Shown here: piece by piece, positions 1-64,000 of the stretch
Numbering within the stretch: position 1 is the first letter of the stretch
Layout: the number at the start of each line of letters is the position of its first letter
NCBI RefSeq assembly: GCF_000384395.1
Contig: NZ_ARWE01000001.1
Span: forward strand, 496,001 to 560,000
DNA: 64,000 bases
Source: Geopsychrobacter electrodiphilus DSM 16401
GTDB lineage: Bacteria; Desulfobacterota; Desulfuromonadia; Desulfuromonadales; Geopsychrobacteraceae
Direction of reading: 5' to 3'
Program-made: the position numbers and the translations under genes
Notes under the pieces: generated by a model
The model's input: the letters and a program-made list of their open reading frames with translations, nothing else
Told to the model about the DNA's origin: nothing
Databases searched by the model: none

Positions 1-1
1 G

Positions 2-2251
2 ACTCCGCGCTTTGATCTGTCGCGCTTCGGCGCCGAAGTCCTGCGCGGCACACCGCGTGAAGCCGACCTGATGATTATCTCGGGCACCCCCTTTAAAAAG
101 ATGGGGGAAGCGATTTTGCGCCTCTATGAGCAGATGCCCAACCCCAAGTGGGTCATTGCCATGGGGAGCTGCGCCAATTCGGGCGGCATGTACGATGTTT
201 ATTCGGTGATCCAGGGGGTCAACCAGATTCTGCCGGTTGATGTTTATATCCCCGGTTGCCCCCCGCGCCCCGAGGCCTTTATTCAGGGGCTCATCACCCT
301 GCAGGAGAAGATTGCCGCCGAAGAGCATCCGGCGCGCAAGGTTCTGGGCCTGTCTGGCGGCAGTGAAGGGACTAGCGCTCCGGTGTTGATCGACGGCGCC
401 ACCAAGAGCCGTGACCCGCGTGGTCCCGGGTATGGCCCGGCCGCGCTGCGCGGCAGTGCGCAGCAGCATCCCCATTTTGTAGGTAATCGCGATAATATGA
501 CCTGGCGGCCACCCCAACCCAAGGTCTTTTCCAACGACGATTTTGAAGAGCTTTACCATGAGATTCGTCAGCGCTTTAATGGCGAAGTGCACTACGAAGA
601 AGAGGCGGCCGACATGCCGACCCTGCGCACCACGCCGGAACTGCTGCCGGCCTTGTTGCGCTATCTGAAAAACGAAGCCAAACCCGCCTACCGCCGCCTC
701 GAGGATATTACCGCCATTGATGAACGTGCCCGACTCAAACGTCCGGGGCATGATTTCACCCTCATTTACCATCTGCTCAGTTTTGAGCGTCGCGGTTACC
801 TGCGGGTGCGGGTGCCGCTGAAGAATACGCCACCCCAGGGAGTGTCGGTGGTCGATATCTGGCCGAACGCCAACTGGTACGAGCGTGAGGTCTATGACAT
901 GTTCGGCATCGACTTTCGCGGCCACCCTGATCTGCGCCGCATCCTGATGCCTGCCAGTTGGGAAGGGCACCCGTTGCGCAAGGATCACCCTTCGCGCGCG
1001 ACCGAGATGGCGCCGTTTACCGTAGAAACGGCGCTCGGCATGCTGCCGGTCGACGGGGATCTGCTGGTGCCGCTCAAGGGGGCCGATGATGGTTCAATGG
1101 TACTGAATCTCGGTCCGCATCATCCTGGTACTCATGGCGTTCTGCGGCTGGTCCTGCGCCTGCACGGCGAAGAGATTTCGGATGTCGATGTCGATCTCGG
1201 TTATCATCACCGTGGGGCTGAAAAGATCGGCGAGCGTCAACACTGGGCCCAGTTTATCCCCTACACCGATCGTATCGACTATCTCTCCGGGGTGCAGAAC
1301 AACCTCGCCTACCTGAACAGCCTCGAAACCCTGCTCGGGGTGCGGGTGCCGGAACGCGCCGAAGTCATTCGGGTGATGCTGTGCGAGCTGTTCCGGCTGG
1401 CGAATCATCTGGTCTGGCTGGGAACCTTCGCTCATGATGTCGGGGCGATGACCCCGGTCTTTTACTGTTTTGAATCGCGCGAAAAGATCTTCGATATTAT
1501 CGAACTGGTGACCGGTGGGCGCATGCACCCCTCTTTTTTCCGTATCGGCGGCCTGCCCAAGGATCTACCTGACGGCTGGAAGCAGCGGGTCGACATTTTC
1601 ACCAGCAGCTTTGAAGCGCGGATCAATGAGCTGGATAAGCTGCTCAGCGATGGTCCGATCTTCCGTGCCCGCACCGAAGGGATCGGCGCAATCAGTCTTG
1701 AGCAGGCGCTTGACTGGGGGATCAGCGGACCCAACCTGCGTGCCACCGGCTTTGAGTGGGACCTGCGGCGTGCCATGCCCTACAGCGGCTATGAGCGTTT
1801 CGATTTTGAGGTGGTGACCGAGACCGCTGGCGACAGTTACGCGCGCTACCGGGTGCGGATGGGAGAGATGCGCCAGTCGTTAAGTATTATTAAACAGGCG
1901 GCCAGCGGTATGCCGGTCGGGCGCTGGATGACCGACGATTATCGTTACGGTTATCCGCAGCGCGAGGACGGCCTCAAGGATATCGAGAGCCTCATCCATC
2001 ATTTTGTTAATGTCAGCAGCGGGCCACGCGCGCCGCAGGGCGAGGTTTACCGAGCCACTGAGTCGAGCAAGGGAGAGTGCGGCTATTATCTGGTGAGTGA
2101 CGGCGGGAGCAGCGCCTATCGTTGCCGCATCCGCACTCCGAGTTTCCCGCATATGCAACTTGTCCCCGAGATGAGCCGTGGCTGGCTGGTGGCGGATCTG
2201 ATTACCATCCTGGGGAGTATCGATTTTGTGCTGGCCGATCTGGATCGATAG
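2..2251 (+). CDS. nuoBCD: NADH-quinone oxidoreductase subunit B/C/D fusion (5' end outside window)
   Basis: Fused complex I peripheral-arm protein. The reading frame is open from base 2, so the gene starts upstream and 749 residues are visible. The first ~110 residues are the end of NuoB, with the last two of its four cluster N2 cysteines (MGSCANSGG near base 170 and PGCPP near base 257); the tandem CC pair lies outside. A linker leads into NuoC (about residues 170-340, with [12 protein letters not shown] and [10 protein letters not shown]). NuoD follows without a stop ([10 protein letters not shown] to the [12 protein letters not shown] end); it lines the quinone site next to N2. B/C/D fusions occur in some Geobacter relatives, whereas E. 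coli fuses only C and D. The 57-base gap to nuoE makes this the upstream part of the nuo operon. Confidence 0.97.
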
Positions 2252-2308
2252 TTGGCAGAAAGACTCTTATCCTCCGCCCTGAACGATTTAGGTATATAAA
2301 TTGAGACT

Positions 2309-2797
2309 ATGAAAATACTTCTCCCCAAAAAACAGATCGAGGCCTTTCGGACCAAGGCCGAGAAGACCGAACATCGGCGTGAGCTGGTGGTCGATTTCAT
2401 GCGTGAGATTCAGGATCATTACGGCTGGGTTCCGGATGAGGGGGTGGAGCTCGTGGCCGAGACCCTGGGGGTTACGACCATCGATGTCGAAGAGGTCGCA
2501 ACCTTTTATGACAAGATCTACCGTCAGCCCGTCGGGCGTTATCCGATCCACATCTGTGATTCGATCTGTTGCTGGACGCGGGGTGGAGAGCAGATTGCCG
2601 CCCATCTGCAGGAGCTGCTCGGGATTGAGTTGGGAGGGACAACCGAAGATGGTCTCTTTACCCTGCTGCCGACCTGCTGCCTGGGCGGGTGCGGACGGGC
2701 GCCATCAATCATGATCGGGCGTAAGTTTCATGGCAATCTGACAGTTGAGGCGATTGATCAGCTGATTGATCAATTGCGCAAAGAGGTGGCCCGATGA
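2309..2797 (+). CDS. nuoE: NADH-quinone oxidoreductase subunit E
   Basis: A 24-kDa-type thioredoxin-fold subunit of the NADH dehydrogenase module that carries the [2Fe-2S] cluster N1a. The 162 residues match family length. The ligand pattern is visible: a C-x4-C pair in ICDSICCWTRGG and a C-x3-C pair in CCLGGCGRAP. An N-terminal helical part (about residues 20-70, with HYGWVPDEGVE and VEEVATFYDKIY) is typical. The stop overlaps the nuoF start in an ATGA arrangement, so the two should be translationally coupled. Presence of E and F argues that this complex I oxidises NADH rather than being the 11-subunit ferredoxin-type form. Confidence 0.96.
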   Translation: MKILLPKKQIEAFRTKAEKTEHRRELVVDFMREIQDHYGWVPDEGVELVAETLGVTTIDVEEVATFYDKIYRQPVGRYPIHICDSICCWTRGGEQIAAHLQELLGIELGGTTEDGLFTLLPTCCLGGCGRAPSIMIGRKFHGNLTVEAIDQLIDQLRKEVAR

Positions 2798-4065
2798 GCG
2801 CAACTCCACAACTGCTGTTCAAAAACAGGGTCCCGGGAAAAACTGTTTCTTACAAGGATTATTGCAAGACCGGGGGCTATACGGCGCTTGAAAAGGCGCT
2901 GAAGGGGATGTCGCCTGCCGAGATCGTAACCCTGGTCAAGGCCTCGGGCTTGCGCGGGCGTGGCGGCGCGGGATTCTCGACTGGCCTGAAATGGTCGTTC
3001 TTTCCGGCCGATAAGCCGGCGCCCAAGTACCTGGTCTGCAACTGCGACGAGATGGAGCCGGGGACCTATAAGGATGGCGAACTCCTGGCCGCTGACCCGC
3101 ATCAGCTGATCGAAGGGATGATCCTTTCAGCTTATGCGCTCAACGCAGATACCGGTTACATTTTCATCCGCTACGCCTATGATCAACAGCTGAAGAATCT
3201 TCAGCAGGCGGTTGCCGAAGCAACGGCGGCTGGCTATCTGGGTAAAAACATCTGTGGCAGCGGCTTCGATTTCGAACTGCACCTGCACGGCAGCGCCGGG
3301 CGCTATATCCTCGGTGAGGAGACCGCACTCCTGAACGGTCTTGAAGGGCAGCGTCCCAATCCACGCCTCAAGCCGCCGTTCCCGGCCCAGAGCGGACTGT
3401 TCGGCCGTCCGACCACAGTGAACAATGTCGAGACCCTGGCCAATATCCCGCACATTGTGAATGGCGGCGCCGAGTGGTTCAAGGGGCTGGCGCGTAATCA
3501 TGAAGGGGCGGGGACCAAGCTCTTCGGCCTCTCCGGGCACCTGAATGTGACCGAATGCTTCGAGTTGCCGGTCGGCATCCCGTTGGGCGAATTGATCGAA
3601 GCCTATGGTGGCGGGGTCTGGCGCAACCGCAAGTTCAAGGCCTGTCTGCCGGGAGGAGCCTCGACCCCCTATCTGACAGGGGAACATCTGGATATTGCCC
3701 TCGATTTCGATCCACTGGCTGCTGTCGGGAGTCGCTTCGGGACCGCCGGGGTGACGGTGTTCGACGATCAGACCTGCATGCTGCGTGTGACCCTGAACCT
3801 GCTGCGCTTTTTCGCCCGGGAAAGTTGCGGCTGGTGTACCCCCTGTCGCGACGGCCTGCCGCTGGTCTGCTGGTTGCTGGAGAAGATCGAAAACGGCGAG
3901 GGGACCCTGGATGATTTGCAGATGTTGCGGGACCAGCAGCAACATATCAGCGGTCGGAGTTTCTGCGCTCTGGCCGATGGCGCGATGGGGCCGCTGGACG
4001 GTCTGCTGCGTCTGTTTGAGCAGGAAGTTATTGATCATATTGACAAGGGGCGCTGCCCTTTTTAG
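2794..4065 (+). CDS. nuoF: NADH-quinone oxidoreductase subunit F
   Basis: The NADH-oxidising 51-kDa-type subunit that binds FMN and the [4Fe-4S] cluster N3. The 423 residues are full length. The glycine-rich nucleotide/FMN segment LRGRGGAGFSTGLKW sits near residues 50-65, followed by KYLVCNCDEMEPGTYKD. A second glycine-rich segment is GGGVWRNRKF. The N3 ligands are the CGWCTPCRDG motif (around residue 345) plus a later cysteine in ISGRSFCALADGA. The start overlaps nuoE by four bases. It hands electrons to NuoE and NuoG. Sequence and context are unambiguous. Confidence 0.97.
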   Translation: MSATPQLLFKNRVPGKTVSYKDYCKTGGYTALEKALKGMSPAEIVTLVKASGLRGRGGAGFSTGLKWSFFPADKPAPKYLVCNCDEMEPGTYKDGELLAADPHQLIEGMILSAYALNADTGYIFIRYAYDQQLKNLQQAVAEATAAGYLGKNICGSGFDFELHLHGSAGRYILGEETALLNGLEGQRPNPRLKPPFPAQSGLFGRPTTVNNVETLANIPHIVNGGAEWFKGLARNHEGAGTKLFGLSGHLNVTECFELPVGIPLGELIEAYGGGVWRNRKFKACLPGGASTPYLTGEHLDIALDFDPLAAVGSRFGTAGVTVFDDQTCMLRVTLNLLRFFARESCGWCTPCRDGLPLVCWLLEKIENGEGTLDDLQMLRDQQQHISGRSFCALADGAMGPLDGLLRLFEQEVIDHIDKGRCPF

Positions 4066-4066
4066 C

Positions 4067-4110
4067 TGAGGAGTGAGGTGTGAGGCGTGAGGCGCAGTCC
4101 TCAAGAGTCC
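4067..4110 (+). repeat. GTGAGG-type repeat between nuoF and nuoG
   Basis: The spacer contains GAGGAGTGAGGTGTGAGGCG followed by TGAGGCGC, a run of imperfect 7-base units of the form GTGAGGN. Related sequence sits in two other spacers of the operon (8164-8236 and 10931-11013) and near 61720-61743. Here only the G-rich arm is clear; the complementary CTCAC arm is weak. Confidence 0.6.
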
Positions 4111-4127
4111 GCCATTTAAGACAGCTT

Positions 4128-6494
4128 ATGCCGACATTGACTATCGACAATCAGACCGTCACCGTTTCTCAGGGCGCCACTGTGCTTGATGCCGCCATCG
4201 CGCTCGGGATTATGGTGCCGCACTTTTGTTACCATCAGGTGCTTGGTGCGGTGGGGGCCTGCCGGCAGTGTGCCGTGACCATCGTTGCGGGGACTCAGAA
4301 GGGGCTGAAGATGTCCTGTCTGATACCAGCCGAGGACGGTATGGTGGTGCTGACTGGAGATGTCGAGTCGAGCGCCTATCGTGCCCAGGTCAGCGAATGG
4401 CTGATGACGAATCATCCCCATGACTGTCCGGTGTGTGATGAGGGCGGGGAGTGCCAGTTGCAGGAGATGACCATCGGCGCCGGACATGGGATCCGTCGTT
4501 ATCGCGGCAACAAACGCACCTATCAAAACCAGCAGCTCGGACCGTTCATTGAGCAGGAGATGAATCGCTGCATCCAGTGTTACCGTTGCGCAAGGACCTA
4601 CAAGGATTACTGCGGCGGGACAGATTTCGGCGTCATGGGTAGCCAGCAACGGATCTTTTTCGGGCGCTTCAAGGATGGCGAGCTCGAAAGTGATTTTTCT
4701 GGCAATCTGGTCGATTTCTGCCCGACCGGCGTCTTTACCGATAAGACCAATCGCTTCAAGACACGCTACTGGGATTTACAGCAGGCGGCATCGATCTGCC
4801 CCCACTGCAGTCTCGGCTGCTCAACCCTTGTGGGTGGTCGCTACCAGGAAGTGCAGAGGGTCCGTGCTGGCGACAACCGCTTGACCAACGACAGCTTTAT
4901 CTGCGACCGGGCCCGGTTTGGCAGCGATTGGGTGAATCATCCCGAGCGTCCGCGCGAGGCGCGGATTGCTGGTGAGCGGGTTGACATGTCGCAGGCGCTT
5001 GCGCAGCTTGAAGAACGTTTGCTCGCCCTGAAGACTGAGCATGGTGGCCAAAGCCTGCGGCTGCTCGGATCTCCCCGCGCCTCTTTCGAAGCGAACCTGC
5101 TGCTCAAGAAACTGGCGGAACGTCTCGGTGCGCCGGCCCCCTATTATGATGCTCATCCACGTCGCGCTTTTGCCGCGCGGGTTGCGGCCAGGATACCGAG
5201 CGGTCAGCTCGCATCCTTGCAGCAGGTTCGCGCCGCCGATCTGGTGGTAGTGGTCGGTGTTGATCCCCTGGCCGAAGCGCCGGTGCTGGCGTTGGCCCTG
5301 CGCCAGGTAGTGCGTTCCGGCGGGCGGGTTGTGGTGTTCGATCCGCGGCCGGTTGAACTCCCCTGTGAATTTGAGCACTACGCGGTGACCCAGGAAAAGA
5401 TTTTGCGGGCCTTGTCCGCTCCTGAGGAGCACGAAAAGCTCGAATCCCTGCGCCAGCAGATGGAAGCGGCCCAGCGACCGCTGCTGGTCGGTGGTGGTGA
5501 TCTGCTGGGTGGCGAAGGATTTAAGCTGCTGCGGCGTTTCAGCGAAAGTTGTTGCGACACCCACGATTGCCTGATCTTCCCGGTGCTGCATGGTGCCAAC
5601 AGCTTCGGCGGCGGTCTGCTCTCGAGTGGCGAACCGCAACGCGATCTGCTTGAAGACCTTGAAAACGGCAAGGTGCGGGGTTTGATCTGTCTTGAAAATG
5701 ATCCGGCGATTGAACACTGTGAACCGGGCCGCATGCAGTTGGCCCTCGCGCGGCTTGAGCTGCTGGCGGTCTTCGACCACCTGCCGACCCACACTGTGGC
5801 TGCCGCCAGCCATTTTCTGCCGACCCGTACCCTTTATGAATGCGGCGGGACCTTCATCAACAATGAAGGTCGGATGCAGGCTTACGCCCCGCTGCTTGAC
5901 CCGGGCCTGCCCCTTGAAGTGACCGGCGCCGGAAGCCATCCGCCGCGTCAATTTGAAAAGACCACTCCCGGCGGCGCCCCGGCTTCGGCGGTGCATCTGC
6001 TGCAGTTGCTGCTCAAGGACCGGCAGGATCTGTTCGGTCTGCGGCGTCAGATCGTTGCGGAGTGTTCCTGTTTGCGTGATCTGGAACGTTTGAGCCCGGG
6101 CGATAGCGGCCGCCGCATTGCCGATTGCGGTGAGCGGGTGGAGGAGAGTCGTCTCGAAATCTGGGAGCAACAGGGGGATCTGCGCCTGTTGCCGATTTCG
6201 GCGCGTTATGGCAGTGATCAACAGTCCCGCCTTAGCCAGCCGCTGGCCCCTCGCCTTCAGCAGCCCTGCTTGTGGATGCACCCGGAAGAGGCTGCCGTGC
6301 GCGGATTTGTCGAGGGGCAGCAGCTGCGCCTGCGTACCGCACTGGGACATTTCCATTTGCCGTTGCAACTCAAACCGACCATGGCGCGCAACCGCGTATT
6401 GATCCCCTGCCTGCCGGGGACGCCGCTTGAGGTCTTTACCCCGGGCGGACTATCGCTCCCCTGTCAGCTCTATGCGGAGGCCGAAGATGCCTGA
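4128..6494 (+). CDS. nuoG: NADH-quinone oxidoreductase subunit G
   Basis: The large iron-sulfur subunit (788 residues) that carries electrons from NuoF toward NuoI. I start it at the ATG at 4128 (MPTLTIDNQTVTV), because the earlier in-frame GTG at 4080 lies in a repeat. In order: a plant-type [2Fe-2S] domain (HFCYHQV, GACRQC), a His/Cys [4Fe-4S] site (HPHDCPVCDEGGECQLQ), a further four-cysteine cluster (CIQCYRCART and a later FCPTG), and CPHCSLGC with a distant Cys (FICDRARF), which matches the extra N7-type cluster of E. coli and Thermus. The rest is a molybdopterin-oxidoreductase-like fold that needs no Mo cofactor in complex I. The 3' end overlaps nuoH by eight bases. Confidence 0.95.
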   Translation: MPTLTIDNQTVTVSQGATVLDAAIALGIMVPHFCYHQVLGAVGACRQCAVTIVAGTQKGLKMSCLIPAEDGMVVLTGDVESSAYRAQVSEWLMTNHPHDCPVCDEGGECQLQEMTIGAGHGIRRYRGNKRTYQNQQLGPFIEQEMNRCIQCYRCARTYKDYCGGTDFGVMGSQQRIFFGRFKDGELESDFSGNLVDFCPTGVFTDKTNRFKTRYWDLQQAASICPHCSLGCSTLVGGRYQEVQRVRAGDNRLTNDSFICDRARFGSDWVNHPERPREARIAGERVDMSQALAQLEERLLALKTEHGGQSLRLLGSPRASFEANLLLKKLAERLGAPAPYYDAHPRRAFAARVAARIPSGQLASLQQVRAADLVVVVGVDPLAEAPVLALALRQVVRSGGRVVVFDPRPVELPCEFEHYAVTQEKILRALSAPEEHEKLESLRQQMEAAQRPLLVGGGDLLGGEGFKLLRRFSESCCDTHDCLIFPVLHGANSFGGGLLSSGEPQRDLLEDLENGKVRGLICLENDPAIEHCEPGRMQLALARLELLAVFDHLPTHTVAAASHFLPTRTLYECGGTFINNEGRMQAYAPLLDPGLPLEVTGAGSHPPRQFEKTTPGGAPASAVHLLQLLLKDRQDLFGLRRQIVAECSCLRDLERLSPGDSGRRIADCGERVEESRLEIWEQQGDLRLLPISARYGSDQQSRLSQPLAPRLQQPCLWMHPEEAAVRGFVEGQQLRLRTALGHFHLPLQLKPTMARNRVLIPCLPGTPLEVFTPGGLSLPCQLYAEAEDA

Positions 6495-7482
6495 GTGGCT
6501 GCTGATATCCCTGTTGATCCTGGCCAAGCTGGGGCTGATCTTCTTTGTCCTGTTGACCCTGGCGGCCTATCTGGTGCTGGCCGAGCGCAAGATCCTTGGT
6601 CGCATGCAGTTGCGCCCTGGTCCTAACCGGGTCGGCCCCTTCGGGACCATGCAGCCTCTGGCCGATGTCATCAAACTTTTGACCAAAGAAGATTTTATTC
6701 CGGATCAGGCCGATAAGTGGCTGTTTATGCTCGCACCAGGTCTGGCGGCGGTGACTGCGCTCTTAACTTTTGCCGTGGTCCCCTTCGGTCCGCCCTTGAC
6801 CCTCTTCGGGCATGAGGTGCCGCTGGTGGTCTGCGATCTGAATATCGGCGTGCTCTTTTTTCTTGGACTCTCTTCGCTGGCGGTCTATGGCATGACCCTC
6901 GGCGGCTGGGCGTCGAACTCAAAATACGCCCTGCTCGGTGCGATTCGTGGATTGTCTCAGTTGATCAGCTACGAATTGTCGATGGGACTTGCCCTGGTGC
7001 CGGTGGTGATGCTGGCGCGCTCCTTCTCGCTGACCGATATCGTCATGGCCCAGGCCGATGTGCCCTTCGCTTTGGTGAATCCGCTGGCCTTTTTGATCTT
7101 CCTGATCAGTATCGTGGCCGAAAGCAAGCGGATCCCCTTCGATCTGCCCGAGGCCGAAAATGAGCTGGTGGCAGGTTTTCACACCGAGTATTCAGGGATG
7201 CGCTTCGGACTCTTTTTTGTCGGCGAGTATATCAATTTGATCATTCTCGGTTCGATGCTGACGATCTTCTTTTTAGGTGGCTGGATGGGGCCGTTTCTGC
7301 CGGGGGTGGTCTGGTTCAGCATTAAGGTGCTGCTGGTCTGTTTCTTCTTCATCTGGGTGCGCGGCACCCTGCCACGCCTGCGTTATGATCAGTTGATGCA
7401 CTTCGGCTGGAAGATCCTGCTTCCCCTGTCGCTGCTCAACGTCATTCTGACCGGGGCCTTTTTACTCTGGAGGCAGGGATGA
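6487..7482 (+). CDS. nuoH: NADH-quinone oxidoreductase subunit H
   Basis: Membrane subunit (331 residues, about eight transmembrane helices) forming the quinone chamber entrance between the peripheral arm and the proton pumps. The ATG at 6487 is chosen because GGAGG (6476-6480) precedes it at good spacing and it gives the expected N-terminal hydrophobic helix. Family motifs visible are LAERKILGRMQLRPGPNRVG, ESKRIPFDLPEAENELVAGF and HTEYSGMRFGLFF, whose charged loop residues help build the E-channel. It overlaps the end of nuoG. A 151-base spacer separates it from nuoI. Confidence 0.96.
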   Translation: MPEWLLISLLILAKLGLIFFVLLTLAAYLVLAERKILGRMQLRPGPNRVGPFGTMQPLADVIKLLTKEDFIPDQADKWLFMLAPGLAAVTALLTFAVVPFGPPLTLFGHEVPLVVCDLNIGVLFFLGLSSLAVYGMTLGGWASNSKYALLGAIRGLSQLISYELSMGLALVPVVMLARSFSLTDIVMAQADVPFALVNPLAFLIFLISIVAESKRIPFDLPEAENELVAGFHTEYSGMRFGLFFVGEYINLIILGSMLTIFFLGGWMGPFLPGVVWFSIKVLLVCFFFIWVRGTLPRLRYDQLMHFGWKILLPLSLLNVILTGAFLLWRQG

Positions 7483-7633
7483 TGGCGTCGCAAAAACTCA
7501 CCAACTGCTGTGTTACTGTAATTGATCTCGCTGCTTCGCCGGACCCGAGTCCGCCTCATTGCTCGACAATCACGCGCCTTGCATTTGGTGCTTTTTACTT
7601 ACCCATCGGTTCTGCCCTTTTTAGGAGGCTGGG
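7483..7633. other. Spacer between nuoH and nuoI
   Basis: The gap is unusually long for this operon. I see no convincing reading frame in it. The only clear element is the AGGAGG ribosome site (7623-7628) in front of nuoI. It does not obviously contain the GTGAGG repeat found in the other long spacers. Confidence 0.4.
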
Positions 7634-8164
7634 ATGAGTATCTGGCGCGACATCAAGGGGACAATCGAGCCCTTCTGGGTCACCCTGCGCAATATGTTCC
7701 GTCCGGTGGTGACCATAGAGTACCCGGAGGTGAGGGCCGAAATTTCTCCGCGCTATCGAGGGCGGCTGATTCTGACCCGTGACCCCGATGGTCAGGAACG
7801 TTGTGTCGCCTGCTATCTGTGCAGCGCCGCCTGCCCGGTTGATTGCATCTCAATGCAGGCCACCGAAGGTGAAAATGGCCGGCGTTACGCCGCCTGGTTC
7901 CGTATCAATTTCAGCCGCTGTATCTTCTGCGGACTCTGCACAGAAGCCTGTCCGACTCTGGCGATTCAGGTCACCGGTGATTTTGAACTGGCCAATCGCA
8001 ACCCGCTGGAGACGGTGTGGGAAAAAGAAGAGTTGCTGGTTGACCATTGCGGTCAGGAACCGGGCTATAACTTCTATCATCATGCCGGGATCGGGGTAGC
8101 GGCTGCGCGCGGCTGTAACCCCGGCGAAGATAAACCGGTGAATGTTAAAGATCTATTGCCGTAA
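7634..8164 (+). CDS. nuoI: NADH-quinone oxidoreductase subunit I
   Basis: Ferredoxin-like subunit (176 residues) carrying [4Fe-4S] clusters N6a and N6b, which pass electrons from NuoG to N2 in NuoB. Both eight-iron motifs are intact: CVACYLCSAACPVDCI and CIFCGLCTEACPTLAI. The ATG at 7634 follows AGGAGG at five bases. The C-terminal tail (about residues 140-176) is family-typical and less conserved. It lies between nuoH and nuoJ, as in most nuo operons. Confidence 0.96.
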   Translation: MSIWRDIKGTIEPFWVTLRNMFRPVVTIEYPEVRAEISPRYRGRLILTRDPDGQERCVACYLCSAACPVDCISMQATEGENGRRYAAWFRINFSRCIFCGLCTEACPTLAIQVTGDFELANRNPLETVWEKEELLVDHCGQEPGYNFYHHAGIGVAAARGCNPGEDKPVNVKDLLP

Positions 8165-8236
8165 GTTGTGAGGCGAAAGGAGTGAGGGATGAAAAGCAGT
8201 GCCTCCTCACCCCTTACTTCTCACTCCTCTCGCTTT
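8164..8236 (+). repeat. GTGAGG-type inverted repeat between nuoI and nuoJ
   Basis: The G-rich arm GTGAGGCGAAAGGAGTGAGG (8168-8187) is followed after a short A-rich loop by a C-rich arm reading CCTCCTCACCCCTTACTTCT and then CACTCCTC. The two arms can pair imperfectly into a long hairpin. It resembles the element at 10931-11013. Confidence 0.65.
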
Positions 8237-8250
8237 CAGAAGGTTAATAA

Positions 8251-8772
8251 ATGGCTACCTGGCTTTTCTACATCCTTGGAGCGATCGCGGTTGCGGCGAC
8301 GACGCTGGCGATCACCCGGCGCAATCCGGTCCATTCGGTCATTTATCTGGTCAACAGCTTCTTTGCGCTGGCGCTGCTCTTTTATCTGCTGGGTGCGCCC
8401 CTGGTTGCCGCCTGGGAAGTGATCATCTACGCCGGCGCGATTATGGTGCTCTTTTTGTTTATCATCATGATGCTGGAGCTCTCCCCAGGAGAACGAGCCG
8501 ATCGCCAGGGTCCGGGACCGCTGCAATGGTTGCCGGTGCTGCTGCTCGGCGTTGCGCTGATCAGTTGCACCCTGCTGTTGTTTAAGCTTGACCCGGCCGC
8601 CGCGACGAACATCCCGACCTGGTACGCCTCGCCGCGGGATTTCGGTTATGCCCTGTTTCACGAATATGCTCTGGCGGTAGAAATTGTCTCTTTTCAATTG
8701 CTGTTCGCGGCCGTGGGTGCGTTTTATGTCGGGCGTGCCGGCGGACGTAAAGAGATCGGAGCTGCCCAATGA
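8251..8772 (+). CDS. nuoJ: NADH-quinone oxidoreductase subunit J
   Basis: Small membrane subunit (173 residues) with about five hydrophobic helices, linking the quinone module to the antiporter-like pumps. The segment HSVIYLVNSFFALALLFYLL and the glycine-containing third helix (VIIYAGAIMVLFLFIIMML) correspond to the helix whose pi-bulge is thought to switch during coupling. The gene ends in an ATGA overlap with nuoK. Neighbours and hydropathy make the assignment secure. Confidence 0.95.
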   Translation: MATWLFYILGAIAVAATTLAITRRNPVHSVIYLVNSFFALALLFYLLGAPLVAAWEVIIYAGAIMVLFLFIIMMLELSPGERADRQGPGPLQWLPVLLLGVALISCTLLLFKLDPAAATNIPTWYASPRDFGYALFHEYALAVEIVSFQLLFAAVGAFYVGRAGGRKEIGAAQ

Positions 8773-9074
8773 TTGTACCCTTTCAACATCTTCTGGTGCT
8801 GGCCAGTATCCTCTTTTTCCTGGGGCTGATGTCTGTGCTGGTGCGGCGGAATCTGATCATGATCCTGATTGGCGTGGAGATCATGCTCAACGCGGCGGGG
8901 CTGGTGCTGGTCGGCGGCAGCGCGCTCTGGCATCAGCTGGATGGGCAGGTGCTGGTGATCTTCCTGATGGCATTGACTTCGGCCGAGGTTTCCATTTCGC
9001 TGGCGATGGTGGTTTATCTCAATCGCCGCAAACAGACCGTGGATGTGCGTGCTTTTGATGAATTGAGGGGCTGA
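8769..9074 (+). CDS. nuoK: NADH-quinone oxidoreductase subunit K
   Basis: A 101-residue, three-helix membrane subunit related to MrpC. The conserved membrane glutamates of the family are visible in GVEIMLNAAGLVLVGG and in LMALTSAEVSISLAMVV; they belong to the proton relay through the membrane arm. It overlaps nuoJ by four bases, and its TGA shares one base with the nuoL ATG, so J, K and L are tightly coupled. Confidence 0.96.
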   Translation: MIVPFQHLLVLASILFFLGLMSVLVRRNLIMILIGVEIMLNAAGLVLVGGSALWHQLDGQVLVIFLMALTSAEVSISLAMVVYLNRRKQTVDVRAFDELRG

Positions 9075-10930
9075 TGGATTCTCGACTGCTGTTTCTCCTG
9101 ATTCTGTTGCCGCTGGCGGGTGGTGTCATCAACGCCTGTTTTGGGTGTCGTCTGCCGCGTCCGCTGGTGGCGCTGCTGGCGATTGGTGCAATTGTCGGCA
9201 GTTTTGGTGTCGCTCTGGTCTGTTTGCCGTTAGCGGCGGAGGGCACCAGGGTCACCCTCTTCACCTGGCTGGCGGGTGCCGGGCTCAAGGCCGATATCGG
9301 CCTGCTGTTTGATCCCCTCGCGGCGACCATGGTCCTTATGGTCACCGGGGTCGCGAGCCTGATTCATGTCTATGCTGCCGGCTATATGGAGCATGAGGAC
9401 GACCAGGCGCGATTCTTCGCCCTGCTCAATCTGTTTGTCTGTGCCATGCTCTGCATTATCCTGGCGGATAATCTGTTGTTGCTCTTCCTCGGTTGGGAAG
9501 GGGTCGGTGTCTGCAGCTATGGTCTGATCGGCTTCTGGTACGCCAAGAGTGAGAATGCTCTGGCCGGGCGCAAGGCTTTCATCGTTACGCGGATCGGCGA
9601 CCTTTTTTTTACCGTGGCGCTGCTCTGGCTGTTCTCCCTGCTCGGAACGGTTAATATCGCGGAAATCAACCTGCGTGCGACCGAACTTAATCCAGCGCTG
9701 CTCACTCCGTTGGTGCTGCTGCTCTTGGGCGGCGCCTGTGGCAAGAGCGCTCAGCTGCCGCTGATGACCTGGCTGCCTGACGCCATGGCTGGCCCGACCC
9801 CGGTTTCGGCTCTGATCCACGCAGCGACCATGGTCACGGCCGGGGTGTATCTGCTCTGCCGGCTCTTTCCGCTGGTCTCATTGTCACCGGTCGGGATGGC
9901 GGTAATCGCCAGCGTCGGGGCGCTGACCGCCCTTTACGCCGCCAGCTGTGCCGTCGCTCAGCGTGAAATCAAACGGGTCCTCGCCTATTCGACCATGAGT
10001 CAGATCGGCTATATGTTTCTTGCCGTCGGGGTCGGCAGTGTCGCCGCAGCCATCGATCACCTCCTGGTTCATGCCTTCTTCAAGGCGCTGCTCTTCATGG
10101 GCGCCGGGGCGCTGATTCATCTGGCCGGCGGGGAGAACGACATCTTCAAGATGGGCGGTCTGAAGCGGAAGAACCCGCTGCTCTTCTGGTTGTTTTTGGT
10201 CGGAATTTTATGTCTGGCCGGTGCGCCCTTAACCGGGGGATTTTTCTCCAAGGATGCCATCCTGCTCGCCGCCTTTTCCCATGGCAACGGTTTTTCCGCC
10301 TGCCTCTGGGGGATAGGGGTCTTCACCGCCGGTCTGACCTCCTTTTACAGCTTCCGGCTGCTCTATCTGGTGTTCTTCGGGGAGTATCGCGGTGAGAAGG
10401 CTGGACATAAACTCTCGCCACTCCTGGTCTGGACCCTGCCGCCCCTCGCACTGTTCGGCCTGTTCGGCGGGTTGTTGAATCTGCCGCATTTTTATGGCGG
10501 CCATGAGATGCTCAGTCACTGGTTGGGCAGCGCTGCCACGGCAGAGGTACCGCCTGCAACCGAGGTCGGGTTGCTGGTCCTGATGGGCCTGTTCTTTGTC
10601 GCCGGCTGGGTGCCCGCCCATTTGTTCTATCGCAACTTCAAGGGGGAGGCTGATACCCCCTGGCGGCGCTTTCTGCTGCAGGGATGGCGTTTTGATGCGC
10701 TCTACGAACTTATAATTCTACGCCCCTACCGTTTTACCGCACGCTTCTGTTTTATCGCCGGGGATAAGGGGTTGATTGATGGCGTGGTCGAGGGGCTCGG
10801 CCGCACCATGTTGCATTGGGGTGGTTATTTTCGTCAGCTGGCAACCGGGCAGGTTTCTTTTTATCTGCAAGGATTTGCCTGGGGCCTGCTGCTGATGCTT
10901 GGTTGGCTGCTGTTGCAAGCAGCAGTTTGA
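9074..10930 (+). CDS. nuoL: NADH-quinone oxidoreductase subunit L
   Basis: The distal antiporter-like proton pump (618 residues). Family motifs include LLLFLGWEGVGVCSYGLIGF (with the key glutamate), GKSAQLPLMTWLPDAMAGPT (lysine-bearing broken helix) and PVSALIHAATMVTAGVYLL. The C-terminal ~60 residues include the amphipathic lateral helix and final membrane anchor expected for NuoL. The start is the ATG directly overlapping the nuoK stop. A 99-base spacer with a repeat separates it from nuoM. Confidence 0.96.
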   Translation: MDSRLLFLLILLPLAGGVINACFGCRLPRPLVALLAIGAIVGSFGVALVCLPLAAEGTRVTLFTWLAGAGLKADIGLLFDPLAATMVLMVTGVASLIHVYAAGYMEHEDDQARFFALLNLFVCAMLCIILADNLLLLFLGWEGVGVCSYGLIGFWYAKSENALAGRKAFIVTRIGDLFFTVALLWLFSLLGTVNIAEINLRATELNPALLTPLVLLLLGGACGKSAQLPLMTWLPDAMAGPTPVSALIHAATMVTAGVYLLCRLFPLVSLSPVGMAVIASVGALTALYAASCAVAQREIKRVLAYSTMSQIGYMFLAVGVGSVAAAIDHLLVHAFFKALLFMGAGALIHLAGGENDIFKMGGLKRKNPLLFWLFLVGILCLAGAPLTGGFFSKDAILLAAFSHGNGFSACLWGIGVFTAGLTSFYSFRLLYLVFFGEYRGEKAGHKLSPLLVWTLPPLALFGLFGGLLNLPHFYGGHEMLSHWLGSAATAEVPPATEVGLLVLMGLFFVAGWVPAHLFYRNFKGEADTPWRRFLLQGWRFDALYELIILRPYRFTARFCFIAGDKGLIDGVVEGLGRTMLHWGGYFRQLATGQVSFYLQGFAWGLLLMLGWLLLQAAV

Positions 10931-11013
10931 AAACAGTGAGGCGTGTGGCGGGAGGAGTGAGATGAAAAATATCTTCCTGCGCTTAACGCCTCTTGCCTCA
11001 CTCCTCACGGGGT
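10931..11013 (+). repeat. GTGAGG-type inverted repeat between nuoL and nuoM
   Basis: The left arm is GTGAGGCGTGTGGCGGGAGG followed by AGTGAG; the right arm is GCCTCTTGCCTCACTCCTCAC. They are separated by about 25 bases and can form an imperfect hairpin. The organisation (G-rich arm, short A-rich loop starting ATGAAAA, C-rich arm) is the same as in the nuoI-nuoJ spacer, which suggests copies of one small dispersed element. Confidence 0.65.
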
Positions 11014-11029
11014 TGAATGGACGTACCGC

Positions 11030-12538
11030 ATGGATTTAGCTGCGCTGACAGAATTACCCATATTAACCCTGATCCTCTGGCTGCCGTTGCTGGGCACCCT
11101 GCTATGCCTCCTGATGCGGCATTCGCCCGTAACCTGTCGCTGGTTAGCCCTGTTCATCACCTGCAGTGTGCTGCTCCTCACTGTCTGGCTGTTTATCGAC
11201 CTGCCGATCAGCTCAGGCTGGCTGCTCCAGGAGGATCATGCCTGGATCCCGCAGTTCGGCATCCGTTACAGCCTGGCGCTGGATGGCATCTCCTTGTTGC
11301 TGATCTGCCTGACCGCCCTGTTGCAGGTCGCGGCGGTTTTGATCAGCTGGAAGCAGAAGGAACATCCGGCGCTCTTCTATGCCCTGGTGCTGGTGCTTGA
11401 GACCGGCATTATCGGGGTTTTTCTGGCGACTGATCTGATCCTGTTCTACGTCTTTTGGGAGTTGATGCTGATCCCGATGCTCTTCCTGATCGGCATCTGG
11501 GGCCATGAGAACCGGGTTTATGCGGCGCTCAAATTCTTCTTTTTCACCCTCGCTGGCAGCCTCTGCCTGCTGGTCGCGATCATCAGTCTCTATCTGATCC
11601 ACGGCGGTCAGACCGGGGTCTACAGTTTCGCTGCCGATGCCCTGCGTCAAACCCAGCTCTCTTCGGGAACCGAGATGCTGCTCTACCTTGGATTTTTGCT
11701 GGCGTTTGTGGTCAAGGTGCCACTCTTCCCATTTCATACCTGGTTGCCTGATGCGCATACCGAAGCCCCGGCGGCCGGTTCGGTGGATCTCGCCGGTCTG
11801 CTGCTTAAGACCGGCATCTACGGCCTGATTCGTTTTGCTTTTCCATTTTTTCCCCATGCCGCCCGGCAAAGTCTCCCCCTTCTGGCGGGGCTGGCGCTGA
11901 TCGGGATCTTTTACGCCGCCTGGATCGCCTACGCGCAGAGCGACATCAAGCGCGTGATCGCCTATTCATCGGTGGCGCATATGGGCTTTGTTATTCTGGG
12001 TCTGGCCGCCTGGAACCAGCTTGCCTGGGACGGCGCCCTGCTCCTGATGGTCAATCACGGGGTGACAACGGGGGGACTCTTTCTGTTGATTGCGATGATT
12101 CAGGATCGCACCGGTTCGCGTGATCTGCGCGTGTTGGGGGGGCTGTGGAAGACCCTGCCTTTTCTCGGCGCATTCTTTTTGCTCTTCTGTCTGGCGTCAC
12201 TCGGTCTGCCTGGACTCTCGAACTTCGCCGGGGAAATACTGGTGCTGCTCGGGACCTTTGGGCGTTGGCCGCTTATGGCGGCACTGGCCGCAGCCGGGGT
12301 GATCTTCTCGGCCGCGTACATGTTGCGTGTGGTGCAGGGGACCTTGTGGGGACCGCTGGGGCAATTGTGTAAAGTCGGGGACAAGGACTGCTTGCATGCA
12401 GATCTCGATCGTCGCGAGTGGCTGCTGCTGATCCCCCTCGGGTTGCTGGTGATCTGGCTCGGGATCTATCCAACCCCGGTGCTGGAGCGGATGAGCGGTC
12501 CGATCAGTTTGCTCCTTAAGAGCGGAGGCTTGCCATGA
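11030..12538 (+). CDS. nuoM: NADH-quinone oxidoreductase subunit M
   Basis: The second antiporter-like proton pump (502 residues, about 14 helices). Motifs include ILFYVFWELMLIPMLFLIG (family glutamate), KVPLFPFHTWLPDAHTEAP (lysine/proline discontinuous helix) and KTGIYGLIRF. The start at 11030 gives a normal hydrophobic N-terminus. An ATGA overlap joins it to nuoN. Its position between nuoL and nuoN is the canonical order. Confidence 0.96.
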   Translation: MDLAALTELPILTLILWLPLLGTLLCLLMRHSPVTCRWLALFITCSVLLLTVWLFIDLPISSGWLLQEDHAWIPQFGIRYSLALDGISLLLICLTALLQVAAVLISWKQKEHPALFYALVLVLETGIIGVFLATDLILFYVFWELMLIPMLFLIGIWGHENRVYAALKFFFFTLAGSLCLLVAIISLYLIHGGQTGVYSFAADALRQTQLSSGTEMLLYLGFLLAFVVKVPLFPFHTWLPDAHTEAPAAGSVDLAGLLLKTGIYGLIRFAFPFFPHAARQSLPLLAGLALIGIFYAAWIAYAQSDIKRVIAYSSVAHMGFVILGLAAWNQLAWDGALLLMVNHGVTTGGLFLLIAMIQDRTGSRDLRVLGGLWKTLPFLGAFFLLFCLASLGLPGLSNFAGEILVLLGTFGRWPLMAALAAAGVIFSAAYMLRVVQGTLWGPLGQLCKVGDKDCLHADLDRREWLLLIPLGLLVIWLGIYPTPVLERMSGPISLLLKSGGLP

Positions 12539-13950
12539 ATGGCCTCGAACTACAAGGACTGCTCCCGCAAATCCTGTTGGCACTCGGCGCAACCGCGGTG
12601 CTAATGTTCGGAGCCTGGTACCCTTCACACCGCTGGATTTTGGTCGGGGTGGGAATCTCAGTCGCGGCCGCGCTCTGTGCGGCGTTGATCACACCGGCTG
12701 TCCCCGAGGTTGCCCATCTGTACAGCACCGGCAGTTATGCCCGGTTCTTCGTTGTGGTCTGGGCGATCCTGGGGGCGCTGACCCTGCTGCTGTCGCTGCG
12801 CTACACCGAAATCCATGATCTCCCGGGGAGCGAGTATACTTCGCTGGTCCTCTTTGCGATCTGCGGTATGGGCCTGTTATCCTCGGCATCCTCCTTGCTC
12901 GGTCTATTTCTCGGGCTCGAAGCCTTTACCCTGGTGCTCTACATTCTAATCGCCTTCAAGCGCGAAGATCCACGCGGCGCCGAGGCCGGGCTGAAATATC
13001 TGGTGATGGGAGCCGTCGCGACCGCGTTTATGGCCTTTGGCATTGCGCTGATCTATGCTGCCAGCGGCAGTTTTCACCTGCCCGAAGTCTTTGCCGGCTT
13101 GCAACAACAGGCCGGTGGCATGCGCGCCCTCGGGCTTGTTGGCTGGGCGATGATGTTGGTCGCCATCGGCTTCAAGGTCTCGCTGGCCCCTTTTCACCTC
13201 TGGACGCCCGATGTCTACCAGGGGGCTCCAGCTCCTGTCACCGGCCTGCTCGCGACCGGCTCCAAGGGCGCGGTCTTCGCTGCGTTGATCCCGCTATTTG
13301 CCGCTTTGGGGCCGCTTAAGGCTGATTTGAATCTGATCCTCTGGGTGCTGGCGGCGCTGTCGATGCTGGCCGGGACCCTGGCCGCTTTACCGCAGCGCAA
13401 TTTGAAGCGGATGCTCGCCTATTCTTCGGTCGTGCATATGGGGTATCTGATGATTGGACTGCTGGTCGGGGATGCCGCGGCCCAGCGCGCGCTGGTTTTT
13501 TATATCATCGCCTATACCATCGCGACCCTCGGTGCCTTCGGGGTGCTGACCTCCTTCTCGCGTGTCGATGATGAACCGCAGGATTATGCGGACTTCCGCG
13601 GGCTGGGGTATCTCCATCCCAGGCGCAGCAGCGTGCTCGCCGCCTGTCTGCTGTCCCTGGCCGGTATCCCGCCGCTGGTCGGTTTTTTTGCCAAGTTCGG
13701 TATCATCACCGCGGCCTTACGCGGCGGCTACCCCGGCCTCGCTGTCATCGCCATCATTGCTGCCCTCGTCTCGCTCTATTACTATCTGGCCCCGATTATC
13801 GTGCTCTTCATGCAGGAACGCGATGCCTCTGAGCTTCGTCGTGGTTGTCGCCAGGAGTATATCGTTCTGGCGCTCTGTTTTGCCGGTCTTTTGCTGCTCG
13901 GGGTTTACCCCGCACCCTTGCTTGAGCTGCTGGGCATGATTTTGCCATGA
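12535..13950 (+). CDS. nuoN: NADH-quinone oxidoreductase subunit N
   Basis: The third antiporter-like subunit (471 residues), adjacent to NuoK in the complex. Visible motifs are LGLFLGLEAFTLVLYILIAF (glutamate helix), KVSLAPFHLWTPDVYQGAPAP and KRMLAYSSVVHMGYLMIGL. It overlaps nuoM at the start, and its stop overlaps the start of a histidine kinase at 13947 (ATGA), so the operon appears to continue past complex I. Confidence 0.96.
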   Translation: MNGLELQGLLPQILLALGATAVLMFGAWYPSHRWILVGVGISVAAALCAALITPAVPEVAHLYSTGSYARFFVVVWAILGALTLLLSLRYTEIHDLPGSEYTSLVLFAICGMGLLSSASSLLGLFLGLEAFTLVLYILIAFKREDPRGAEAGLKYLVMGAVATAFMAFGIALIYAASGSFHLPEVFAGLQQQAGGMRALGLVGWAMMLVAIGFKVSLAPFHLWTPDVYQGAPAPVTGLLATGSKGAVFAALIPLFAALGPLKADLNLILWVLAALSMLAGTLAALPQRNLKRMLAYSSVVHMGYLMIGLLVGDAAAQRALVFYIIAYTIATLGAFGVLTSFSRVDDEPQDYADFRGLGYLHPRRSSVLAACLLSLAGIPPLVGFFAKFGIITAALRGGYPGLAVIAIIAALVSLYYYLAPIIVLFMQERDASELRRGCRQEYIVLALCFAGLLLLGVYPAPLLELLGMILP

Positions 13951-15416
13951 CCAATGACATAATCCTTGAAGCGCTCAATGCACTGCTGATTGCCGGAATT
14001 ATCCTCTATCAGCTTAAATGTTTACGTAAATCCGGCCTCAAAGGGACCCCGGGAACCCGGCTGATTCTGGCCGGGTTCGGGCTGATGCTTTTAGGTGCCT
14101 GTCTTGATATTACCGATGAATTCCCGCAGCTCAATCATTTTGTCGTGATCGGTGATACCCCTGTTGAGGCATTTTTCGAAAAGTTTTTCGGTTATATGCT
14201 CGGTTCCCTGCTGCTGCTGGTTGGATTTTCGCGGATGCTGCCGGTTTTTGAACAGTTGGGCGAAAAACAGCGGCTGATCGAAACTATAATTGAGACGATC
14301 CCCGCTCCTACTTTTTGCAAGGATGAGAAGGGTCGCTATCTCCATTGCAACAACGCTTTTGAGGAGTTCATCGGGGTTTCACGTGAACGGATCATCGGTC
14401 AGACGGTTTACGCGGTGGCGGCCCCTGATCTGGCTGAAATCTATCATCAGGCGGATCAGGGGCTGATTGCTGAGCTCGGGAAGCAAACCTATGAAACCCA
14501 GGTCGAGAGTTCGGATGGCGGCCGCAGGGAGGTGTTGTTTCATAAGGCGGTGTTTCACAAAGAGGATGGTTCCGCCGGCGGTCTTGTCGGGGTGATGCTC
14601 GATATCTCCGATCGTAAAAAGGTCGAAGAGGGTTTACGTCATATTGATCAGATGAAGAGCGAGTTTATCAGTACCGCGGCGCATGAACTGAGGACGCCAC
14701 TCACCTCAATCAGGGGCTATACCGAACTGCTGCTGTCTGCGGATGGGACCAGGCAGTTCAGCCTTGCTCAGAAGACCGACTTTTTGCAGGAAATTTTTCA
14801 GGCGAGTGAATTACTGGGCAAACTGGTGGATGAACTGTTGGATGTGGGGCGGATTGAGCGAGGTCTGCCCCTGCCTTTAGAGATCAAGCCTCAGCGGCCC
14901 GAGGCCTTATTCCAAAAAATTGTAGATGGGTTCCGTTTGAAGCATGAGCAACAGCACCCGCTGCTGCTGGTTTCACAACTGCCAGCTGATTGTGAGGTAG
15001 CTTTTGATCAATACCGTATGCGGCAGCTTGTTGATAATCTGCTGAGTAACGCGGTGAAATATTCGCCCGAAGGGGGGACGATCAAGCTCGTTATCAGTCT
15101 GGTCGATCACTGCTTTCAGCTTGAAATTATCGATCAGGGCATCGGCATGAAGCCTGACCAGTTGGCACAAATTTTTGATAAATTTTACCGTGCCGGCGAG
15201 GAGCGCAGCAGGATAAGCGGTATGGGGATTGGAATGAGTATAGTCAAGAATATTGTCGAGAGTCATCGAGGGACGATCGAAGTTGAGAGCCGGTTGGGTG
15301 AGGGAACCTGCATTCGTGTCAAGATTCCGTTACAGATCGCCCGGGAGAAAAATGCTTCGGGGCTTTCTTCTGAGCAAGCGGTCTTAACCGCAACCCCGCC
15401 TATAGGCGCGGACTGA
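13947..15416 (+). CDS. Membrane PAS-domain sensor histidine kinase
   Basis: A 489-residue kinase. Three hydrophobic stretches lie in the first ~95 residues (around 9-22, 35-50 and 75-90), followed by a PAS domain (about 105-220; IPAPTFCKDEKGRYLHCNNAF), a dimerisation/phosphoacceptor helix with AAHELRTPLTSIRGYTELLL (H246), and a GHKL ATPase domain (N box NLLSNAVKYSPEGG, DQGIGM, GMGIGMSIVKNI). There is little periplasmic loop, so the signal is probably sensed in the membrane or by the PAS. No receiver domain or regulator lies beside it. The four-base overlap with nuoN suggests co-translation with complex I and perhaps a respiratory or redox signal; that part is inference. Confidence 0.9.
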   Translation: MTNDIILEALNALLIAGIILYQLKCLRKSGLKGTPGTRLILAGFGLMLLGACLDITDEFPQLNHFVVIGDTPVEAFFEKFFGYMLGSLLLLVGFSRMLPVFEQLGEKQRLIETIIETIPAPTFCKDEKGRYLHCNNAFEEFIGVSRERIIGQTVYAVAAPDLAEIYHQADQGLIAELGKQTYETQVESSDGGRREVLFHKAVFHKEDGSAGGLVGVMLDISDRKKVEEGLRHIDQMKSEFISTAAHELRTPLTSIRGYTELLLSADGTRQFSLAQKTDFLQEIFQASELLGKLVDELLDVGRIERGLPLPLEIKPQRPEALFQKIVDGFRLKHEQQHPLLLVSQLPADCEVAFDQYRMRQLVDNLLSNAVKYSPEGGTIKLVISLVDHCFQLEIIDQGIGMKPDQLAQIFDKFYRAGEERSRISGMGIGMSIVKNIVESHRGTIEVESRLGEGTCIRVKIPLQIAREKNASGLSSEQAVLTATPPIGAD

Positions 15417-15432
15417 ATTGGGAGGTCAGACC

Positions 15433-16068
15433 ATGATAACGCTTTACGGTATGCCGCACACCCGGTCGTTCAGGGTCCTCTGGGCTCTGGAAGAGATCGG
15501 TGCTGAGTACGAATATCAACTGGTCAATCTGGGCAAAGGCGATGCGAAAACCCCTGAATTTCTGGCACTGAACCCCAGCGGAAAACTTCCGGTGTTGAAG
15601 GTCGATGACCTGGTCCTGACCGAATCCGCGGCAATCTGCTCCTACCTCGCTGATGCTCATCCCGACAAACAACTGATTCCCTCTGTAGGAACCGCCGACC
15701 GTGCGCTCTATAATCAGTGGTGCTTTTTTGTGCTGTCCGAGCTCGAGCAACCCTTATGGACGATGGGGAAACATAAGTTTGCCCTGCCGAAGGAGTATCG
15801 CGTGAGGGAGGTCCAGAAGACCGCCGGATTTGAATTTATGCGCGCGATTCGCGTTCTTGAAAAGGGGATTCTGGGACGTAACTTCATGGTCGGGGAGTAT
15901 TTTACGATGGCCGACCTGCTGGTGGTTCATACCCTGAATTGGGCGCAGAGCCTTAAAATTGATCATGGCAGCAAATTGCTGGATCAGTACCTTGATCGCG
16001 TCAGGCAGAGACCGGCCTGGTCGCGAGCCCTGGCGATCGACAACGCAAGAAAGTCCGAAATGGCATGA
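15433..16068 (+). CDS. Glutathione S-transferase-like protein
   Basis: A 211-residue cytosolic protein with a thioredoxin-fold N-terminal domain (TLYGMPHTRSFRVLWALEE; NPSGKLPVLKVDD; LTESAAICSYLAD) and an all-helical C-terminal domain (about residues 90-205). The ESAAI segment is the glutathione gamma-glutamyl site of the family, and a Ser near residue 11 could act as the catalytic residue. The ATG at 15433 follows GGAGG (15421-15425). Substrate is unknown. It overlaps the next gene by four bases (ATGA). Confidence 0.85.
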   Translation: MITLYGMPHTRSFRVLWALEEIGAEYEYQLVNLGKGDAKTPEFLALNPSGKLPVLKVDDLVLTESAAICSYLADAHPDKQLIPSVGTADRALYNQWCFFVLSELEQPLWTMGKHKFALPKEYRVREVQKTAGFEFMRAIRVLEKGILGRNFMVGEYFTMADLLVVHTLNWAQSLKIDHGSKLLDQYLDRVRQRPAWSRALAIDNARKSEMA

Positions 16069-16469
16069 CGATGGACGAGCAGATTGAGCTGTTTTTAAGT
16101 AGTGAAGCGTTCGGCGTGGTCGGGGCGTCGAGTCGTCGGCATAAATACGGCAATAAGGTCTTGCGCTGCTACCAGCAGAACGGCCGGCGGGTCATTCCCG
16201 TCAATCCGGTTGAAAAAGAGATCGAAGGGGTCGCCGTTGTTGCCTCAGTCTCCGAGCTCCCCGCCGGGGTTCAGAGTCTGTCCTTGATTACTCCGCCCCA
16301 GGTGACTGAAAAGGTGGTTGCGCAGGCGGCTGCGAAAGGGATTAAAAATATCTGGATGCAGCCGGGCGCAGAAAGTCCTGCTTCCATCGCGTTTTGCCGG
16401 AAGCAGGGAATGAACCTGATTGCGGACGGGAGTTGCGTTTTGGTCGTGATGGGCTATCACGAGCATTGA
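16065..16469 (+). CDS. CoA-binding (Rossmann) domain protein
   Basis: A 134-residue single-domain protein of the CoA_binding / YccU type. The N-terminal nucleotide fold is clear: AFGVVGASSRRHKYGNKVLR, then VIPVNPVEKEIEGV and IKNIWMQPGAES, ending with the Cys-containing SCVLVVMGYH. Homologues bind CoA and are linked to protein acyl or CoA metabolism, but no enzymatic role is shown by the sequence. It is coupled to the GST-like gene by overlap. Confidence 0.85.
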   Translation: MTMDEQIELFLSSEAFGVVGASSRRHKYGNKVLRCYQQNGRRVIPVNPVEKEIEGVAVVASVSELPAGVQSLSLITPPQVTEKVVAQAAAKGIKNIWMQPGAESPASIAFCRKQGMNLIADGSCVLVVMGYHEH

Positions 16470-16472
16470 AGT

Positions 16473-16504
16473 AACGACGTTAAAGCCTTAAAACGGCGTT
16501 TTTA
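16473..16504 (+). terminator. Probable terminator after the CoA-binding gene
   Basis: AACGACGTTAA can pair with TTAAAACGGCGTT, with one mismatch, and is followed by a T run. It would close the nuo-kinase-GST-CoA-binding transcript. Confidence 0.5.
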
Positions 16505-16526
16505 GCAGGGCACAAGGTTTTGTTAA

Positions 16527-16847
16527 CTCCAGCGGATAGTCGATGCCTGGGAGGGGGGGAGCGATGTGGAACCTGGGCTCTTCTCGTTTCCGCATGCCCT
16601 GGCTGGGGCTGCTTTGCTTGATCAACGACACTTTCCGGAGCAGCTGATTTTTGTTGCTCATCATCATCACAAATTTGAGGACTTGGCTGGAGGGGAGCCT
16701 GAGATGTATACTCCCTGCTCAATCATCAATCTGGCGGATGGTTTTTGTCACTATTTCAGTGCTGGCTATCCGCTTCCTGATAAAGAGATCGATCTGCCGC
16801 TTTCACGAGACGCATATATGCGCGAACGCAGTCTATTCCTCTCCTGA
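16527..16847 (+). pseudogene. Remnant of an HDOD/HD-type gene
   Basis: After an in-frame stop at 16524 the frame is open to 16847. The peptide reads PHALAGAALLDQRHFPEQL, then VAHHHHKF and IINLADGFCHYF. That order (HA..GA.LL, FPE.L, HHH, then an ADxxx helix) is typical of the second half of HDOD/HD domains. The N-terminal half of the domain is missing and there is no good start codon, only a GTG at 16566 without a proper ribosome site. I read it as a decayed gene fragment. A short expressed protein from the GTG cannot be excluded. Confidence 0.5.
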
Positions 16848-16871
16848 AGGGGCCGCCTGCCTGGAGCCCAA

Positions 16872-17963
16872 ATGTCCAAAAAAATCTTCATCGCTGCGAC
16901 CGGACAGGATTGTGGCAAAACCACCACCAGCCTCTCGTTGATTCATCTTGCCCGGAAAAAATATAAACGTGTCGGATTTATCAAGCCGTTCGGTCCTAAG
17001 CTGATCAGCTATAAAGGGCGTAAAATCGACATGGATGCCGCATTGATTTCGCATATCTACAGGTTGGATGACGATCTTGAATTCATGTCGCCGGTTGTGG
17101 TTGAAAGTCGGACAACGCGGCAGTTTCTAGACGGTGAAATAACTCATGATCAGCTGGTAATCCCCCTGGATATTGCCATTGCCGAGCTCGAGAGAAAGTG
17201 TGATTTTCTTATTATTGAAGGTGCCGGGCACGCCGGAGTCGGGGCGGTGGTGGGCCTGAGTAACGCTCTGGTTGCTGCGCGCTATCAGGCTCCGGTGCTT
17301 CTGGTAACTGGTGGCGGGGTAGGTCACGTTATTGATTCGGTTCACCTGAATCTGGCCCTGTTTCGGGAAGCCGGTGCCGAAGTCAGGGTGCTGGTTCCGA
17401 ACAAATTGATCCCGGCCAAGCGCCCGGCGACCCTGAGTTATATCGAAAAGGCTTTTGCCAATTATCCTTTCAAGGTGGTTGGAGGGTTTAACTACTCACC
17501 GGTTCTGGCCAATCCGACCCTGCGTCACATCGCCAACCTGCTTGGCCTGCAGCTACACGCGACAGCTGAGCAGTCCTGGAGTATTGCTCACCACCTGCAG
17601 ATGGGGGCTGCAGCCACCCAGCGAGTGGTCGATCTGTTGCAACCGTCAACTTTGCTGGTCGTCACCAGCAGTCGTGATGAATTGTTGGTCATGCTCGCCT
17701 CGCTCTACCATCTGCCGGAATTCAAGTCGAAAATCGCGGGTCTGGTTATTCCTGGACTATCACCGGTGGCCGACATCGTTCAACGTATTCTCAATGATGC
17801 CGGTATCCCCTATATGCGAACAACTGCTACGACTGCGGATGTCTTTTCCCGGATCCGCGAGGATGTCTCCAAGATTGGTCCGGACGACCACGAGAAGATC
17901 GCCCTGATTCAGCAACTTGCGGAGACAGAACTCTGCTTTGAGACGATCGACGCGCTGATTTAG
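16872..17963 (+). CDS. BioD-like P-loop protein with DRTGG domain
   Basis: A 363-residue protein. The N-terminal ~200 residues form a BioD/CobB-type ATPase with Walker A ATGQDCGKTTTSLSL near residue 8 and a later IIEGAGHAGVG motif. The C-terminal part (about 225-340) matches the DRTGG domain found between the BioD-like and transacetylase parts of long phosphotransacetylases (TLLVVTSSRDELLVMLAS; VADIVQRILNDAGIPY). No acetyltransferase domain follows. Such stand-alone proteins are regulators or P-loop enzymes of unknown substrate. The gene begins just after the HDOD remnant. Confidence 0.82.
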   Translation: MSKKIFIAATGQDCGKTTTSLSLIHLARKKYKRVGFIKPFGPKLISYKGRKIDMDAALISHIYRLDDDLEFMSPVVVESRTTRQFLDGEITHDQLVIPLDIAIAELERKCDFLIIEGAGHAGVGAVVGLSNALVAARYQAPVLLVTGGGVGHVIDSVHLNLALFREAGAEVRVLVPNKLIPAKRPATLSYIEKAFANYPFKVVGGFNYSPVLANPTLRHIANLLGLQLHATAEQSWSIAHHLQMGAAATQRVVDLLQPSTLLVVTSSRDELLVMLASLYHLPEFKSKIAGLVIPGLSPVADIVQRILNDAGIPYMRTTATTADVFSRIREDVSKIGPDDHEKIALIQQLAETELCFETIDALI

Positions 17964-18031
17964 GATCATCCATTTCATTTCATCATCAGGCGACTCAAAC
18001 TTTTATACGTCGTCCAGGAAAGAGGTTTTTC

Positions 18032-19288
18032 ATGGGGTTGTTCGGAACAATCTTTGGCGCCAAACCCAGCCTTGAAAAAATTCAACGCGCCCTCGCTCAG
18101 AAAAATTATGCCGAAGCCTTGCACCAGGCGGAAGATCTGCTGGCGAAAACGGGAGAGACGCCCGAATTGCTTGCCGGGATGACCGCCGCCGCTGATGGTC
18201 TCGCGCGCCTGAATCTCGATGAAGGACTGCGGTCACAGGAGGCCGGAGAGCGAATTTTAGCCACTGAGCACTTGAAATTAGCCTTGTCGCAGGCGCGTTC
18301 CCTGTCTCTTGTCGCAGAGATTGAGCGAGCCCTTAGCGCCGAACCTCAGGTAAATGCTGCGCCGGTGCGGGCCCCAGTGCCCCCCCCAACAAGTTCCCCG
18401 TCTGGATGTGACGGATGTGCCCCCGAAGTACAGTCTGTTGAGGTCGCTACGGAAGACTTGCTTGATCTGCAGTCCCAGATTGAACTGCTCGTAGCATCTT
18501 ATCCTCCGGAGATGCAGCAGCGCTATCTGGGGGCCTCAAGTACTTTTTTACAGGCCTTTTTATCCATTCATAACGGAGACGAACAGCAGGCCCTCGCCTT
18601 TCTCGGCGAAGTTCCCGTCGCCGAGCGGGATGACCTTTATCTGTTTGAGTCGGGTTGTCTCAGGGCCCGCCTCGGTGAGACGGCGCAAGGGGTTGAACTG
18701 CTTCGTCAGGCGCTTGTCCTTGCCCCGGGGAGCCTGCTGGTGATCGATGCCCTGTTCCAGTTGTTGACGGAGCAGGGGGATCTGCCAGCGGCTCAGACCC
18801 TCTTGCAGGAACAACTTGAACTCGGGGCTGATTCCGCCTTCTGTCAGGCAAAAATTTGTGAAATCCACGCGGCTAATGGCGATCAGGGCGCGGCCCTGAT
18901 CGCGGCGCAATCGGCCTTGGCTGAGGGCTATGCAGAGCAGGGGTTCCTGGTGCTGGCGGCGAATCTCTACGAAGGGGCCGGAGAGGTCGAGCTCGCAGAG
19001 AAATTACTTTCGTGTCTGCCCGGGGGAGGGTGTAGCGGCGGGATGAACTTAGCTCTTGCCGAATTATTGCTGCGTCAGAAGCGGGAGTTGGGAAAAGTCC
19101 TCGACGCCTTTAACGATGCTTGTCGACAGGAGCCGCAGAATCCTCGTTGGCAGTTGCGCGTGGCCCAGACCTACCTGGCCCGAAAATGGCGCAAGCAGGG
19201 AGTCGAGTTACTTCATCGCGTGGTGGGTGATCCTCGGCTGGATGATCATCTGCGCCTTGAAGCTGAACAGCTTCTGGCTGAGCTTTAA
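18032..19288 (+). CDS. Tetratricopeptide-repeat protein
   Basis: A 418-residue, alanine- and leucine-rich helical protein without signal peptide or membrane span. Helical hairpins of about 34 residues are recognisable in the N-terminal ~100 residues (NYAEALHQAEDLLAKTGETP) and from ~160 to the end (GETAQGVELLRQALVLAPG; GDLPAAQTLLQEQLELGAD). A low-complexity proline/serine linker with SGCDGC lies near residue 120-130. It is probably a scaffold or partner protein. The role is not shown. A strong terminator follows. Confidence 0.75.
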   Translation: MGLFGTIFGAKPSLEKIQRALAQKNYAEALHQAEDLLAKTGETPELLAGMTAAADGLARLNLDEGLRSQEAGERILATEHLKLALSQARSLSLVAEIERALSAEPQVNAAPVRAPVPPPTSSPSGCDGCAPEVQSVEVATEDLLDLQSQIELLVASYPPEMQQRYLGASSTFLQAFLSIHNGDEQQALAFLGEVPVAERDDLYLFESGCLRARLGETAQGVELLRQALVLAPGSLLVIDALFQLLTEQGDLPAAQTLLQEQLELGADSAFCQAKICEIHAANGDQGAALIAAQSALAEGYAEQGFLVLAANLYEGAGEVELAEKLLSCLPGGGCSGGMNLALAELLLRQKRELGKVLDAFNDACRQEPQNPRWQLRVAQTYLARKWRKQGVELLHRVVGDPRLDDHLRLEAEQLLAEL

Positions 19289-19312
19289 GAAGTAAAACGA
19301 TATTTGGATATG

Positions 19313-19352
19313 ACGCCTCATCTGGTTTATACAGATGAGGCGTTTTTTTTTC
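19313..19352 (+). terminator. Rho-independent terminator
   Basis: A perfect 12-base stem, ACGCCTCATCTG with CAGATGAGGCGT, and a 7-base loop are followed by a run of nine T. It separates the TPR gene from the signalling cluster. Confidence 0.93.
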
Positions 19353-19500
19353 TTTGAAAAGCGTGTCTCCTAATTTGATATTTTACTTGAAAGCCGGTAT
19401 TTCTTTGAGCCAAATTGTCTCATTGTGTGCTGTGGTTTTTCAGCCATATTCAGGGGTAGTCCTTGGGGTTGTGGATAAGACACTATCTCGAAATCTTTAC

Positions 19501-19529
19501 TTGTAGATTATAATTTCATTCAATATAAT
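19501..19529 (+). promoter_or_regulatory. Candidate sigma-70 promoter for the kinase cluster
   Basis: A consensus -10 hexamer TATAAT (19524-19529) lies 17 bases after TTGTAG (19501-19506). The -35 match is weak but the spacing is ideal. It sits directly upstream of the kinase gene in an AT-rich stretch after the terminator. Confidence 0.5.
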
Positions 19530-19545
19530 ACCGTTCTACCAACGA

Positions 19546-20679
19546 ATGGATGGCTTTTTGACATTGATAAATTTGGATAAAAAGTTTTATGCCGGGGGGG
19601 AGCGCGTGCATCAGGATGCGGAGTTACCCTCTTCGGAAGTGATGAGTCAGACTGGAGAAATGCACCCGTCCGATTGGGATTGGAAGTACGGGCAGATCCT
19701 GGAAAATATTGATGTCGGAGTCCTGGTCCTCGATCTCGAAGAGCGCCGTGTCGATTTTCATAACTCGGGTTTCAGTGCGGTTTTTCAGGATCCGCGAATC
19801 TGTGATGATTTTGAGCGTCTTAAAGGTCTCCTGCTGGTCGACTTGAAAATGCCGGCCTCAGGACCAGCTTCAATTCTGTTGCCGTACCGGGATCGAACGC
19901 TGGGGTGTTCTGTCTATGAACTCGGGCCTCGTTACCGATGTATCTTTGTCCGTGATATCAGCGAAAAGATGCGTCTTGAATCGATCGCTCAGGCGGTCAA
20001 TACCATGGACAATATCGGGTTTATTTTTTCAGGGATTCGTCATGAAATTGGTAATCCGCTTAATTCACTCAAGATGGCGTTGAGTGTGTTGCGTAACAAT
20101 CTCGATACCTTCGACCGCCAGATGGTGGTTGAATATATCGATCGCGGCCTGGCAGACATCGGGCGCGTTGAGTTTCTGTTGAAGTCGATGAAAAGCTTCG
20201 CCATGTTTGAGCGGGTCGAATTGAAGGATGTCGATCTGGGAGATTTTTTGAAGCGTTTCGTCGCGCTGATCGGTCGCGAGTTCAATGAGCGCGGGATCTC
20301 TCTGGTGTTTGACAATCCCGAGGGCCTGGTCAAGGTCCGTATCGATAGCCGCGCGCTTCATCAGGCGTTACTCAATCTGCTGGCGAATGCAGCAGATGCT
20401 CTTGACGGCGTTACTGAGCCAGAAATTCATGTGTTTGCTGAGGAGAGGGATCAGTTGGTCCGGCTGGTGGTCGCCGATAACGGGAGGGGGATTTCAGAGG
20501 CACAGCGCCGCCACCTTTTTAAACCCTTCAATACCAGCAAACCGCATGGCAACGGTTTGGGACTGGTTATTACGCGCAAGCTGCTCGCCCAGATGAACGC
20601 AGATATCACAGTTGAAAGCAGTCCGGGAAATGGCACCCTTGCTATTGTCAGTTTGCCGATAAGCCACAGTCAGGCATAA
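19546..20679 (+). CDS. Soluble sensor histidine kinase
   Basis: A 377-residue kinase without membrane segments. Residues ~45-140 form a PAS-like module (YGQILENIDVGVLVLDLEERRV). The phosphoacceptor motif is SGIRHEIGNPLNSLKMALSV (H166), and the ATPase domain has LLNLLANAADAL, DNGRGIS and HGNGLGLVITRKLL. The RHEIGNPL form belongs to the HisKA/NtrB-like group. The gene is 12 bases upstream of a receiver-PATAN protein, which is the likely phosphotransfer partner. Starts at 19603 or 19642 are possible alternatives. Confidence 0.88.
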   Translation: MDGFLTLINLDKKFYAGGERVHQDAELPSSEVMSQTGEMHPSDWDWKYGQILENIDVGVLVLDLEERRVDFHNSGFSAVFQDPRICDDFERLKGLLLVDLKMPASGPASILLPYRDRTLGCSVYELGPRYRCIFVRDISEKMRLESIAQAVNTMDNIGFIFSGIRHEIGNPLNSLKMALSVLRNNLDTFDRQMVVEYIDRGLADIGRVEFLLKSMKSFAMFERVELKDVDLGDFLKRFVALIGREFNERGISLVFDNPEGLVKVRIDSRALHQALLNLLANAADALDGVTEPEIHVFAEERDQLVRLVVADNGRGISEAQRRHLFKPFNTSKPHGNGLGLVITRKLLAQMNADITVESSPGNGTLAIVSLPISHSQA

Positions 20680-20691
20680 GGATATATTTCT

Positions 20692-21801
20692 ATGACGGAA
20701 GAGGCCGGCACGGAGACCGTGCTGATAGTTGATGATGAGAAGTCCTTCCTCCTTTCGCTCAAGGACGGACTCAGGGTTCACGAGTCCAAGTTCCGGGTAC
20801 TGACCGCTGAAAGTGGTAAAGAGGCCATCTCCTTGTTGCGCGCACTACCGGTTGATCTGCTGATCACCGATCTCAAAATGCCTGAAGTTGATGGGTTTGA
20901 ACTGTTGGCCTGGACGACGCGCGAGAAGCCGGATTTGCCGGTGATTGTGATGACCGCCTTTGGCACTTCCGAGATCGAATCACAATTGGCAGAGATCGAT
21001 TCTCTCCAATATCTGGAAAAACCCCTGGCGTTAGGTGACCTTGAGAGTGCAATTTTTACGGCCCTGAAGGCCAAGGCGCGCAGCTATATCCGGGGGATCA
21101 GCCTGGCGACATTCCTCCAGTTGATGCATTTGGAAAAGAAGAGCTGCACCCTGAAAATTTCGCATATGGGAAAAGTTGGATATCTCTATTTCAGGGCAGG
21201 GATCCTGCTTGATGCGGAAACCGGAGAGCTGAAAGGTACTGCCGCCGCTTATGAGATTATGGTGTGGAATGATGCCGAGATTGAAATGGATTCACACTGT
21301 CGACGTCAGGATCAGGTTATTACGATCAGCCTTGAACATTTGTTGATCGATGCCTTTCGGCGTAAGGATGAAATGGCCCTGCCGCCTGAAATTCTCCCTA
21401 CAAAGTCAATGCCTGAAGAGACTTCAGAAACATTTTCAGGGCGGGGTGAAGATGCTGAATCCTCCCCTGAAGCAGTGGCCAGGCTGAAGCTGGTGGAGGT
21501 GTTGACCCACCATGCAGGGGTCAAGGAATTCGCGCTCTTTGATCCGACCGGGTTTCTCGAAAATCGGAACGAGGGGGAGTGTCAGTTGGAAGAATTCGAT
21601 CCTGCCCTTTTCCTGATGGGGGTTGAACGTCTGGACGAAACCCTGCATTTCGGCTCCTTCAGCCATATGATCATGAACACTGGCAGTCGCTGTCATTGTC
21701 TGTTGTTCAAGATTCAGCAACATCGGGTCGTTGCGCGGCTAGTCAAGGGGCAACGACCTGCTGAAGTCATGAAGCAGGTCAAACAGGCTCTCAACGCCTG
21801 A
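20692..21801 (+). CDS. Response regulator with PATAN (DUF4388) domain
   Basis: A 369-residue protein. Residues 1-125 are a receiver (VLIVDDEKS, phospho-acceptor D60 in ITDLKMPEVDG, conserved T in VMTAFG, K in YLEKPL). Residues ~140-220 match the PATAN/DUF4388 domain (LATFLQLMHLEKKSCTLKI; GYLYFRAGILLDAETGELKG). The C-terminal ~130 residues (about 265-365) look like a roadblock-type alpha/beta fold and are less certain. There is no DNA-binding domain, so output is probably by protein contact. It directly precedes two roadblock/LC7-like genes, which fits a MglB-like polarity or signalling module. Confidence 0.86.
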   Translation: MTEEAGTETVLIVDDEKSFLLSLKDGLRVHESKFRVLTAESGKEAISLLRALPVDLLITDLKMPEVDGFELLAWTTREKPDLPVIVMTAFGTSEIESQLAEIDSLQYLEKPLALGDLESAIFTALKAKARSYIRGISLATFLQLMHLEKKSCTLKISHMGKVGYLYFRAGILLDAETGELKGTAAAYEIMVWNDAEIEMDSHCRRQDQVITISLEHLLIDAFRRKDEMALPPEILPTKSMPEETSETFSGRGEDAESSPEAVARLKLVEVLTHHAGVKEFALFDPTGFLENRNEGECQLEEFDPALFLMGVERLDETLHFGSFSHMIMNTGSRCHCLLFKIQQHRVVARLVKGQRPAEVMKQVKQALNA

Positions 21802-21806
21802 TCAGG

Positions 21807-21830
21807 GGGCAGGACGTTCTGCCCTATTTA
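21807..21830 (+). other. Small hairpin between the PATAN regulator and roadblock genes
   Basis: GGGCAGG pairs with TTCTGCCC around an ACGT loop, followed by TATTTAATTAT. It may weaken transcription or stabilise an mRNA end. The T tract is too poor to call it a terminator. Confidence 0.35.
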
Positions 21831-21856
21831 ATTATCTAGCCAGTGGAGGAGAAAAA

Positions 21857-22480
21857 ATGAAGCAGGCCATTGATGAGTTAAAAGCCATCCCCGGAGTGGT
21901 TGGTGCCTGCCTGTTCGGCGCCCAGGAGGGTCTGCTGCAGAGCAATCTGCCTGGAATTTTTAAACCCGAAAAACTTTCTGCAGTTGGCAAGCAGTTAACC
22001 AAGTTGTTGGTGGCAGGACGCATGAGCTTCAGCGACCTGAATGATCTGTCCCTCCATTATGATGAATCGGCGGTGATTGCACGCGAGCTGCGCAAAGGGC
22101 TGACGATTTTTGTGATCTGTGATCCTTCGTTTAACCACAACCTGTTGACGATGTCTCTCAACCTGTTGCAGGAGGAGATGAATGAACAGGGCGGTGGCGG
22201 AACACTGTTGGAGGCCACGGTGCCGGCAGATGACGCTGGCGGCGCAGCCCAGGTCGGGCCAGATCTGGACCCCTTGTTGGATGAAATCAAAGGCTTGCTG
22301 TCCAAAGTTCTCGGACCTATGGCAAGTATTATTTTCGATGAAATCCTTCAGGAATGGTCCCTTAAAGGGGCGACCGTTGATCGGCTGGGGGCCTTGATGG
22401 AGATGCTGCATCAGGAAATTGGCGACCCGGAAAAGATTGTCGCATTTAAGGCGTTAACTGCGCCGCTGTTCAAAAGTTAG
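21857..22480 (+). CDS. Roadblock/LC7-like protein 1
   Basis: A 207-residue cytosolic protein. The first ~110 residues form a roadblock/LC7 domain (IDELKAIPGVVGACLFGAQE; VGKQLTKLL; LTIFVICDPSFNHNLLTMSL). The last ~70 (IKGLLSKVLGPMASIIFDEI) look like a helical dimerisation or partner-binding part. GGAGGAG at 21845-21851 supports the start. Roadblock proteins regulate small GTPases (such as MglA by MglB) or scaffold signalling. No GTPase gene is present in the window. Confidence 0.75.
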   Translation: MKQAIDELKAIPGVVGACLFGAQEGLLQSNLPGIFKPEKLSAVGKQLTKLLVAGRMSFSDLNDLSLHYDESAVIARELRKGLTIFVICDPSFNHNLLTMSLNLLQEEMNEQGGGGTLLEATVPADDAGGAAQVGPDLDPLLDEIKGLLSKVLGPMASIIFDEILQEWSLKGATVDRLGALMEMLHQEIGDPEKIVAFKALTAPLFKS

Positions 22481-22491
22481 GGGGTGCACCG

Positions 22492-22851
22492 ATGGCAACA
22501 GCTAAAGACTTTGTGATGCGGATCAGTTCGATTTCAGGGGTCTCGGGATGTGTGTTGGTTCGCGAAGATGGCGAGGTTCTTGGCAGTAGTCTCGAGGATC
22601 CAGATCTCTATGCCTCTCTGATGATACCTGGGCGGAATCTGGCGCGCGATATTATGGGTAACGTGGGATTCAGTCATTGTCGTTATCTTGGTTTTAATCG
22701 GGAAGGGAAAGAGCATTTTTACCTGTTTCTGATTGATAAGTTTTTACTGGGGCTGGTTCAGGCTCCGGATTGTCATGTTCCCGACATGTTGCAGGCCGTG
22801 ACGCGTCTCGTTGGTCGGGTCACCACAGGTGGGTCATCTGTAAAAGCCTAA
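22492..22851 (+). CDS. Roadblock/LC7-like protein 2
   Basis: A 119-residue protein of similar size and order of secondary structure to the preceding domain (ISSISGVSGCVLVREDGEVL; GRNLARDIMG; HFYLFLIDKFLLGLVQAPD). It has no extra domain. It is separated from the previous gene by 11 bases and is likely co-transcribed. Together the two could form a heterodimer; that is inference from context. Confidence 0.7.
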   Translation: MATAKDFVMRISSISGVSGCVLVREDGEVLGSSLEDPDLYASLMIPGRNLARDIMGNVGFSHCRYLGFNREGKEHFYLFLIDKFLLGLVQAPDCHVPDMLQAVTRLVGRVTTGGSSVKA

Positions 22852-22872
22852 TTTTTGGCAAGGAGAAAACCA

Positions 22873-23454
22873 ATGCGTCTGTCCGTTCTGCTGTTCCTGA
22901 TCTGTTTGATGCTCCCCGTATCGGTTCAGGCGGCCACGCTCGATGCTTTTGACCAGAAGGTGAAAGTGTGGGCTGATTCCTGTCGTGATGAGATAGTTAG
23001 TCAGTTTGATCTGTTGCTGACCTCCGGCAAGCTATCGTTGCCGCAACTCTTTGATACTTTTTATATCCCGATACCCGATACTTCACCGCAAAAATTTCAC
23101 ACCCAGTATGATCAGTTGACTGATGGTGTGCTGCGTCCGATCATTGATAAGTATCTTGCCATGGATGCGCGGATCGTCTTTGTTGTGCCGGTCGATGTGA
23201 ACGGATATCTGCCGACCCATAACAGCCGTTATTCTCGACCCCTGACCGGCGTAGGCGATACCGACACCAAGTGGAATCGCACTAAGCGGATATTCAGTGA
23301 TCGGACCGGGCTGGCGGCGGCGCATAACGTAGAACCCTTTTTACTGCAACGCTACAGTCGGGATACCGGCGAGGTGATGAGTGATCTTTCTGTGCCGGTG
23401 ATAGTGCAAAATCGGCACTGGGGCGCAGTTCGAATCGGATATAGGCAGAAGTAG
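22873..23454 (+). CDS. Secreted single Cache-type sensor domain protein
   Basis: A 193-residue protein. The ATG at 22873 follows AGGAG and gives a clear signal peptide (LSVLLFLICLMLPVSVQA, cut near AAT). The mature part is one Cache-like periplasmic sensor domain with the VDVNGYLPTHNSRY segment common in methyl-accepting chemotaxis receptors, plus NRTKRIFSDRTGLAAA and a final HWGAVRIGYR. There is no transmembrane helix or signalling domain after it. It closely resembles the sensor part of the next gene, so the pair looks like a tandem duplication in which this copy became soluble. Confidence 0.78.
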   Translation: MRLSVLLFLICLMLPVSVQAATLDAFDQKVKVWADSCRDEIVSQFDLLLTSGKLSLPQLFDTFYIPIPDTSPQKFHTQYDQLTDGVLRPIIDKYLAMDARIVFVVPVDVNGYLPTHNSRYSRPLTGVGDTDTKWNRTKRIFSDRTGLAAAHNVEPFLLQRYSRDTGEVMSDLSVPVIVQNRHWGAVRIGYRQK

Positions 23455-23492
23455 TTTTCCATTTTTTATTTACGACAAGTCAGGAGGAACAT

Positions 23493-24386
23493 GTGTTTAA
23501 GAAAGTAGGAATAAAAGTTGCCGTGATGGTCAATCTTGTGCTGCTGGTCGTTATGGCGGCGGGCACCTGGTACATTGTCGACCAGCAGGGGAAGAGTCTT
23601 GAAAGCCAACTGCTCGAACGGGGGCGGATTGAAGCATTGGTTGGTGCCAAATTGATCGGCAAAGTCATGGACGAAGCGATTGATAATGGAGTTTTCTCGG
23701 TCAAGGCGGCGTTTGATCAGGATTATGTACCGATTCCAGGATTTGAGCCTGCGAAGTATCACACCCAATACGATGCTTATCTGGATAAAGCGATCCTGGC
23801 GATGGAAGATGAGTTTTTGCAGGATGATTCAGTGGTTTTTGCAGTGGCCGTTGATGTAAATGGCTATTTGCCGACCCACAATACGCGCTATCAGAAGGCG
23901 ATCACCGGTGACAAGCAGAAGGACCTGGTTGGCAACCGAACCAAGCGAATGTTCAACGATCCGGTTGGAATCAAGGCGGCTCGGAATCTGGAGCCTGTGC
24001 TGCAGCAGGTCTATAATCGCGATACAGGCGAGACCATGTGGGACATCTCGGCCCCGATTCGGGTCAAGGGGAAACACTGGGGCGGGTTTCGTATCGGATT
24101 TTCACTGGAAAAAACCCAGCAGGCCAAATCTGATCTGACTTTGACCCTGGGAGCGATCATGCTGGGGATTCTCCTGCTTTCTACGGTTTTGGTCTTTATT
24201 ATCGTGAATGGAGCCCTGGCTCCTCTGACCCGTTTAACCCGTATTGCCGGTGACCTGGCTGATGGCCGGGTCGGTGAAAAGATTGAAAAATTGAGCCAGG
24301 ACGAGATTGGGCAGCTCGCTGATGTGCTGGAGAGACTGCGCGTCAGTCTGAAAGCGGCGATGGAGCGTTTAACCCGCGTCAAATAG
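23493..24386 (+). CDS. Cache-sensor membrane protein ending after its HAMP domain
   Basis: A 297-residue protein. The GTG start at 23493 has AGGAGG (23482-23487) five bases upstream. Order: transmembrane helix (about 9-28), periplasmic Cache-like domain (about 35-210, VDVNGYLPTHNTRY, NRTKRMFNDPVGIKAARN), second helix (about 220-240), HAMP (about 240-290, SQDEIGQLADVLERLR), then stop. It has the architecture of a chemoreceptor or kinase cut off directly after HAMP. It may signal by contacting a separate cytosolic protein such as the kinase at 19546. A terminator follows. Confidence 0.8.
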   Translation: MFKKVGIKVAVMVNLVLLVVMAAGTWYIVDQQGKSLESQLLERGRIEALVGAKLIGKVMDEAIDNGVFSVKAAFDQDYVPIPGFEPAKYHTQYDAYLDKAILAMEDEFLQDDSVVFAVAVDVNGYLPTHNTRYQKAITGDKQKDLVGNRTKRMFNDPVGIKAARNLEPVLQQVYNRDTGETMWDISAPIRVKGKHWGGFRIGFSLEKTQQAKSDLTLTLGAIMLGILLLSTVLVFIIVNGALAPLTRLTRIAGDLADGRVGEKIEKLSQDEIGQLADVLERLRVSLKAAMERLTRVK

Positions 24387-24414
24387 AAATGTTAAATACA
24401 GTTCGTCTGAAATA

Positions 24415-24454
24415 AAAACGAGCGGTCCTGCCATCAGCGGGGCCGCTCGTTTTT
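24415..24454 (+). terminator. Rho-independent terminator (convergent)
   Basis: AAAACGAGCGGTCC pairs with GGGCCGCTCGTTTT (one G-T wobble), flanked by A and T runs on both sides, so it can serve the sensor cluster on the + strand and nikR on the - strand. Confidence 0.88.
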
Positions 24455-24487
24455 GATTAGATGCCTGCTCCTGTTTTTGTACCAGCC

Positions 24488-24907
24488 TTAGCCTAGATCC
24501 TGTCCCGTTGTGGTCGCGACAAGTTTGCCATGCTTGACCCCTTTGGTACCGATCAATTCATCGGCGATTCGTTTGACCTGATTTGCCTGGCCTTTGATGG
24601 CAACCACTTCAAGGCAGTGGTGGGCATCGAGGTGGATGTGCAGGGTTGAGAGAATCTCCCGGTGATGAGAGTGCTGGTGTTCCGTCAGTTTGTCAGCCAG
24701 ATCGCGCGTATGATGATCGTAAACCAGGGTCACTGTGGCCACGGTTTCACGGGTCATGTCACCCCATTCCTGTTCGACCAGAGTACCGCGAATCAGATCA
24801 CGAATTGCTTCGGAACGATTGCTGTACCCCTTGCTGTCTATCAGTTGGTCGAACTGCTCAAGCAGACGGGCATCGATCGAAATACCAAAGCGGGTGAGGT
24901 CGGCCAT
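24488..24907 (-). CDS. nikR: Nickel-responsive transcriptional regulator NikR
   Basis: A 139-residue ribbon-helix-helix repressor. The N-terminal ~45 residues are the DNA-binding part ([34 protein letters not shown]). The C-terminal ACT-like domain has all four high-affinity Ni ligands of the E. coli protein: in the segment [20 protein letters not shown] and the following HHC, the spacing H-x10-H-x-H-x5-C is exact. The internal ATG at 24907 is chosen because an AGGAG sits upstream and homologues begin MxxLxRFG. It is transcribed away from the nrdD operon. Likely targets are Ni uptake or hydrogenase genes outside the window. Confidence 0.94.
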
Positions 24908-25036
24908 GTCGGCTCCTGTAAAAAGGTTGATTCTTGTTTCCTGTCCAATCTGTTTAACACAGCGGTGGGCGCGCGACAAGAATCTTTGTCTTTCCTTAAA
25001 CTTAGGACCTCTCTTCACAGTTTACTCACAGGGAAT

Positions 25037-25052
25037 CAACAATATATAGTAG
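25037..25052 (+). promoter_or_regulatory. NrdR box 1
   Basis: CAACAATATATAGTAG matches 12 of 16 positions of the NrdR consensus acaCwAtATaTwgtgt, including the whole central part. It overlaps the candidate -10 region of nrdD. NrdR represses ribonucleotide reductase genes when dATP is abundant. Confidence 0.75.
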
Positions 25053-25068
25053 GTGTCTTCCGAAAAAA

Positions 25069-25084
25069 TCTCTAGATATTGTGT
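25069..25084 (+). promoter_or_regulatory. NrdR box 2
   Basis: TCTCTAGATATTGTGT matches 13 of 16 consensus positions, including the complete right half. Its start is 32 bases from that of box 1 (16 bases between boxes), the three-turn spacing characteristic of NrdR operators. Confidence 0.78.
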
Positions 25085-25238
25085 TTTACTTCTTTTATTT
25101 GAAATCTAAATCATGGTAGGTTTTTACCTGTTTCACGCTGGGAGGGGCTTTTTGTCTGGACTCTTCCCTTCCCTTGCTGCGTGCCCATTCTATTCACTAA
25201 CCTGATCTCGAGATACTGTCACCTCTGGAGGGAGGACC

Positions 25239-27227
25239 ATGATCGATTTTATCCGCAAACGCGACGGTCGGCTGGTTTCGTTCGAAGAAGTAAAAATCTC
25301 CCACGCCATCGTGAAAGCCGTTGAAGCGGTTGGCGGTGCCGATTTTGGCAAGGCGGCCGATATCGGGCGTCAGGTGTGCGGCATTCTGGGCGTGCTCTAT
25401 AAGGATGGCCGGGTTCCGACCGTTGAAAACGTGCAGGATCTGGTTGAAAAAATCCTGATCGAAAATGGTCATGCCCAGACCGCCAAGGCTTATATCATTT
25501 ACCGGAAGCAGCGTGAAGGACTGCGCGAAACGCGTGAGTTCATGAAGGAGTCGATCGAGGCAATCGACTCCTATCTGGTGCAGGAAGACTGGCGGGTGAA
25601 TGAGAACGCGAACATGGGCTATTCGCTTCAGGGCCTCAATAATCATATCGCCTCCAACATCACCAGCAATTACTGGCTGAACAAGATCTATCCGCCGGAT
25701 GTTGCTAAAGCGCATCGTGAAGGGGACTACCACATCCATGATCTGGGGATGCTCTCGGTCTATTGCTGTGGCTGGGATCTGAAAGACCTGCTGCTCAAAG
25801 GGTTCACCGGCGCGTATGGCAAGGTCCAGAGTGGCCCGGCGCGTCATTTCCGCACTGCGCTGGGGCAGGCGGTCAACTTCTTTTATACCTTGCAGGGCGA
25901 AGCCGCCGGGGCGCAGGCCTTCGCCAATTTTGATACCCTTCTCGCGCCCTTTATTGCTTTCGACAAGCTCGGTTTTGCCGAAGTCAAACAGTGCCTGCAG
26001 GAATTTGTGTTTAATATGAACGTGCCGACACGTGTCGGTTTTCAGACCCCCTTCACCAATATCACCATGGATATGGTGGTGCCGAAGAATATGGCCGGTG
26101 AAGCGGTTGTCCTGGGGGGGGAACTGCAAGATCGTACCTACGGTGAATTTCAGGAGGAGATGGATCTTCTGAATCGCGCCTTCTGCGAGGTGATGATGGC
26201 GGGGGATGCCTCTGGCCGTATCTTCTCCTTCCCGATTCCGACCTACAACATCACCGTCGGATTTAACTGGGACGACCCGCGATTCGAACCGATCTGGGAG
26301 ATGACCGCCCGCTATGGTATCCCTTATTTCAGCAATTTTATTAACTCTGATATGGATCCCGAGGACGCGCGTTCGATGTGTTGCCGACTGCGGCTCGATA
26401 ATCGTGAACTGCGGCGGCGTGGCGGCGGTTTGTTCGGTTCGAATCCGCTGACTGGATCCATCGGCGTCGTCACGATTAATCTGCCGCGTGCCGCTTACCT
26501 GACCGATAGCATGAGCGATTTTTTCGCCCGGATCGGGCGCCTGATGAAGCTGGCGTATGAATCTTTGGAGCTGAAACGCAAACAGCTCGAGCGGTTTACC
26601 GAAGAAGGCCTCTATCCCTACAGCAAGTTTTATTTAGGGGGGATTCGCGAGCGGACCGGCCGCTACTGGGATAATCACTTTTCGACCATCGGCCTGATCG
26701 GCATGAACGAAGCCTGTCTCAACCTGATCGGCGTCGGTATCGATAGCGCAGAAGGTGAGGCCCTGGCTAAGTCCACTCTTGAATTCATGCGCAAGCAGCT
26801 TGAGGCGTTTCAGGAGGAGACCGGGCATCTTTATAACCTGGAGGCGACTCCTGCCGAAGGGACCAGCTATCGCCTGGCCAGTGTTGATCGCAAACGTTTC
26901 CCTGACATTATCACCGCGGGGACCGAAGAACCATATTATACCAATTCGACTCAGTTGCCGGTCGGCTCAACCGACGATATTTTTTCTGCGTTGCAGCATC
27001 AGGATAGTCTGCAGACGCTGTATACCGGCGGTACGGTTTTTCACGGTTTTCTTGGGGAGCGCATCGAAGATTGGCGCGGCGCGCGACTGCTGGTGCGGCG
27101 TATTGCCGAAAATTTCCATCTGCCATATTTCACCCTGAGTCCAACCTTTACGATCTGCCCGGTGCATGGCTATATCGCCGGGGAACATTTCGCTTGCCCC
27201 CATCATCAGGATGGTCAGGCGGCCTGA
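25239..27227 (+). CDS. nrdD: Anaerobic ribonucleoside-triphosphate reductase, main part without glycyl-radical domain
   Basis: Class III ribonucleotide reductase (662 residues). Residues 1-90 are an ATP-cone (IRKRDGRLVSFEEVKISHAI). The ten-stranded barrel follows, with the cysteine region MCCRLRLDNRELRRRGGGLF near residue 380 and NLPRAAYL. The protein ends directly after a Zn-site-like stretch (ICPVHGYIAGEHFACPHH); the usual RVxGY/F glycyl-radical loop is absent from this polypeptide and is encoded by the separate small gene at 27318. The ATG follows GGAGG. It reduces NTPs to dNTPs in the cytosol under anoxia after activation by NrdG. Confidence 0.95.
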   Translation: MIDFIRKRDGRLVSFEEVKISHAIVKAVEAVGGADFGKAADIGRQVCGILGVLYKDGRVPTVENVQDLVEKILIENGHAQTAKAYIIYRKQREGLRETREFMKESIEAIDSYLVQEDWRVNENANMGYSLQGLNNHIASNITSNYWLNKIYPPDVAKAHREGDYHIHDLGMLSVYCCGWDLKDLLLKGFTGAYGKVQSGPARHFRTALGQAVNFFYTLQGEAAGAQAFANFDTLLAPFIAFDKLGFAEVKQCLQEFVFNMNVPTRVGFQTPFTNITMDMVVPKNMAGEAVVLGGELQDRTYGEFQEEMDLLNRAFCEVMMAGDASGRIFSFPIPTYNITVGFNWDDPRFEPIWEMTARYGIPYFSNFINSDMDPEDARSMCCRLRLDNRELRRRGGGLFGSNPLTGSIGVVTINLPRAAYLTDSMSDFFARIGRLMKLAYESLELKRKQLERFTEEGLYPYSKFYLGGIRERTGRYWDNHFSTIGLIGMNEACLNLIGVGIDSAEGEALAKSTLEFMRKQLEAFQEETGHLYNLEATPAEGTSYRLASVDRKRFPDIITAGTEEPYYTNSTQLPVGSTDDIFSALQHQDSLQTLYTGGTVFHGFLGERIEDWRGARLLVRRIAENFHLPYFTLSPTFTICPVHGYIAGEHFACPHHQDGQAA

Positions 27228-27317
27228 GAATCCCTGAGATGTAACAGCTCATAAAATCAAGAGATTTATTCTCTTTCGACTCACACCTCAACCCTCAGCA
27301 ATAGGGAGATACCCAGA

Positions 27318-27461
27318 ATGTCAACCAAGTGCAGTTCAAAGACAGAAGTCTATTCGCGGGTCTGCGGTTTTTTTCGTCCGGTTCAGCAATGGAACCGCGG
27401 TAAAAAAGAAGAATTTCGCGAGCGCTCCGAATATGTTATCGCCAAGGAGCAGAAGGACTGA
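27318..27461 (+). CDS. Separate glycyl-radical domain of NrdD (47 residues)
   Basis: A short gene that would be missed by length filters. It encodes 47 residues: after MSTKCSSKTE comes VYSRVCGFFRPVQQWNRGKK, then EEFRERSEY. That is the C-terminal glycyl-radical signature of class III reductases (YSRVxG[FY].RPV..WN.GK..EF..R), with the radical glycine at G17. AGGGAG (27303-27308) lies upstream of the ATG. It is in a different frame position from nrdD and 90 bases downstream with stops between, so it is a real split rather than a single frameshift. It is followed five bases later by nrdG. Confidence 0.88.
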   Translation: MSTKCSSKTEVYSRVCGFFRPVQQWNRGKKEEFRERSEYVIAKEQKD

Positions 27462-27466
27462 ACGAC

Positions 27467-28159
27467 TTGCAGATTAAAGGGTTTCAGGGGACCAGTCTGC
27501 TCGATTTTCCCGGAAGGATCTCTGCTCTGGTCTACACCGGAGGGTGCAACCTGCGGTGTGCTTTCTGCCATAACCCCGGCCTGGTCCTTGACCCTGACCA
27601 GTATCCTGATTTTCCTCTACCAGAACTGTATTCCGAGTTACAGAAGCGAAAGGTCTTTATCGATGGCGTCGTCGTATCGGGGGGCGAGCCGACCCTTGAG
27701 CGGGGGTTAAAAACGCTTTTGACCCGGATTAAGGAGTTGGGGTTGCAGGTTAAACTGGATACCAACGGTTTGCAGCCGAAAGTTCTGGCGGACCTGCTTG
27801 AGTGCGGCTTGCTTGATTATCTGGCAATCGATCTCAAAACCGCGCCGCGACGTTATTCCGAACTTCATTCTGCACCTGTAGATGTTGGAGCGCTGCTGGA
27901 GAGTTGTCAGTTGGCAATGACTTCAGCTCCCGAGTACGAGTTTCGCACGACCTGTGTCCCGGGTTTGGTGACTGACAGGGAAATTGTCGAGATGGGGGAA
28001 GTGATTCGGGGTGGCAGAAGCTGGGTGCTGCAGCAGTATGTCCCTCGTGCCCAGTTGCTGGGGAGGGCACCCGCGGAGGCTTATCCGATGGAGGTGTTCG
28101 AACATTTTCAAAAACTGGCGGCATCCTGTGTTGTTCAGGTCGTCGGGCGGGGGTGGTGA
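27467..28159 (+). CDS. nrdG: Anaerobic ribonucleotide reductase activating protein (radical SAM)
   Basis: A 230-residue radical SAM enzyme. The cluster motif CNLRCAFC (CxxxCxxC) follows TSLLDFPGRISALVYTGG; the SAM-binding GGEPTL motif and LDTNG are also present. It installs the glycyl radical on the reductase. The start is a TTG at 27467 with AAGGA about nine bases upstream; translation then begins MQIKGFQGTSLLDFPG as in homologues. Being next to the separate glycyl-radical gene fits direct action on that small protein. Confidence 0.92.
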   Translation: MQIKGFQGTSLLDFPGRISALVYTGGCNLRCAFCHNPGLVLDPDQYPDFPLPELYSELQKRKVFIDGVVVSGGEPTLERGLKTLLTRIKELGLQVKLDTNGLQPKVLADLLECGLLDYLAIDLKTAPRRYSELHSAPVDVGALLESCQLAMTSAPEYEFRTTCVPGLVTDREIVEMGEVIRGGRSWVLQQYVPRAQLLGRAPAEAYPMEVFEHFQKLAASCVVQVVGRGW

Positions 28160-28183
28160 TGGTGCGCGGCAAGGGCCCGGTGT

Positions 28184-28300
28184 TTAAAACAACAACCAGA
28201 GCAGAACACTGAAGCAGAGTGTGCCGACGACAGTCCCCGCCATGAGATACAGCAGGCCGTTGAGCGCGTTGGGATTTTTGTGCCGGGATGATGGTTGCAT
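28184..28300 (-). CDS. Small single-span membrane protein, uncertain
   Basis: A 38-residue frame from the ATG at 28300 gives a charged N-terminus (QPSSRHKNPNALNG) and one hydrophobic helix (LLYLMAGTVVGTLCFSVLLW). A longer version from 28387 is possible but adds unremarkable sequence. The ribosome site is poor. The helix makes it better than a random frame, but I do not recognise it. Confidence 0.35.
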   Translation of the reverse strand: MQPSSRHKNPNALNGLLYLMAGTVVGTLCFSVLLWLLF

Positions 28301-28440
28301 ATTCAATCGGCCCTTTTTGGTGGAGCGGAAGTGGTCCCGTTGAGAGCCTGCAAAAGGGATACCGTCATTATTTGATGACGCCATCAAGCTGCAGAAATGC
28401 CATAAATACAGGTTGTTAAGGTTTTTAACCTGAGAAGTGG

Positions 28441-28473
28441 TTCGGCCATCACTCGCGAGGAGTGATGGCCGAA
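28441..28473 (-). terminator. Strong hairpin downstream of the diheme cytochrome gene
   Basis: A perfect 14-base stem, TTCGGCCATCACTC with GAGTGATGGCCGAA, around a 5-base loop. There is no long T run, so it may stabilise the mRNA end or act as a weak terminator. Confidence 0.6.
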
Positions 28474-28489
28474 ATCGTCATTTGGCGGA

Positions 28490-28753
28490 TCAGGAATCGA
28501 GTTTGTGGCAAAATGTGCAGCGGAACTTGGGAGGGTGCTCTGCTGGAAATGGCATCTGGGTTGGGTTGTGACAATCCTGGCAGAATTTTTCAGCGGCTTT
28601 TTTGCCGGCCGGCCCATCCTTTTTGATCATGTCATAAAATTTCTGATGGGTATCGTCTTTGGGGATATGTTTCGTTGTCTCCGGGGGGGCCATCCACAGG
28701 ATTGCCACGATAATCAGTCCACCGAGCAATACCAGAATGTCGCGTTTTTTCAT
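28490..28753 (-). CDS. Small membrane-anchored diheme cytochrome c
   Basis: An 87-residue protein. Residues 5-22 form an uncleaved-looking signal anchor (DILVLLGGLIIVAILWMAP). Two heme-binding motifs, CQDCH and CTFCH, lie in the last 35 residues, spaced about 21 residues apart. AAGGAG precedes the ATG at the right distance. The heme part would face the periplasm and could carry electrons from the quinone pool or to larger cytochromes. The gene stands alone with its own 3' hairpin. Confidence 0.85.
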   Translation of the reverse strand: MKKRDILVLLGGLIIVAILWMAPPETTKHIPKDDTHQKFYDMIKKDGPAGKKAAEKFCQDCHNPTQMPFPAEHPPKFRCTFCHKLDS

Positions 28754-28907
28754 GAAATCTCCTTGGGTCGTTGGGGCTGGTTGAAGTGGCTATTCTGCCC
28801 CAGGCGTTCCGTGGTGGTCAATCCGTCGGATGAATCTAATTATGTTTTTTCGGGTCAGATTTTACCTGAGTTAAGAGAGAAACCCTTAGCTGTGGGCAGG
28901 CTACTGA

Positions 28908-29240
28908 TTATTCGGAGCGTATAAAGAGCAGGTAGATGAACAGGACGACCGAAGCGCCACCTCCTCCAACAAGAACCCAGACACCATCCCCTGAAAGTCC
29001 AGCGGTGCCGGTCCCCTGGGCCACGGCATAAGAGAGCGCGTAGATAAACCCGCCAATACCGATGATCAGGCCAGAAATGGCTTTCCAGCCGAGAAAATAA
29101 GTAATCGCGATGGCCAGCGCAAAGCCCGCCAGAACATACTGGTTCTGACCCAGATCGCCGATATTCCAGGCCGCCAGTTGTTGCATGATCCGGTCAGTGC
29201 GAAAGTTGGTCATCAGGTCAAGAAATTCCTGCCAGTTCAT
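28908..29240 (-). CDS. Hypothetical three-span membrane protein
   Basis: A 110-residue protein with three hydrophobic helices (about residues 36-54, 54-72 and 85-106) rich in glycine (GLIIGIGGFIYALSYAVAQG; GDGVWVLVGGGGASVVLFIY). GGGAGG sits upstream of the ATG (in TTTTCCCTCCC on the + strand). I do not recognise a family. Small-residue helices suggest tight packing, perhaps as an oligomer or an accessory subunit. Confidence 0.6.
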   Translation of the reverse strand: MNWQEFLDLMTNFRTDRIMQQLAAWNIGDLGQNQYVLAGFALAIAITYFLGWKAISGLIIGIGGFIYALSYAVAQGTGTAGLSGDGVWVLVGGGGASVVLFIYLLFIRSE

Positions 29241-29355
29241 TTTCCCTCCCGCGCCGCAGTGTTATTGTCGCCAATGTTCGCCACTATGAACGCAATTCCG
29301 CCAGATTAACAGGTTTTTTCTTCAAGTTAAAGATGGAAGGGGGAGGAGCTAAATC

Positions 29356-29384
29356 TTGACTTCAAACACCGGCTTATCTACGAT
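29356..29384 (+). promoter_or_regulatory. Sigma-70 promoter for murI
   Basis: TTGACT (29356-29361), a 17-base spacer and TACGAT (29379-29384). Transcription would begin near 29391, about 40 bases before the murI ATG at 29431, which excludes the earlier in-frame start codons. Confidence 0.6.
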
Positions 29385-29430
29385 ATTTCACTTATGCCAT
29401 TTTGGGAGTCGGGCGAAAGATGAAATTCAT

Positions 29431-30225
29431 ATGAAGCAACAAGCCATCGGAGTGTTCGATTCCGGAGTCGGTGGACTGACTGTTTGTCGCGAGTTGGTTC
29501 GGCGCCTGCCTCAAGAAAGCTTCCTCTATCTTGGGGATACCGCGCGAGTTCCCTATGGGACCAAGAGCCCCGCGATGGTGACACAGTATGCTTTTGAAGC
29601 TGCAGAGTTTTTGTGTCGTCAGGGGATCAAGTTGCTGGTGGTGGCTTGCAATACCGCTTCGGCGGTGGCTTTGCCGCGGTTGCGTGAAGTTTTAAAGGTT
29701 CCGGTTGTCGGGGTGATTGAGCCGGGAGCACGTGCTGCCGTCGCCGGTGGAGGTCGGCGCGTCGGAGTGCTCGGCACTGAAGGAACCATCAATAGCCGTT
29801 CCTATGAACAGGCCCTGCATAAACTCGCGCCACAAATAGCCGTTTTTTCAGTAGCCTGCCCACTCTTTGTCCCATTGGCTGAGGAGGGTTGGGGAGACCA
29901 TCTGGTCACCCGTCAGGTTGCAGAGGAATACCTTGCGCCACTCCTGGCGAAAAATATCGACACCCTGGTGCTAGGGTGCACGCATTACCCCCTGCTTGAG
30001 GCGGCTATCCGCGCCGCGGTTGGTCCGGATGTTTTGCTTGTGGACTCCGCGGCCTCAACGGCTCTTGAGGTCGCCGAACTGCTTCATAACGGGAGTATAG
30101 CTGCCGATCCGGGTTGCGGCGATCAACGTTTTTATGTAACTGATGTGCCTACCAGGTTCAAGCGGATCGGGAGTGGTTTTCTTGGGGCAGAGCTTCAATC
30201 TGTCGAACAGGTTCATATCGGTTGA
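29431..30225 (+). CDS. murI: Glutamate racemase
   Basis: A 264-residue cytosolic enzyme that interconverts L- and D-glutamate for peptidoglycan. Both catalytic cysteine motifs are present: VVACNTASAVALP and LGCTHYPLLEAAIR. The N-terminal GVFDSGVGGLTV and YLGDTARVPYG are family hallmarks. The ATG at 29431 is preferred because the promoter overlaps longer versions. The GerMN gene follows after seven bases. Confidence 0.95.
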   Translation: MKQQAIGVFDSGVGGLTVCRELVRRLPQESFLYLGDTARVPYGTKSPAMVTQYAFEAAEFLCRQGIKLLVVACNTASAVALPRLREVLKVPVVGVIEPGARAAVAGGGRRVGVLGTEGTINSRSYEQALHKLAPQIAVFSVACPLFVPLAEEGWGDHLVTRQVAEEYLAPLLAKNIDTLVLGCTHYPLLEAAIRAAVGPDVLLVDSAASTALEVAELLHNGSIAADPGCGDQRFYVTDVPTRFKRIGSGFLGAELQSVEQVHIG

Positions 30226-30232
30226 CAGGAAT

Positions 30233-30850
30233 ATGGTGAAATTTTCCCTGAATAAACAGCTCATTTTGATCGGCGCTCTTATCCTTGTACTGGTCCTCCT
30301 TTTGTTTGGGGTCTGGTCTGCGCGGGACAAGCAACCGGACGCGAAAGTTGTGCTTCCTCAACTCGAACCGCGTGATATTGTGCTTTATTTTGCTGATCCG
30401 ACGGGGGTTGCACTCGTCTCTAAAGAACGCCAGATCCCCGGGTGTAACGATGAACGGCAATGTATCGCCCGCACCATTGAAGCCTTAACCAGAGGCTCCA
30501 AAGAATTGCCGGCGATTCTGCCACAAGGCACGCATGTAATTGGAGTAGAGATTGAAGGAGATCTGGCGCGCGTTAATTTTAGTCGTGACCTGGTCAACAA
30601 GCACCCCGGTGGGACCCTCTCAGAACTGTTGACGGTTTATGGGTTGGCAAATACCCTGACGGTCAATTTCCCCTCTTTGGAACGGTTGCAAATCCTGGTT
30701 GAGGGGCAGATTCAGGCGACATTGAAGGGACATGTCGACATCTCACGACCGATCAAGGCCGAATTTCGCTACAGCTATATCCCTGATACGCAGGAGAGTT
30801 ATCCTGCTTCTGAAGGGGATAATTCGGCAGAGGCAGCAACGAAAAACTGA
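30233..30850 (+). CDS. GerMN-domain membrane-anchored protein
   Basis: A 205-residue protein. Residues 8-25 form a signal anchor (LILIGALILVLVLLLFGVW). Residues ~45-165 match the GerMN (spore germination GerM) domain: DIVLYFADPTGVALVSKERQ, IARTIEALTRGS, AILPQGTHVIGVEIEGDLAR and ELLTVYGLANTLT. In non-sporulating bacteria the domain is found in exported proteins near cell-wall genes, which fits the murI neighbour. Exact role unknown. Confidence 0.82.
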   Translation: MVKFSLNKQLILIGALILVLVLLLFGVWSARDKQPDAKVVLPQLEPRDIVLYFADPTGVALVSKERQIPGCNDERQCIARTIEALTRGSKELPAILPQGTHVIGVEIEGDLARVNFSRDLVNKHPGGTLSELLTVYGLANTLTVNFPSLERLQILVEGQIQATLKGHVDISRPIKAEFRYSYIPDTQESYPASEGDNSAEAATKN

Positions 30851-30939
30851 GGATCGATTACGTTTGGAGCGCGATGATTTATTGCGCCATATGACGGAAT
30901 ATGGTACTTGAGTTTTTTAAGAATTTTATGGGGACTGAT

Positions 30940-31485
30940 ATGATTGTTGGGTTCAATCACAATATTCTGTACCGAGGGGTGGGCTTTCATGTCCAGACCG
31001 AAGACGGTGGCCTCAAGAGCCCGAATCTGGTGACCCTGCTTTATCACGGTGGCACTATTATTACCTCCCAAAAGACCTCATACGCTGATATTCTCAGCGT
31101 TGATAACTTGAATCATGTGATCGAGGAGTTGGCCAAAGAACAGCACAAGGGAATGTTGCGCCGCTTGACCAAGGGAGAGTTCGATTCGCGTATTTGCGAA
31201 TTTGACATTCGACTTGAGGGTGTTCAGACAGTTGAAAAAACTGAAACCTTGATCAAGGAGATCCTGACTCCCGCCCCGCTCGCCCCGTCCGTTTTGTCCG
31301 CTCCTCCGGAAACGGACGCTTCTGGACCTGAACCTTCTGAACCCGACCATGTGCCACAGCCTCTGGCTATCGAGCCCGCATTTGAACCGCTGAGTGCAGA
31401 AGATCGAAATGTTTTACCGAACCTCTCCGAGGCGCTTGACGACCTGATATTCTCCTATTTGACGGGGGGCGATGAAGCAAGATAG
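30940..31485 (+). CDS. Conserved hypothetical protein
   Basis: A 181-residue cytosolic protein. The first ~95 residues are well structured (MIVGFNHNILYRGVGFHVQT; SPNLVTLLYHGGTIITSQKT; MLRRLTKGEFDSRI). The rest is acidic and proline-rich and ends near LTGGDEAR. The ATG at 30940 has GGGGA five bases upstream; ATGs at 30901 and 30928 are alternatives. The N-terminal part resembles a protein family conserved in Desulfuromonadales with no known function. It overlaps the pseudopilin-like gene by 14 bases. Confidence 0.68.
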   Translation: MIVGFNHNILYRGVGFHVQTEDGGLKSPNLVTLLYHGGTIITSQKTSYADILSVDNLNHVIEELAKEQHKGMLRRLTKGEFDSRICEFDIRLEGVQTVEKTETLIKEILTPAPLAPSVLSAPPETDASGPEPSEPDHVPQPLAIEPAFEPLSAEDRNVLPNLSEALDDLIFSYLTGGDEAR

Positions 31486-32077
31486 TCAGCCTTTTTCCGT
31501 TCATTCACTTCGCTATATCCTGCGAGGTGAAAGGGGGGTTTCGCTGGTCCTGGTTCTGGTCCTGATGGCGATTCTGGGGTTGTCGGCCGGAATCGCGGGG
31601 TCAACCTGGAGCAGTCTGACTCGCCGTGCGCGTGAAGCCGACCTTCTCTGGAAGGGTGGGCAGATCAGGACGGCGCTTGGTTCTTACTATGCCTCAACGC
31701 ATGCTGAGGGTACGCCCAACATCTTCCCTTCAAAACTGGAATACCTGTTGAAAGATCCACGTTTTCTCGAAACAAAAAGGCATCTGCGCCAACTGTATCC
31801 CGATCCGATGACCGGTAAAGATTGGGTGTTGATTAAAGATGAGGGGGGGAGAATCAAGGGTGTGCGCTCCTCTCTGGCTGAAGAACCTTTCAAACAGGGC
31901 AATTTTTCCGAAGAGAATAAGAGCTTTGAAGGGCGTGGGCTGTACAGCGAATGGGAGTTTGTTTACATCCCCGAGCTCAAAACACCCACAACGACTCAGC
32001 CACCAGTTAAAAGCGAAGGGCAGTCATCGCCTGAATCTAACAAGCAGCAGGGCAACCCCGACCCACCTCAGAGTTGA
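31472..32077 (+). CDS. Type II secretion/pseudopilin-like protein
   Basis: A 201-residue protein. A prepilin-like segment, RGVSLVLVLVLMAILGLSAG (about residues 20-38), carries the G before the hydrophobic helix expected for prepilin peptidase, but lacks the usual +5 glutamate. The next part (ADLLWKGGQIRTALGSYYAS; HLRQLYPDPMTGKDWVLI) resembles GspG-related pseudopilins of this group. The C-terminal ~30 residues are low complexity (T, P, S, Q). No secretion machinery genes are adjacent. Confidence 0.7.
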   Translation: MKQDSQPFSVHSLRYILRGERGVSLVLVLVLMAILGLSAGIAGSTWSSLTRRAREADLLWKGGQIRTALGSYYASTHAEGTPNIFPSKLEYLLKDPRFLETKRHLRQLYPDPMTGKDWVLIKDEGGRIKGVRSSLAEEPFKQGNFSEENKSFEGRGLYSEWEFVYIPELKTPTTTQPPVKSEGQSSPESNKQQGNPDPPQS

Positions 32078-32100
32078 TTTCCCCGTTCTTGAGCTATAAT
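32074..32100 (+). promoter_or_regulatory. Candidate promoter of the heme sensor kinase
   Basis: Consensus TATAAT (32095-32100) preceded by TTGATT (32074-32079) with a short 15-base spacer. It overlaps the end of the upstream gene. Confidence 0.4.
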
Positions 32101-32143
32101 GGTCCATTTTTCTGATCCGCTGTTGGCCGGGAGGGCCACCTGA

Positions 32144-33622
32144 ATGTTTAAAAGTCTGATCAGTCGCATTATTCTCTTCAACGTTCTGTTGCTCGCCCTC
32201 GGGGTCGGGATCTTTACCCTGTTTCATCTCTATCGTGAACAGGGGCACCTGATCGGCGCGACCCGTAATCATGCCAACATGTTGCTCGGCACGATTGAGA
32301 AGTCTATCTTTAACTCAATGCGCCTGGGAAACACCTCCGAAGTTCAGGCAATTCTCGAAACTGTTGGACATGGGCACGGAATAACCGGGGTGCGTATTTT
32401 TAATTCTGAGGGGATTGTCCTTAAATCTGCAGATCCTGAAGAGATTGGTGCCCGTGTCAACAGCCAGGATCTCGAGTTGTTTAATAAAAATCTTACGGAA
32501 GGGTTTTTTCAGTTGCAGGGTGGCGCGCGCGTACTGGCCATGGTGCGCCCGATTGTCTCGGATGAACGTTGTTTCCGTTGCCATGGCGACGGGCGGCGGG
32601 TCATTGGCGTGCTCAATATGGATTTCTCCTTGTCCGAGATGAATCTTCAGTTGCGAGAAACCAGCCAGTTGTTTGTTGTTTCGACCCTGATCATCCTCGC
32701 TTTTCTGGCCGCCGGAGTTTCGGTCGTGATGAACAGATTCCTGCGCCGCCCTCTGGAGAAAATCACCCAGTGCATGGCGCAGGTTGAAGATGGCGATCTC
32801 ACGGTACGCATGCAGTCCGTACAGGACGATGAAATCGGACAGCTGATGGATGGTTTTAATGCGATGGTCGGTAACCTTTCCCGTGCGCAGAATGAACTCG
32901 AAACCTATCATTATCAGCAGATGGAACGTGTTGATCGGCTTGCTTCGGTCGGAGAGATGGCCGCAGGTCTGGCTCACGAAATTAAGAACCCGCTGGCCGG
33001 GATCAGTGGCGCGATCAGCGTTTTGTCCGAAGATTATCCGGAAGGGGATCAGCGTCGTGAAATTATGCTGCAGATCCAGTCCCAGATCGGACGACTCGAC
33101 AAAACGGTTAATGATCTACTCTATTTCGGTAAGCCCGGGAGTCCCGAGTTTTTATTTACCAATATCAACGACCTGATAAAGCAGACGTTCCTGTTCGTCG
33201 CGCAGCATCCGGAATCAAAAAATATCAACCGGGTTGAGGAGTTGACGCGGGATCTGCCTGCAGTCTGGATTGATCGGAAGCAGATTCAGCAGGTCATCCT
33301 CAATATTGCCCTGAATGCCGTACAGGCCATGACCGAAGGCGGCGTGCTGACAGTGGTGACAGACCAGCTGAGCCAGGAACGAAAAAACTGGGTCAGGATC
33401 CGCATCGCTGACACCGGGCCTGGTATCACACCTGAGGTCCGGGCTAAGATTTTTACTCCGTTTTTCACCACAAAGACCCAGGGCACCGGACTTGGCCTGC
33501 CAATTTGCCGGCAATTGATGGAGCAGAATGGCGGGAGTCTGGGGGTTGAAAGTGAGCTCAGCAAGGGTGCGGAGTTTACTTTGCTTTTGCCGGTGCTGGA
33601 TGCTCGGCCCAGGTCGATATAG
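32144..33622 (+). CDS. Membrane sensor histidine kinase with periplasmic heme c motif
   Basis: A 492-residue kinase. The first helix is about residues 8-28. The periplasmic domain (about 30-170) contains CFRCH at residue 143 in SDERCFRCHGDGRRVIGVLN, a c-type heme attachment motif, so the sensor is likely redox- or gas-responsive. The second helix (about 178-198) is followed by HAMP (DDEIGQLMDGFNAMVGN), phosphoacceptor EMAAGLAHEIKNPLAGISGA (H278) and an ATPase domain (ILNIALNAVQAM, DTGPGI, GTGLGLPICRQL). It is 48 bases upstream of a sigma-54 response regulator, its evident partner. GGGAGG precedes the ATG. Confidence 0.92.
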   Translation: MFKSLISRIILFNVLLLALGVGIFTLFHLYREQGHLIGATRNHANMLLGTIEKSIFNSMRLGNTSEVQAILETVGHGHGITGVRIFNSEGIVLKSADPEEIGARVNSQDLELFNKNLTEGFFQLQGGARVLAMVRPIVSDERCFRCHGDGRRVIGVLNMDFSLSEMNLQLRETSQLFVVSTLIILAFLAAGVSVVMNRFLRRPLEKITQCMAQVEDGDLTVRMQSVQDDEIGQLMDGFNAMVGNLSRAQNELETYHYQQMERVDRLASVGEMAAGLAHEIKNPLAGISGAISVLSEDYPEGDQRREIMLQIQSQIGRLDKTVNDLLYFGKPGSPEFLFTNINDLIKQTFLFVAQHPESKNINRVEELTRDLPAVWIDRKQIQQVILNIALNAVQAMTEGGVLTVVTDQLSQERKNWVRIRIADTGPGITPEVRAKIFTPFFTTKTQGTGLGLPICRQLMEQNGGSLGVESELSKGAEFTLLLPVLDARPRSI

Positions 33623-33670
33623 CCTTAAACGTACACATGTTCGCTGGTTGCTATGAGGAGTGCGCCCTTT

Positions 33671-35041
33671 ATGAAAAATAAAATTCTGGTTGTCGATGAC
33701 GAGCATCTCATCCGTTGGTCCCTTGAACAGAGTCTTAAAAAGCAGGGCTATGAGGTCAGTACTGCGGGTTCAGGGGAAGAGGCTCTGCGGTTAGTGCAGG
33801 AAGAGACCCCTGATCTGGTCCTGCTCGATATCCAGCTGCCGGGAATGAACGGGATGGAGGTCCTCGAAAAGATCAAGGAGCTCGAAGAAGACGTGATTGT
33901 TATCATGGTCACAGCTCTCGGGGTGCTCGAAACAGCGGTTAAGGCGATGCGGCTTGGTGCCTATGATTATATCAATAAGCCGTTTAACCTTGATGAGTTA
34001 GCTATTGTAATCAAGAAGGCTCTGGAGACCCATGAGCTCCGTCTGGAGGTCGCACAGTTGCGTGCCGTGCAGCCGAAGCGCTTCAGTATCTCCAGTATTA
34101 TCGGCGCCAGTTCCGATCTGCAGCATGTATTGTCGATGGTGCGGAAAATTGCCTTGAGTGATGCCGGCACTGTCCTGATTCAGGGCGAAAGTGGCACCGG
34201 CAAGGAGTTGATCGCCAAGGCAATTCACTACGAAGGAGCTCGCGCCGATAAGCCGTTCATGGCGATCAACTGTGCCGCGGTCCCGGAAACGTTGCTGGAA
34301 AGCGAGCTGATGGGGCACGAAAAAGGCGCTTTTACCGATGCCAAGAGTCAGAAAAAAGGTCTTTTTGAGATGGCTCATGGTGGCACGGTTTTTCTGGATG
34401 AGATTGGCGACATGCCGATGGCGATTCAGGCCAAATTGCTGCGTGTTCTCGAAGATCGTACATTTCGGCGGGTCGGCGGCGTGCGAGACATTCATGTCGA
34501 CATCCGGATTGTCTCGGCAACCAACTGTAACCTGCTCGAAGCGATCGAAGCGAAGGATTTTCGGAGTGATCTTTACTATCGCCTGCAGGTCATTCCGATC
34601 TTTCTGCCGCCCTTGCGCGAGCGGCGCGATGATATCCTGCTTCTTGCGCGTCACTTTATCTCAGGGTTTAATCGTGAATTCGGCAAAGATGTGAAGCGGA
34701 TCTCACCTGAAGCAGAGGCCGTGCTCATTAAGTACGACTGGCCGGGGAATATCCGCGAATTACGCAATGTTATCGAGCGTGCGGTTATCCTTGAAAATGA
34801 TGAAACGATGGAACTCTCGCACCTCCCCCGTGAGGTGGTCTCAAGAAGTCTCCCTGCCGGTGATGGTGGACCGCTTATCTTTAATCTCCCAACTGAGGGC
34901 ATAGACATCGAAGATGTTGAGCGTGAATTGATAAAACAGGCGCTGGAGTCCTCCGATGGTAATCAGTCGAAAGCTGCGAAAAAATTGAATCTCGGTATCG
35001 ATGCTTTTCGTTACCGAATGAAAAAATTTAAGTTTTTGTAA
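33671..35041 (+). CDS. Sigma-54-dependent response regulator (NtrC family)
   Basis: A 456-residue activator. Residues 1-120 are a receiver (VVDDEHLIRW, phospho-acceptor D53 in LLDIQLPGMNG). The AAA+ domain spans ~140-370, with Walker A GESGTGKE, GHEKGAFTDA and Walker B GGTVFLDEIGDM. The sigma-54 contact loop reads GAFTDA rather than GAFTGA, a substitution I believe is seen in other regulators. The C-terminus is a Fis-type helix-turn-helix (SDGNQSKAAKKLNLGIDAFR). The ATG at 33671 has GAGGAG at good spacing. A probable target promoter lies at 35157. Confidence 0.94.
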   Translation: MKNKILVVDDEHLIRWSLEQSLKKQGYEVSTAGSGEEALRLVQEETPDLVLLDIQLPGMNGMEVLEKIKELEEDVIVIMVTALGVLETAVKAMRLGAYDYINKPFNLDELAIVIKKALETHELRLEVAQLRAVQPKRFSISSIIGASSDLQHVLSMVRKIALSDAGTVLIQGESGTGKELIAKAIHYEGARADKPFMAINCAAVPETLLESELMGHEKGAFTDAKSQKKGLFEMAHGGTVFLDEIGDMPMAIQAKLLRVLEDRTFRRVGGVRDIHVDIRIVSATNCNLLEAIEAKDFRSDLYYRLQVIPIFLPPLRERRDDILLLARHFISGFNREFGKDVKRISPEAEAVLIKYDWPGNIRELRNVIERAVILENDETMELSHLPREVVSRSLPAGDGGPLIFNLPTEGIDIEDVERELIKQALESSDGNQSKAAKKLNLGIDAFRYRMKKFKFL

Positions 35042-35071
35042 GTCTTTATAGCGATTATTGACTACTGCATA

Positions 35072-35127
35072 CAAAGGCGCAAAAAAGCCGATGTTTTTTT
35101 GAAAACACCGGCTTTTTTGCGCCTTTG
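35072..35127 (+). terminator. Long symmetric terminator hairpin
   Basis: CAAAGGCGCAAAAAAGCCG pairs perfectly with CGGCTTTTTTGCGCCTTTG, and the inner TGTTTT/AAAACA extends the stem to about 25 base pairs. It isolates the regulator gene from the promoter that follows. Confidence 0.88.
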
Positions 35128-35156
35128 AGCTGTCTCTCAGGGTCGTCAATTTTGGC

Positions 35157-35172
35157 TGGTACCATCTTTGCA
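35157..35172 (+). promoter_or_regulatory. Sigma-54 (-24/-12) promoter
   Basis: TGGTACCATCTTTGCA fits the consensus TGGCACG-N4-TTGCW in 10 of 12 informative positions, with the obligatory GG and GC exactly ten bases apart. The start of transcription would be near 35184, about 70 bases upstream of the ATG at 35255. It lies directly after the terminator of the sigma-54 activator gene. Confidence 0.75.
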
Positions 35173-35254
35173 CATAGCAGACGCCATATTGAATACATAT
35201 GAGTGCCAAAGGCCAGTAAAGGCCCGCGACTCTTTATTTTCAGGAGGCATCACT

Positions 35255-38218
35255 ATGACCCGGTCCCGTATCAATATCTGCCTGCTTGCGGTGATATCAC
35301 TGTTGTTTGGAGTGATTTGGCAAGGAGCTGCTTATGCGGCAGCACCGACTTTGACAAATCTTGGGCAGATTGATCATACATTTCGTGAGGCCGCCGCTTT
35401 GGCTCTCGACGGAGCAGGCAACCTCTACGTGAGCGACATGCGGGTGCGGGCTGTTTACAAGTTTGATAAGTACGGCAAGCTGGCTGCAACCTTTCCGGTG
35501 CCGAATATTAAAGGGGAAGGGCTGGCGGTTGACGCGGGCGGGCATATTCTGGTCTCCGCCTCGTCCACGGCAACGGCAGCGGCCTACGGTGATTTTGCTG
35601 ATAAGGTTTTGATTCTTGATTCGGATGGCGTACAGATCGGTGTTTTGGGTCAGGGGACTGGCGAGTTCAAGATGGCCGGTGATATCGATTTCGATGCTAA
35701 CGGAAATATTTACGTAGCCGATCGTGGCGCCGGAATTATCAAGGTTTATCCTCCGACCTTCGGTGCTGGAGTGCAATTTGGCGCTCTCCATTTTGATGGC
35801 AGTATTGATCTGGCCGTTGATGCGCTAAACAACGAGATATATATCGCAAATTATAATTACGATGTGACGACAGGAGCGGGTCCTGCTCTCTATGCTTATG
35901 ACGCTGGCGCAGTACAACTGAGAAGTATTCCCGCCGATACCGGATTCGGTGGCGACAGCTTGAGCCGTTTTGGAGCCATTGAGTTTGATAGCGCCGGGCG
36001 TTTTTATGTTTCCGATTTTACCCTGCACAGCATCCGGGTTCTCGATCGTCCGGCGACTCAGGTTTTAAAATACACCGATAATATTCATCAGACAGGGGCC
36101 ATGGCTTTTGATGCCATTACCAATCGCCTGTTTGCCCTTGATTACAGCAGCAGGATCAACATCATCGGGATCGATGGTGGTTCCACTCCGCTTAAAGTCA
36201 ATGCCCCGCCCAGCGTTCCGGTTTCGATTACGGTCGGAGAAGTCTCAAGTGCCACTCCCACCTTACGGTTCAACAACGCAATTGATGCTGACGGTGACCT
36301 GCTGAATTATGAGGTCAGGGTCGTTGATGCGGCAGGCGTTGTCGCTGCTGATTTTAATGTTGCTGAGGGTGCCGGGCAAACCAGCGCTCCAGTTAGTGTG
36401 GCTCTGGTTGAGAATGCGAGCTACACCTGGCAGGTTCAAGCGAGCGATGGTCAGGCGACCTCCGGGTGGTCTGCACCCATGTCGATCTATGTCAATGCTG
36501 TTCAGGAAGCTCCCACCGCGCCCGTTTTGACGACCTTCATTTCCGGGAATGTCGCCGGTAGCGATGCCGTGCTGACCTGGGATGCGTCTGTTGATGCTGA
36601 TCCGTTCGCGACTATCTCCTACCGGGTTGAGGTCTCTGACGGGCTGAATCTGGTAGCCAGTGCTGATACGACCGCTACCAGCATCGCGGTTGCCACTTTT
36701 TCTGCCACCTTGAACCCCGATGTGACATACACCTGGAAAGTCCTGGCGGTCGACAATACGGCGCTAACGACGGCTTCTGCCAGTACGGGAAGTTTTGTTT
36801 ATCAACCATCAGCGCTGCGGATTACCTCAACTGTTGATGGCGCGAAGGTCTACCTTGGTGGCCATCATGGCTACGCCGGGCGGTCTTTGGGTACAGCTCC
36901 GGTTGACGTTCGCGGCTTGCCCCAGGGTAATTATGCGGTTGTCGTTGAGGCTGCCGGCTTTGAGCCTTTTGTGCAGTCGGTTTTCCTCGCCAAAGATGCA
37001 TCCCTAAACGTTCTTGCAGATTTAAGAAGTGCCAATCTGCCTGATGGTTTCGCTCAACATGATCTGAATGTTGGTGGTGTGCCCTTTCACGGAGCAGGCG
37101 TTGCCCCCATTGTTGCAGATATTGATCATGATGGAGTTTTAGATCTTCTGGTGGCTGACGGCGGCCATCTTAAATTTTATGGTGGAACGCTGGTTCAGAA
37201 TCCGCAGGCAAATGACACGATTGAAGATTTAAGCCTTCCAGCCGCCGATCCTTCTGCTCCAGCAGCCTATCGCGTTGTTTTTAATCGCCCGGTACAGCAG
37301 CTTGCGTTACCGCTGATTGATGGTGCCGCGCCCTGCCTGGTCGATTGGAATAATGACGATAATTACGATCTATTGGTTGGCGCCTCTGATGGCTCGGTTA
37401 ATTTGTTCCTTGGCCAGGGTGGTTTGACCTTTGCTGCTGAAGGGCAATGGTTGGTGACCACAACCTCGAGGGCTATTCCCGCCGTCGCCGATTTTGACGG
37501 CGATGGTGACAAGGACCTGATTGTCGGTTCAGGGAATGACCTTTTGCTCTTCGAAAATGTGGGCACCGATGCCGCACCGAGCCTTAATACCCAAAAAGTT
37601 TTAGCCACATTGACCGCTCCAGTCGTTCCCCTGTTTGTTGATTGGAATGCAGATGGATTACGTGAGCTCATGCTGCTGAGCCAGGGCGAAATGTTCTCCG
37701 CCGAGCTACAGAACGGTCTGGTGACGGCGCTCAAGTCTACGGGACTGAGTGTTGCTGGTGCCGAGAGCGTTTTTGCGCTGAACTTTGCCGATCGCAATTA
37801 TAACGATCTGGTCTTCGGTACCTCAGCAGGTGCACTTGTCGTCGCCAACGGACAACAGGGGGCAACCGCTCCTGCCTTTATGTCCGCTCTTTTGGTTAAG
37901 CTGGCTGAAATCGAGCAGCTTGTTCTTTCCCAGGCTCCTGCCCAGGGCGTTCGGGTTGAGGCCTTAAGGCGTCTCGTATCGGCGGCCGATTATGGCATGG
38001 CTCTGCCCAAATCAATTAAACTTGTCAGCTCTTTAAAGTATGGAACACCCGCATGGGTTTCTGCTGTTGAGTTTATCGGAATGCTTGATCCCGCAGCCGC
38101 GCAAGCCGTTTCTGCCACCGCCGCTTTAAAGGCAGTTGCTGATGACGCGCGTCTCCATCAGAACTCCGACGAGAAATCAGACGACAAGTCTGATAACAAG
38201 TCTGACCATGAAGACTGA
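35255..38218 (+). CDS. Secreted NHL / FN3-like / PEGA / FG-GAP repeat protein
   Basis: A 987-residue exported protein. AGGAGG precedes the ATG; the signal peptide ends near AAYAAAPT (about residue 31). Residues ~35-325 are NHL-type six-bladed propeller repeats (ALDGAGNLYVSDMRVRAVYK; DFDANGNIYVADRGAGIIKV). Two fibronectin-III/cadherin-like modules span ~335-530, a PEGA domain ~540-605 (VDGAKVYLGG; GNYAVVVEAAGFEPF), and FG-GAP/VCBS-like repeats ~610-870 (DFDGDGDKDLIVGSGNDLLL). The tail is strongly charged (DEKSDDKSDNKSDHED). It has no heme motif. Position ahead of the cytochromes suggests an outer-surface scaffold or assembly partner. Confidence 0.85.
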   Translation: MTRSRINICLLAVISLLFGVIWQGAAYAAAPTLTNLGQIDHTFREAAALALDGAGNLYVSDMRVRAVYKFDKYGKLAATFPVPNIKGEGLAVDAGGHILVSASSTATAAAYGDFADKVLILDSDGVQIGVLGQGTGEFKMAGDIDFDANGNIYVADRGAGIIKVYPPTFGAGVQFGALHFDGSIDLAVDALNNEIYIANYNYDVTTGAGPALYAYDAGAVQLRSIPADTGFGGDSLSRFGAIEFDSAGRFYVSDFTLHSIRVLDRPATQVLKYTDNIHQTGAMAFDAITNRLFALDYSSRINIIGIDGGSTPLKVNAPPSVPVSITVGEVSSATPTLRFNNAIDADGDLLNYEVRVVDAAGVVAADFNVAEGAGQTSAPVSVALVENASYTWQVQASDGQATSGWSAPMSIYVNAVQEAPTAPVLTTFISGNVAGSDAVLTWDASVDADPFATISYRVEVSDGLNLVASADTTATSIAVATFSATLNPDVTYTWKVLAVDNTALTTASASTGSFVYQPSALRITSTVDGAKVYLGGHHGYAGRSLGTAPVDVRGLPQGNYAVVVEAAGFEPFVQSVFLAKDASLNVLADLRSANLPDGFAQHDLNVGGVPFHGAGVAPIVADIDHDGVLDLLVADGGHLKFYGGTLVQNPQANDTIEDLSLPAADPSAPAAYRVVFNRPVQQLALPLIDGAAPCLVDWNNDDNYDLLVGASDGSVNLFLGQGGLTFAAEGQWLVTTTSRAIPAVADFDGDGDKDLIVGSGNDLLLFENVGTDAAPSLNTQKVLATLTAPVVPLFVDWNADGLRELMLLSQGEMFSAELQNGLVTALKSTGLSVAGAESVFALNFADRNYNDLVFGTSAGALVVANGQQGATAPAFMSALLVKLAEIEQLVLSQAPAQGVRVEALRRLVSAADYGMALPKSIKLVSSLKYGTPAWVSAVEFIGMLDPAAAQAVSATAALKAVADDARLHQNSDEKSDDKSDNKSDHED

Positions 38219-38258
38219 AATAACTATGTATGATTTTTGCGCGATAAAGGAAGAGTCG

Positions 38259-38996
38259 ATGGAAAAGGTTCAGAGAATGATGAAGCAAATTCTTTTCATA
38301 GCGGTAGGCCTGGTTCTTTCAGCGGGCCCTGCGTTTGCGGGGATCGCCAATACGCCGCACAATTTGTCGACTTCTCAGCCGGACCCTACGCTTAAATTCG
38401 CTTATTCTGCGACCAATGAAGATGAAATCTGTGTCTTCTGCCACACGCCGCATGGCGGGACGCTTGATGCCCCGTTATGGAACCGCAACATGCCAGCCGC
38501 CGGCGGGTATACGCAGTATACCAGCGCGGCCTTGACCAAAGCCGGCATCGCGACCGTTCGTAACGTCAACCCTGAATCTCTGGTCTGCCTTTCCTGCCAC
38601 GACGGAAGTTTGACCGTAGGTGACATCATTAACCCCTCAGGTGCCGCTCCGGACAATACCAATGCGGTGTTAAATAAAATCGTTCCCGGGTTTGGTGGAA
38701 ATCCTGGTCCGCGTATCGGGGGCTCACGCTCAAATACGACGGACACCATCGACCTCAGTGACGATCACCCAATTTCATTTAGCTATACCGCTGTTGATTC
38801 GGCCAATCCCGGGACATTGAATCCGGTTGCAGGGGTCGAGGCCTTGGGGTTAACGCTGTATGGTGCGGGCAAAAATGTCGAATGTTCGACTTGTCATGAC
38901 CCTCATGTCGATTATTTGGCTAACCCTGCATTGAAACCATTTCTTGCCATGTCCAATGCAAGCAGCGCCATGTGTTTAGCCTGCCATATTAAATGA
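38259..38996 (+). CDS. Secreted tetraheme cytochrome c
   Basis: A 245-residue protein. The signal peptide is KQILFIAVGLVLSAGPAFAG. Four CXXCH motifs are present: CVFCHTPHGG, CLSCHDG, CSTCHDPH and CLACH at the C-terminus. The CxFCHTPHG and CLSCHDGS stretches are typical of a periplasmic or outer-surface multiheme family in Geobacter relatives. The ATG at 38259 is downstream of AAGGAAG. It is the smallest of the three cytochromes in this cluster and could connect periplasm to the larger ones. Confidence 0.9.
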   Translation: MEKVQRMMKQILFIAVGLVLSAGPAFAGIANTPHNLSTSQPDPTLKFAYSATNEDEICVFCHTPHGGTLDAPLWNRNMPAAGGYTQYTSAALTKAGIATVRNVNPESLVCLSCHDGSLTVGDIINPSGAAPDNTNAVLNKIVPGFGGNPGPRIGGSRSNTTDTIDLSDDHPISFSYTAVDSANPGTLNPVAGVEALGLTLYGAGKNVECSTCHDPHVDYLANPALKPFLAMSNASSAMCLACHIK

Positions 38997-39057
38997 TCGT
39001 TTAATTTTTAATATTTAAGATCTTGCCCGTTTGGTTTGATTTCTTGGGAGTGAGCTG

Positions 39058-42000
39058 ATGAAACTGAAGAATATGGTAACGCTACTGGTCCTTGCAGTGT
39101 TGATGGTTGCCCCGAAAATTGCCGTCGCACGATATGTCCACGATATAAAGTGTGACTATTGCCATAAACCCAGCGCGGTACTTAATGATGTGGCAACCAA
39201 CGTGTGTCTGGATTGTCACGCTACCGGGAAAGGGCTCGACCCCTACAACCTCGTACGGACCGCCCCGGGGACCATTTCAGTCGGAACGGCTGTCTTTGCG
39301 GTCGGTGATGCCAGTAATGCCATGGGGCATGGCGCCGGTCCTGTGGACCAGACCTCCCACAACTGGGGGGCGTCAGATACAAACGCGGCGGCCGGTGCAT
39401 CAGCCCCAGCGAACCCCTTGTTTTATGGCCGTTCCAATTATGCCGGGGCAAACGTTTCCTGTGCCCGCTGCCATGATCCGCACGGTTCCAAGGATGACGT
39501 CGGAGTCGCAAATCCGTTATTGCTGAAACTGGGTGCCAACAGTCAGGACGCAATGTGTCTTGATTGTCACCGGACCTGGAATAAAGACAGCGCTACCAAC
39601 CCCAACGCCTGGTTGACCCACCCATTGGAGGCAAATTATGCCTCCTATGTTGATAACGTTAAATTCAAGCCTTTTACCCCTGACGGTGGCATGACCCTCA
39701 ACGCTACTGGGGGCATGTCCTGCACCACCTGTCACGGCACCCATTATACCGATTCTGACGCGTCAACACCTGACGGCCCGGGCCTTGCCCTCAATCCAAA
39801 CGGGTTCAGTAACGGGCGCATGCTCAAGGGGAACGGGAGCCTCAGCACCAACAAAAGCAGCCTCTGTCAAAGTTGTCACCTGTACAAGAGTCACGGGCCC
39901 ACCGCCAAGGTTGGATGCCTCGATTGCCACAGCGGTCACTCCTATGATCCCGCCAATCCCAGTCTGCCCAACTATTTCGTTCTGCGTTCCTCCATCAATA
40001 ACGTCGATCTGCCGGCTGGCAGCCCCGCCGGGGTAGGCACCGGTAATGTGACCGGTTTAAATTATAAGACCGCGACTGCCGACTGGTTCAACGCCGGCGG
40101 GACCGGTTATTGTCAGAACTGTCACACTATCCCCGTCGACGGTTCCGGTAATCATAACGGCCTGGCGTCCGGCGGTGCAGCTCAATGCTCTACCTGCCAT
40201 GGTCACGCTAACACCAATGGAAGTTTTGGCGGATCCTGTAACACCTGCCACGGTTACGCTCCCAGCACAAACACCCCCGGCGGACCTACCGGTTATGCAG
40301 TTAACGGCGCCAACAACTACTCCCTCGCCGGTGCTGCTGTCTTCAAGGATGAGAGCAAAACCCCGCACGCCGCCCACGCAAGTGCTGGTGGGTACGGTTT
40401 CAGTTGTGACAAGTGTCACCCGGCCGGGTCTGCAACCGCCAGCCATGCCGGTCACAATTCCGGCAGCTTTCAAGAAGTCGATTTTGGGACCACCGCCGGT
40501 CTCGCCCGGACCAAAGGCATGGTGCCTGTCTATAACCCGGCCGGAACTGTTGGTACCGACAAGGGGACCTGCTCGGCCGTTTATTGTCACAGTAACGGTG
40601 GTGCCCGTGCCCTGGCGCCGAAGGCAGCAAATCCAGGTGCCTGGCAGAATGGAAGTACGACCTACGCCATTGCTCCGACCGCGTGTAACGCTTGTCATGG
40701 TAACGATGCAACCACGATGGGTGCTGCCGATAAGGCCAACTCACCCACCCACCTCAAGCACCTAGCCAAGGGCTACTCCTGCTCCGTGTGTCACAAGGCG
40801 ACCGCCGACAGCGCGACGGCTCTTGCTGCCGGCGCAATCGGTGGCACGCACGTCAACGGCACCGCTGACGTAGTTTTTGACGGTACCAGCTTTACCCAGC
40901 TTAATACTGTGCCTGGTGTCTACGGCACTGACGGCACCTGTCAGAATCTCTACTGCCACTCCGCCGGCCCAAGTGCCACGGTCGGTGTTATCCCTGATTG
41001 GGATCTTTCAGCCACCGGCGCTTGCGGGACCTGTCACCAGGTCAACGCGACCGGCGATACCGGCGCTGCCCTTTCGGGGGCCCATAATACCCACGTGTTC
41101 AGCGCAAACGGGCCGAAGCTGGCCTGTACCACTTGCCATACCAATAACGGCAGCGGAGCTGATCATGTTAACGGCTTTGTAAGCACCGTCGCTAACCTGC
41201 AGACGGTTGTCTGCGATACCTGTCACGGTGCCACTGCTGCAGGAACCGGCGTGGATGCTGAGCCGGTATGGATCACCCCGGCCAGTGTCACTTGCCGTAC
41301 CTGTCACCAGGGGACCCTGGCCAATTTCGCTATAATTGGTGGGCCGGTTGCACCCTCCAAGGATTCGTTTGACACCACAGGTCATGGTAAGGCTGGTCTG
41401 ACCGGCGCGCCTGACTGTACCGGTTGTCACGACACCACCTTGGGCAAGCACTTTGATGGCATCTCCGGCGATCCACAGTTGACAGGAGGCGCGGTTGCAA
41501 ACACCGCTTTTTGCCAGACCTGTCACACGAGTTCTGTCCACTATGCCAATACCAGGACTGCGGGTGGGACATCCAATGATGGTGTGGATTGCGCTACCTG
41601 TCATAATCCGCATGGTGACGGGATGGGAACCAACAGCGATGCCATGATTCTCGGCACCATTGCTGGCCACACGGTGAATAATTTCACCGATAAAACCGCC
41701 CGCGCCAGCTATTGGCAGGCTGATAACACCGGCGTCTGCCAGGTTTGTCATGACCCGAGTGAGGTCATTCACTTCAACCGGACGACCAACGAAAATGGAA
41801 CGCACTTCGCCACCAGTGGCGTCTGCACCACCTGTCACAAGCATACGGATACGCCGATCTTCAAGCCCAATGCCAACAGTTGTGGCGCCTGTCATGACGC
41901 CCTGATGGCGACTGCGCCGCACTCTAAGCACGTCAACAAGCTTGGCGGCATCATCGAGACCGATCGTTCCGATTGCGTGTCCTGTCACGGTGCAGCGGTG

Positions 42001-45000
42001 AACAGCTACACCAACAGCGGTGGAGATATCAACCACCAGAACGGCGTCGTCAACTTCGCTACCGGGATAGCCGATGCCGGCAGCGGCTTGAACGTTTCCT
42101 GCTCTGCTGCGTGTCACAGCACCGTTACTGGTAAGGCCGCTCTCTGGTCAGATGCTTCTCTGGCCTGTACCGCCTGTCACGGCAACCCGCCGGCCGACGG
42201 TGGTGGAGACAGCCTGGCCCACAGCCGTCATATTGCCGCCGGACTGACCTGTGCTACCTGCCACGTTACAACGCCGGTCGATACCAGCCATATCACCAAT
42301 ACTGCCGGCGCTACCGATCTCGCGGTCCTGCAGAACATGGCCCAGGCTCTTCCCGCTGAGGCTAACGTCGTTGTTTCTACCTGGGACAACGTCAACAACA
42401 CCTGCGCCAATGCGGCCTGTCACAACCCATCCGCTGATACCCATCTGGCCGATTGGGATACCAGCATCTCCAGCTGTACCCTTTGCCATGGTGACAATGC
42501 GGTTTCGCCTGCCACAACCGGAATGGTAAGTGGCAGCCACCGTCAGCATCTGGATAATGCCACCACGTTCGGTAACAACCGGACTTGTACAGATTGTCAT
42601 GCGGATCCCGCCGGGAATACTGCGCATCGCAACGGAACTCTTGAGGTTCTGCCTGGGCTGACTTACAACGGCGAAGTTGCAATTCCGAGTGTGGGTGTCG
42701 GCAACTGCTCGACTTCGCAATGCCATTCCAGCAATAATAAAGGGACCTCACCCTTCTTTACTTACGCGCCTTCACCGACCTGGGGAGATAACACCGCGGC
42801 AGACAAATGTATTCTTTGTCATGCCAAGCCTCCGGTCAATGGTGATCACCAGGCTCACTGGGATGCAACCCGGCAGGCTAACGGAATGACTTGCCAGAGC
42901 TGCCATAACGGCACTGCAACCCCTGGCTTTACCATCGTTACCGGTGGCGGTAGCCACCTCAATGCCATCCCTAATGTCTCCGGATTTAACGATGTTAGCC
43001 CCGGCGGCAGCTACAACGGAACCGCCGTGACCATGACCTACACCATGGGCACGACCGGCCCTTCAAACTGCACGGCAAGTTGTCACAGTGATAAGGTTTC
43101 GCCTCGTGACTGGGCAGTTGCAAGCTCTTGTGATGCCTGTCACTCGAACCTTACAGCTGACCCGACCCATGCCAAGCACATAGATATCGCCGCAGGTATT
43201 CAGGCCGATCGCAGTGAATGTGTGCTTTGCCATGGCGCCCAGGTTAATAGTTATGCCTTGACCGGCGGCGGTGATGTGAAGCACGGCAATGGCACCGTTG
43301 ATTTTGCTGCCGGCATCGCCGACGGTGGAGTCTCACCCAACCAAACCTGTACCGCCGCCTGCCATGGCTCGTCCGCTGCGGACGGGTTCTGGGGTGATAC
43401 GGCGCTGAACTGTACCGCTTGCCATAACAATGGAACCAATGACAATAACATCGCCAATGCCGCACCGTTGACCGGTTCCCATCTCAAGCACGTCACGACT
43501 CAGGGTATGCAGTGCGCCGATTGTCATGGGACGCTTCCGGTTGATACCTCGCATATCAGTGGTTTGAACGCGACTGGAGCCATTTCGGCGACCGATGGTG
43601 CCAAGCTGACGGACAAGGCGACACCGATCGCCGATAACGCTACCGTCAATGACAGCCCCTTCGATAACGTTGGCAACACCTTTGACGATGTCAACAACAC
43701 CTGCTCCAATACCTACTGCCACGATCCTTCCAACGCGGGCAAACTGGTGACCTGGGGCGTCGATACCGCATCCTGTACCCTCTGCCACGGTGATGGTCAG
43801 GGCGCAACCCAGATGGCGACCGGCACCCACGCCAACCATCTGAACGCCACGGCGACCTTTGGTCTTACCATCACCTGTACCAAGTGCCATCCGGACAATA
43901 CCGGGAATAATGGACACTTTATCAAGACCACTGGTCCAACTACGGTTAAACAGGCGGTTCAGTTCGGCGGAACCGTTATCACCGGTGCCCAGACGAGCCC
44001 GGTTGTTAACGGCCTTTATTCCGGCGAGGTCGCGCTTCCCAATACCGCTTACGGAAGTTGCGGAACTACGGCCTGCCATAATAACGGTCAGGGCGGGGCC
44101 CCGAACAACAGCACTTACACCTGGGGTACCACCAATATCCAGAACTGTCTGCTTTGCCACAACAATATGCCGACCACAGGCGGCCATGCGACCCACCTTG
44201 ATGGCAACATCAAGTACGGTCCATTTGCGAAGACTGGTGGCAGCACGAACTGTGGTCTCTGCCACGCTGCTAATGCCAACAACACCAGCATGGCTGGTCA
44301 GCCAACCCATATCAACGGCACCATCTCCTTTACAGGTGCTAAAGAAGTGACCAGCGGAGCAATCAGTGGTAACACCACCGTCACTGCCTGTGACCTCTGT
44401 CACGGTGGTGCGGCTGCGGTTAATCTCGCGGTAACCGGCGCCAAGGCGGTCTGGTCAGCGGGTGGTCCGGTCGCCTGTGAAAGCTGTCATGGTGATTATG
44501 CCCAGGCCAATGTTTCCGGTGCGCTCGCGCCGGTACGCGCCGGGGCAGCTTATGACACTAATGGCCATGGCAAGCCCGGTGTGGCCAAGGCCTGCGTTGA
44601 TTGCCACAACCATGCCGGTGATCACATCGGTTACACGACCAAACGCTTGAACCTGATCAGTGGCAAGGACTTTAACCTGGTCCCGAACGACTTCTGTAAT
44701 GCCTGCCATACCACGCTGACAAACTCGGCGGTGCATAATGCCAATGGCGCCTCCGGGACCAGTAACGATGCGTTGCTCTGCGTCACCTGTCATGACCAGC
44801 ATGGTCAGAATGGTGGACAGGATGCCATGATCGCCTCGACGATTCAGACCCACACGGTCAGCGGCTTCACCTCACGCAGCGCCAGGGCCAGTTATGCCAA
44901 CGCCGGCAATACCGGAGTCTGTCAGGTTTGCCATGATCCCAATGACCCGACGGCAACGGATGGCCTGATCAAGCACTTTAACCGCACTTCGGGCGCTGCC

Positions 45001-47178
45001 GAACTGGCAACTCACAACGCCGGCACCAACTGCACCGTCTGCCACAGCCACACCAGCAGCCCGATTTTCAAACCGAGCGGTTGCAACGGCTGTCATGGTG
45101 GCGGTACCGTCGGCAGCTTCGCCAGCAACTACTGGCCGGATGGCAACGATGGCGCCGCCGGTCCGAATGATGCCGGTCGCCACCTTACTCATATGAATAA
45201 CCTCGCCCAGCGGGTCTACGGCATGACCGCCGTTCAGCTGCTTAGCCAGCCGACCGCCGATGCCGCCCAGAAAGCACTGTGCGAGTACTGCCATGCCGCG
45301 CTCACCAATGATAGCGACCATGGTAACAACGCCAACCTGCCAGCCGAGGTCTTTGTCGATAAAGACGGGATCCGTCACGCCAAGAGTCTGTGGGGTGCGG
45401 CAGACCCTGATGCAACATATACCGCCGGTAGCTGCTCGAATGTCGATTGTCACAACAGCAAGGTCACCGGTACCGGGACTTTCGGCTGGAAAGACGCTGG
45501 CACAACTACCTGTACCATGTGCCATACCCCAGGTGCCGCCGGTGCGAACCCGACCACCGGGTTGCATACCGTTACTCAAGCTGGTGTTACGGTCCACGAC
45601 GCAACCCTCGGAGCCGGCTGTACTGAATGCCATAATGCGCTGCCAGCAATTGGCAACACCGCTGCATCTACCCACATCAACGGCAGCTTCTCGGTTGACT
45701 CTGCCGTCAACACTGCTGCCGAGCGTGGCATTAGCGTCGCTGGCAATATCACCTCTTTCACCGAAGCAGCCGTCGGTACCAGCGACTCCTGCGCCTCCAA
45801 CTGTCACAGTGACGCAGGCAACTGGCAGCGTCTCTGGAGCACCGCCGCTGATTCTACCGCTACGGCCCTGGGCTCGGCCCGTTGTGATGTCTGTCACGGG
45901 CAGTTGAATAACTGGCGCGGCGGCATGAGCGTCAACCACAATCTCCCTAAAATAAATGACGGGACCCACACCGATTGTACCCAGTGTCACGTCGCGCCGA
46001 ATGCGCCGTACAGTTTCGCTACCATGCATGAAAACGGTACGGTTGAAATCAACAACAACTCCGCGATGAGCTACAACACCACCGCCGGCACCTGTTCCGT
46101 GGTCGCTTGTCACGGGTCAGTAACCCCGACCCGTGGTCCGGGCGCTTCGACCATCTTCACCGAGAACCTGCTGAATGGCCCGGGTGCCAGCTGTAACTCC
46201 TGCCACCTGGCAACCGGTGGTAGTAACAACACCAATACGGTTGGGGGATATACCTTTAAAAACCGCATCGGTGCTCACGCCAAGCACGTGCTGTCGGCTG
46301 CGACGGCTTACGGCAGCACGGCGACCTCTACCAGCGCCGGCAGCTATAACTATGGTTGCGGTGTTTGTCACCCAACCAACGAAGGTGCCAATCACCAGGA
46401 CGGGATCGTCGAACTGCTGCTCGATCCGACCTCCGCTCCTGGGACTATCAAAGCGCTGAATGGCGCAGCTGCCGCCTACAATGGCAGCACATGTACCGCG
46501 GTCTATTGCCACGGTGATGGCGTCACGCCCGGCACCAGTCCGAACTTCCTGACCGGTGCCTTCACCAACCCCAACGGTGATTACTGTCAGAACTGTCACG
46601 GCAACCAGCCGACCACCAGCAGTCATGCCAAGCACGTTGTCGGTATCCACTACGATGATATCTATACCGGAACCTCAGGGCTGCTGGTTGATGGTGCCGC
46701 CAGCAACGCGGGTCACGGCGATGTAACGACCGCGATCTCTATCACTTGCGCACTTTGCCATAACGCCACAGTTAACAACTGGTACAATGGCAACAACACC
46801 GCCTGCGTCAGCTGCCACGGGACCTTAGGGGCTGCCTCCAATAAAACGGTGCTCGCTTCTACCGACCTTGACAAGACCCTGCACGTTAACGGGGTCAAGG
46901 ACGTGGTCTTCGCTCCGGTCGATCCGATCCGCTCCAAGGCCCAGATCCGCGAACTGACTCCGGGTGAGCCCGAGTTGAACAATAACTGGCAGCGTCTCAA
47001 CGGTTACAAGGTGGGTGCCACTTCGCACGATGAGACCAAGGTCGCTGCGCCGCTCACCGCGGCCAACTGGAATGGCACCACCAAAAACTGTACCGTCGCC
47101 TGTCACAACGGCAACGTTGCAACCTGGGGCACGACAAATGTCAGCTGTAACGCTTGTCACACCCAGCTTCCCAAGTAA
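39058..47178 (+). CDS. Giant multiheme cytochrome c (57 CXXCH plus 14 CX3CH/CX4CH)
   Basis: A 2706-residue secreted protein with a signal peptide (MVTLLVLAVLMVAPKIAVAR). By my hand count it has 57 CXXCH motifs, 9 CX4CH (for example CSAVYCH, CQNLYCH, CSNTYCH) and 5 CX3CH (CSAACH, CTASCH, CTAACH, CASNCH, CTVACH). Each long motif is followed by a CXXCH, usually after a W or D/W stretch, as in the Geobacter CxxxxCH...CXXCH domain (TIGR01904). Histidines for distal ligation are abundant (SHLKHV, GTHANHL). Internal duplication is evident (residues ~770-950 and ~1830-2020; ~970-1030 and ~1380-1440). It is likely an extracellular electron conduit. No transmembrane or porin part is seen. Confidence 0.92.
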   Translation: MKLKNMVTLLVLAVLMVAPKIAVARYVHDIKCDYCHKPSAVLNDVATNVCLDCHATGKGLDPYNLVRTAPGTISVGTAVFAVGDASNAMGHGAGPVDQTSHNWGASDTNAAAGASAPANPLFYGRSNYAGANVSCARCHDPHGSKDDVGVANPLLLKLGANSQDAMCLDCHRTWNKDSATNPNAWLTHPLEANYASYVDNVKFKPFTPDGGMTLNATGGMSCTTCHGTHYTDSDASTPDGPGLALNPNGFSNGRMLKGNGSLSTNKSSLCQSCHLYKSHGPTAKVGCLDCHSGHSYDPANPSLPNYFVLRSSINNVDLPAGSPAGVGTGNVTGLNYKTATADWFNAGGTGYCQNCHTIPVDGSGNHNGLASGGAAQCSTCHGHANTNGSFGGSCNTCHGYAPSTNTPGGPTGYAVNGANNYSLAGAAVFKDESKTPHAAHASAGGYGFSCDKCHPAGSATASHAGHNSGSFQEVDFGTTAGLARTKGMVPVYNPAGTVGTDKGTCSAVYCHSNGGARALAPKAANPGAWQNGSTTYAIAPTACNACHGNDATTMGAADKANSPTHLKHLAKGYSCSVCHKATADSATALAAGAIGGTHVNGTADVVFDGTSFTQLNTVPGVYGTDGTCQNLYCHSAGPSATVGVIPDWDLSATGACGTCHQVNATGDTGAALSGAHNTHVFSANGPKLACTTCHTNNGSGADHVNGFVSTVANLQTVVCDTCHGATAAGTGVDAEPVWITPASVTCRTCHQGTLANFAIIGGPVAPSKDSFDTTGHGKAGLTGAPDCTGCHDTTLGKHFDGISGDPQLTGGAVANTAFCQTCHTSSVHYANTRTAGGTSNDGVDCATCHNPHGDGMGTNSDAMILGTIAGHTVNNFTDKTARASYWQADNTGVCQVCHDPSEVIHFNRTTNENGTHFATSGVCTTCHKHTDTPIFKPNANSCGACHDALMATAPHSKHVNKLGGIIETDRSDCVSCHGAAVNSYTNSGGDINHQNGVVNFATGIADAGSGLNVSCSAACHSTVTGKAALWSDASLACTACHGNPPADGGGDSLAHSRHIAAGLTCATCHVTTPVDTSHITNTAGATDLAVLQNMAQALPAEANVVVSTWDNVNNTCANAACHNPSADTHLADWDTSISSCTLCHGDNAVSPATTGMVSGSHRQHLDNATTFGNNRTCTDCHADPAGNTAHRNGTLEVLPGLTYNGEVAIPSVGVGNCSTSQCHSSNNKGTSPFFTYAPSPTWGDNTAADKCILCHAKPPVNGDHQAHWDATRQANGMTCQSCHNGTATPGFTIVTGGGSHLNAIPNVSGFNDVSPGGSYNGTAVTMTYTMGTTGPSNCTASCHSDKVSPRDWAVASSCDACHSNLTADPTHAKHIDIAAGIQADRSECVLCHGAQVNSYALTGGGDVKHGNGTVDFAAGIADGGVSPNQTCTAACHGSSAADGFWGDTALNCTACHNNGTNDNNIANAAPLTGSHLKHVTTQGMQCADCHGTLPVDTSHISGLNATGAISATDGAKLTDKATPIADNATVNDSPFDNVGNTFDDVNNTCSNTYCHDPSNAGKLVTWGVDTASCTLCHGDGQGATQMATGTHANHLNATATFGLTITCTKCHPDNTGNNGHFIKTTGPTTVKQAVQFGGTVITGAQTSPVVNGLYSGEVALPNTAYGSCGTTACHNNGQGGAPNNSTYTWGTTNIQNCLLCHNNMPTTGGHATHLDGNIKYGPFAKTGGSTNCGLCHAANANNTSMAGQPTHINGTISFTGAKEVTSGAISGNTTVTACDLCHGGAAAVNLAVTGAKAVWSAGGPVACESCHGDYAQANVSGALAPVRAGAAYDTNGHGKPGVAKACVDCHNHAGDHIGYTTKRLNLISGKDFNLVPNDFCNACHTTLTNSAVHNANGASGTSNDALLCVTCHDQHGQNGGQDAMIASTIQTHTVSGFTSRSARASYANAGNTGVCQVCHDPNDPTATDGLIKHFNRTSGAAELATHNAGTNCTVCHSHTSSPIFKPSGCNGCHGGGTVGSFASNYWPDGNDGAAGPNDAGRHLTHMNNLAQRVYGMTAVQLLSQPTADAAQKALCEYCHAALTNDSDHGNNANLPAEVFVDKDGIRHAKSLWGAADPDATYTAGSCSNVDCHNSKVTGTGTFGWKDAGTTTCTMCHTPGAAGANPTTGLHTVTQAGVTVHDATLGAGCTECHNALPAIGNTAASTHINGSFSVDSAVNTAAERGISVAGNITSFTEAAVGTSDSCASNCHSDAGNWQRLWSTAADSTATALGSARCDVCHGQLNNWRGGMSVNHNLPKINDGTHTDCTQCHVAPNAPYSFATMHENGTVEINNNSAMSYNTTAGTCSVVACHGSVTPTRGPGASTIFTENLLNGPGASCNSCHLATGGSNNTNTVGGYTFKNRIGAHAKHVLSAATAYGSTATSTSAGSYNYGCGVCHPTNEGANHQDGIVELLLDPTSAPGTIKALNGAAAAYNGSTCTAVYCHGDGVTPGTSPNFLTGAFTNPNGDYCQNCHGNQPTTSSHAKHVVGIHYDDIYTGTSGLLVDGAASNAGHGDVTTAISITCALCHNATVNNWYNGNNTACVSCHGTLGAASNKTVLASTDLDKTLHVNGVKDVVFAPVDPIRSKAQIRELTPGEPELNNNWQRLNGYKVGATSHDETKVAAPLTAANWNGTTKNCTVACHNGNVATWGTTNVSCNACHTQLPK

Positions 47179-47228
47179 GGAGCGAGTTTAATGCGCAACT
47201 CGAAACCACCTGGGAAGAACACCGATAA

Positions 47229-47263
47229 CGCTCACTGCAGGGGCAATGCCCCTGCAGTGAGCG
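47229..47263 (+). other. Perfect hairpin between the two giant cytochrome genes
   Basis: CGCTCACTGCAGGGGC pairs with GCCCCTGCAGTGAGCG around an AAT loop, a 16-base perfect stem. No T run follows. It lies in the 216-base leader between the stop at 47178 and the probable start at 47395, so it may set relative expression of the two genes. Confidence 0.7.
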
Positions 47264-47394
47264 GCTACTTCCCGCTAAGGAGAGTCACCATGGGCATGAT
47301 GAAACGACTACGGGAAGTATTTATGATCCAACCTAATCGACAAGAGATTGAACATACTGTGAATATATTGAACCAAAATGAAGTGAGGACGGCT

Positions 47395-50300
47395 ATGAAG
47401 GTTGAAATCCGGAGGAATTCAGGGATGTTCAGATTTGCACACCTGGCCTTGGTGGCCGTTTTTACGCTGATGTTTGGGGTCGCTGGTTTTGCAGGCAATG
47501 CTGAGGCTGCGACGGCCACTTATTATACCTCCGGCGATAGCGGTACTAGCGTCGCAACCGGGGTGACGACCAATTACACGGGCGGTTGTTCGGGTGGGCA
47601 AAATGGGCCGGTCCGCACCCTGATGGCGAAGACAACCAACTACTGCGGGAATTACCAGTATTCCAGTGGTAACGTTGGGTCTACTCTGCTTGAGGCGTAT
47701 AGTGATACGGCATATGCAGCTGCCACTCAGGTTACTGGCGGGACCTATACGATTTACCAATATGGTGGCGGCAGTGGTCCCTGGACCGGGGGTTATCAAC
47801 TTTTCTACATCACCAGCAATGGGACAAAGACCAATTTTTCTGGAGCTCAGGTTACGCAAAGTTTAGATGGTCAGGTGAGCATTAATCTGTCTGGTCAGTC
47901 CGCGGTTGTTCCTGCCGGTGCTAAGCTTGGCATCCGGGTTGTTGCTACCGCAGATAATGGCAGCGCGAATGGACCACTACTTGTCTGGGATCAATTTAAC
48001 GGCAATCAGGGAACATTGACGGTTAATGAAACAGCGGCCTGCTCGGCCACCGCTCCATCCGATCTCGCCGCCAATGCGGTCAGCGGTGGCCAGGTTGATC
48101 TGACCTGGACCTACGACGGCACCAACAACGATTACTACACCGTGTTCCGCGACGGCGTGCAGATCGCGACCAACATCATCAGCGGCAGCTACAGCGACAC
48201 CACGGTCTCGACCAGCACGACCTATAACTACACCGTGCGTGGTTACAGTGTGGCTTCCGCCTGCGAAAGTGGAAATTCGAATACGGCTAACGTCACGACC
48301 CCGGCCTGTACCGAAGCAACGCCTTCCATCGTCTGGACTTCCCAGAACACCGCCTCTGGTGATTTCAGCGGCGCGCCTTTCGTTACTCTGAGCAATGTCC
48401 AAAGTGCAAGCCTGCAGTACAAAGTGACCGAAACCACCGGTGGCGGCCCCGGAACGGTTTCGATTCTCGATGCCTGGCCGAATGCACCGCAGGTTTCGAC
48501 GACGACCTCGACGCCGGCGACAACAAACTTTACGCCGTCAGGTACGAGTGCCGACAACCGAGTGGTGGTCATCTCGGTGGCGGCCTACACCGGTGGCACC
48601 AACACCACGACCATCAGTGTCGACTACGGCAACGGCTCCACCTGGACGCCGGCGCGGCTGATCGGCTACTCGGCGAACAACCAGCGGCGGCAGAATTGGC
48701 TGTTCTACCTGAACGAGGCTGATATCGCCGCATCTTCGGGGAATAGGATTCGTGTTTCCAATAATGTAGCCGGCAACGGATATGCGGCCTGGATCGCCAC
48801 CTACGCCGGAGTCCAACAAAATTCGTCGGGGACTGGTGCTGGCTTCACGATCAACGATTTCTACGGCGAGTACCCCAACCAGGTTTCCAGTACGACCTTT
48901 ACCAATTCCCTGGCGGTCGAAGCGGGGGGCTACGCCCAGTACTTTGACATGAAGAGTGTCAACGCCGAGACCACTGACAACGAAAACTATTCGAGTAATA
49001 CCGTCCAGAACATCGGTGGCGCCTATGCCGACACCCACTGGAAGGCTTTTGCCACGGCGGGGACCACCCAGCCGACCTTGTCGTGGGGTGGTTCTAATGC
49101 CTACATGGGCTACGCAGGATTCACCCTGAATCCGGCGTCCAGCGGCCCGGTGGAGACCACGGTGATCAACTGGACCGCCGACCCTATCCCCGGCATGGCG
49201 AATCTGACCGATGGTAACACCTACAACCTCTATGCCCAAGGTCTGAGCGGCACCTGCGGCGTTTCTGTCTACGGCGACAGCGTATCTCAGCTTGTTGCGG
49301 ACGGTACCCCGACAACTTTTGGTTGGACCTCCTGCGTTGAAACCCTTACCCTGACAGCGCCCAGCATCACCGGCCCAATCACCGGACCGGTGGTCGTGAC
49401 CGCGGGTGGCACTGCCACCGGCAAGCAGGTCAGCTGGAGTGAAAACGGAGGCAGCACCTGGAGTGCCTGGGCTGCCAGCGGGGCGACCTATACGCCTACA
49501 AGCTGTACCATTGGCAACGTTATCTTCAGGGCTCAGGCCAGTGGCACCTGCGCAGTCATGACCGCCCAGTCTGCCGCCGTCGCGTTTGATACCTCGGATG
49601 CTGATCTCGCGACCCTGACCACCACCAACCCGATCACCGCCAATTCGACGGTCGTCATTCAGACCGCTGTCGGTGTAGAAACTGTTCCGGCCGGGATGAC
49701 CGGCATGGCTGTTACTATTGCCGGCGCTGGAACCTGCAACGTCACCGGTGCGGCGATGAGCTGGAATGCTGGCTCCTCCCGCTGGGAATATAACTGGAAC
49801 ACCAGCGCCTGCGGCACAGTCACTGCGGTCACCGGCGTCAGCATCGCCGTCTCCGGGACTGACCCCGATTGCGGTAACGCGGTATCGGCACCTCTGGTCA
49901 GCGGTGTCACTATTGATAACACCTGCGTTGATGCTACTCCGTCAACTATCACTGTCCCGGCCAGCCAGTCTGTTTCCGGGGCCAGTGTCAATCTGGCATC
50001 GCTGTTCTCCAGCACCGGCAACGTCGGCAGTTTCACTTTCACCATCAACGGCTCGCCGGTGACCAGCCCCTGGAACAGCAGCGCCTTCGGCACCACTGGT
50101 CCCCAGGCGGTAACTCTGGGCGTGACCGGTACCGATCCCGACTGCGGTGGCAGCGTCGTTGGTCCGAGCACCAACAGCATCACCGTTAATAACGCCACCC
50201 CGACCGTCATCAGTTCGGCGACCGCCTCGAGTGGTGACGCTAAAATCACCGTCGCCGTCGCCTACAGCGGTGATACGAACACCAACAATAACGTTCAGGT

Positions 50301-53300
50301 CGAATATGGCGCTTGCGCCGGGACCTGCGATGGGACCACCTTTGGGACCAACCTGGGATTGCTCGGCCACCAGATCAGCCCCTACCTGCAGAACATCAGC
50401 GGGCTGACAAATATGCAGAAATACCAGGTGCGCGTCACCATCAGCGATGCAGACGGAGTATCACCCCAGACCGTTTATACTTTCATCGACGTGATCCCGT
50501 CTAACCCGATGCTGCATAACGCGGCCTCTACCGGCTCTACCAAGTGGGGCGGCAACTGGGGTCTGCCAGGCGGCAAGTACGGCGAGTTCACCTGTCAGAC
50601 CTGTCATACCGACACCACGACCAACATCAAACGGATTAAGACCAGCATCTCTTTCCCTGACAGCAGCCTGATGCCCAACGGCCTGCCCTCCAGCCCGGTC
50701 ACCCTTACCGACACCCGGGATCTCACCAGCGATTACGCTGCCGCTGCCGGTAACCATGCCACCAGTAACGGCGTCTGTGAGGTCTGTCATAGCCTGGATG
50801 AAACCAAGGTAAACGGGGTCCAGCATCACGCCTATAATATGAGCACTGCGACCGCGACCAACCAGAACCACTTTTTGCAGAAAGATTGCATGACCTGTCA
50901 TAATCACAAGTCCGGCTTTTTGCCGACCGCTTGTGACGCCTGCCACGGCAACCCGCCGATAGCCAACAATACCGATGGCAGCACCAATACCGGTTTGGTT
51001 CACACCTCTGTAACCGGCAGTACCACCCCCGGTGCGCACAACCTGCACGCTGTAACCAAGGGCTTCACCTGTGACACCTGTCACAATGGTTATGTCATGC
51101 CTAACGGCGGTGACATCAACATCAGCTTCAACGCTTTCGGCACCACTACTGGAACCTACACCGGCCAGGATGGTGTCAGTTATAACGGGACCGTCGTCGC
51201 GGCCGGCAATGGCACCAAGACCTGCTCCGCCGTTTACTGTCATGGCGGCACCATCGGCGGCGGTACTCCCCCGATCTGGGACGGCACTGTTGCTTGTGGC
51301 GATTGCCATGGCGCCAGCAGCACCACTCCGCCGATCGGCGGCAGCCATGCGACCCACGCCGGGACCCTGGCATTGGCATGTACTCAGTGTCATGGTGCCA
51401 CCGCCGGTGCAGCCGGTCATATGAACGGCAATGTTTCCTGGGATGTCAGCGCTTTGCCGACCCAGGTTGCTGGAACCGTCACTTACAAGACCACCGCTAC
51501 CGGCAGCACCGGGGCCATTGCTCCCAGCGCCACCTACGGCAGCTGCGCCAACGTCAAGTGCCATTTCGGCAACACCCCGACCTGGGGCGGCGCTCTGCCC
51601 AACGGCTGCGCCAGCTGTCATAACAATGGCCTCGGCGAACCTTGGCCGGCCACCGGGGCACACAACGCCCACTTCACTGCCCTCGGCGTCTCATTGGCCA
51701 CCCAGGTGACCAACGGTCCCGTTGTACAGGCCAAGTGCGACTATTGCCACAGTGGCAATATCCACTCCAACGGCACAGTTGAAGTCAACGTCTCCGCCAC
51801 CTATCAGGACAAGTCCGGCGGTGCCAGGACATATGCCGGCAGCCAGTGCAGCAATATCAGCTGTCACGGCGGCCAGATCACCCCGGCCTGGACCGGGACC
51901 ATCGATGCAAATACCCAGTGTACCCAATGCCACAAGGCAGAGAACGTTGGGACCGAATACAACAGCGCAACCACCGGTATGCACGGCATTACCGGGGTTG
52001 TCAGCGGTGAGAACCACGGCAGCGCGCTCGCCTGCACCGCCTGTCATAACGGCCAACCGGCCAACCATTTCAGCGATGCCGGTTTAGCGACCAGTGCCAT
52101 GAACCGTCCGGCGGGAACCGACTTTGTCGCCGGGGTGACTCTGGGGGCCAATTCGGATCTGGATACCTGCGCCATGGCCTGTCACAAGGAAGGGGCGACG
52201 GCTCCGCGTAGCGGCAGTGCTCCCTGGGCACGATTGAATAACAAAACCTTCGCCTCCGGCGGCGGCGCAGCGGGTGACGAGTGCAAGACCTGTCACGGCA
52301 CCTGGGGTAACTGGCGCGGCAACATGCTGGTCGATCATACCAAAGACTGGGATACCGACGGCACCGCCGAAGTCCAAGCCAACCACGCCGAATGTGAGAC
52401 CTGTCACGGCTTCGCGCCGACCAAGACCAACGCAGCCTACAATGCGACCTGGGGCACCGGAAATCATGGCGACGGCATAATCACCATGAACGGTCCGACG
52501 CCGAATACCGGCGCCGGCTACAACCAGGCTAACTGGGGCTGCGACAACGCTTGCCACGGTAACGCCAGCACCCTGCACAACCTGTCTGATTCGAAATGGA
52601 ACGTCGGTTTCGGCGACTTCGGCGCGGGCAGTTGCGACAGCTGTCACTCCGCCGGCGGCAGCGGTCCGACCGTGGTCTATCCCACAGGGAATTCCGGCTG
52701 GGCCGGAGAAACCTACGGGGCCCACCTTAAGGCGACGACCGGTGATGTGCTCTCTAATACCACCGACTGGGCGACCCAGTGTCAGAAGTGCCACGGCTTC
52801 CACAGTGGCAAGCTGGTTTCCCCGAACATCATCGCCAACAATGCCACCGTTGGCATCAACTACACCGTGCATGGTGGTATCAATCTCGGCGGTACTGCGA
52901 CCACCGCAACCACCGAAGCGGAAACCTGCTGGGGCTGTCATGACAGCCAGACCCCAAAGATTTCCGAATGGCAGACTAACACCGACACCAACGGAGCCGA
53001 GCCTAACTATGATTTCGGTGGGTTGTGGACCACTGCTGCTGCCACCACGGCACGATCCAACTGGGTCGGCGCTTACTGGAAATCAGCCACCGCGATCTTT
53101 GGTTACAAGACAGGCCTGATTCAGTCGACCCATGCGGCCTCCACCAATACAGGCGCCGCCTCCGGACTCGACACTGTGGCCTCCATCCGCTGCAGCTACT
53201 GCCATGACGTCCATAACACCTACGGACCCAACGGCAAACCGTACCTGCGTGGCACCTGGATGGGTTCACCCTATCCGGAAGATGGCGCCCCGCAAAGTAC

Positions 53301-54084
53301 TTCCACTTATACCAGTAGTACCAGCTACCGGTTCGGCGCAGTGCCGAGGGGGAACAGTGGCACCCCGCCGCGGGCCACTGGCGGTTATTTCATCGATCAG
53401 AACCGGACGGCTACATCGACCGCCACAAGTCATCTGAACGCCACCACCTGGTCACTCACCAACAACGCCGGGCTCTGCACCATGTGCCACGGCACTGATG
53501 TGAATAATCTTAACCAGTACGGCACCGCAGCGACTGACTGGGTCGGAACCGGCGGCAACGGGCATAGCAACGCGGTAATCGGTGGGACGGGGACACACGC
53601 CTCCAATATCTTTGATTTGCGCGGCGGTGTTCGCGGTAACAATGCCAACCCGGCAATGGCTTGGCAGGGTGCTTCTGACCCGGGTGACAGCGGTAGCTAC
53701 GGCTTTCGTAATGGTCAGTCGAATTCGGACAACTGGGCGCCGTTACTTAACGGAGCTCCTGGGCAAATCAGACGTTACAGTAACTACAGTTGGGGGGCGT
53801 CGGTGAGTGCGACGACGATTGACAACCAGTATCACCAGTTCCCTTGTTCCAAGTGTCACAACCCGCATGCCTCGCGGCTGCCGCGCTTGATGATCACCAA
53901 CTGTCTGGACACCAAGCACAATACCTGGGATGACGCCGGTGGGGTCAGGACAACCGGTAACTATGGCAGTAATAACAGCAACCGGCACAAGTCTAATCTG
54001 ACCTCTGCTCAGAACTGTCACCGGTTGGGTGACCCAGCAGAAAGCGGCACTGGCGCCGGCTGGAACAAGGTGACACCTTGGTAA
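47395..54084 (+). CDS. Chimeric beta-sandwich / multiheme cytochrome c
   Basis: A 2229-residue secreted protein. The ATG at 47395 has GAGGA five bases upstream and gives a signal peptide (FAHLALVAVFTLMFGVAGFA); a longer version from 47191 would be leaderless. Residues ~45-1060 lack heme motifs and are Thr/Gly/Asn-rich, with a fibronectin-III domain around 220-310 (VDLTWTYDGTNNDYYTVFRD) and further Ig-like modules with paired cysteines (GTDPDCGNAV, GTDPDCGGSV). From ~1066 onward there are 19 CXXCH, 3 CX4CH and 2 CX3CH motifs by my count. The C-terminus has degenerate heme-like remnants (CLDTKH, QNCHRLG). Likely surface-exposed, perhaps a mineral- or cell-binding cytochrome. Confidence 0.88.
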   Translation: MKVEIRRNSGMFRFAHLALVAVFTLMFGVAGFAGNAEAATATYYTSGDSGTSVATGVTTNYTGGCSGGQNGPVRTLMAKTTNYCGNYQYSSGNVGSTLLEAYSDTAYAAATQVTGGTYTIYQYGGGSGPWTGGYQLFYITSNGTKTNFSGAQVTQSLDGQVSINLSGQSAVVPAGAKLGIRVVATADNGSANGPLLVWDQFNGNQGTLTVNETAACSATAPSDLAANAVSGGQVDLTWTYDGTNNDYYTVFRDGVQIATNIISGSYSDTTVSTSTTYNYTVRGYSVASACESGNSNTANVTTPACTEATPSIVWTSQNTASGDFSGAPFVTLSNVQSASLQYKVTETTGGGPGTVSILDAWPNAPQVSTTTSTPATTNFTPSGTSADNRVVVISVAAYTGGTNTTTISVDYGNGSTWTPARLIGYSANNQRRQNWLFYLNEADIAASSGNRIRVSNNVAGNGYAAWIATYAGVQQNSSGTGAGFTINDFYGEYPNQVSSTTFTNSLAVEAGGYAQYFDMKSVNAETTDNENYSSNTVQNIGGAYADTHWKAFATAGTTQPTLSWGGSNAYMGYAGFTLNPASSGPVETTVINWTADPIPGMANLTDGNTYNLYAQGLSGTCGVSVYGDSVSQLVADGTPTTFGWTSCVETLTLTAPSITGPITGPVVVTAGGTATGKQVSWSENGGSTWSAWAASGATYTPTSCTIGNVIFRAQASGTCAVMTAQSAAVAFDTSDADLATLTTTNPITANSTVVIQTAVGVETVPAGMTGMAVTIAGAGTCNVTGAAMSWNAGSSRWEYNWNTSACGTVTAVTGVSIAVSGTDPDCGNAVSAPLVSGVTIDNTCVDATPSTITVPASQSVSGASVNLASLFSSTGNVGSFTFTINGSPVTSPWNSSAFGTTGPQAVTLGVTGTDPDCGGSVVGPSTNSITVNNATPTVISSATASSGDAKITVAVAYSGDTNTNNNVQVEYGACAGTCDGTTFGTNLGLLGHQISPYLQNISGLTNMQKYQVRVTISDADGVSPQTVYTFIDVIPSNPMLHNAASTGSTKWGGNWGLPGGKYGEFTCQTCHTDTTTNIKRIKTSISFPDSSLMPNGLPSSPVTLTDTRDLTSDYAAAAGNHATSNGVCEVCHSLDETKVNGVQHHAYNMSTATATNQNHFLQKDCMTCHNHKSGFLPTACDACHGNPPIANNTDGSTNTGLVHTSVTGSTTPGAHNLHAVTKGFTCDTCHNGYVMPNGGDINISFNAFGTTTGTYTGQDGVSYNGTVVAAGNGTKTCSAVYCHGGTIGGGTPPIWDGTVACGDCHGASSTTPPIGGSHATHAGTLALACTQCHGATAGAAGHMNGNVSWDVSALPTQVAGTVTYKTTATGSTGAIAPSATYGSCANVKCHFGNTPTWGGALPNGCASCHNNGLGEPWPATGAHNAHFTALGVSLATQVTNGPVVQAKCDYCHSGNIHSNGTVEVNVSATYQDKSGGARTYAGSQCSNISCHGGQITPAWTGTIDANTQCTQCHKAENVGTEYNSATTGMHGITGVVSGENHGSALACTACHNGQPANHFSDAGLATSAMNRPAGTDFVAGVTLGANSDLDTCAMACHKEGATAPRSGSAPWARLNNKTFASGGGAAGDECKTCHGTWGNWRGNMLVDHTKDWDTDGTAEVQANHAECETCHGFAPTKTNAAYNATWGTGNHGDGIITMNGPTPNTGAGYNQANWGCDNACHGNASTLHNLSDSKWNVGFGDFGAGSCDSCHSAGGSGPTVVYPTGNSGWAGETYGAHLKATTGDVLSNTTDWATQCQKCHGFHSGKLVSPNIIANNATVGINYTVHGGINLGGTATTATTEAETCWGCHDSQTPKISEWQTNTDTNGAEPNYDFGGLWTTAAATTARSNWVGAYWKSATAIFGYKTGLIQSTHAASTNTGAASGLDTVASIRCSYCHDVHNTYGPNGKPYLRGTWMGSPYPEDGAPQSTSTYTSSTSYRFGAVPRGNSGTPPRATGGYFIDQNRTATSTATSHLNATTWSLTNNAGLCTMCHGTDVNNLNQYGTAATDWVGTGGNGHSNAVIGGTGTHASNIFDLRGGVRGNNANPAMAWQGASDPGDSGSYGFRNGQSNSDNWAPLLNGAPGQIRRYSNYSWGASVSATTIDNQYHQFPCSKCHNPHASRLPRLMITNCLDTKHNTWDDAGGVRTTGNYGSNNSNRHKSNLTSAQNCHRLGDPAESGTGAGWNKVTPW

Positions 54085-54182
54085 CCGGGTGTTGAGCCTA
54101 CGCTGAAGCGTTAGCGCAAAGCGTGAATGTTCAGTGGCGATTGCGTACTGAACCGCTGAGGTCAAATAGAACAAAGTAGGTC

Positions 54183-54216
54183 AAAGGGGCCGGATCGAAT
54201 GATCCGGCCCCTTTTC
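54183..54216 (+). terminator. Rho-independent terminator after the cytochrome operon
   Basis: AAAGGGGCCGGATC pairs with GATCCGGCCCCTTT around GAAT and is followed by a short T-rich stretch. Confidence 0.9.
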
Positions 54217-54868
54217 GTTATGCGCAGGTACTCTTCAGTCGTGGTGGTTGAAGGGTGACTTGGCGGTTATAATCCTCTGCCGACCCTGATGGCGGTTGCG
54301 ATTATAGCGGCATGGGAGTCCATCGCCGGGTCGAATATGAAGTGAGCTGCTGGCTAAATTCTGGCAGGACGAACAGAACTCACAAAAGTGCCAGTCTCCT
54401 CGGGCGAGGATAAAGATATTCTGAGCCAAATAGCCATTCAAGAGGATAGGTCGTTGATCTGACCTGTGTATGGCAGGAACACCTTATGAACCCGACGAGA
54501 TTTGTCGGTCCTCCTTATGTCGGAAAGGTTTAACGTTGCGTTGATGGTTGACTGAAGTCAGCACTTGGTAGCAGGGCTACCTGGCACAGCTAAGGGTCAA
54601 AGGCGAAGCGTTGAACAGGAGCCGAAGTTTCGATAACCACAGGTGTTGCTGTAGATCGGACTGGAATGTCCGGCGTTAGGGTAAAGGGTAGCGTAATTCC
54701 CTGCCCTGGAGCGGAAATAAGTCTAATGGCTGTACCTGAGGCTTATCAACGGCACCTCCAAGGGAACGGTTCTACATGGTGTATCCAATACCGATAATCA
54801 CCCGCAGGACCTTCGAAATGCAGGCTATGTGGCGGTAACAGTGATGCCTGTTATAAGGTCTGCGGTGT
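54217..54868. other. Gene-free region with many hairpins, possible structured RNA
   Basis: About 650 bases with no convincing gene on either strand. Several short stems are exact: CCGAC/GTCGG (54492-54508), GGTAGC/GCTACC (54567-54581), CGGAC/GTCCG (54657-54672), ATAAGTC/GGCTTAT (54717-54746), and a long one closed by CCGATAA/TTATCGG (54791-54879) that runs into the end of the next gene. GNRA-like GCGAAGC and GCCGAAG loops occur. The style recalls domain I of group II introns or another large ribozyme-like RNA, but I cannot find domain V and do not recognise a family. It could also be a decayed mobile element. Confidence 0.4.
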
Positions 54869-56293
54869 CTATTTATCGGGTAAAAGGGTGTCGTCGACCA
54901 TCTGCTTCGGCACTTTAACCTCAGGCGCTGGCACATGTTTGGCTGAGAGAATTTTTTGGTTTTTCTGTGCTTCATCGCTTAGAGACTGAAAAAATGCGGG
55001 CATGTCGGGATAATAGATGGGCGACCAGACGAGCTTTTTCAGACGAGCGAGGATTTGAATGGTCTCTTCCGGTTTGCCGTAGGTGGACAGAATTTCAGCT
55101 CTTTTTATGTCGATGAATGGATTTTCAGGAAAGAGAGCCGCCGCTTTGTCCAGCATCTGCAGGGCGGCATCCGGACGTTTAGCCTTTAGCGCGACCTGCA
55201 CCAGATCAAGGTAAGCCTGGCCGTATGCAGGATCAAGCGCCGCAGCAGCGGCCAGAGATTTCAAAGATTGGTTGCCTTGTTTAAGTTCGCGCTCACTCTG
55301 GAAGAGGGCATACTTGATCGAAGGATCATCTGGCGCTTCGGTCTGCATTTTTAGGTATTTTGCCTGAATCTCTTCGTTTTTGAAAAAATTCGCCAGATAA
55401 AGGGCTTCGGCCCGCTGTTTCCAGTCAGTGGGGATGGGCTTGGCAAGTCGCTCTGGAACTGCGAACAGCTGTTGAAGGTCAGGTGCCAGAAATCTGGTAT
55501 CGAGTGGCATGCCTCCGACCAGATTGGAACTTGAGATGGTCAGGGCCAGGGTTGGCCAGCCGGGCCCTTGAAGTTTTGAGAGAATCTGAAAAATAAGCGG
55601 ATAAAGGGGCGTGCCAATTTCATGGCGATAGAGTGGCGCGAAAAAGCTGAGGTCGATGTGCAGCAGGATCGGGCCACTTAATTTCGGCAATTGGCCAAGA
55701 GTAATTGTTCGAAAGGGGTGCCCATACAGCGTTCCGACAATGGCATCAGCCGTCTGCTTCAAGGTTTCAGTTTCTTTGGCGGTCATGATTCTCTGGTCGA
55801 CCAGCTGTTTTTTAAAGGTGGCGAAATCGATCTTTTCCTGTGTGCCTTGAATGGGGAGTACCCAGATGACTTCTGACACCAGATCTGCCTGCAAGGCTGC
55901 TGTGACGGCTATTTGGGGGAAGAATAAGGGGTTGGCGTGTGGTCGCGAGGCTTTTTCTCTAATTTCCAGGGCAGATCCATGTAGCACCAATGTATTGGTC
56001 TGATCCTTTAGCTCAGGCGGTAATTTGGTCAGGAACGGGTTGTTGCTTAAGACCACCAGGGTTGGTCTGGAGTCTCGATACTTGCGCCAGGTCGGGATTG
56101 CTTCCGACGGGGTTTCAACCAGCACAGCATTGAGCGGATCTTTCAACAGAATGACAGGTTTGTGCGGGACATCAGGCAGAGACTGTGCTTGAATTGGTGG
56201 GACCTGGGTAACCTCGGGTAGCTTGTCCTTCTGTTGTTCACAGCCAAACAGCAGCAGGGCACAAAGGGGTAACAGTAAATATCTGAGCATCAA
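54869..56293 (-). CDS. Lipoprotein with degenerate UPF0489-like domain and TPRs
   Basis: A 474-residue exported lipoprotein: signal MMLRYLLLPLCALLLFGCEQ with lipobox LFGC. Residues ~50-290 hold a domain whose order (LVETPSEAIPTWRKYRDSRP; LVSEVIWVLPIQ; GPILLHIDLSFF) resembles the UPF0489/ureohydrolase-like fold, but the metal-binding HxD motif is replaced (VVLSNNPFLTK), so arginase-type activity is unlikely. Residues ~300-430 are TPRs (AAAALDPAYGQAYLDLVQVA). It is a paralogue of the protein at 56732-58066, and an 18-codon peptide gene lies between them. The UPF0489 relation is my inference. Confidence 0.75.
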   Translation of the reverse strand: MMLRYLLLPLCALLLFGCEQQKDKLPEVTQVPPIQAQSLPDVPHKPVILLKDPLNAVLVETPSEAIPTWRKYRDSRPTLVVLSNNPFLTKLPPELKDQTNTLVLHGSALEIREKASRPHANPLFFPQIAVTAALQADLVSEVIWVLPIQGTQEKIDFATFKKQLVDQRIMTAKETETLKQTADAIVGTLYGHPFRTITLGQLPKLSGPILLHIDLSFFAPLYRHEIGTPLYPLIFQILSKLQGPGWPTLALTISSSNLVGGMPLDTRFLAPDLQQLFAVPERLAKPIPTDWKQRAEALYLANFFKNEEIQAKYLKMQTEAPDDPSIKYALFQSERELKQGNQSLKSLAAAAALDPAYGQAYLDLVQVALKAKRPDAALQMLDKAAALFPENPFIDIKRAEILSTYGKPEETIQILARLKKLVWSPIYYPDMPAFFQSLSDEAQKNQKILSAKHVPAPEVKVPKQMVDDTLLPDK

Positions 56294-56435
56294 TGAACTC
56301 CTGGTTAAGATTTCAGCTGCGCATTATAGGCGGGTTCGTCCCGGGGGTAAAGGTGTAGCCGGATCTGATCGGAGTCTGGGGCTAAAATTATTGCGGCTGA
56401 GGAGAACCTGCCAGTGGGGCGTAGCCAGGATAACT

Positions 56436-56451
56436 CTGGTTTGTATTTTGC
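56436..56451 (+). promoter_or_regulatory. Candidate sigma-54 promoter upstream of the peptide gene
   Basis: TGGTTTGTATTTTGCA has the GG and GC doublets ten bases apart and a perfect TTGCA -12 part; the -24 part matches less well. It would start a leader of about 125 bases before the peptide ATG. Confidence 0.35.
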
Positions 56452-56587
56452 AAGAACATCACTGTTGTCAGGATTTTTTGGCAAGGAGTAGAAATCTGCC
56501 GCCAAAAGAAGTAAAGTTTCAGCCAGTATTCCGTTTTATAGCCGATTGATAACGGTAGCCCCAATAACCGCAAAACAGGAGGAAGTT

Positions 56588-56644
56588 ATGAAAAAGTACA
56601 TGAAGCCTAAAGTCGTGGGTAGCAGCAACGTTCACCCCTGCTAA
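56588..56644 (+). CDS. 18-residue peptide, candidate modified-peptide precursor
   Basis: AGGAGG (56577-56582) lies five bases before an ATG that opens an 18-codon frame, MKKYMKPKVVGSSNVHPC, followed by TAA and then a perfect terminator. The strong ribosome site, the tight spacing to the terminator and the ending in a Cys after GSSNVHP argue that the peptide is made. The look (basic start, KPxVxGSSNxHPC end) recalls very short candidate precursor peptides annotated in Geobacter-type genomes, from memory. No radical SAM or other maturase is visible nearby. It lies between two paralogous exported TPR proteins encoded on the other strand. Confidence 0.65.
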   Translation: MKKYMKPKVVGSSNVHPC

Positions 56645-56666
56645 GGCAAAAAAGAACAGCAGCAAA

Positions 56667-56704
56667 CGAAAAAGAAGGTCGGGTTTTCCCGACCTTCTTT
56701 TTCG
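56667..56704 (+). terminator. Terminator of the peptide gene (bidirectional)
   Basis: CGAAAAAGAAGGTCGGG and CCCGACCTTCTTTTTCG form a perfect 17-base stem with a TTTT loop; A and T runs in the stem make it usable from both sides, so it can also end the gene at 56732-58066. Confidence 0.93.
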
Positions 56705-56731
56705 TTCAGCATGAAACGTCAGGCGTTACTC

Positions 56732-58066
56732 TTACTTAGCCGAACTGTTTGTCGCTGATTCTGTCAGGCTGGCCGCTTTTTGCCGCAGATGGTTGGCCAT
56801 CTCAGGATAATACACTGCTGACCAGGTGCGTTTCGCCAGGTCCGTGTAGATCTTCATGGCTTCGGCCGGACGTTTTAATTTCAGCAACAACTCGGCTTTC
56901 TGTAAGGGGATCAGGGGGTCTTGCGGAATGGCGGCCATCGCTTTGTCGAGCAAGGTCAGGGTTTGTTTGTCCCACTTATTTTTAAGTCCGGTTTCCGCCA
57001 GCGCCAGATATTCTTCAGCGTACCCTGGGTCCAGCTTGACGACTTTGTCGAGCTGGGCAAAAGCGGCCTGGTTCTTCCCGGATTGAATCAACAACTGATA
57101 AAGATCATACTGAACCGTTGGATCCTCGGGGGCGCTGTCGGCATTCTTTTGAATCAGCTCTTTGGCATTCTTCTCCTGAAAAAAATTCTGACTGAACATT
57201 GCATTTTTGCGGTTTATCCAGCTTTCGGGCATTTTGCCATCAAGCAGTGCTGGCTGTTTCAGCAGTCGGGCCAGATCTGAGATGAGAAACCGGGTGGCGA
57301 GGGCATAGTTACCACCCTCGTTGGAGTAGGAGAGGGTCACCGCCAGACACTGCCATTCGGAATCGCGCAAGAGCTGAACGGTCTCTTGCAGCAGGTCGTA
57401 GACAGGCGTGCTGATCTCGTTTTTGAACAGGCCCCGGAAATAACCGAGATCTACATGCAGGATGACCGGATGTTTAATCGCCGGTAGTGCCGCGAGGGGA
57501 TGCATAATCCGCAAGGGGGTATGCCTGACCTCCCCGACAAGAATTCCTTCATCGACCAGATGAAGTTTTTCAGCTTCAGCAGAGGTTAAAAATCCGGCCT
57601 TGGACATCAGTTTACGAAAATTCTCCGCCTTGAAATCTGCCAGCTTCCCCTGGGCGGGGAAATACCAGACGACCTCAGAGAACAGGTGCTGGTCCAGGGC
57701 CGCGGTCAGGGTTTGACTGGGGAGCAGAAGGGGTTCGGCTCGTTGCAGGCTGTCGTGCAGCCTGAACTCAGCGGCACTCCCCTGGTTGATGAGTTTGGCG
57801 ACACTTTGATGGAGTTCTGGCGGAATGGGTTCTAAAAAAGGGTGTTCGGAAAAGAGCACCAGCGCCGGTTTCTCCTGTTGATATGAACGCCAGATCTGCG
57901 GTGCCTGAGAGGGGAGCTCAAGGCGCACAGGGTCTATGCTCTGCCGCATCACCTGAGATGTCGGATGCGATCCGAGGGGCGCAACATGTCCCGGGCTGTT
58001 AGTGGCCGCCTGGGATGGACTGCCAGCGAGCAGGGCTGCCAGCAACATAAGAACCACAATCGGCAT
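56732..58066 (-). CDS. Exported TPR protein with degenerate UPF0489-like domain
   Basis: A 444-residue paralogue of 54869-56293. The signal peptide is IVVLMLLAALLAGSPSQAAT, without a lipobox. The same order is seen: LELPSQAPQIWRSYQQEKPA, LVLFSEHPFLEPIPPEL, SEVVWYFPAQ and HPVILHVDLGYF, then TPRs from ~285 (AAFAQLDKVVKLDPGYAEEY; LTLLDKAMAAIPQDPLIPLQ). Both paralogues end in a shared RTWSAVYYPEM/LVWSPIYYPDM block. It is periplasmic or outer-membrane facing. The shared domain and the peptide gene between them suggest a common function, not yet known. Confidence 0.75.
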   Translation of the reverse strand: MPIVVLMLLAALLAGSPSQAATNSPGHVAPLGSHPTSQVMRQSIDPVRLELPSQAPQIWRSYQQEKPALVLFSEHPFLEPIPPELHQSVAKLINQGSAAEFRLHDSLQRAEPLLLPSQTLTAALDQHLFSEVVWYFPAQGKLADFKAENFRKLMSKAGFLTSAEAEKLHLVDEGILVGEVRHTPLRIMHPLAALPAIKHPVILHVDLGYFRGLFKNEISTPVYDLLQETVQLLRDSEWQCLAVTLSYSNEGGNYALATRFLISDLARLLKQPALLDGKMPESWINRKNAMFSQNFFQEKNAKELIQKNADSAPEDPTVQYDLYQLLIQSGKNQAAFAQLDKVVKLDPGYAEEYLALAETGLKNKWDKQTLTLLDKAMAAIPQDPLIPLQKAELLLKLKRPAEAMKIYTDLAKRTWSAVYYPEMANHLRQKAASLTESATNSSAK

Positions 58067-58207
58067 GATTATCGCTTTCGTCAGGGGAAAGGCCTTGAAG
58101 CTGCCCGCGAGATGTAGCGCGGCTTCATTCTAAACCAGTAAGCATTTCAGGTGCTATGGGAATCATTGAAATATGAGCAGGCTCCATGGTTCTCACCGGA
58201 ATGGCTG

Positions 58208-58216
58208 TGCTAGAAT
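58208..58216 (+). promoter_or_regulatory. Extended -10 promoter
   Basis: TGCTAGAAT is a good extended -10 element about 37 bases upstream of the ATG at 58253. No clear -35 box. Confidence 0.45.
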
Positions 58217-58252
58217 CGGCACTCTTTTATCTTAACTGAACAGGGATACCTC

Positions 58253-59287
58253 ATGCTAAAAAAATTTGGATTTTGCTGTTTGGGGATTTTGTTGTCGGCA
58301 AGCCTGGCCCAGGCGGGGCTGATTCCAGTCGCGGGAAAGGTAGCGGTTTCTGGGGAAGGCATTGCCGGGGTAGTTGTCTCTGCCTGGCCATTGGCGACGG
58401 TCAGTTTTGGTGATACTCCACCCTTCCAGTCGGCGCCATCCGATAAGGCCGGCATGTTTCAGCTGGAACTGCCATCGGGGGAGTACTATTTTCTGGCGCA
58501 GAATGATCAGTATTTCGGGTTTTATGGACGGAATCCGGTCAATGTGGCCGGCAAAGGCGTTGACGATCTGCGGATTGCGCTCCCCCTGCGCAATCCCCCC
58601 AGGGCCGAAAAACCAGCGGATTCCCTGCCGGGGGTCGTGGTCAAAACCACCACCGAAGGAAAGCCTGTTGCGGGGGTGGTGCTGATGGTTTATCCCGATT
58701 TGAATAGCCAGTTGAAGGGGATGGGCTTCGGCATGAGTCTGCCGAGTGATGCTGACGGGGTGACTGAGCTTTCTCTGGGGAGCGGAACCTATTATATCGT
58801 AGCGCGTAAGCGGCAGAGTGGCGGGATGACCGGCCCATTGAGTGCCGGCGATTATTTTGGTTACTATGCCGGGAATCCGGTGACGATCAAGGATACGCAG
58901 GTTTTGAGTCTCGGTATCGACCTGGTTGAGGTGCCACAGAAGGTTAAGCAGCAGGCAGATCACCTGTTCGGCACAACGAGCATCCGCGGGCGCGTTCAAA
59001 ATGCCGTGGGTACACCGGTCGCCGGGGTGAGGGTGCTGCTCTATCCCGACGCGACCATGTTGAATCGACCGCTCTATGTGTCGCAGCCCTCGACATCCAA
59101 GGGCGAATATGTGTTGAGCTTCCCCAAGGGCGGGACGTACTTTCTGGCCGCGCGCAACAAACTGGGCGGCGCACCGGCGCCGGGTGAGCTCTATGGCCGT
59201 TACACCGGAAGTCAGGACAGCTCCATCCGGATCAGGAATGGGCAGGCGCTGGAGGGGATCAATCTGCTGGTTGAGGAGATGTGGTAA
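58253..59287 (+). CDS. Secreted protein with three carboxypeptidase-regulatory-like repeats
   Basis: A 344-residue exported protein. The signal peptide is GFCCLGILLSASLAQAG. Three beta-sandwich units follow at about residues 24-115, 122-235 and 242-342. Each starts with a G.V...G.P.AGV.V..YP pattern and ends with an aromatic block: GEYYFLAQNDQYFGFYGRNP, GTYYIVARK plus GDYFGYYAGNPV, and GTYFLAARNKLGG plus ELYGRYTGSQ. These look like CnaB / carboxypeptidase-regulatory domains. No catalytic residues are seen. The repeats may bind sugar or other surface ligands. Confidence 0.8.
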   Translation: MLKKFGFCCLGILLSASLAQAGLIPVAGKVAVSGEGIAGVVVSAWPLATVSFGDTPPFQSAPSDKAGMFQLELPSGEYYFLAQNDQYFGFYGRNPVNVAGKGVDDLRIALPLRNPPRAEKPADSLPGVVVKTTTEGKPVAGVVLMVYPDLNSQLKGMGFGMSLPSDADGVTELSLGSGTYYIVARKRQSGGMTGPLSAGDYFGYYAGNPVTIKDTQVLSLGIDLVEVPQKVKQQADHLFGTTSIRGRVQNAVGTPVAGVRVLLYPDATMLNRPLYVSQPSTSKGEYVLSFPKGGTYFLAARNKLGGAPAPGELYGRYTGSQDSSIRIRNGQALEGINLLVEEMW

Positions 59288-59395
59288 GCGCCCATACTTT
59301 AAGCAGGGTCAGGTATCGCGAACATTATCCTGAACATGCGGCCCCTTTTTTGCTGGTGGACGGCGGCCTGGTCGCCAGGCATTTTGCTCACCCCT
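59288..59395. other. Short intergenic region
   Basis: Between convergent genes. I see no clear terminator hairpin or gene in it. Confidence 0.4.
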
Positions 59396-60175
59396 TTAGT
59401 GCGCGGCCTCTTTGATACTGATGTCATCAATCGTGACCGTATTCCGGTCGGGTTTGCCCTCACGGAAGAAAATCAAGTGGATCATGGCGGTCTTGGGGCC
59501 GGTGGTGAAGCTGAAGGTCTGGAGCTGTTTTTCGACCTTGCCCTTGAGGCGGACACCTACCTGGGCGCCGACCTGTGACTCTTTAATCAGTGATTCGGGA
59601 TACTGTTCCCCAACCCACAGAAATTTGTTGAATTCAAGGATGCCGATCCCGGCAGTTGCCCCGGCGGTCAGGTCGCAGCTGAAGGTGGTGCGGATTTCAT
59701 AGCGGGTGGTCGGTTGAACGGCGATCGGGGAGAAAAAACCGACGGAGTCAATTCCTTTGATCCCTCTAAACCCGAACGAAATATTGCCGTCGGTCGCTCC
59801 TTTAGCTTTGGTTGGCCCGGATGTCCTGAGCAGGTGCTCGATAAAGGTTCGCCAGTATTGCATCCCCTCGGTGTCATTGTCTTCAGGACGATAGGCACCG
59901 GTTCGGGGAAAGAGAGAGAGCTGTGGGGCGCCCTGGAAATTTTCAAAGAGGGGTGGTCGCGGCGGGTCCTGCTGCTTGCTGTCGGTGTTTTTAACCTCTG
60001 GCGTGAGCTTTGTGGTTTCCTGCGTCGTTGCCCGGGTGGGTGGTTCGTCCGTTTTGGCCGGCACTGCTTGCGCTGCGGGGGGAGAAATGGTTTTCGTCGC
60101 CGGGAGATCGTCATTGTTTTGTGATTGGCAGGCGACAAGACTCAGCAGAAAAAGCAGGGCGACGAGGGGTTTCAT
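59396..60175 (-). CDS. Putative lipoprotein of unknown function
   Basis: A 259-residue lipoprotein. The ATG at 60175 with GGAGAA upstream gives the signal KPLVALLFLLSLVACQSQ with lipobox LVAC. A Pro/Thr/Lys-rich linker (about 20-80) leads into a C-terminal domain (about 95-259) that looks like a beta-sandwich: GFRGIKGIDSVGFFSPIAVQ; PTTRYEIRTTFSCDLTAGAT; MIHLIFFREGKPDRNTVTID; ending DISIKEAAH. This resembles carbohydrate-binding-module-like jelly rolls. No enzyme motif. Confidence 0.68.
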   Translation of the reverse strand: MKPLVALLFLLSLVACQSQNNDDLPATKTISPPAAQAVPAKTDEPPTRATTQETTKLTPEVKNTDSKQQDPPRPPLFENFQGAPQLSLFPRTGAYRPEDNDTEGMQYWRTFIEHLLRTSGPTKAKGATDGNISFGFRGIKGIDSVGFFSPIAVQPTTRYEIRTTFSCDLTAGATAGIGILEFNKFLWVGEQYPESLIKESQVGAQVGVRLKGKVEKQLQTFSFTTGPKTAMIHLIFFREGKPDRNTVTIDDISIKEAAH

Positions 60176-60454
60176 GGTCGTTCTCCATTGGGGAATGGTC
60201 TTTGCGAGGTGCGTTGTTCGGTTCGGCATTGTAGGGTTTTTCCGCCAGTCATACCAGTAAAAATACGGTTCGCGGGTCCTTAAGAGGGTGACCAGCGGCT
60301 ATTCTTCTGCTAGATTTACGCGTTTAATTTCGGTTTGGATCCCAGGCTTAACCGTTCGACGGTGTTGGCGGATTCAGGAATACAGGGACTAAAGATTTCG
60401 TTTACCGGCGGTGAATACGTCGGAACAAGCGAAAAATAAATAAGGCGGTTTATT
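60176..60454. other. Divergent intergenic region
   Basis: About 280 bases between the lipoprotein and ResB-like genes. It should hold both promoters. A CTGCTAGATTT stretch at 60309-60319 could be an extended -10 for the rightward gene. Nothing else is clear. Confidence 0.35.
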
Positions 60455-61654
60455 GTGATTTTTTGGCGTTTTTTCAGCTCTGTCAAATTGACGATTTCCC
60501 TGCTTTTGGGGATGGCGGTGGTGGCGATCCCGGCGACGGTGATAAAGCCCGAGATGGGGCGCTATGAAGTTTTTTATCAGACCGCCTGGTTTCGTTCCCT
60601 CCTGTTTTTACTGGCCCTGAATCTGCTGGTCTGTACCATCCGCACCATCAATCGTAATCTGCGTGACCGCCCACGTTTTTATGCGCAGCTGGCGCAATTA
60701 CCCGAATCGGCGCTTCGGTTGCAGACATCATCAATCGATCCGCTTCTGGTCGCTTTGACCTCCCTCGGTTTTCGGGGTGAACAGATCGGCAACCGGATCT
60801 GGGGCCGGCGTGGTCGTGCCGGACGCTGGGGCTCAACCCTGGTTCATTGCAGCCTGCTGGCGATCATGTTCGGTGCCATTCTTGGGCAGAGGGGGTTTGT
60901 CGGAACGATTAACACCTATCTTCATGACGAGAACCGTAGCTACTTTGACTGGAATCTTCAGAAGGAGAAGCCCCTCGGTTTTACTTTGCGCGTCGATCGT
61001 TTCGCCCTCGAGTATTATCCCATAACTCTCCGTTTTGACCTGGTTGACGCGGACAAAGGGACGAAGCTCGGCACCTTTACCCTGCTTGAAGGTGAGTCGA
61101 TTGATCTGGCCGATAGAAAGCTGCGGGTCCAGGCCAGGCATTTCAATCCCGATGAAAAAATTCTGACCCTGGGGATTTTTCGGAACGGCAATTTTGTCGG
61201 GGATTATCTGGTGTTTCCAGGTGATGAACGATTTGGTGATTTGAAAAACCCCGGGGTTGAAGCCAGAAATGTGCAGTTTCGCGATCCGATTCTGAAACAG
61301 ATGGAGAGCGATATGACCATCCTTGAAAAGGGCAAGGTGGTCAAGCAGGGAACAATCCGTGTCAATGAGCCCCTGACCTGGCGAGGGGTTTCAATTTATC
61401 AGACCGCTTACTCACGTGATAAATCGGGGAACTGGGCCACCGGGTTTCAGCTGTCGAAAGATCCGGGTGAGATGATTGTCTGGATTGCATCGGTATTACT
61501 GCTTCTGGGTTTGGCTGCGGCGTTCATCATTCCGTATCGCGCTGTAGGTATTCGCCGTTATGAGGATGACTTTTATCTGCTGCCGCTGCATGGCTTTCGC
61601 GGCGAACTGGGGCAGGAACAGCTGGCCGAAATTGCGCGTCGGCTCGATGCGTAG
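60455..61654 (+). CDS. ResB-like cytochrome c biogenesis protein
   Basis: A 399-residue inner-membrane protein. The GTG at 60455 is the likely start (IFWRFFSSVKLTISLLLG). Helices are at about 9-28, 48-64, 128-146 and 350-370. The long loop between helices 3 and 4 (about 150-345) is periplasmic. The ends SSVKLTISLLLGMAVVAI, RWGSTLVHCSLLAIMFG and LTWRGVSIYQTAY match the ResB/Ccs1 family, which works with CcsA/ResC to attach heme to cytochromes c (System II). No CcsA is adjacent in the window. The number of cytochromes nearby makes a role in their maturation plausible. Confidence 0.85.
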   Translation: MIFWRFFSSVKLTISLLLGMAVVAIPATVIKPEMGRYEVFYQTAWFRSLLFLLALNLLVCTIRTINRNLRDRPRFYAQLAQLPESALRLQTSSIDPLLVALTSLGFRGEQIGNRIWGRRGRAGRWGSTLVHCSLLAIMFGAILGQRGFVGTINTYLHDENRSYFDWNLQKEKPLGFTLRVDRFALEYYPITLRFDLVDADKGTKLGTFTLLEGESIDLADRKLRVQARHFNPDEKILTLGIFRNGNFVGDYLVFPGDERFGDLKNPGVEARNVQFRDPILKQMESDMTILEKGKVVKQGTIRVNEPLTWRGVSIYQTAYSRDKSGNWATGFQLSKDPGEMIVWIASVLLLLGLAAAFIIPYRAVGIRRYEDDFYLLPLHGFRGELGQEQLAEIARRLDA

Positions 61655-61719
61655 AGCCCTATCAGAAGCAAAGCACAACCCCCGGGGCCGCCACCCTGGG
61701 GGAGTTTCAGGGAGGATTT

Positions 61720-61743
61720 TCTCACCTCTCACCCCTCACCTTT
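61720..61743 (+). repeat. GTGAGG-type repeat, C-rich arm
   Basis: TCACCTCTCACCCCTCACCT is the complement of the GTGAGG-type repeat of the nuo operon spacers. It lies between convergent genes. Confidence 0.5.
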
Positions 61744-62870
61744 CACCAGCTCTTCCCCTTCGGTTCCAACCTCTTCAGCTCGTACTGGCGCGTCCCCAGG
61801 CCGATCTTTTCACCATGTTCCAGGGTGACTTCCCAGTCGATATGCGGGTGAACACCGCGGAATTTATCGCCGCCCGGTTCGTGCCCGGTTGCGAGGGCCG
61901 TTTGGCTTAAGCCCTGGGCCTGGTTGACGAGATCAGCACAGGCCTGGTCAAGTGCGACCGGGTCAGTTGAGGCGAGAATGCCGATGTCGGGGACGATGGC
62001 TGCATCCGAATGGCCATAGCAGTCGCAGGAGGGGCTGACCTGGGTGATAAAATTGACGAAGAGGGCTTTTCCCGCTTTACCCTGCAGGGCGCCCATGGCG
62101 TATTCGGCCATTTTGCGCATGACCTTGCTGGATTCCTCGTTCCACTGAATGTGAATCGCCTTGCTCGGGCAGAGGCTGATGCAGCGGCCACAACCGGTGC
62201 AGCGCTCCACGTCGATCAGCGCGGCGTCGCTTTTGATTTCAATCGCGCCATGGGCGCAACCCGGCAGGCAGGCACCACACTGGGTGCAACCCTTCACGTT
62301 GACCACCGGCGCGACCGTTGAATGCTGCTCCAGTTTCCCTTCACGGCTCGAACATCCCATGGCCAGGTTTTTGATCGTACCGCCGAAGCCGGTCAGCTCA
62401 TGGCATTTGAAATGGCTGACGGCGATCAGGTTGTCGGCTTCCAGTATTTCAACCCCGATGTCGGCGCTGGTCAAGAGTTCACCGGCAATCGCGACCCGGC
62501 GTGAAGAATGACCGCGCAAGCCGTCACAGATAATCAGCGGTGCACCGACCACCGCATAGGCGAAGCCGTTTTCAATCCCGCAACTGAGGGCAGAGACTGC
62601 CTCTTTGCGCTCACCCGGATAGAGGGTGCAGCTGTCAGTCAAAAAGGGTTTGCCACCCAGCGTACGCACCGCTTCAACAATTTTCCGGATAAAAACCGGG
62701 CGGATGTAGGCATGTCCGCCTTTCTCACCGAAATGGATCTTGATGGCGCTGAGGTCGTCGTTGCCGATGATCCTGGGGAGACCGGCGTGCTGAAGAAGTC
62801 GTTCAAGTTTAGTGAACATGTTCTCTCGATTTCCAGCACGAAAATCGGCCATCCATACAGTTTCTGACAT
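61743..62870 (-). CDS. DUF362-type protein with two [4Fe-4S] clusters
   Basis: A 375-residue cytosolic protein. Residues ~1-185 and ~260-340 form the DUF362 domain (AIKIHFGEKGGHAYIRP; HFKCHELTGFGGTIKNLAMG). Between them is a two-cluster ferredoxin unit: CTQCGACLPGCAHGAIEI and CTGCGRCISLCPSKAIHI. GGGAGAAA precedes the ATG. Family members are common in anaerobes and are proposed to work in electron transfer or Fe-S-dependent maturation. The substrate is not known. It is not clearly in an operon. Confidence 0.85.
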   Translation of the reverse strand: MSETVWMADFRAGNRENMFTKLERLLQHAGLPRIIGNDDLSAIKIHFGEKGGHAYIRPVFIRKIVEAVRTLGGKPFLTDSCTLYPGERKEAVSALSCGIENGFAYAVVGAPLIICDGLRGHSSRRVAIAGELLTSADIGVEILEADNLIAVSHFKCHELTGFGGTIKNLAMGCSSREGKLEQHSTVAPVVNVKGCTQCGACLPGCAHGAIEIKSDAALIDVERCTGCGRCISLCPSKAIHIQWNEESSKVMRKMAEYAMGALQGKAGKALFVNFITQVSPSCDCYGHSDAAIVPDIGILASTDPVALDQACADLVNQAQGLSQTALATGHEPGGDKFRGVHPHIDWEVTLEHGEKIGLGTRQYELKRLEPKGKSW

Positions 62871-63057
62871 CAGGTTTCTCCCATTTGTTGAAGTTGACCC
62901 TGACAGAATAGGCAGGCTTGCACTCTATGTCGAGGGTCTTTTTTTTGCGGAGTGGGATGGCAGGAGATCGGGCTGGTAAGTGAAAAGCATTTTGCTTGCG
63001 GTGATGCACACAAAAGGCATTCGGGCCTGATCAAAGTTTATGGGGATAGCGGGAGAG

Positions 63058-64000
63058 TTAATTTCTGTCCAGCGATTCGGGGCGCAGCATGCTGCAGAAG
63101 TTGTCCTGCGGGTTCTCAAATTGAATTCCCAGGCGATAGGTACAGGCCTCCGAGTTGTGGCCGACGTAGCGGATCTGGCCGATTGTTTCAAGGTTTCGTG
63201 GCCAGAAGGGGTGGCGGAAAAAAAGTTCAACGCGGGTGCCGATGGCGGGTGAACAGTCACATTTGAGGGAGAGCCCGGTATGACTGATATCGGATGAAAG
63301 GGCCGGGGTGAAGCGGTCCTGTCCGGCAAGTTTAAATTCAACAATGTTGTTGAACTGGTGACGATTGGCAACACGTGCCTCCTCGAGGCGCGGCAAAATG
63401 GCGTTACGGGTTCCTTTGGCTTCATAAAGATAACGATCTGCAGCTTCGATCAATTCTCCAACGTTGGTGCCATGTTGCGGATAGTTGGCCACGCCACCAC
63501 TGATGGTGAGGTTGCAGGTGTCGAGACGGTCCTGGCCGGAGAAGGATTCGCGCGCGATGCTTTCACGGATCGTCTCCGCCAGTTGCAGGGCGTTTTCCAG
63601 ATTGCAATCAGGGAGCAGAATCGCAAATTCTTCCCCGCCGTAACGCGTCGGTAGATCGAGTTCGCCCGTATGCTGACGAAGAATCTTGCCGATCTGGCGT
63701 AAGACCTGGTCTCCCTGCAGATGGCCGCAGCGATCATTGAACTGTTTAAAATGATCAAGGTCAAAGAACAGGATACTGAAAGTTTGTCCCGCCTGCTGGT
63801 TGGCGAGGTCTATGGACTGTTGCAGCTGCTGCTTGAAATAGCTCTGGTTGTAAAGCTGGGTCAAACCATCAGTTACCGCCGCGAGCCGGATGGCTTCGAG
63901 ATCACGCGATTCGATGATGAGCGGGTTGGTCAGTTCGGTGGTTTTTTGGCGCAGGTAGTTGAGCAGTGTGGCTCGGAATGATTGGTTTGGGCCGCTTGTT
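63058..64000 (-). CDS. Diguanylate cyclase with C-terminal PilZ domain (N-terminus outside window)
   Basis: The frame is open to the window edge (313 residues visible). The visible start is a helical linker (LEAIRLAAVTDGLTQLYNQS) into a GGDEF domain with active motif RYGGEEF and FFDLDHFKQFNDRCGH. The product-inhibition site RxxD is replaced by GELD, so feedback by that site is probably lost. The C-terminal ~90 residues are PilZ-like with an intact RxxxR (RVANR) and DxSxxG (DISHTGLSL), which bind c-di-GMP. The protein could make c-di-GMP and sense it itself. Confidence 0.9.
   Translation of the reverse strand, partial: TSGPNQSFRATLLNYLRQKTTELTNPLIIESRDLEAIRLAAVTDGLTQLYNQSYFKQQLQQSIDLANQQAGQTFSILFFDLDHFKQFNDRCGHLQGDQVLRQIGKILRQHTGELDLPTRYGGEEFAILLPDCNLENALQLAETIRESIARESFSGQDRLDTCNLTISGGVANYPQHGTNVGELIEAADRYLYEAKGTRNAILPRLEEARVANRHQFNNIVEFKLAGQDRFTPALSSDISHTGLSLKCDCSPAIGTRVELFFRHPFWPRNLETIGQIRYVGHNSEACTYRLGIQFENPQDNFCSMLRPESLDRN

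Follow-up and report, generated by a model that had tools for sequence, protein, structure and literature searches.

A 71-Motif Giant Cytochrome Encoded beside an OmcE-Family Tetraheme Cytochrome in Geopsychrobacter electrodiphilus

Introduction

What can a bacterium do with a single protein chain that offers attachment sites for about seventy hemes? Are the sites real, and are they filled? And, if they are, does the chain conduct electrons by itself, does it store them, or does it serve a larger assembly at the cell surface? These questions are raised by one gene of Geopsychrobacter electrodiphilus DSM 16401, located at 39058-47178 (+) of the 64,000-nucleotide stretch of DNA analyzed here (the window). 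The giant cytochromes have been described before as a class, and their heme number is kept nearly constant by selection. In this work, the gene is examined together with its neighbors and its relatives in other genomes.

A Single Chain with 71 Heme-Attachment Motifs

The gene begins with an ATG and, as read from the open reading frame and its translation, runs in a single frame without interruption to give a protein of 2706 aa. It contains 71 heme-attachment motifs: 57 CXXCH, 5 CX3CH, and 9 CX4CH. This recount agrees exactly with that of an earlier sequence-only reading, and the estimate made there of about one motif per 38 residues throughout is also borne out, the mean spacing being 38.1 residues and the maximum 95. 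Every cysteine of the protein (142 of 142) lies inside a motif, with none to spare, and composition alone would lead one to expect ∼1.3 motifs against the 71 observed. The translation opens with a predicted Sec signal peptide, MKLKNMVTLLVLAVLMVAPKIAVA (39058-39129, +), which has no lipobox, and no membrane anchor is apparent in the sequence. The computed mass of the mature chain is ∼272 kDa, rising to ∼316 kDa with 71 hemes.

Comparison of the giant with itself uncovers internal repeats: a module at residues 925-1325 (41830-43032, +) has a second copy at residues 1341-1776 (43078-44385, +), with 44% identity between residues 925-1190 and 1341-1620, and residues 703-946 are 42% identical to residues 1751-2013. 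Judged from its sequence, the giant is a chain that grew through duplication of small heme modules.

With regard to family, TIGR01904, the model for CxxxxCH/CxxCH-domain c-type cytochromes, matches the giant in 12 stretches at 171.6 bits, well above its curated cut-off of 27. The second model named by the sequence-only reading, TIGR01905, scores 19.9 bits, under its cut-off of 25.2. PF22113 (MtrC/MtrF domains II/IV) also scores above its cut-off, in a match that may rest mainly on the heme motifs, and the models for the OmcA/MtrC decaheme cytochromes (TIGR03507, 18.3 vs 209.3 bits) and for the HmcA hexadecaheme cytochrome (NF045713, 19.3 vs 400 bits) are far from being reached. Sequence and profile searches revealed no significant similarity to the solved nanowire chains OmcS, OmcE, and OmcZ, and no solved relative. 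AlphaFold2 models built with window-derived segments were unusable, at pLDDT 35.6 for residues 690-1340 (6 segments) and 33.4 for residues 1105-1330 (16 segments).

Orthologs and Selection on the Heme Sites

The relatives of the giant tell whether its motifs matter. A match is present in 44 of 118 related genomes, full-length orthologs among them, while a search of genome contigs gave two distant matches, and neither viral contigs nor plasmids yielded any. Uninterrupted frames of 2719-2802 aa occur across the order, the closer orthologs being 45-68% identical to the giant; these full-length single frames dispose of the frameshift that could have undone the earlier view of one continuous gene. 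Five other genomes have orthologs with exactly 71 motifs, and two others have 68 and 75. The set of heme sites varies little among many metal-respiring bacteria.

The conservation is concentrated on the heme ligands. Among eight long orthologs, the motif cysteines are 98.9% identical and the motif histidines 99.6%, compared with 47% for residues other than C and H; at 61 of the 71 sites, all three motif ligands are kept in every one of the eight. The giant has a further 81 histidines outside the motifs, which are 89% conserved, and 70 of them are present in at least seven of the eight orthologs. Some 70 conserved nonmotif histidines would fit one distal ligand per heme, and suggest bis-His ligation.

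Are the long-spaced motifs heme sites as well? At sites 15, 33, 36, 60, 63, and 70, some species have CX3CH where others have CX4CH, and CX2CH never appears there. This interchange at the same sites, together with the conservation of the ligands, is strong evidence that the CX3CH and CX4CH motifs of the giant are true heme sites. It follows that counts made from CXXCH alone, or from CX2CH and CX3CH (as in a published count of 69, discussed below), miss heme sites. Given such strong selection, the long-spaced motifs included, most of the heme sites are probably filled. The giant that the sequence-only reading described on the condition that most motifs are filled can be restated more precisely as a giant c-type multiheme cytochrome that is secreted, with sites that are under strong selection and for the most part probably occupied. 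Genes for cytochrome c maturation of the ResB/CcsA type are present in the genome; a ResB-like gene lies a few kilobases downstream (60455-61654, +), and CcsA was not found adjoining it.

Some relatives deserve separate mention. In genome G073, the ortholog (L057:6290-14647) is divided by one in-frame TAG into parts of 1724 and 1060 aa that both retain their motifs, and this may denote a pseudogene, a sequencing error, or read-through. Genomes G108 and G071 each encode two giant homologs (L072-L075) of ∼3850-3957 aa with 61-62 motifs, located ∼20-25 kb apart; one copy of each pair has no OmcE-like neighbor in the stretch read. A record size for the giant described here was considered and rejected, as 86 motifs have been reported in ANME archaea and the homologs found in this work reach 74-75 motifs or 3957 aa. 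The genome of G. electrodiphilus itself encodes two more large multiheme cytochromes, of 1415 aa with 26 motifs (L060:7276-11523) and of 1437 aa with 29 motifs (L062:5866-10179).

The Operon and Its Regulation

Directly upstream of the giant is the gene of a tetraheme cytochrome (38280-38996, +) of 238 aa when counted from the second Met, with another possible start at 38259. This protein matches the OmcE chain 7TFS with a phmmer value of 5.9e-27 and the chain 9YUQ with 2.1e-25, values that become 2.7e-49 and 1.5e-40, respectively, in a profile search. The alignment of its family shows four CXXCH motifs and four further invariant histidines, in the pattern of distal ligands, and the N-terminal histidine is conserved. 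By sequence, the tetraheme protein is a member of the OmcE nanowire family, and as such it should polymerize into a conductive filament, in which a histidine of the adjoining subunit would ligate the interfacial heme.

Upstream of the tetraheme gene, and behind the promoter described below, is the gene of a secreted protein that combines NHL β-propeller, fn3, PEGA, and FG-GAP domains according to Pfam (35255-38218, +); its ATG at 35255 is preceded by AGGAGG. After the giant comes the gene of a further giant cytochrome, the second giant (47395-54084, +), the frame of which opens at 47191 and has a signal-peptide-like start at 47395. Its 24 CX2-4CH motifs occupy the C-terminal half, and the ∼1000 N-terminal residues carry no heme motifs and give a weak fn3 match. 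Homologs of this protein with 18-24 motifs come after the giant in other genomes. At its end, the second giant has a conserved NCLD...QNCHR element (53902-54021, +) with 37 residues between the cysteines. The element is found in six of the six homologs with an intact C-terminus, with a spacer that is shorter or longer depending on the relative; it is a candidate CXnCH heme motif whose spacer would be very long, or it may form a disulfide. A perfect 17-bp inverted repeat (47229-47263), possibly an attenuator or a processing site, comes after the end of the giant and before the signal-peptide-like start at 47395.

How is this set of genes controlled? A σ54 promoter motif, TGGTACCATCTTTGCA, is present at 35157-35172 (+) and is the sole match to the pattern on either strand of the window. 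In 11 of 12 homologous clusters, the motif is found close to where the propeller gene begins, against an expectation of 0.004 per 450 nt. Before it are a histidine kinase (32144-33622, +), whose sensor domain contains a single CXXCH and which is a possible heme sensor, and an NtrC-type σ54-dependent response regulator (33653-35041, +). A terminator-like inverted repeat (35072-35127) lies after the regulator and ahead of the operon. From its position, the regulator is the candidate activator of the operon and may drive the TGGTACCATCTTTGCA promoter.

The order propeller, OmcE-like tetraheme, giant recurs in many relatives, and an OmcE-like subunit adjoins the giant in most complete clusters. 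The two are not always together: for six giant homologs (L073, L074, L077, L079, L081, and L082), the stretch read contains no OmcE-like gene. The genome of G. electrodiphilus has in turn two further OmcE-like tetraheme genes (G000:C1:1645000-1664500, L063, and G000:C1:968000-985000, L071) with no such giant adjoining. In the L063 cluster the order is PPIase, NHL, tetraheme, octaheme; in L071 the OmcE-like gene adjoins a same-strand gene for a 360-aa protein. Compared with these clusters, the giant operon looks like an enlarged version of a smaller nanowire-type cluster. Descent of the N-terminus of the giant from the octaheme of the other cluster is not claimed, the similarity being weak and driven by the motifs.

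Possible Roles of the Giant Cytochrome

In our judgment, the giant is probably a secreted, heme-rich electron-transfer scaffold and a partner of OmcE-type filaments in extracellular respiration; our confidence in this reading is moderate. Small heme modules would have been duplicated and then held near 70 hemes on one chain. A σ54-controlled operon would yield the giant along with the OmcE-family tetraheme, the surface β-propeller protein, and the second giant, whose N-terminal regions would be adhesin-like. The tetraheme would polymerize into a conductive filament, while electrons would hop along the giant, with all of its hemes filled and presumably bis-His ligated. In this manner, the giant could relay electrons between the cell surface or an acceptor and the filaments, as their base, as a side arm, or as a relay bound in the matrix. 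The intact gene, the conserved heme sites, the TIGR01904 match, the OmcE homology of the upstream gene, the conserved operon, the promoter motif, the maturation genes of the genome, and the extracellular cytochrome published for a homolog (see below) support this role; the giant homologs that lack an OmcE-like gene in what was read, and the two other OmcE-like genes of the same genome, which have no such giant, count against it. Moreover, a gene neighborhood shared by the giant and the tetraheme does not amount to proof of physical contact.

Could the giant instead be a wire in its own right? Its 71 hemes would then form one continuous line of tens of nanometers from the outer membrane to an acceptor, with no filament as partner, in keeping with the sequence-only reading, which proposed a very large heme wire extending far past the cell envelope. 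Motifs are spread over the full chain, never more than 95 residues apart, and simple arithmetic that assumes linear stacking gives ∼50-60 nm for 71 hemes at the rises of OmcS (47 Å for 6 hemes), OmcE (34 Å for 4), and OmcZ (58 Å for 8) (PMC12954529). However, an OmcE-type subunit is encoded alongside in most complete clusters, which suggests that the giant does not act alone, and a stand-alone wire is considered unlikely. Or do the hemes store electrons, as a redox buffer or capacitor located in the periplasm or the biofilm matrix, while contact with an acceptor is lacking? A very high heme number kept constant by selection, and a sequence in which no membrane anchor is apparent, would suit such a function, but the neighborhood points to surface filaments and to a propeller/adhesin surface protein, so that storage seems a rather poor prospect.

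The match to PF22113 brings to mind a further arrangement, in which the giant would not be free outside the cell and would belong to a porin-cytochrome-like conduit through the outer membrane. This is very improbable: apart from the doubt that this match may owe most to the heme motifs, the MtrC/OmcA and HmcA models stay far under their cut-offs, and a Pfam scan of the neighbors, a method that easily misses β-barrels, found no porin family. That the observation is an artefact, whether because the motifs arose by chance or because a repetitive gene was wrongly assembled, has a likelihood close to nil. The in-frame TAG of the G073 ortholog speaks in its favor, but intact orthologs, the same 71 motifs in five other genomes, and ligands conserved at ∼99% speak against it; ortholog comparison and the small number of expected motifs rule out that the motifs arose by chance or by frameshift.

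To return to the scaffold that works with filaments, a bolder form of it can be offered tentatively. Here, the giant would be a dedicated, covalently continuous partner of the OmcE-type nanowire, acting as its base, cap, or branch point, and the operon would produce a composite conductive appendage. The parts of this appendage would be the polymeric tetraheme filament, a single-chain connector of ∼70 hemes, an adhesive second giant, and the propeller protein. Many giant genes have the gene of an OmcE-type nanowire subunit as their neighbor and share with it a conserved σ54 promoter motif. For the attachment of cytochrome filaments to the cell, and for their charging, the operon supplies concrete candidate parts.

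Comparison with Known Systems

By sequence, the giant belongs to a class of giant cytochromes that has already been reported, and more precisely to the orthologous group of DSOUD_0664. This cytochrome of the iron-reducing Desulfuromonas soudanensis WTL was published in 2016 as extracellular and with 69 motifs (PMC4914508). The homolog of strain WTL found here has 58 CX2CH and 11 CX3CH motifs, a sum of 69 that equals the published count and becomes 75 once CX4CH is added. The homology with the giant is nearly full-length, with 89% of the positions aligned at 35% identity. In both cases, the operon consists of the propeller, the OmcE-like tetraheme, the giant, and a second multiheme giant, and the σ54 motif is present as well. 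They differ in motif number, 75 with CX4CH included vs 71, sites having been both gained and lost.

Other systems are set beside the giant by their published description. Among the large cytochromes of Desulfuromonadales around DESUT3_5430, one was reported to have 53 heme sites and its homologs in the order 55-77 (PMC8465243), and the likeness to the giant is drawn from that description; the closest match to the giant in genome G062 has 44 motifs and a contig position other than the DESUT3_5430 tag suggests. In Geoalkalibacter ferrihydriticus, a 38-heme OmcV-like cytochrome precedes one of 24 hemes that has fn3 domains at its N-terminus (PMC12016550); as described, this resembles the present arrangement in having a large cytochrome and then a 24-heme fn3 cytochrome, and differs in having 38 motifs vs 71. 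The giant multihemes of ANME archaea are single chains of 20-80 heme motifs, and up to 86 (PMC9012536); likened again by description, they differ in being archaeal and in carrying S-layer domains or transmembrane helices.

The OmcE nanowire (PDB 7TFS) is the remaining point of reference: the giant itself has no significant similarity to it, and the upstream tetraheme is by sequence a member of its family. In the literature searched, which covers the papers on OmcE and cytochrome filaments incompletely, no description was found of an operon that links such giants to OmcE-type subunits, and priority is not claimed. What this locus appears to add to the systems above is a conserved operon context that joins a giant cytochrome to an OmcE-type tetraheme.

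What the first reader, a model, noticed from the sequence alone, without database searches (positions are those of the whole stretch)
54869..58066. Candidate peptide system: 18-residue peptide between two paralogous exported TPR proteins
The peptide gene at 56588-56644 has a strong ribosome site and its own perfect terminator. It is flanked by two exported proteins of the same unusual architecture: a domain with a UPF0489-like order, whose catalytic metal motif is missing, plus TPRs. UPF0489 members include peptide arginases acting on ribosomally made peptides, so degenerate relatives next to a tiny peptide suggest binding, export or sensing of it. I know of no described system of this make-up.
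Basis: inference. Interest (0 to 1): 0.68.

Follow-up and report, generated by a model that had tools for sequence, protein, structure and literature searches.

The report
Scattered RiPP precursor beside giant cytochromes
The 18-residue peptide is one of many near-identical gene copies of a conserved peptide that almost always occurs in genomes carrying one radical-enzyme (GeoRSP) machinery, and its copies sit mostly behind genes for giant multi-haem cytochromes and other surface proteins, which suggests a chemically modified peptide with a role at the surface of metal-respiring bacteria.

Summary
Observation confirmed, interpretation partly right, and the larger picture lies outside the coordinates. 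MKKYMKPKVVGSSNVHPC (56588-56644, SD AGGAGG, 19-bp terminator) belongs to a conserved family: 194 non-redundant sites collected, in Desulfuromonadota and Nitrospirota. Of 194 genomes of the window's class, 59 of 61 with GeoRSP_rSAM (TIGR04303) have the peptide, against 1 of 133 without (strict pattern: 50/61 vs 1/133). In 27 sites it lies in the GeoRSP locus itself, typically between the radical-SAM and SPASM genes; it carries Y-x-x-P-x-[VI], like the lasso leader motif YxxPxL read by PqqD-type RREs. So it is very probably the GeoRSP precursor, and the window copy is an unlinked satellite. At least 58 of 151 evaluable satellites follow a multihaem cytochrome gene by 17-220 nt; others follow CarboxypepD_reg, FG-GAP, FN3/Ig or LamG proteins. 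The flanking proteins are exported; the modelled one has a peptide-arginase fold (best match OspR, Z 15.4) with most metal ligands lost, plus TPRs. Modification chemistry, export and function are not shown.

The parts
56588..56644 (+). 18-aa peptide MKKYMKPKVVGSSNVHPC, satellite copy of the proposed GeoRSP precursor
56577..56582 (+). Shine-Dalgarno AGGAGG
   Evidence: direct reading
56665..56706 (+). intrinsic terminator, 19-bp perfect stem, UUUU loop
54869..56293 (-). exported lipoprotein-like protein, OspR-like pseudo-arginase domain (by homology to the modelled paralogue) + TPR, copy a
56732..58066 (-). exported protein, OspR-like pseudo-arginase domain + TPR, copy b
47191..54084 (+). giant CxxxxCH/CxxCH multihaem cytochrome, 2297 aa, 19 CxxCH, ends WNKVTPW; orthologous loci carry a first peptide copy directly behind it, absent here
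58253..59287 (+). exported CarboxypepD_reg protein; in related genomes directly downstream of this peptide copy
59396..60229 (-). lipoprotein with carbohydrate-binding-module-like jelly roll; its family is fused or adjacent to the pseudo-arginase family in some relatives
60455..61654 (+). ResB-like cytochrome c biogenesis protein; ResB-like genes also lie beside several GeoRSP loci

Best explanation
The peptide is a ribosomally made precursor of the GeoRSP radical SAM/SPASM system. Step 1 (inferred from motif and co-occurrence): the PqqD-like protein TIGR04302 binds the MKKYxxPx[VI][VI] half as a leader. Step 2 (inferred): the radical SAM/SPASM enzyme TIGR04303, with the SPASM protein TIGR04304, modifies the C-terminal half around the invariant V-H-P-C. 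Step 3 (inferred): the product leaves the cytoplasm and serves at the envelope with the surface proteins whose genes precede the satellite copies (giant multihaem cytochromes, CarboxypepD_reg, FG-GAP, FN3/Ig and LamG proteins), as a bound part or as an aid in their assembly. The exported OspR-like pseudo-arginase/TPR proteins that flank the window copy are proposed periplasmic binders or handlers of the product. Shown: conservation, protein-level selection, co-occurrence, gene context, predicted fold. Not shown: any modification, export, binding or phenotype.
For: Co-occurrence in 194 class genomes: strict pattern 50 of 61 GeoRSP+ vs 1 of 133 GeoRSP- (p 2.5e-34, not corrected for kinship). A relaxed pattern given to the 11 GeoRSP+ misses, 28 GeoRSP- genomes and G185 finds 9 of 11 and 0 of 28, so 59 of 61. 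Within family f12 the genomes of genus g32 with GeoRSP (G067, G088, G112, G153) have the peptide and G090 without it does not. Of 20 further peptide genomes, mostly Nitrospirota, 15 have TIGR04303 over its cut-off and 3 more have split or just-short matches. 27 sites lie in the GeoRSP locus, typically between rSAM and SPASM; the window's own genome has one such copy (L022; rSAM 456 bits, cut-off 400). Y at -15 in 192 of 194 although no search pattern asked for it; YxxPxL is the conserved lasso leader motif and RREs are PqqD homologues (PMC10368454, passages); the GeoRSP PqqD also matches lasso PqqD models. Terminator-like hairpin behind the peptide in 132 of 193 sites vs 15 of 193 shuffled. 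Satellites: 58 of 151 evaluable directly behind a gene with 5 or more CxxCH, median about 60 nt. Pseudo-arginase family 38/61 vs 2/133; fold.
Against: G060 and G165 have GeoRSP but no peptide found even with a looser pattern (its one hit in G165 is not a peptide); G185 (79% complete) and G206 have a peptide but no GeoRSP found. In Geobacteraceae-like genomes and Nitrospirota the peptide is usually not between the GeoRSP genes. The window genome's PqqD (95 of 100 bits) and SPASM (82 of 300 bits) fall below their curated cut-offs. No exporter or leader peptidase specific to the system was identified. The pseudo-arginase family is missing in 23 of 61 GeoRSP+ genomes and 35 of 60 of its genes have no peptide within 5 kb, so it is not an obligatory part.
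Confidence: 0.78

Rival explanations
1. A leader peptide or attenuator: a translated short ORF whose translation controls transcription of what follows.
For: Short ORF with strong SD followed by a terminator-like hairpin; in many C and D sites the next gene is on the same strand, 65 of 83.
Against: In the window both neighbours are on the other strand; next gene opposite in 21 of 51 B sites; copies tend to end operons rather than start them; amino acids are fixed with free wobble, whatever the downstream gene; the near-perfect link to GeoRSP enzymes is not expected.
Confidence: 0.06
2. A secreted signal or sensory peptide: the GeoRSP product reports expression of surface cytochromes, and the exported OspR-like/TPR proteins are its receptor.
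For: Tiny conserved peptide, satellites co-located with surface genes, exported TPR plus peptide-enzyme-fold proteins within 5 kb of 24 of 115 peptide sites.
Against: All copies share nearly one core across two phyla, unlike typical species-specific signals; no receptor kinase or regulator is a constant neighbour in the layouts seen.
Confidence: 0.15
3. One reading: the two flanking proteins and the peptide form a self-contained arginase-like system acting on the peptide.
For: OspR fold; intact D-x-H-x-D in two relatives next to Arg-containing peptides.
Against: Metal motifs lost in the window copies (against PMC10028609); family absent in 23 of 61 GeoRSP+ genomes; the two-copy sandwich is not conserved; the window peptide holds no Arg.
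Confidence: 0.06

Closest known systems
GeoRSP system (NCBIfam TIGR04302 PqqD, TIGR04303 radical SAM/SPASM, TIGR04304 SPASM)
   Same: The same enzymes; the peptide lies inside or tracks this locus.
   Different: The NCBIfam models seen cover only the enzymes; no family model hit the peptide. Dispersed copies behind surface-protein genes are not part of the names seen.
PQQ and mycofactocin type systems (PqqD/E, radical SAM/SPASM with short precursor; system make-up recalled)
   Same: PqqD-like partner plus radical SAM/SPASM enzyme; the TIGR04303 protein also scores against mycofactocin and PqqE models.
   Different: Several precursor copies per genome, unlinked, behind surface proteins; C-terminal V-H-P-C; product unknown.
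Lasso peptide leader/RRE recognition (YxxPxL)
   Same: Y-x-x-P-x-[VI] spacing and a PqqD-like partner.
   Different: No lasso cyclase or B2 protease identified; radical SAM chemistry instead; core of about 8 residues.
Peptide arginases, UPF0489 (OspR, PDB 8brp)
   Same: Predicted fold of residues 43-274 of the 56732-58066 protein, Z 15.4.
   Different: Exported, TPR fused, metal ligands mostly lost; Pfam UPF0489 not reached.

Membership tests
GeoRSP system | Radical SAM/SPASM protein TIGR04303 over its cut-off in the same genome | tested here: met
   456 bits, cut-off 400, L022/G000:C1:1778375-1779346
GeoRSP system | PqqD partner TIGR04302 over cut-off | tested here: not met
   95.2 bits, cut-off 100; best of all models hit, adjacent to the rSAM gene
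GeoRSP system | SPASM partner TIGR04304 over cut-off | tested here: not met
   82.1 bits, cut-off 300; best hit, in place behind the peptide; 9 of 58 class genomes reach the cut-off
RiPP precursor | Short conserved peptide genetically tied to a modifying enzyme | tested here: met
   59 of 61 vs 1 of 133 genomes; 27 sites in the GeoRSP locus
RiPP precursor | Post-translational modification of the peptide | not testable with these tools
   needs mass spectrometry
RRE-guided leader (lasso type) | YxxPxL-like motif in the precursor | tested here: met
   Y(-15)..P(-12).[VI](-10): Y 192/194, P 194/194 (P was part of most patterns), [VI] 194/194 (also favoured by the patterns); hydrophobic V/I instead of L
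RRE-guided leader (lasso type) | Binding of the motif by the PqqD-like protein | not testable with these tools
   no complex prediction or assay run
UPF0489 / peptide arginase | Pfam PF12640 over gathering score | tested here: not met
   no hit in window proteins at E up to 1; 16.0 and 14.6 bits vs 27 in two relatives
UPF0489 / peptide arginase | Ureohydrolase/OspR fold | tested here: met
   AF2 pLDDT 84, VIA-align Z 15.4 to 8brp, rows of agmatinases at Z about 10.4; Foldseek's own top rows are TPR proteins
UPF0489 / peptide arginase | Six Mn ligands (His, D-x-H-x-D, D-x-D) | tested here: not met
   by sequence alignment about 2 of 6 kept in 56732-58066 and 1 of 6 in 54869-56293; D-x-H-x-D and D-x-D intact in L120 and L135

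The most novel reading that the evidence does not exclude
A radical-SAM-made peptide is a standard, encoded-in-situ part of the extracellular machinery of metal-respiring bacteria: each giant multihaem cytochrome or other surface protein brings its own copy of one universal precursor, the single GeoRSP enzyme set matures them all, and the product is a structural, redox or assembly component of the surface proteins, handled in the periplasm by exported pseudo-peptide-arginases.
Probability: 0.35. Interest if true: 0.9.

Novelty: new variant of a known kind. Interest (0 to 1): 0.72.

Why it matters
It gives the GeoRSP enzymes a probable substrate, and ties a RiPP-like pathway to extracellular electron transfer proteins in two phyla. 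Multihaem cytochrome assembly and long-range electron transfer at the surface are open questions, and here is a small, testable, apparently overlooked gene that travels with them. It also shows a RiPP-type precursor dispersed over a genome as many satellites of one maturase, and exported, probably catalytically dead relatives of a RiPP enzyme fold.

Tried and rejected
Selenocysteine reading of the stop (HPC-TGA): rejected, 33 of 78 distinct 18-codon copies end in TAA or TAG, the window's in TAA.

Fusions of the pseudo-arginase in G050 and G037 (946 and 938 aa frames): the added part looks like GC-rich read-through, dropped as evidence. The fusion in G001 (L300) with the window 59396 family looks real.

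Peptide search in the GeoRSP loci of the 11 strict-pattern misses found none there; in 9 of the 11 it is elsewhere in the genome. A looser pattern for G060 and G165 gave no peptide.

PDB sequence searches for the pseudo-arginase: only TPR or other repeat and designed proteins in the 60 best of 266 rows, nothing for L135's N-domain. Foldseek alone lists TPR proteins first.

Sequence family scans for the peptide itself: nothing in NCBIfam or Pfam, which is weak evidence because 20-residue queries rarely pass the filters.

Literature: full-text searches for GeoRSP/geopeptide, TIGR04302-4, the peptide letters, and combinations of radical SAM, SPASM, PqqD, RiPP, Geobacter, cytochrome found no relevant paper; UPF0489/peptide arginase gave the OspR papers. 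Curators' notes of the NCBIfam models could not be read here and may mention a target peptide.

L214 (titled Phycisphaerae) was judged a probable binning error, because its neighbours match the Desulfuromonadales locus L218 and its genome lacks GeoRSP; it is still counted among the 20 and the 194 sites.
Full report
OBSERVATION. The 18-codon ORF at 56588-56644 reads MKKYMKPKVVGSSNVHPC. It has AGGAGG five bases before the ATG and a 19-bp perfect terminator stem at 56665-56706 (-34 kcal/mol, z -6.7). The flanking genes on the other strand encode exported paralogues (33% identical) with TPRs at the C-terminal end. The simple promoter scan shows no sigma-70-like site before the peptide.

THE PEPTIDE IS A FAMILY. 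A degenerate DNA pattern for GSSNVHPC-stop hits 35 sites in 15 of 41 genomes of relatives; the reversed pattern hits none. The window's own genome (G000, one contig of 4.24 Mb) has three copies, at C1:552618, 855235 and 1779450. Of the 80 printed, 21 bear Nitrospirae, Nitrospiraceae or Thermodesulfovibrionia titles; most others are Desulfuromonadota. Over everything fetched I collected 194 non-redundant sites. The last four residues V-H-P-C, G at -8 and P at -12 are invariant, which is partly forced by the search patterns. Tyr at -15 is in 192 of 194 and was in no pattern. In 78 distinct 18-codon copies, wobble positions carry up to about 2 bits of entropy where codon positions 1 and 2 carry little or none, so selection acts on the peptide.

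THE PARTNER IS GeoRSP. The third copy in G000 lies between a radical SAM/SPASM gene (TIGR04303, 456 bits, cut-off 400) and a SPASM gene (TIGR04304, 82 of 300 bits), behind a PqqD gene (TIGR04302, 95 of 100 bits). Two of the three are thus below their curated cut-offs. 27 of the 194 sites lie in a GeoRSP locus. In 194 genomes of the class, TIGR04303 passes its cut-off in 57, and four more hold contig-edge fragments I counted as present: 61. The strict pattern finds the peptide in 51 genomes, 50 of them among the 61; the exception G185 is 79% complete. A relaxed pattern, given to the 11 misses, 28 of the GeoRSP-free genomes and G185, finds 9 of 11 and 0 of 28, with clean reversed controls. So 59 of 61 against 1 of 133, with the caveats that only 28 of the 132 GeoRSP-free, peptide-free genomes got the relaxed pattern and that Fisher p values ignore kinship. 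G060 and G165 remain without a peptide. Gains and losses agree inside single groups: in genus g32, G067, G088, G112 and G153 have both and G090 neither. Of 20 other peptide genomes searched, 15 pass the TIGR04303 cut-off and 3 more have split or just-short matches (G216 397.6 bits, G209 two fragments, G214 two fragments); G206 and G213 have none. One of the 20, G217, appears to be the same genome as G035 (same contig number and coordinates).

HOW IT PROBABLY WORKS. The N-terminal half has Y-x-x-P-x-[VI]. YxxPxL is the conserved motif of lasso leaders, and RRE domains are PqqD homologues (PMC10368454, passages read); the GeoRSP PqqD protein also matches lasso PqqD models. I infer that the PqqD-like protein grips this half and that the radical SAM/SPASM enzyme acts on the short C-terminal half with V-H-P-C. 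The 132 of 193 sites with a terminator-like hairpin within 160 nt (15 of 193 in shuffled sequence) fit a precursor that is made in excess; 22 of 27 in-locus copies have one.

SATELLITES FOLLOW SURFACE PROTEINS. Leaving out 27 in-locus sites and 16 with under 600 nt of upstream sequence, 151 satellites could be judged. 58 lie 17-220 nt (median about 60) behind a same-strand gene with 5 or more CxxCH; six more follow cytochrome-like genes cut by a contig end or with fewer motifs; 29 have no same-strand gene within 250 nt. The window copy was sorted with 'other same-strand gene' only because of a probably spurious 108-aa frame; I regard it as standing alone. Similar loci of related genomes were counted separately and no formal null was computed. 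The own genome has about five TIGR01904 giant cytochromes; one peptide copy sits 27 nt behind a giant multihaem gene (L021) and the window copy 2.5 kb behind another. Other upstream partners examined by Pfam are FG-GAP/UnbV, FN3, Ig, LamG and CarboxypepD_reg proteins; an HD-domain protein also occurs (L218). In Nitrospirota, CarboxypepD_reg-type genes and peptides alternate. The GeoRSP region shares further genes in both phyla: YedE-type transporter, NrfG-like TPR protein, PhnD-like binding protein, ResB-like, beta-helix and CarboxypepD_reg proteins. The window locus also holds ResB (60455-61654). I take this as a lead towards assembly or function of surface cytochromes; it is inference.

THE FLANKING PROTEINS. 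The AF2 model of 56732-58066 (pLDDT 84, pTM 0.83, 8 sequences) gives, in the VIA-align second look, the peptide arginase OspR as best match over residues 43-274: Z 15.4, rmsd 3.1, 189 aligned, 20% identity; agmatinases follow at about 10.4 among TPR rows up to 12.2. OspR binds Mn through His12, Asp39, His41, Asp43, Asp165 and Asp167 (PMC10028609, passages). In the alignment L120 and L135 keep the D-x-H-x-D and D-x-D motifs; 56732-58066 keeps about 2 of the 6 ligands and 54869-56293 about 1; a Glu in the first motif region and the first Asp of D-x-D are nearly invariant. This mapping is from a sequence alignment, not a structural one. So these are probably non-catalytic and may bind. The family (E at most 1e-15) is in 40 of 194 genomes, 38 of them GeoRSP+; in the order it is in 33 of 37 GeoRSP+ genomes, in the rest of the class in 5 of 24. 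25 of 60 genes have a peptide within 5 kb. It is a frequent accessory, not an obligatory part. Copy b is 58-59% identical to family members at another cytochrome-peptide locus of relatives (L028, L032) and only 33% to copy a, while the matching locus of the own genome (L021) lacks one, so copy b seems to have moved next to copy a. That explains the sandwich.

VERDICT. The enzymes have names; I found no paper that treats them, and the peptide, its dispersal and its surface partners appear undescribed in what I could search.

Noticed in passing
54319-54485 +: Rfam group-II-D1D4-3 match, 35.9 bits (cut-off 32), in the non-coding gap behind the cytochrome gene; no other Rfam family there and the stretch is single-copy in the genome.
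   Followed up: partly
about 40500-47200 +: A second giant CxxxxCH/CxxCH cytochrome frame of about 2712 aa directly upstream of the 2297-aa one.
   Followed up: no
59396-60229 -: Lipoprotein without a Pfam family; low-confidence model (pLDDT 62) whose beta domain matches CBM16/CBM4 modules (Foldseek E 2e-6); fused to the pseudo-arginase family in L300 and adjacent to it in L302, L303.
   Followed up: partly
L160, L207, L223, L227, L230: Nitrospirota arrays in which CarboxypepD_reg-type exported proteins alternate with peptides of the variant GSVCVHPC (extra Cys).
   Followed up: partly
L312-L322: Conserved gene set round GeoRSP in two phyla: YedE (TIGR04112), PhnD-like, NrfG-like TPR, OpuAC-like, ResB-like, beta-helix, ArsP_1 permease and a cupin.
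   Followed up: partly
L313 1827: Peptide variant MKRKKYVSPRIVANAVVHPC without the conserved Gly, so the family is wider than my patterns.
   Followed up: no
L214: Contig titled Phycisphaerae looks like a Desulfuromonadales contig, probably misbinned.
   Followed up: partly
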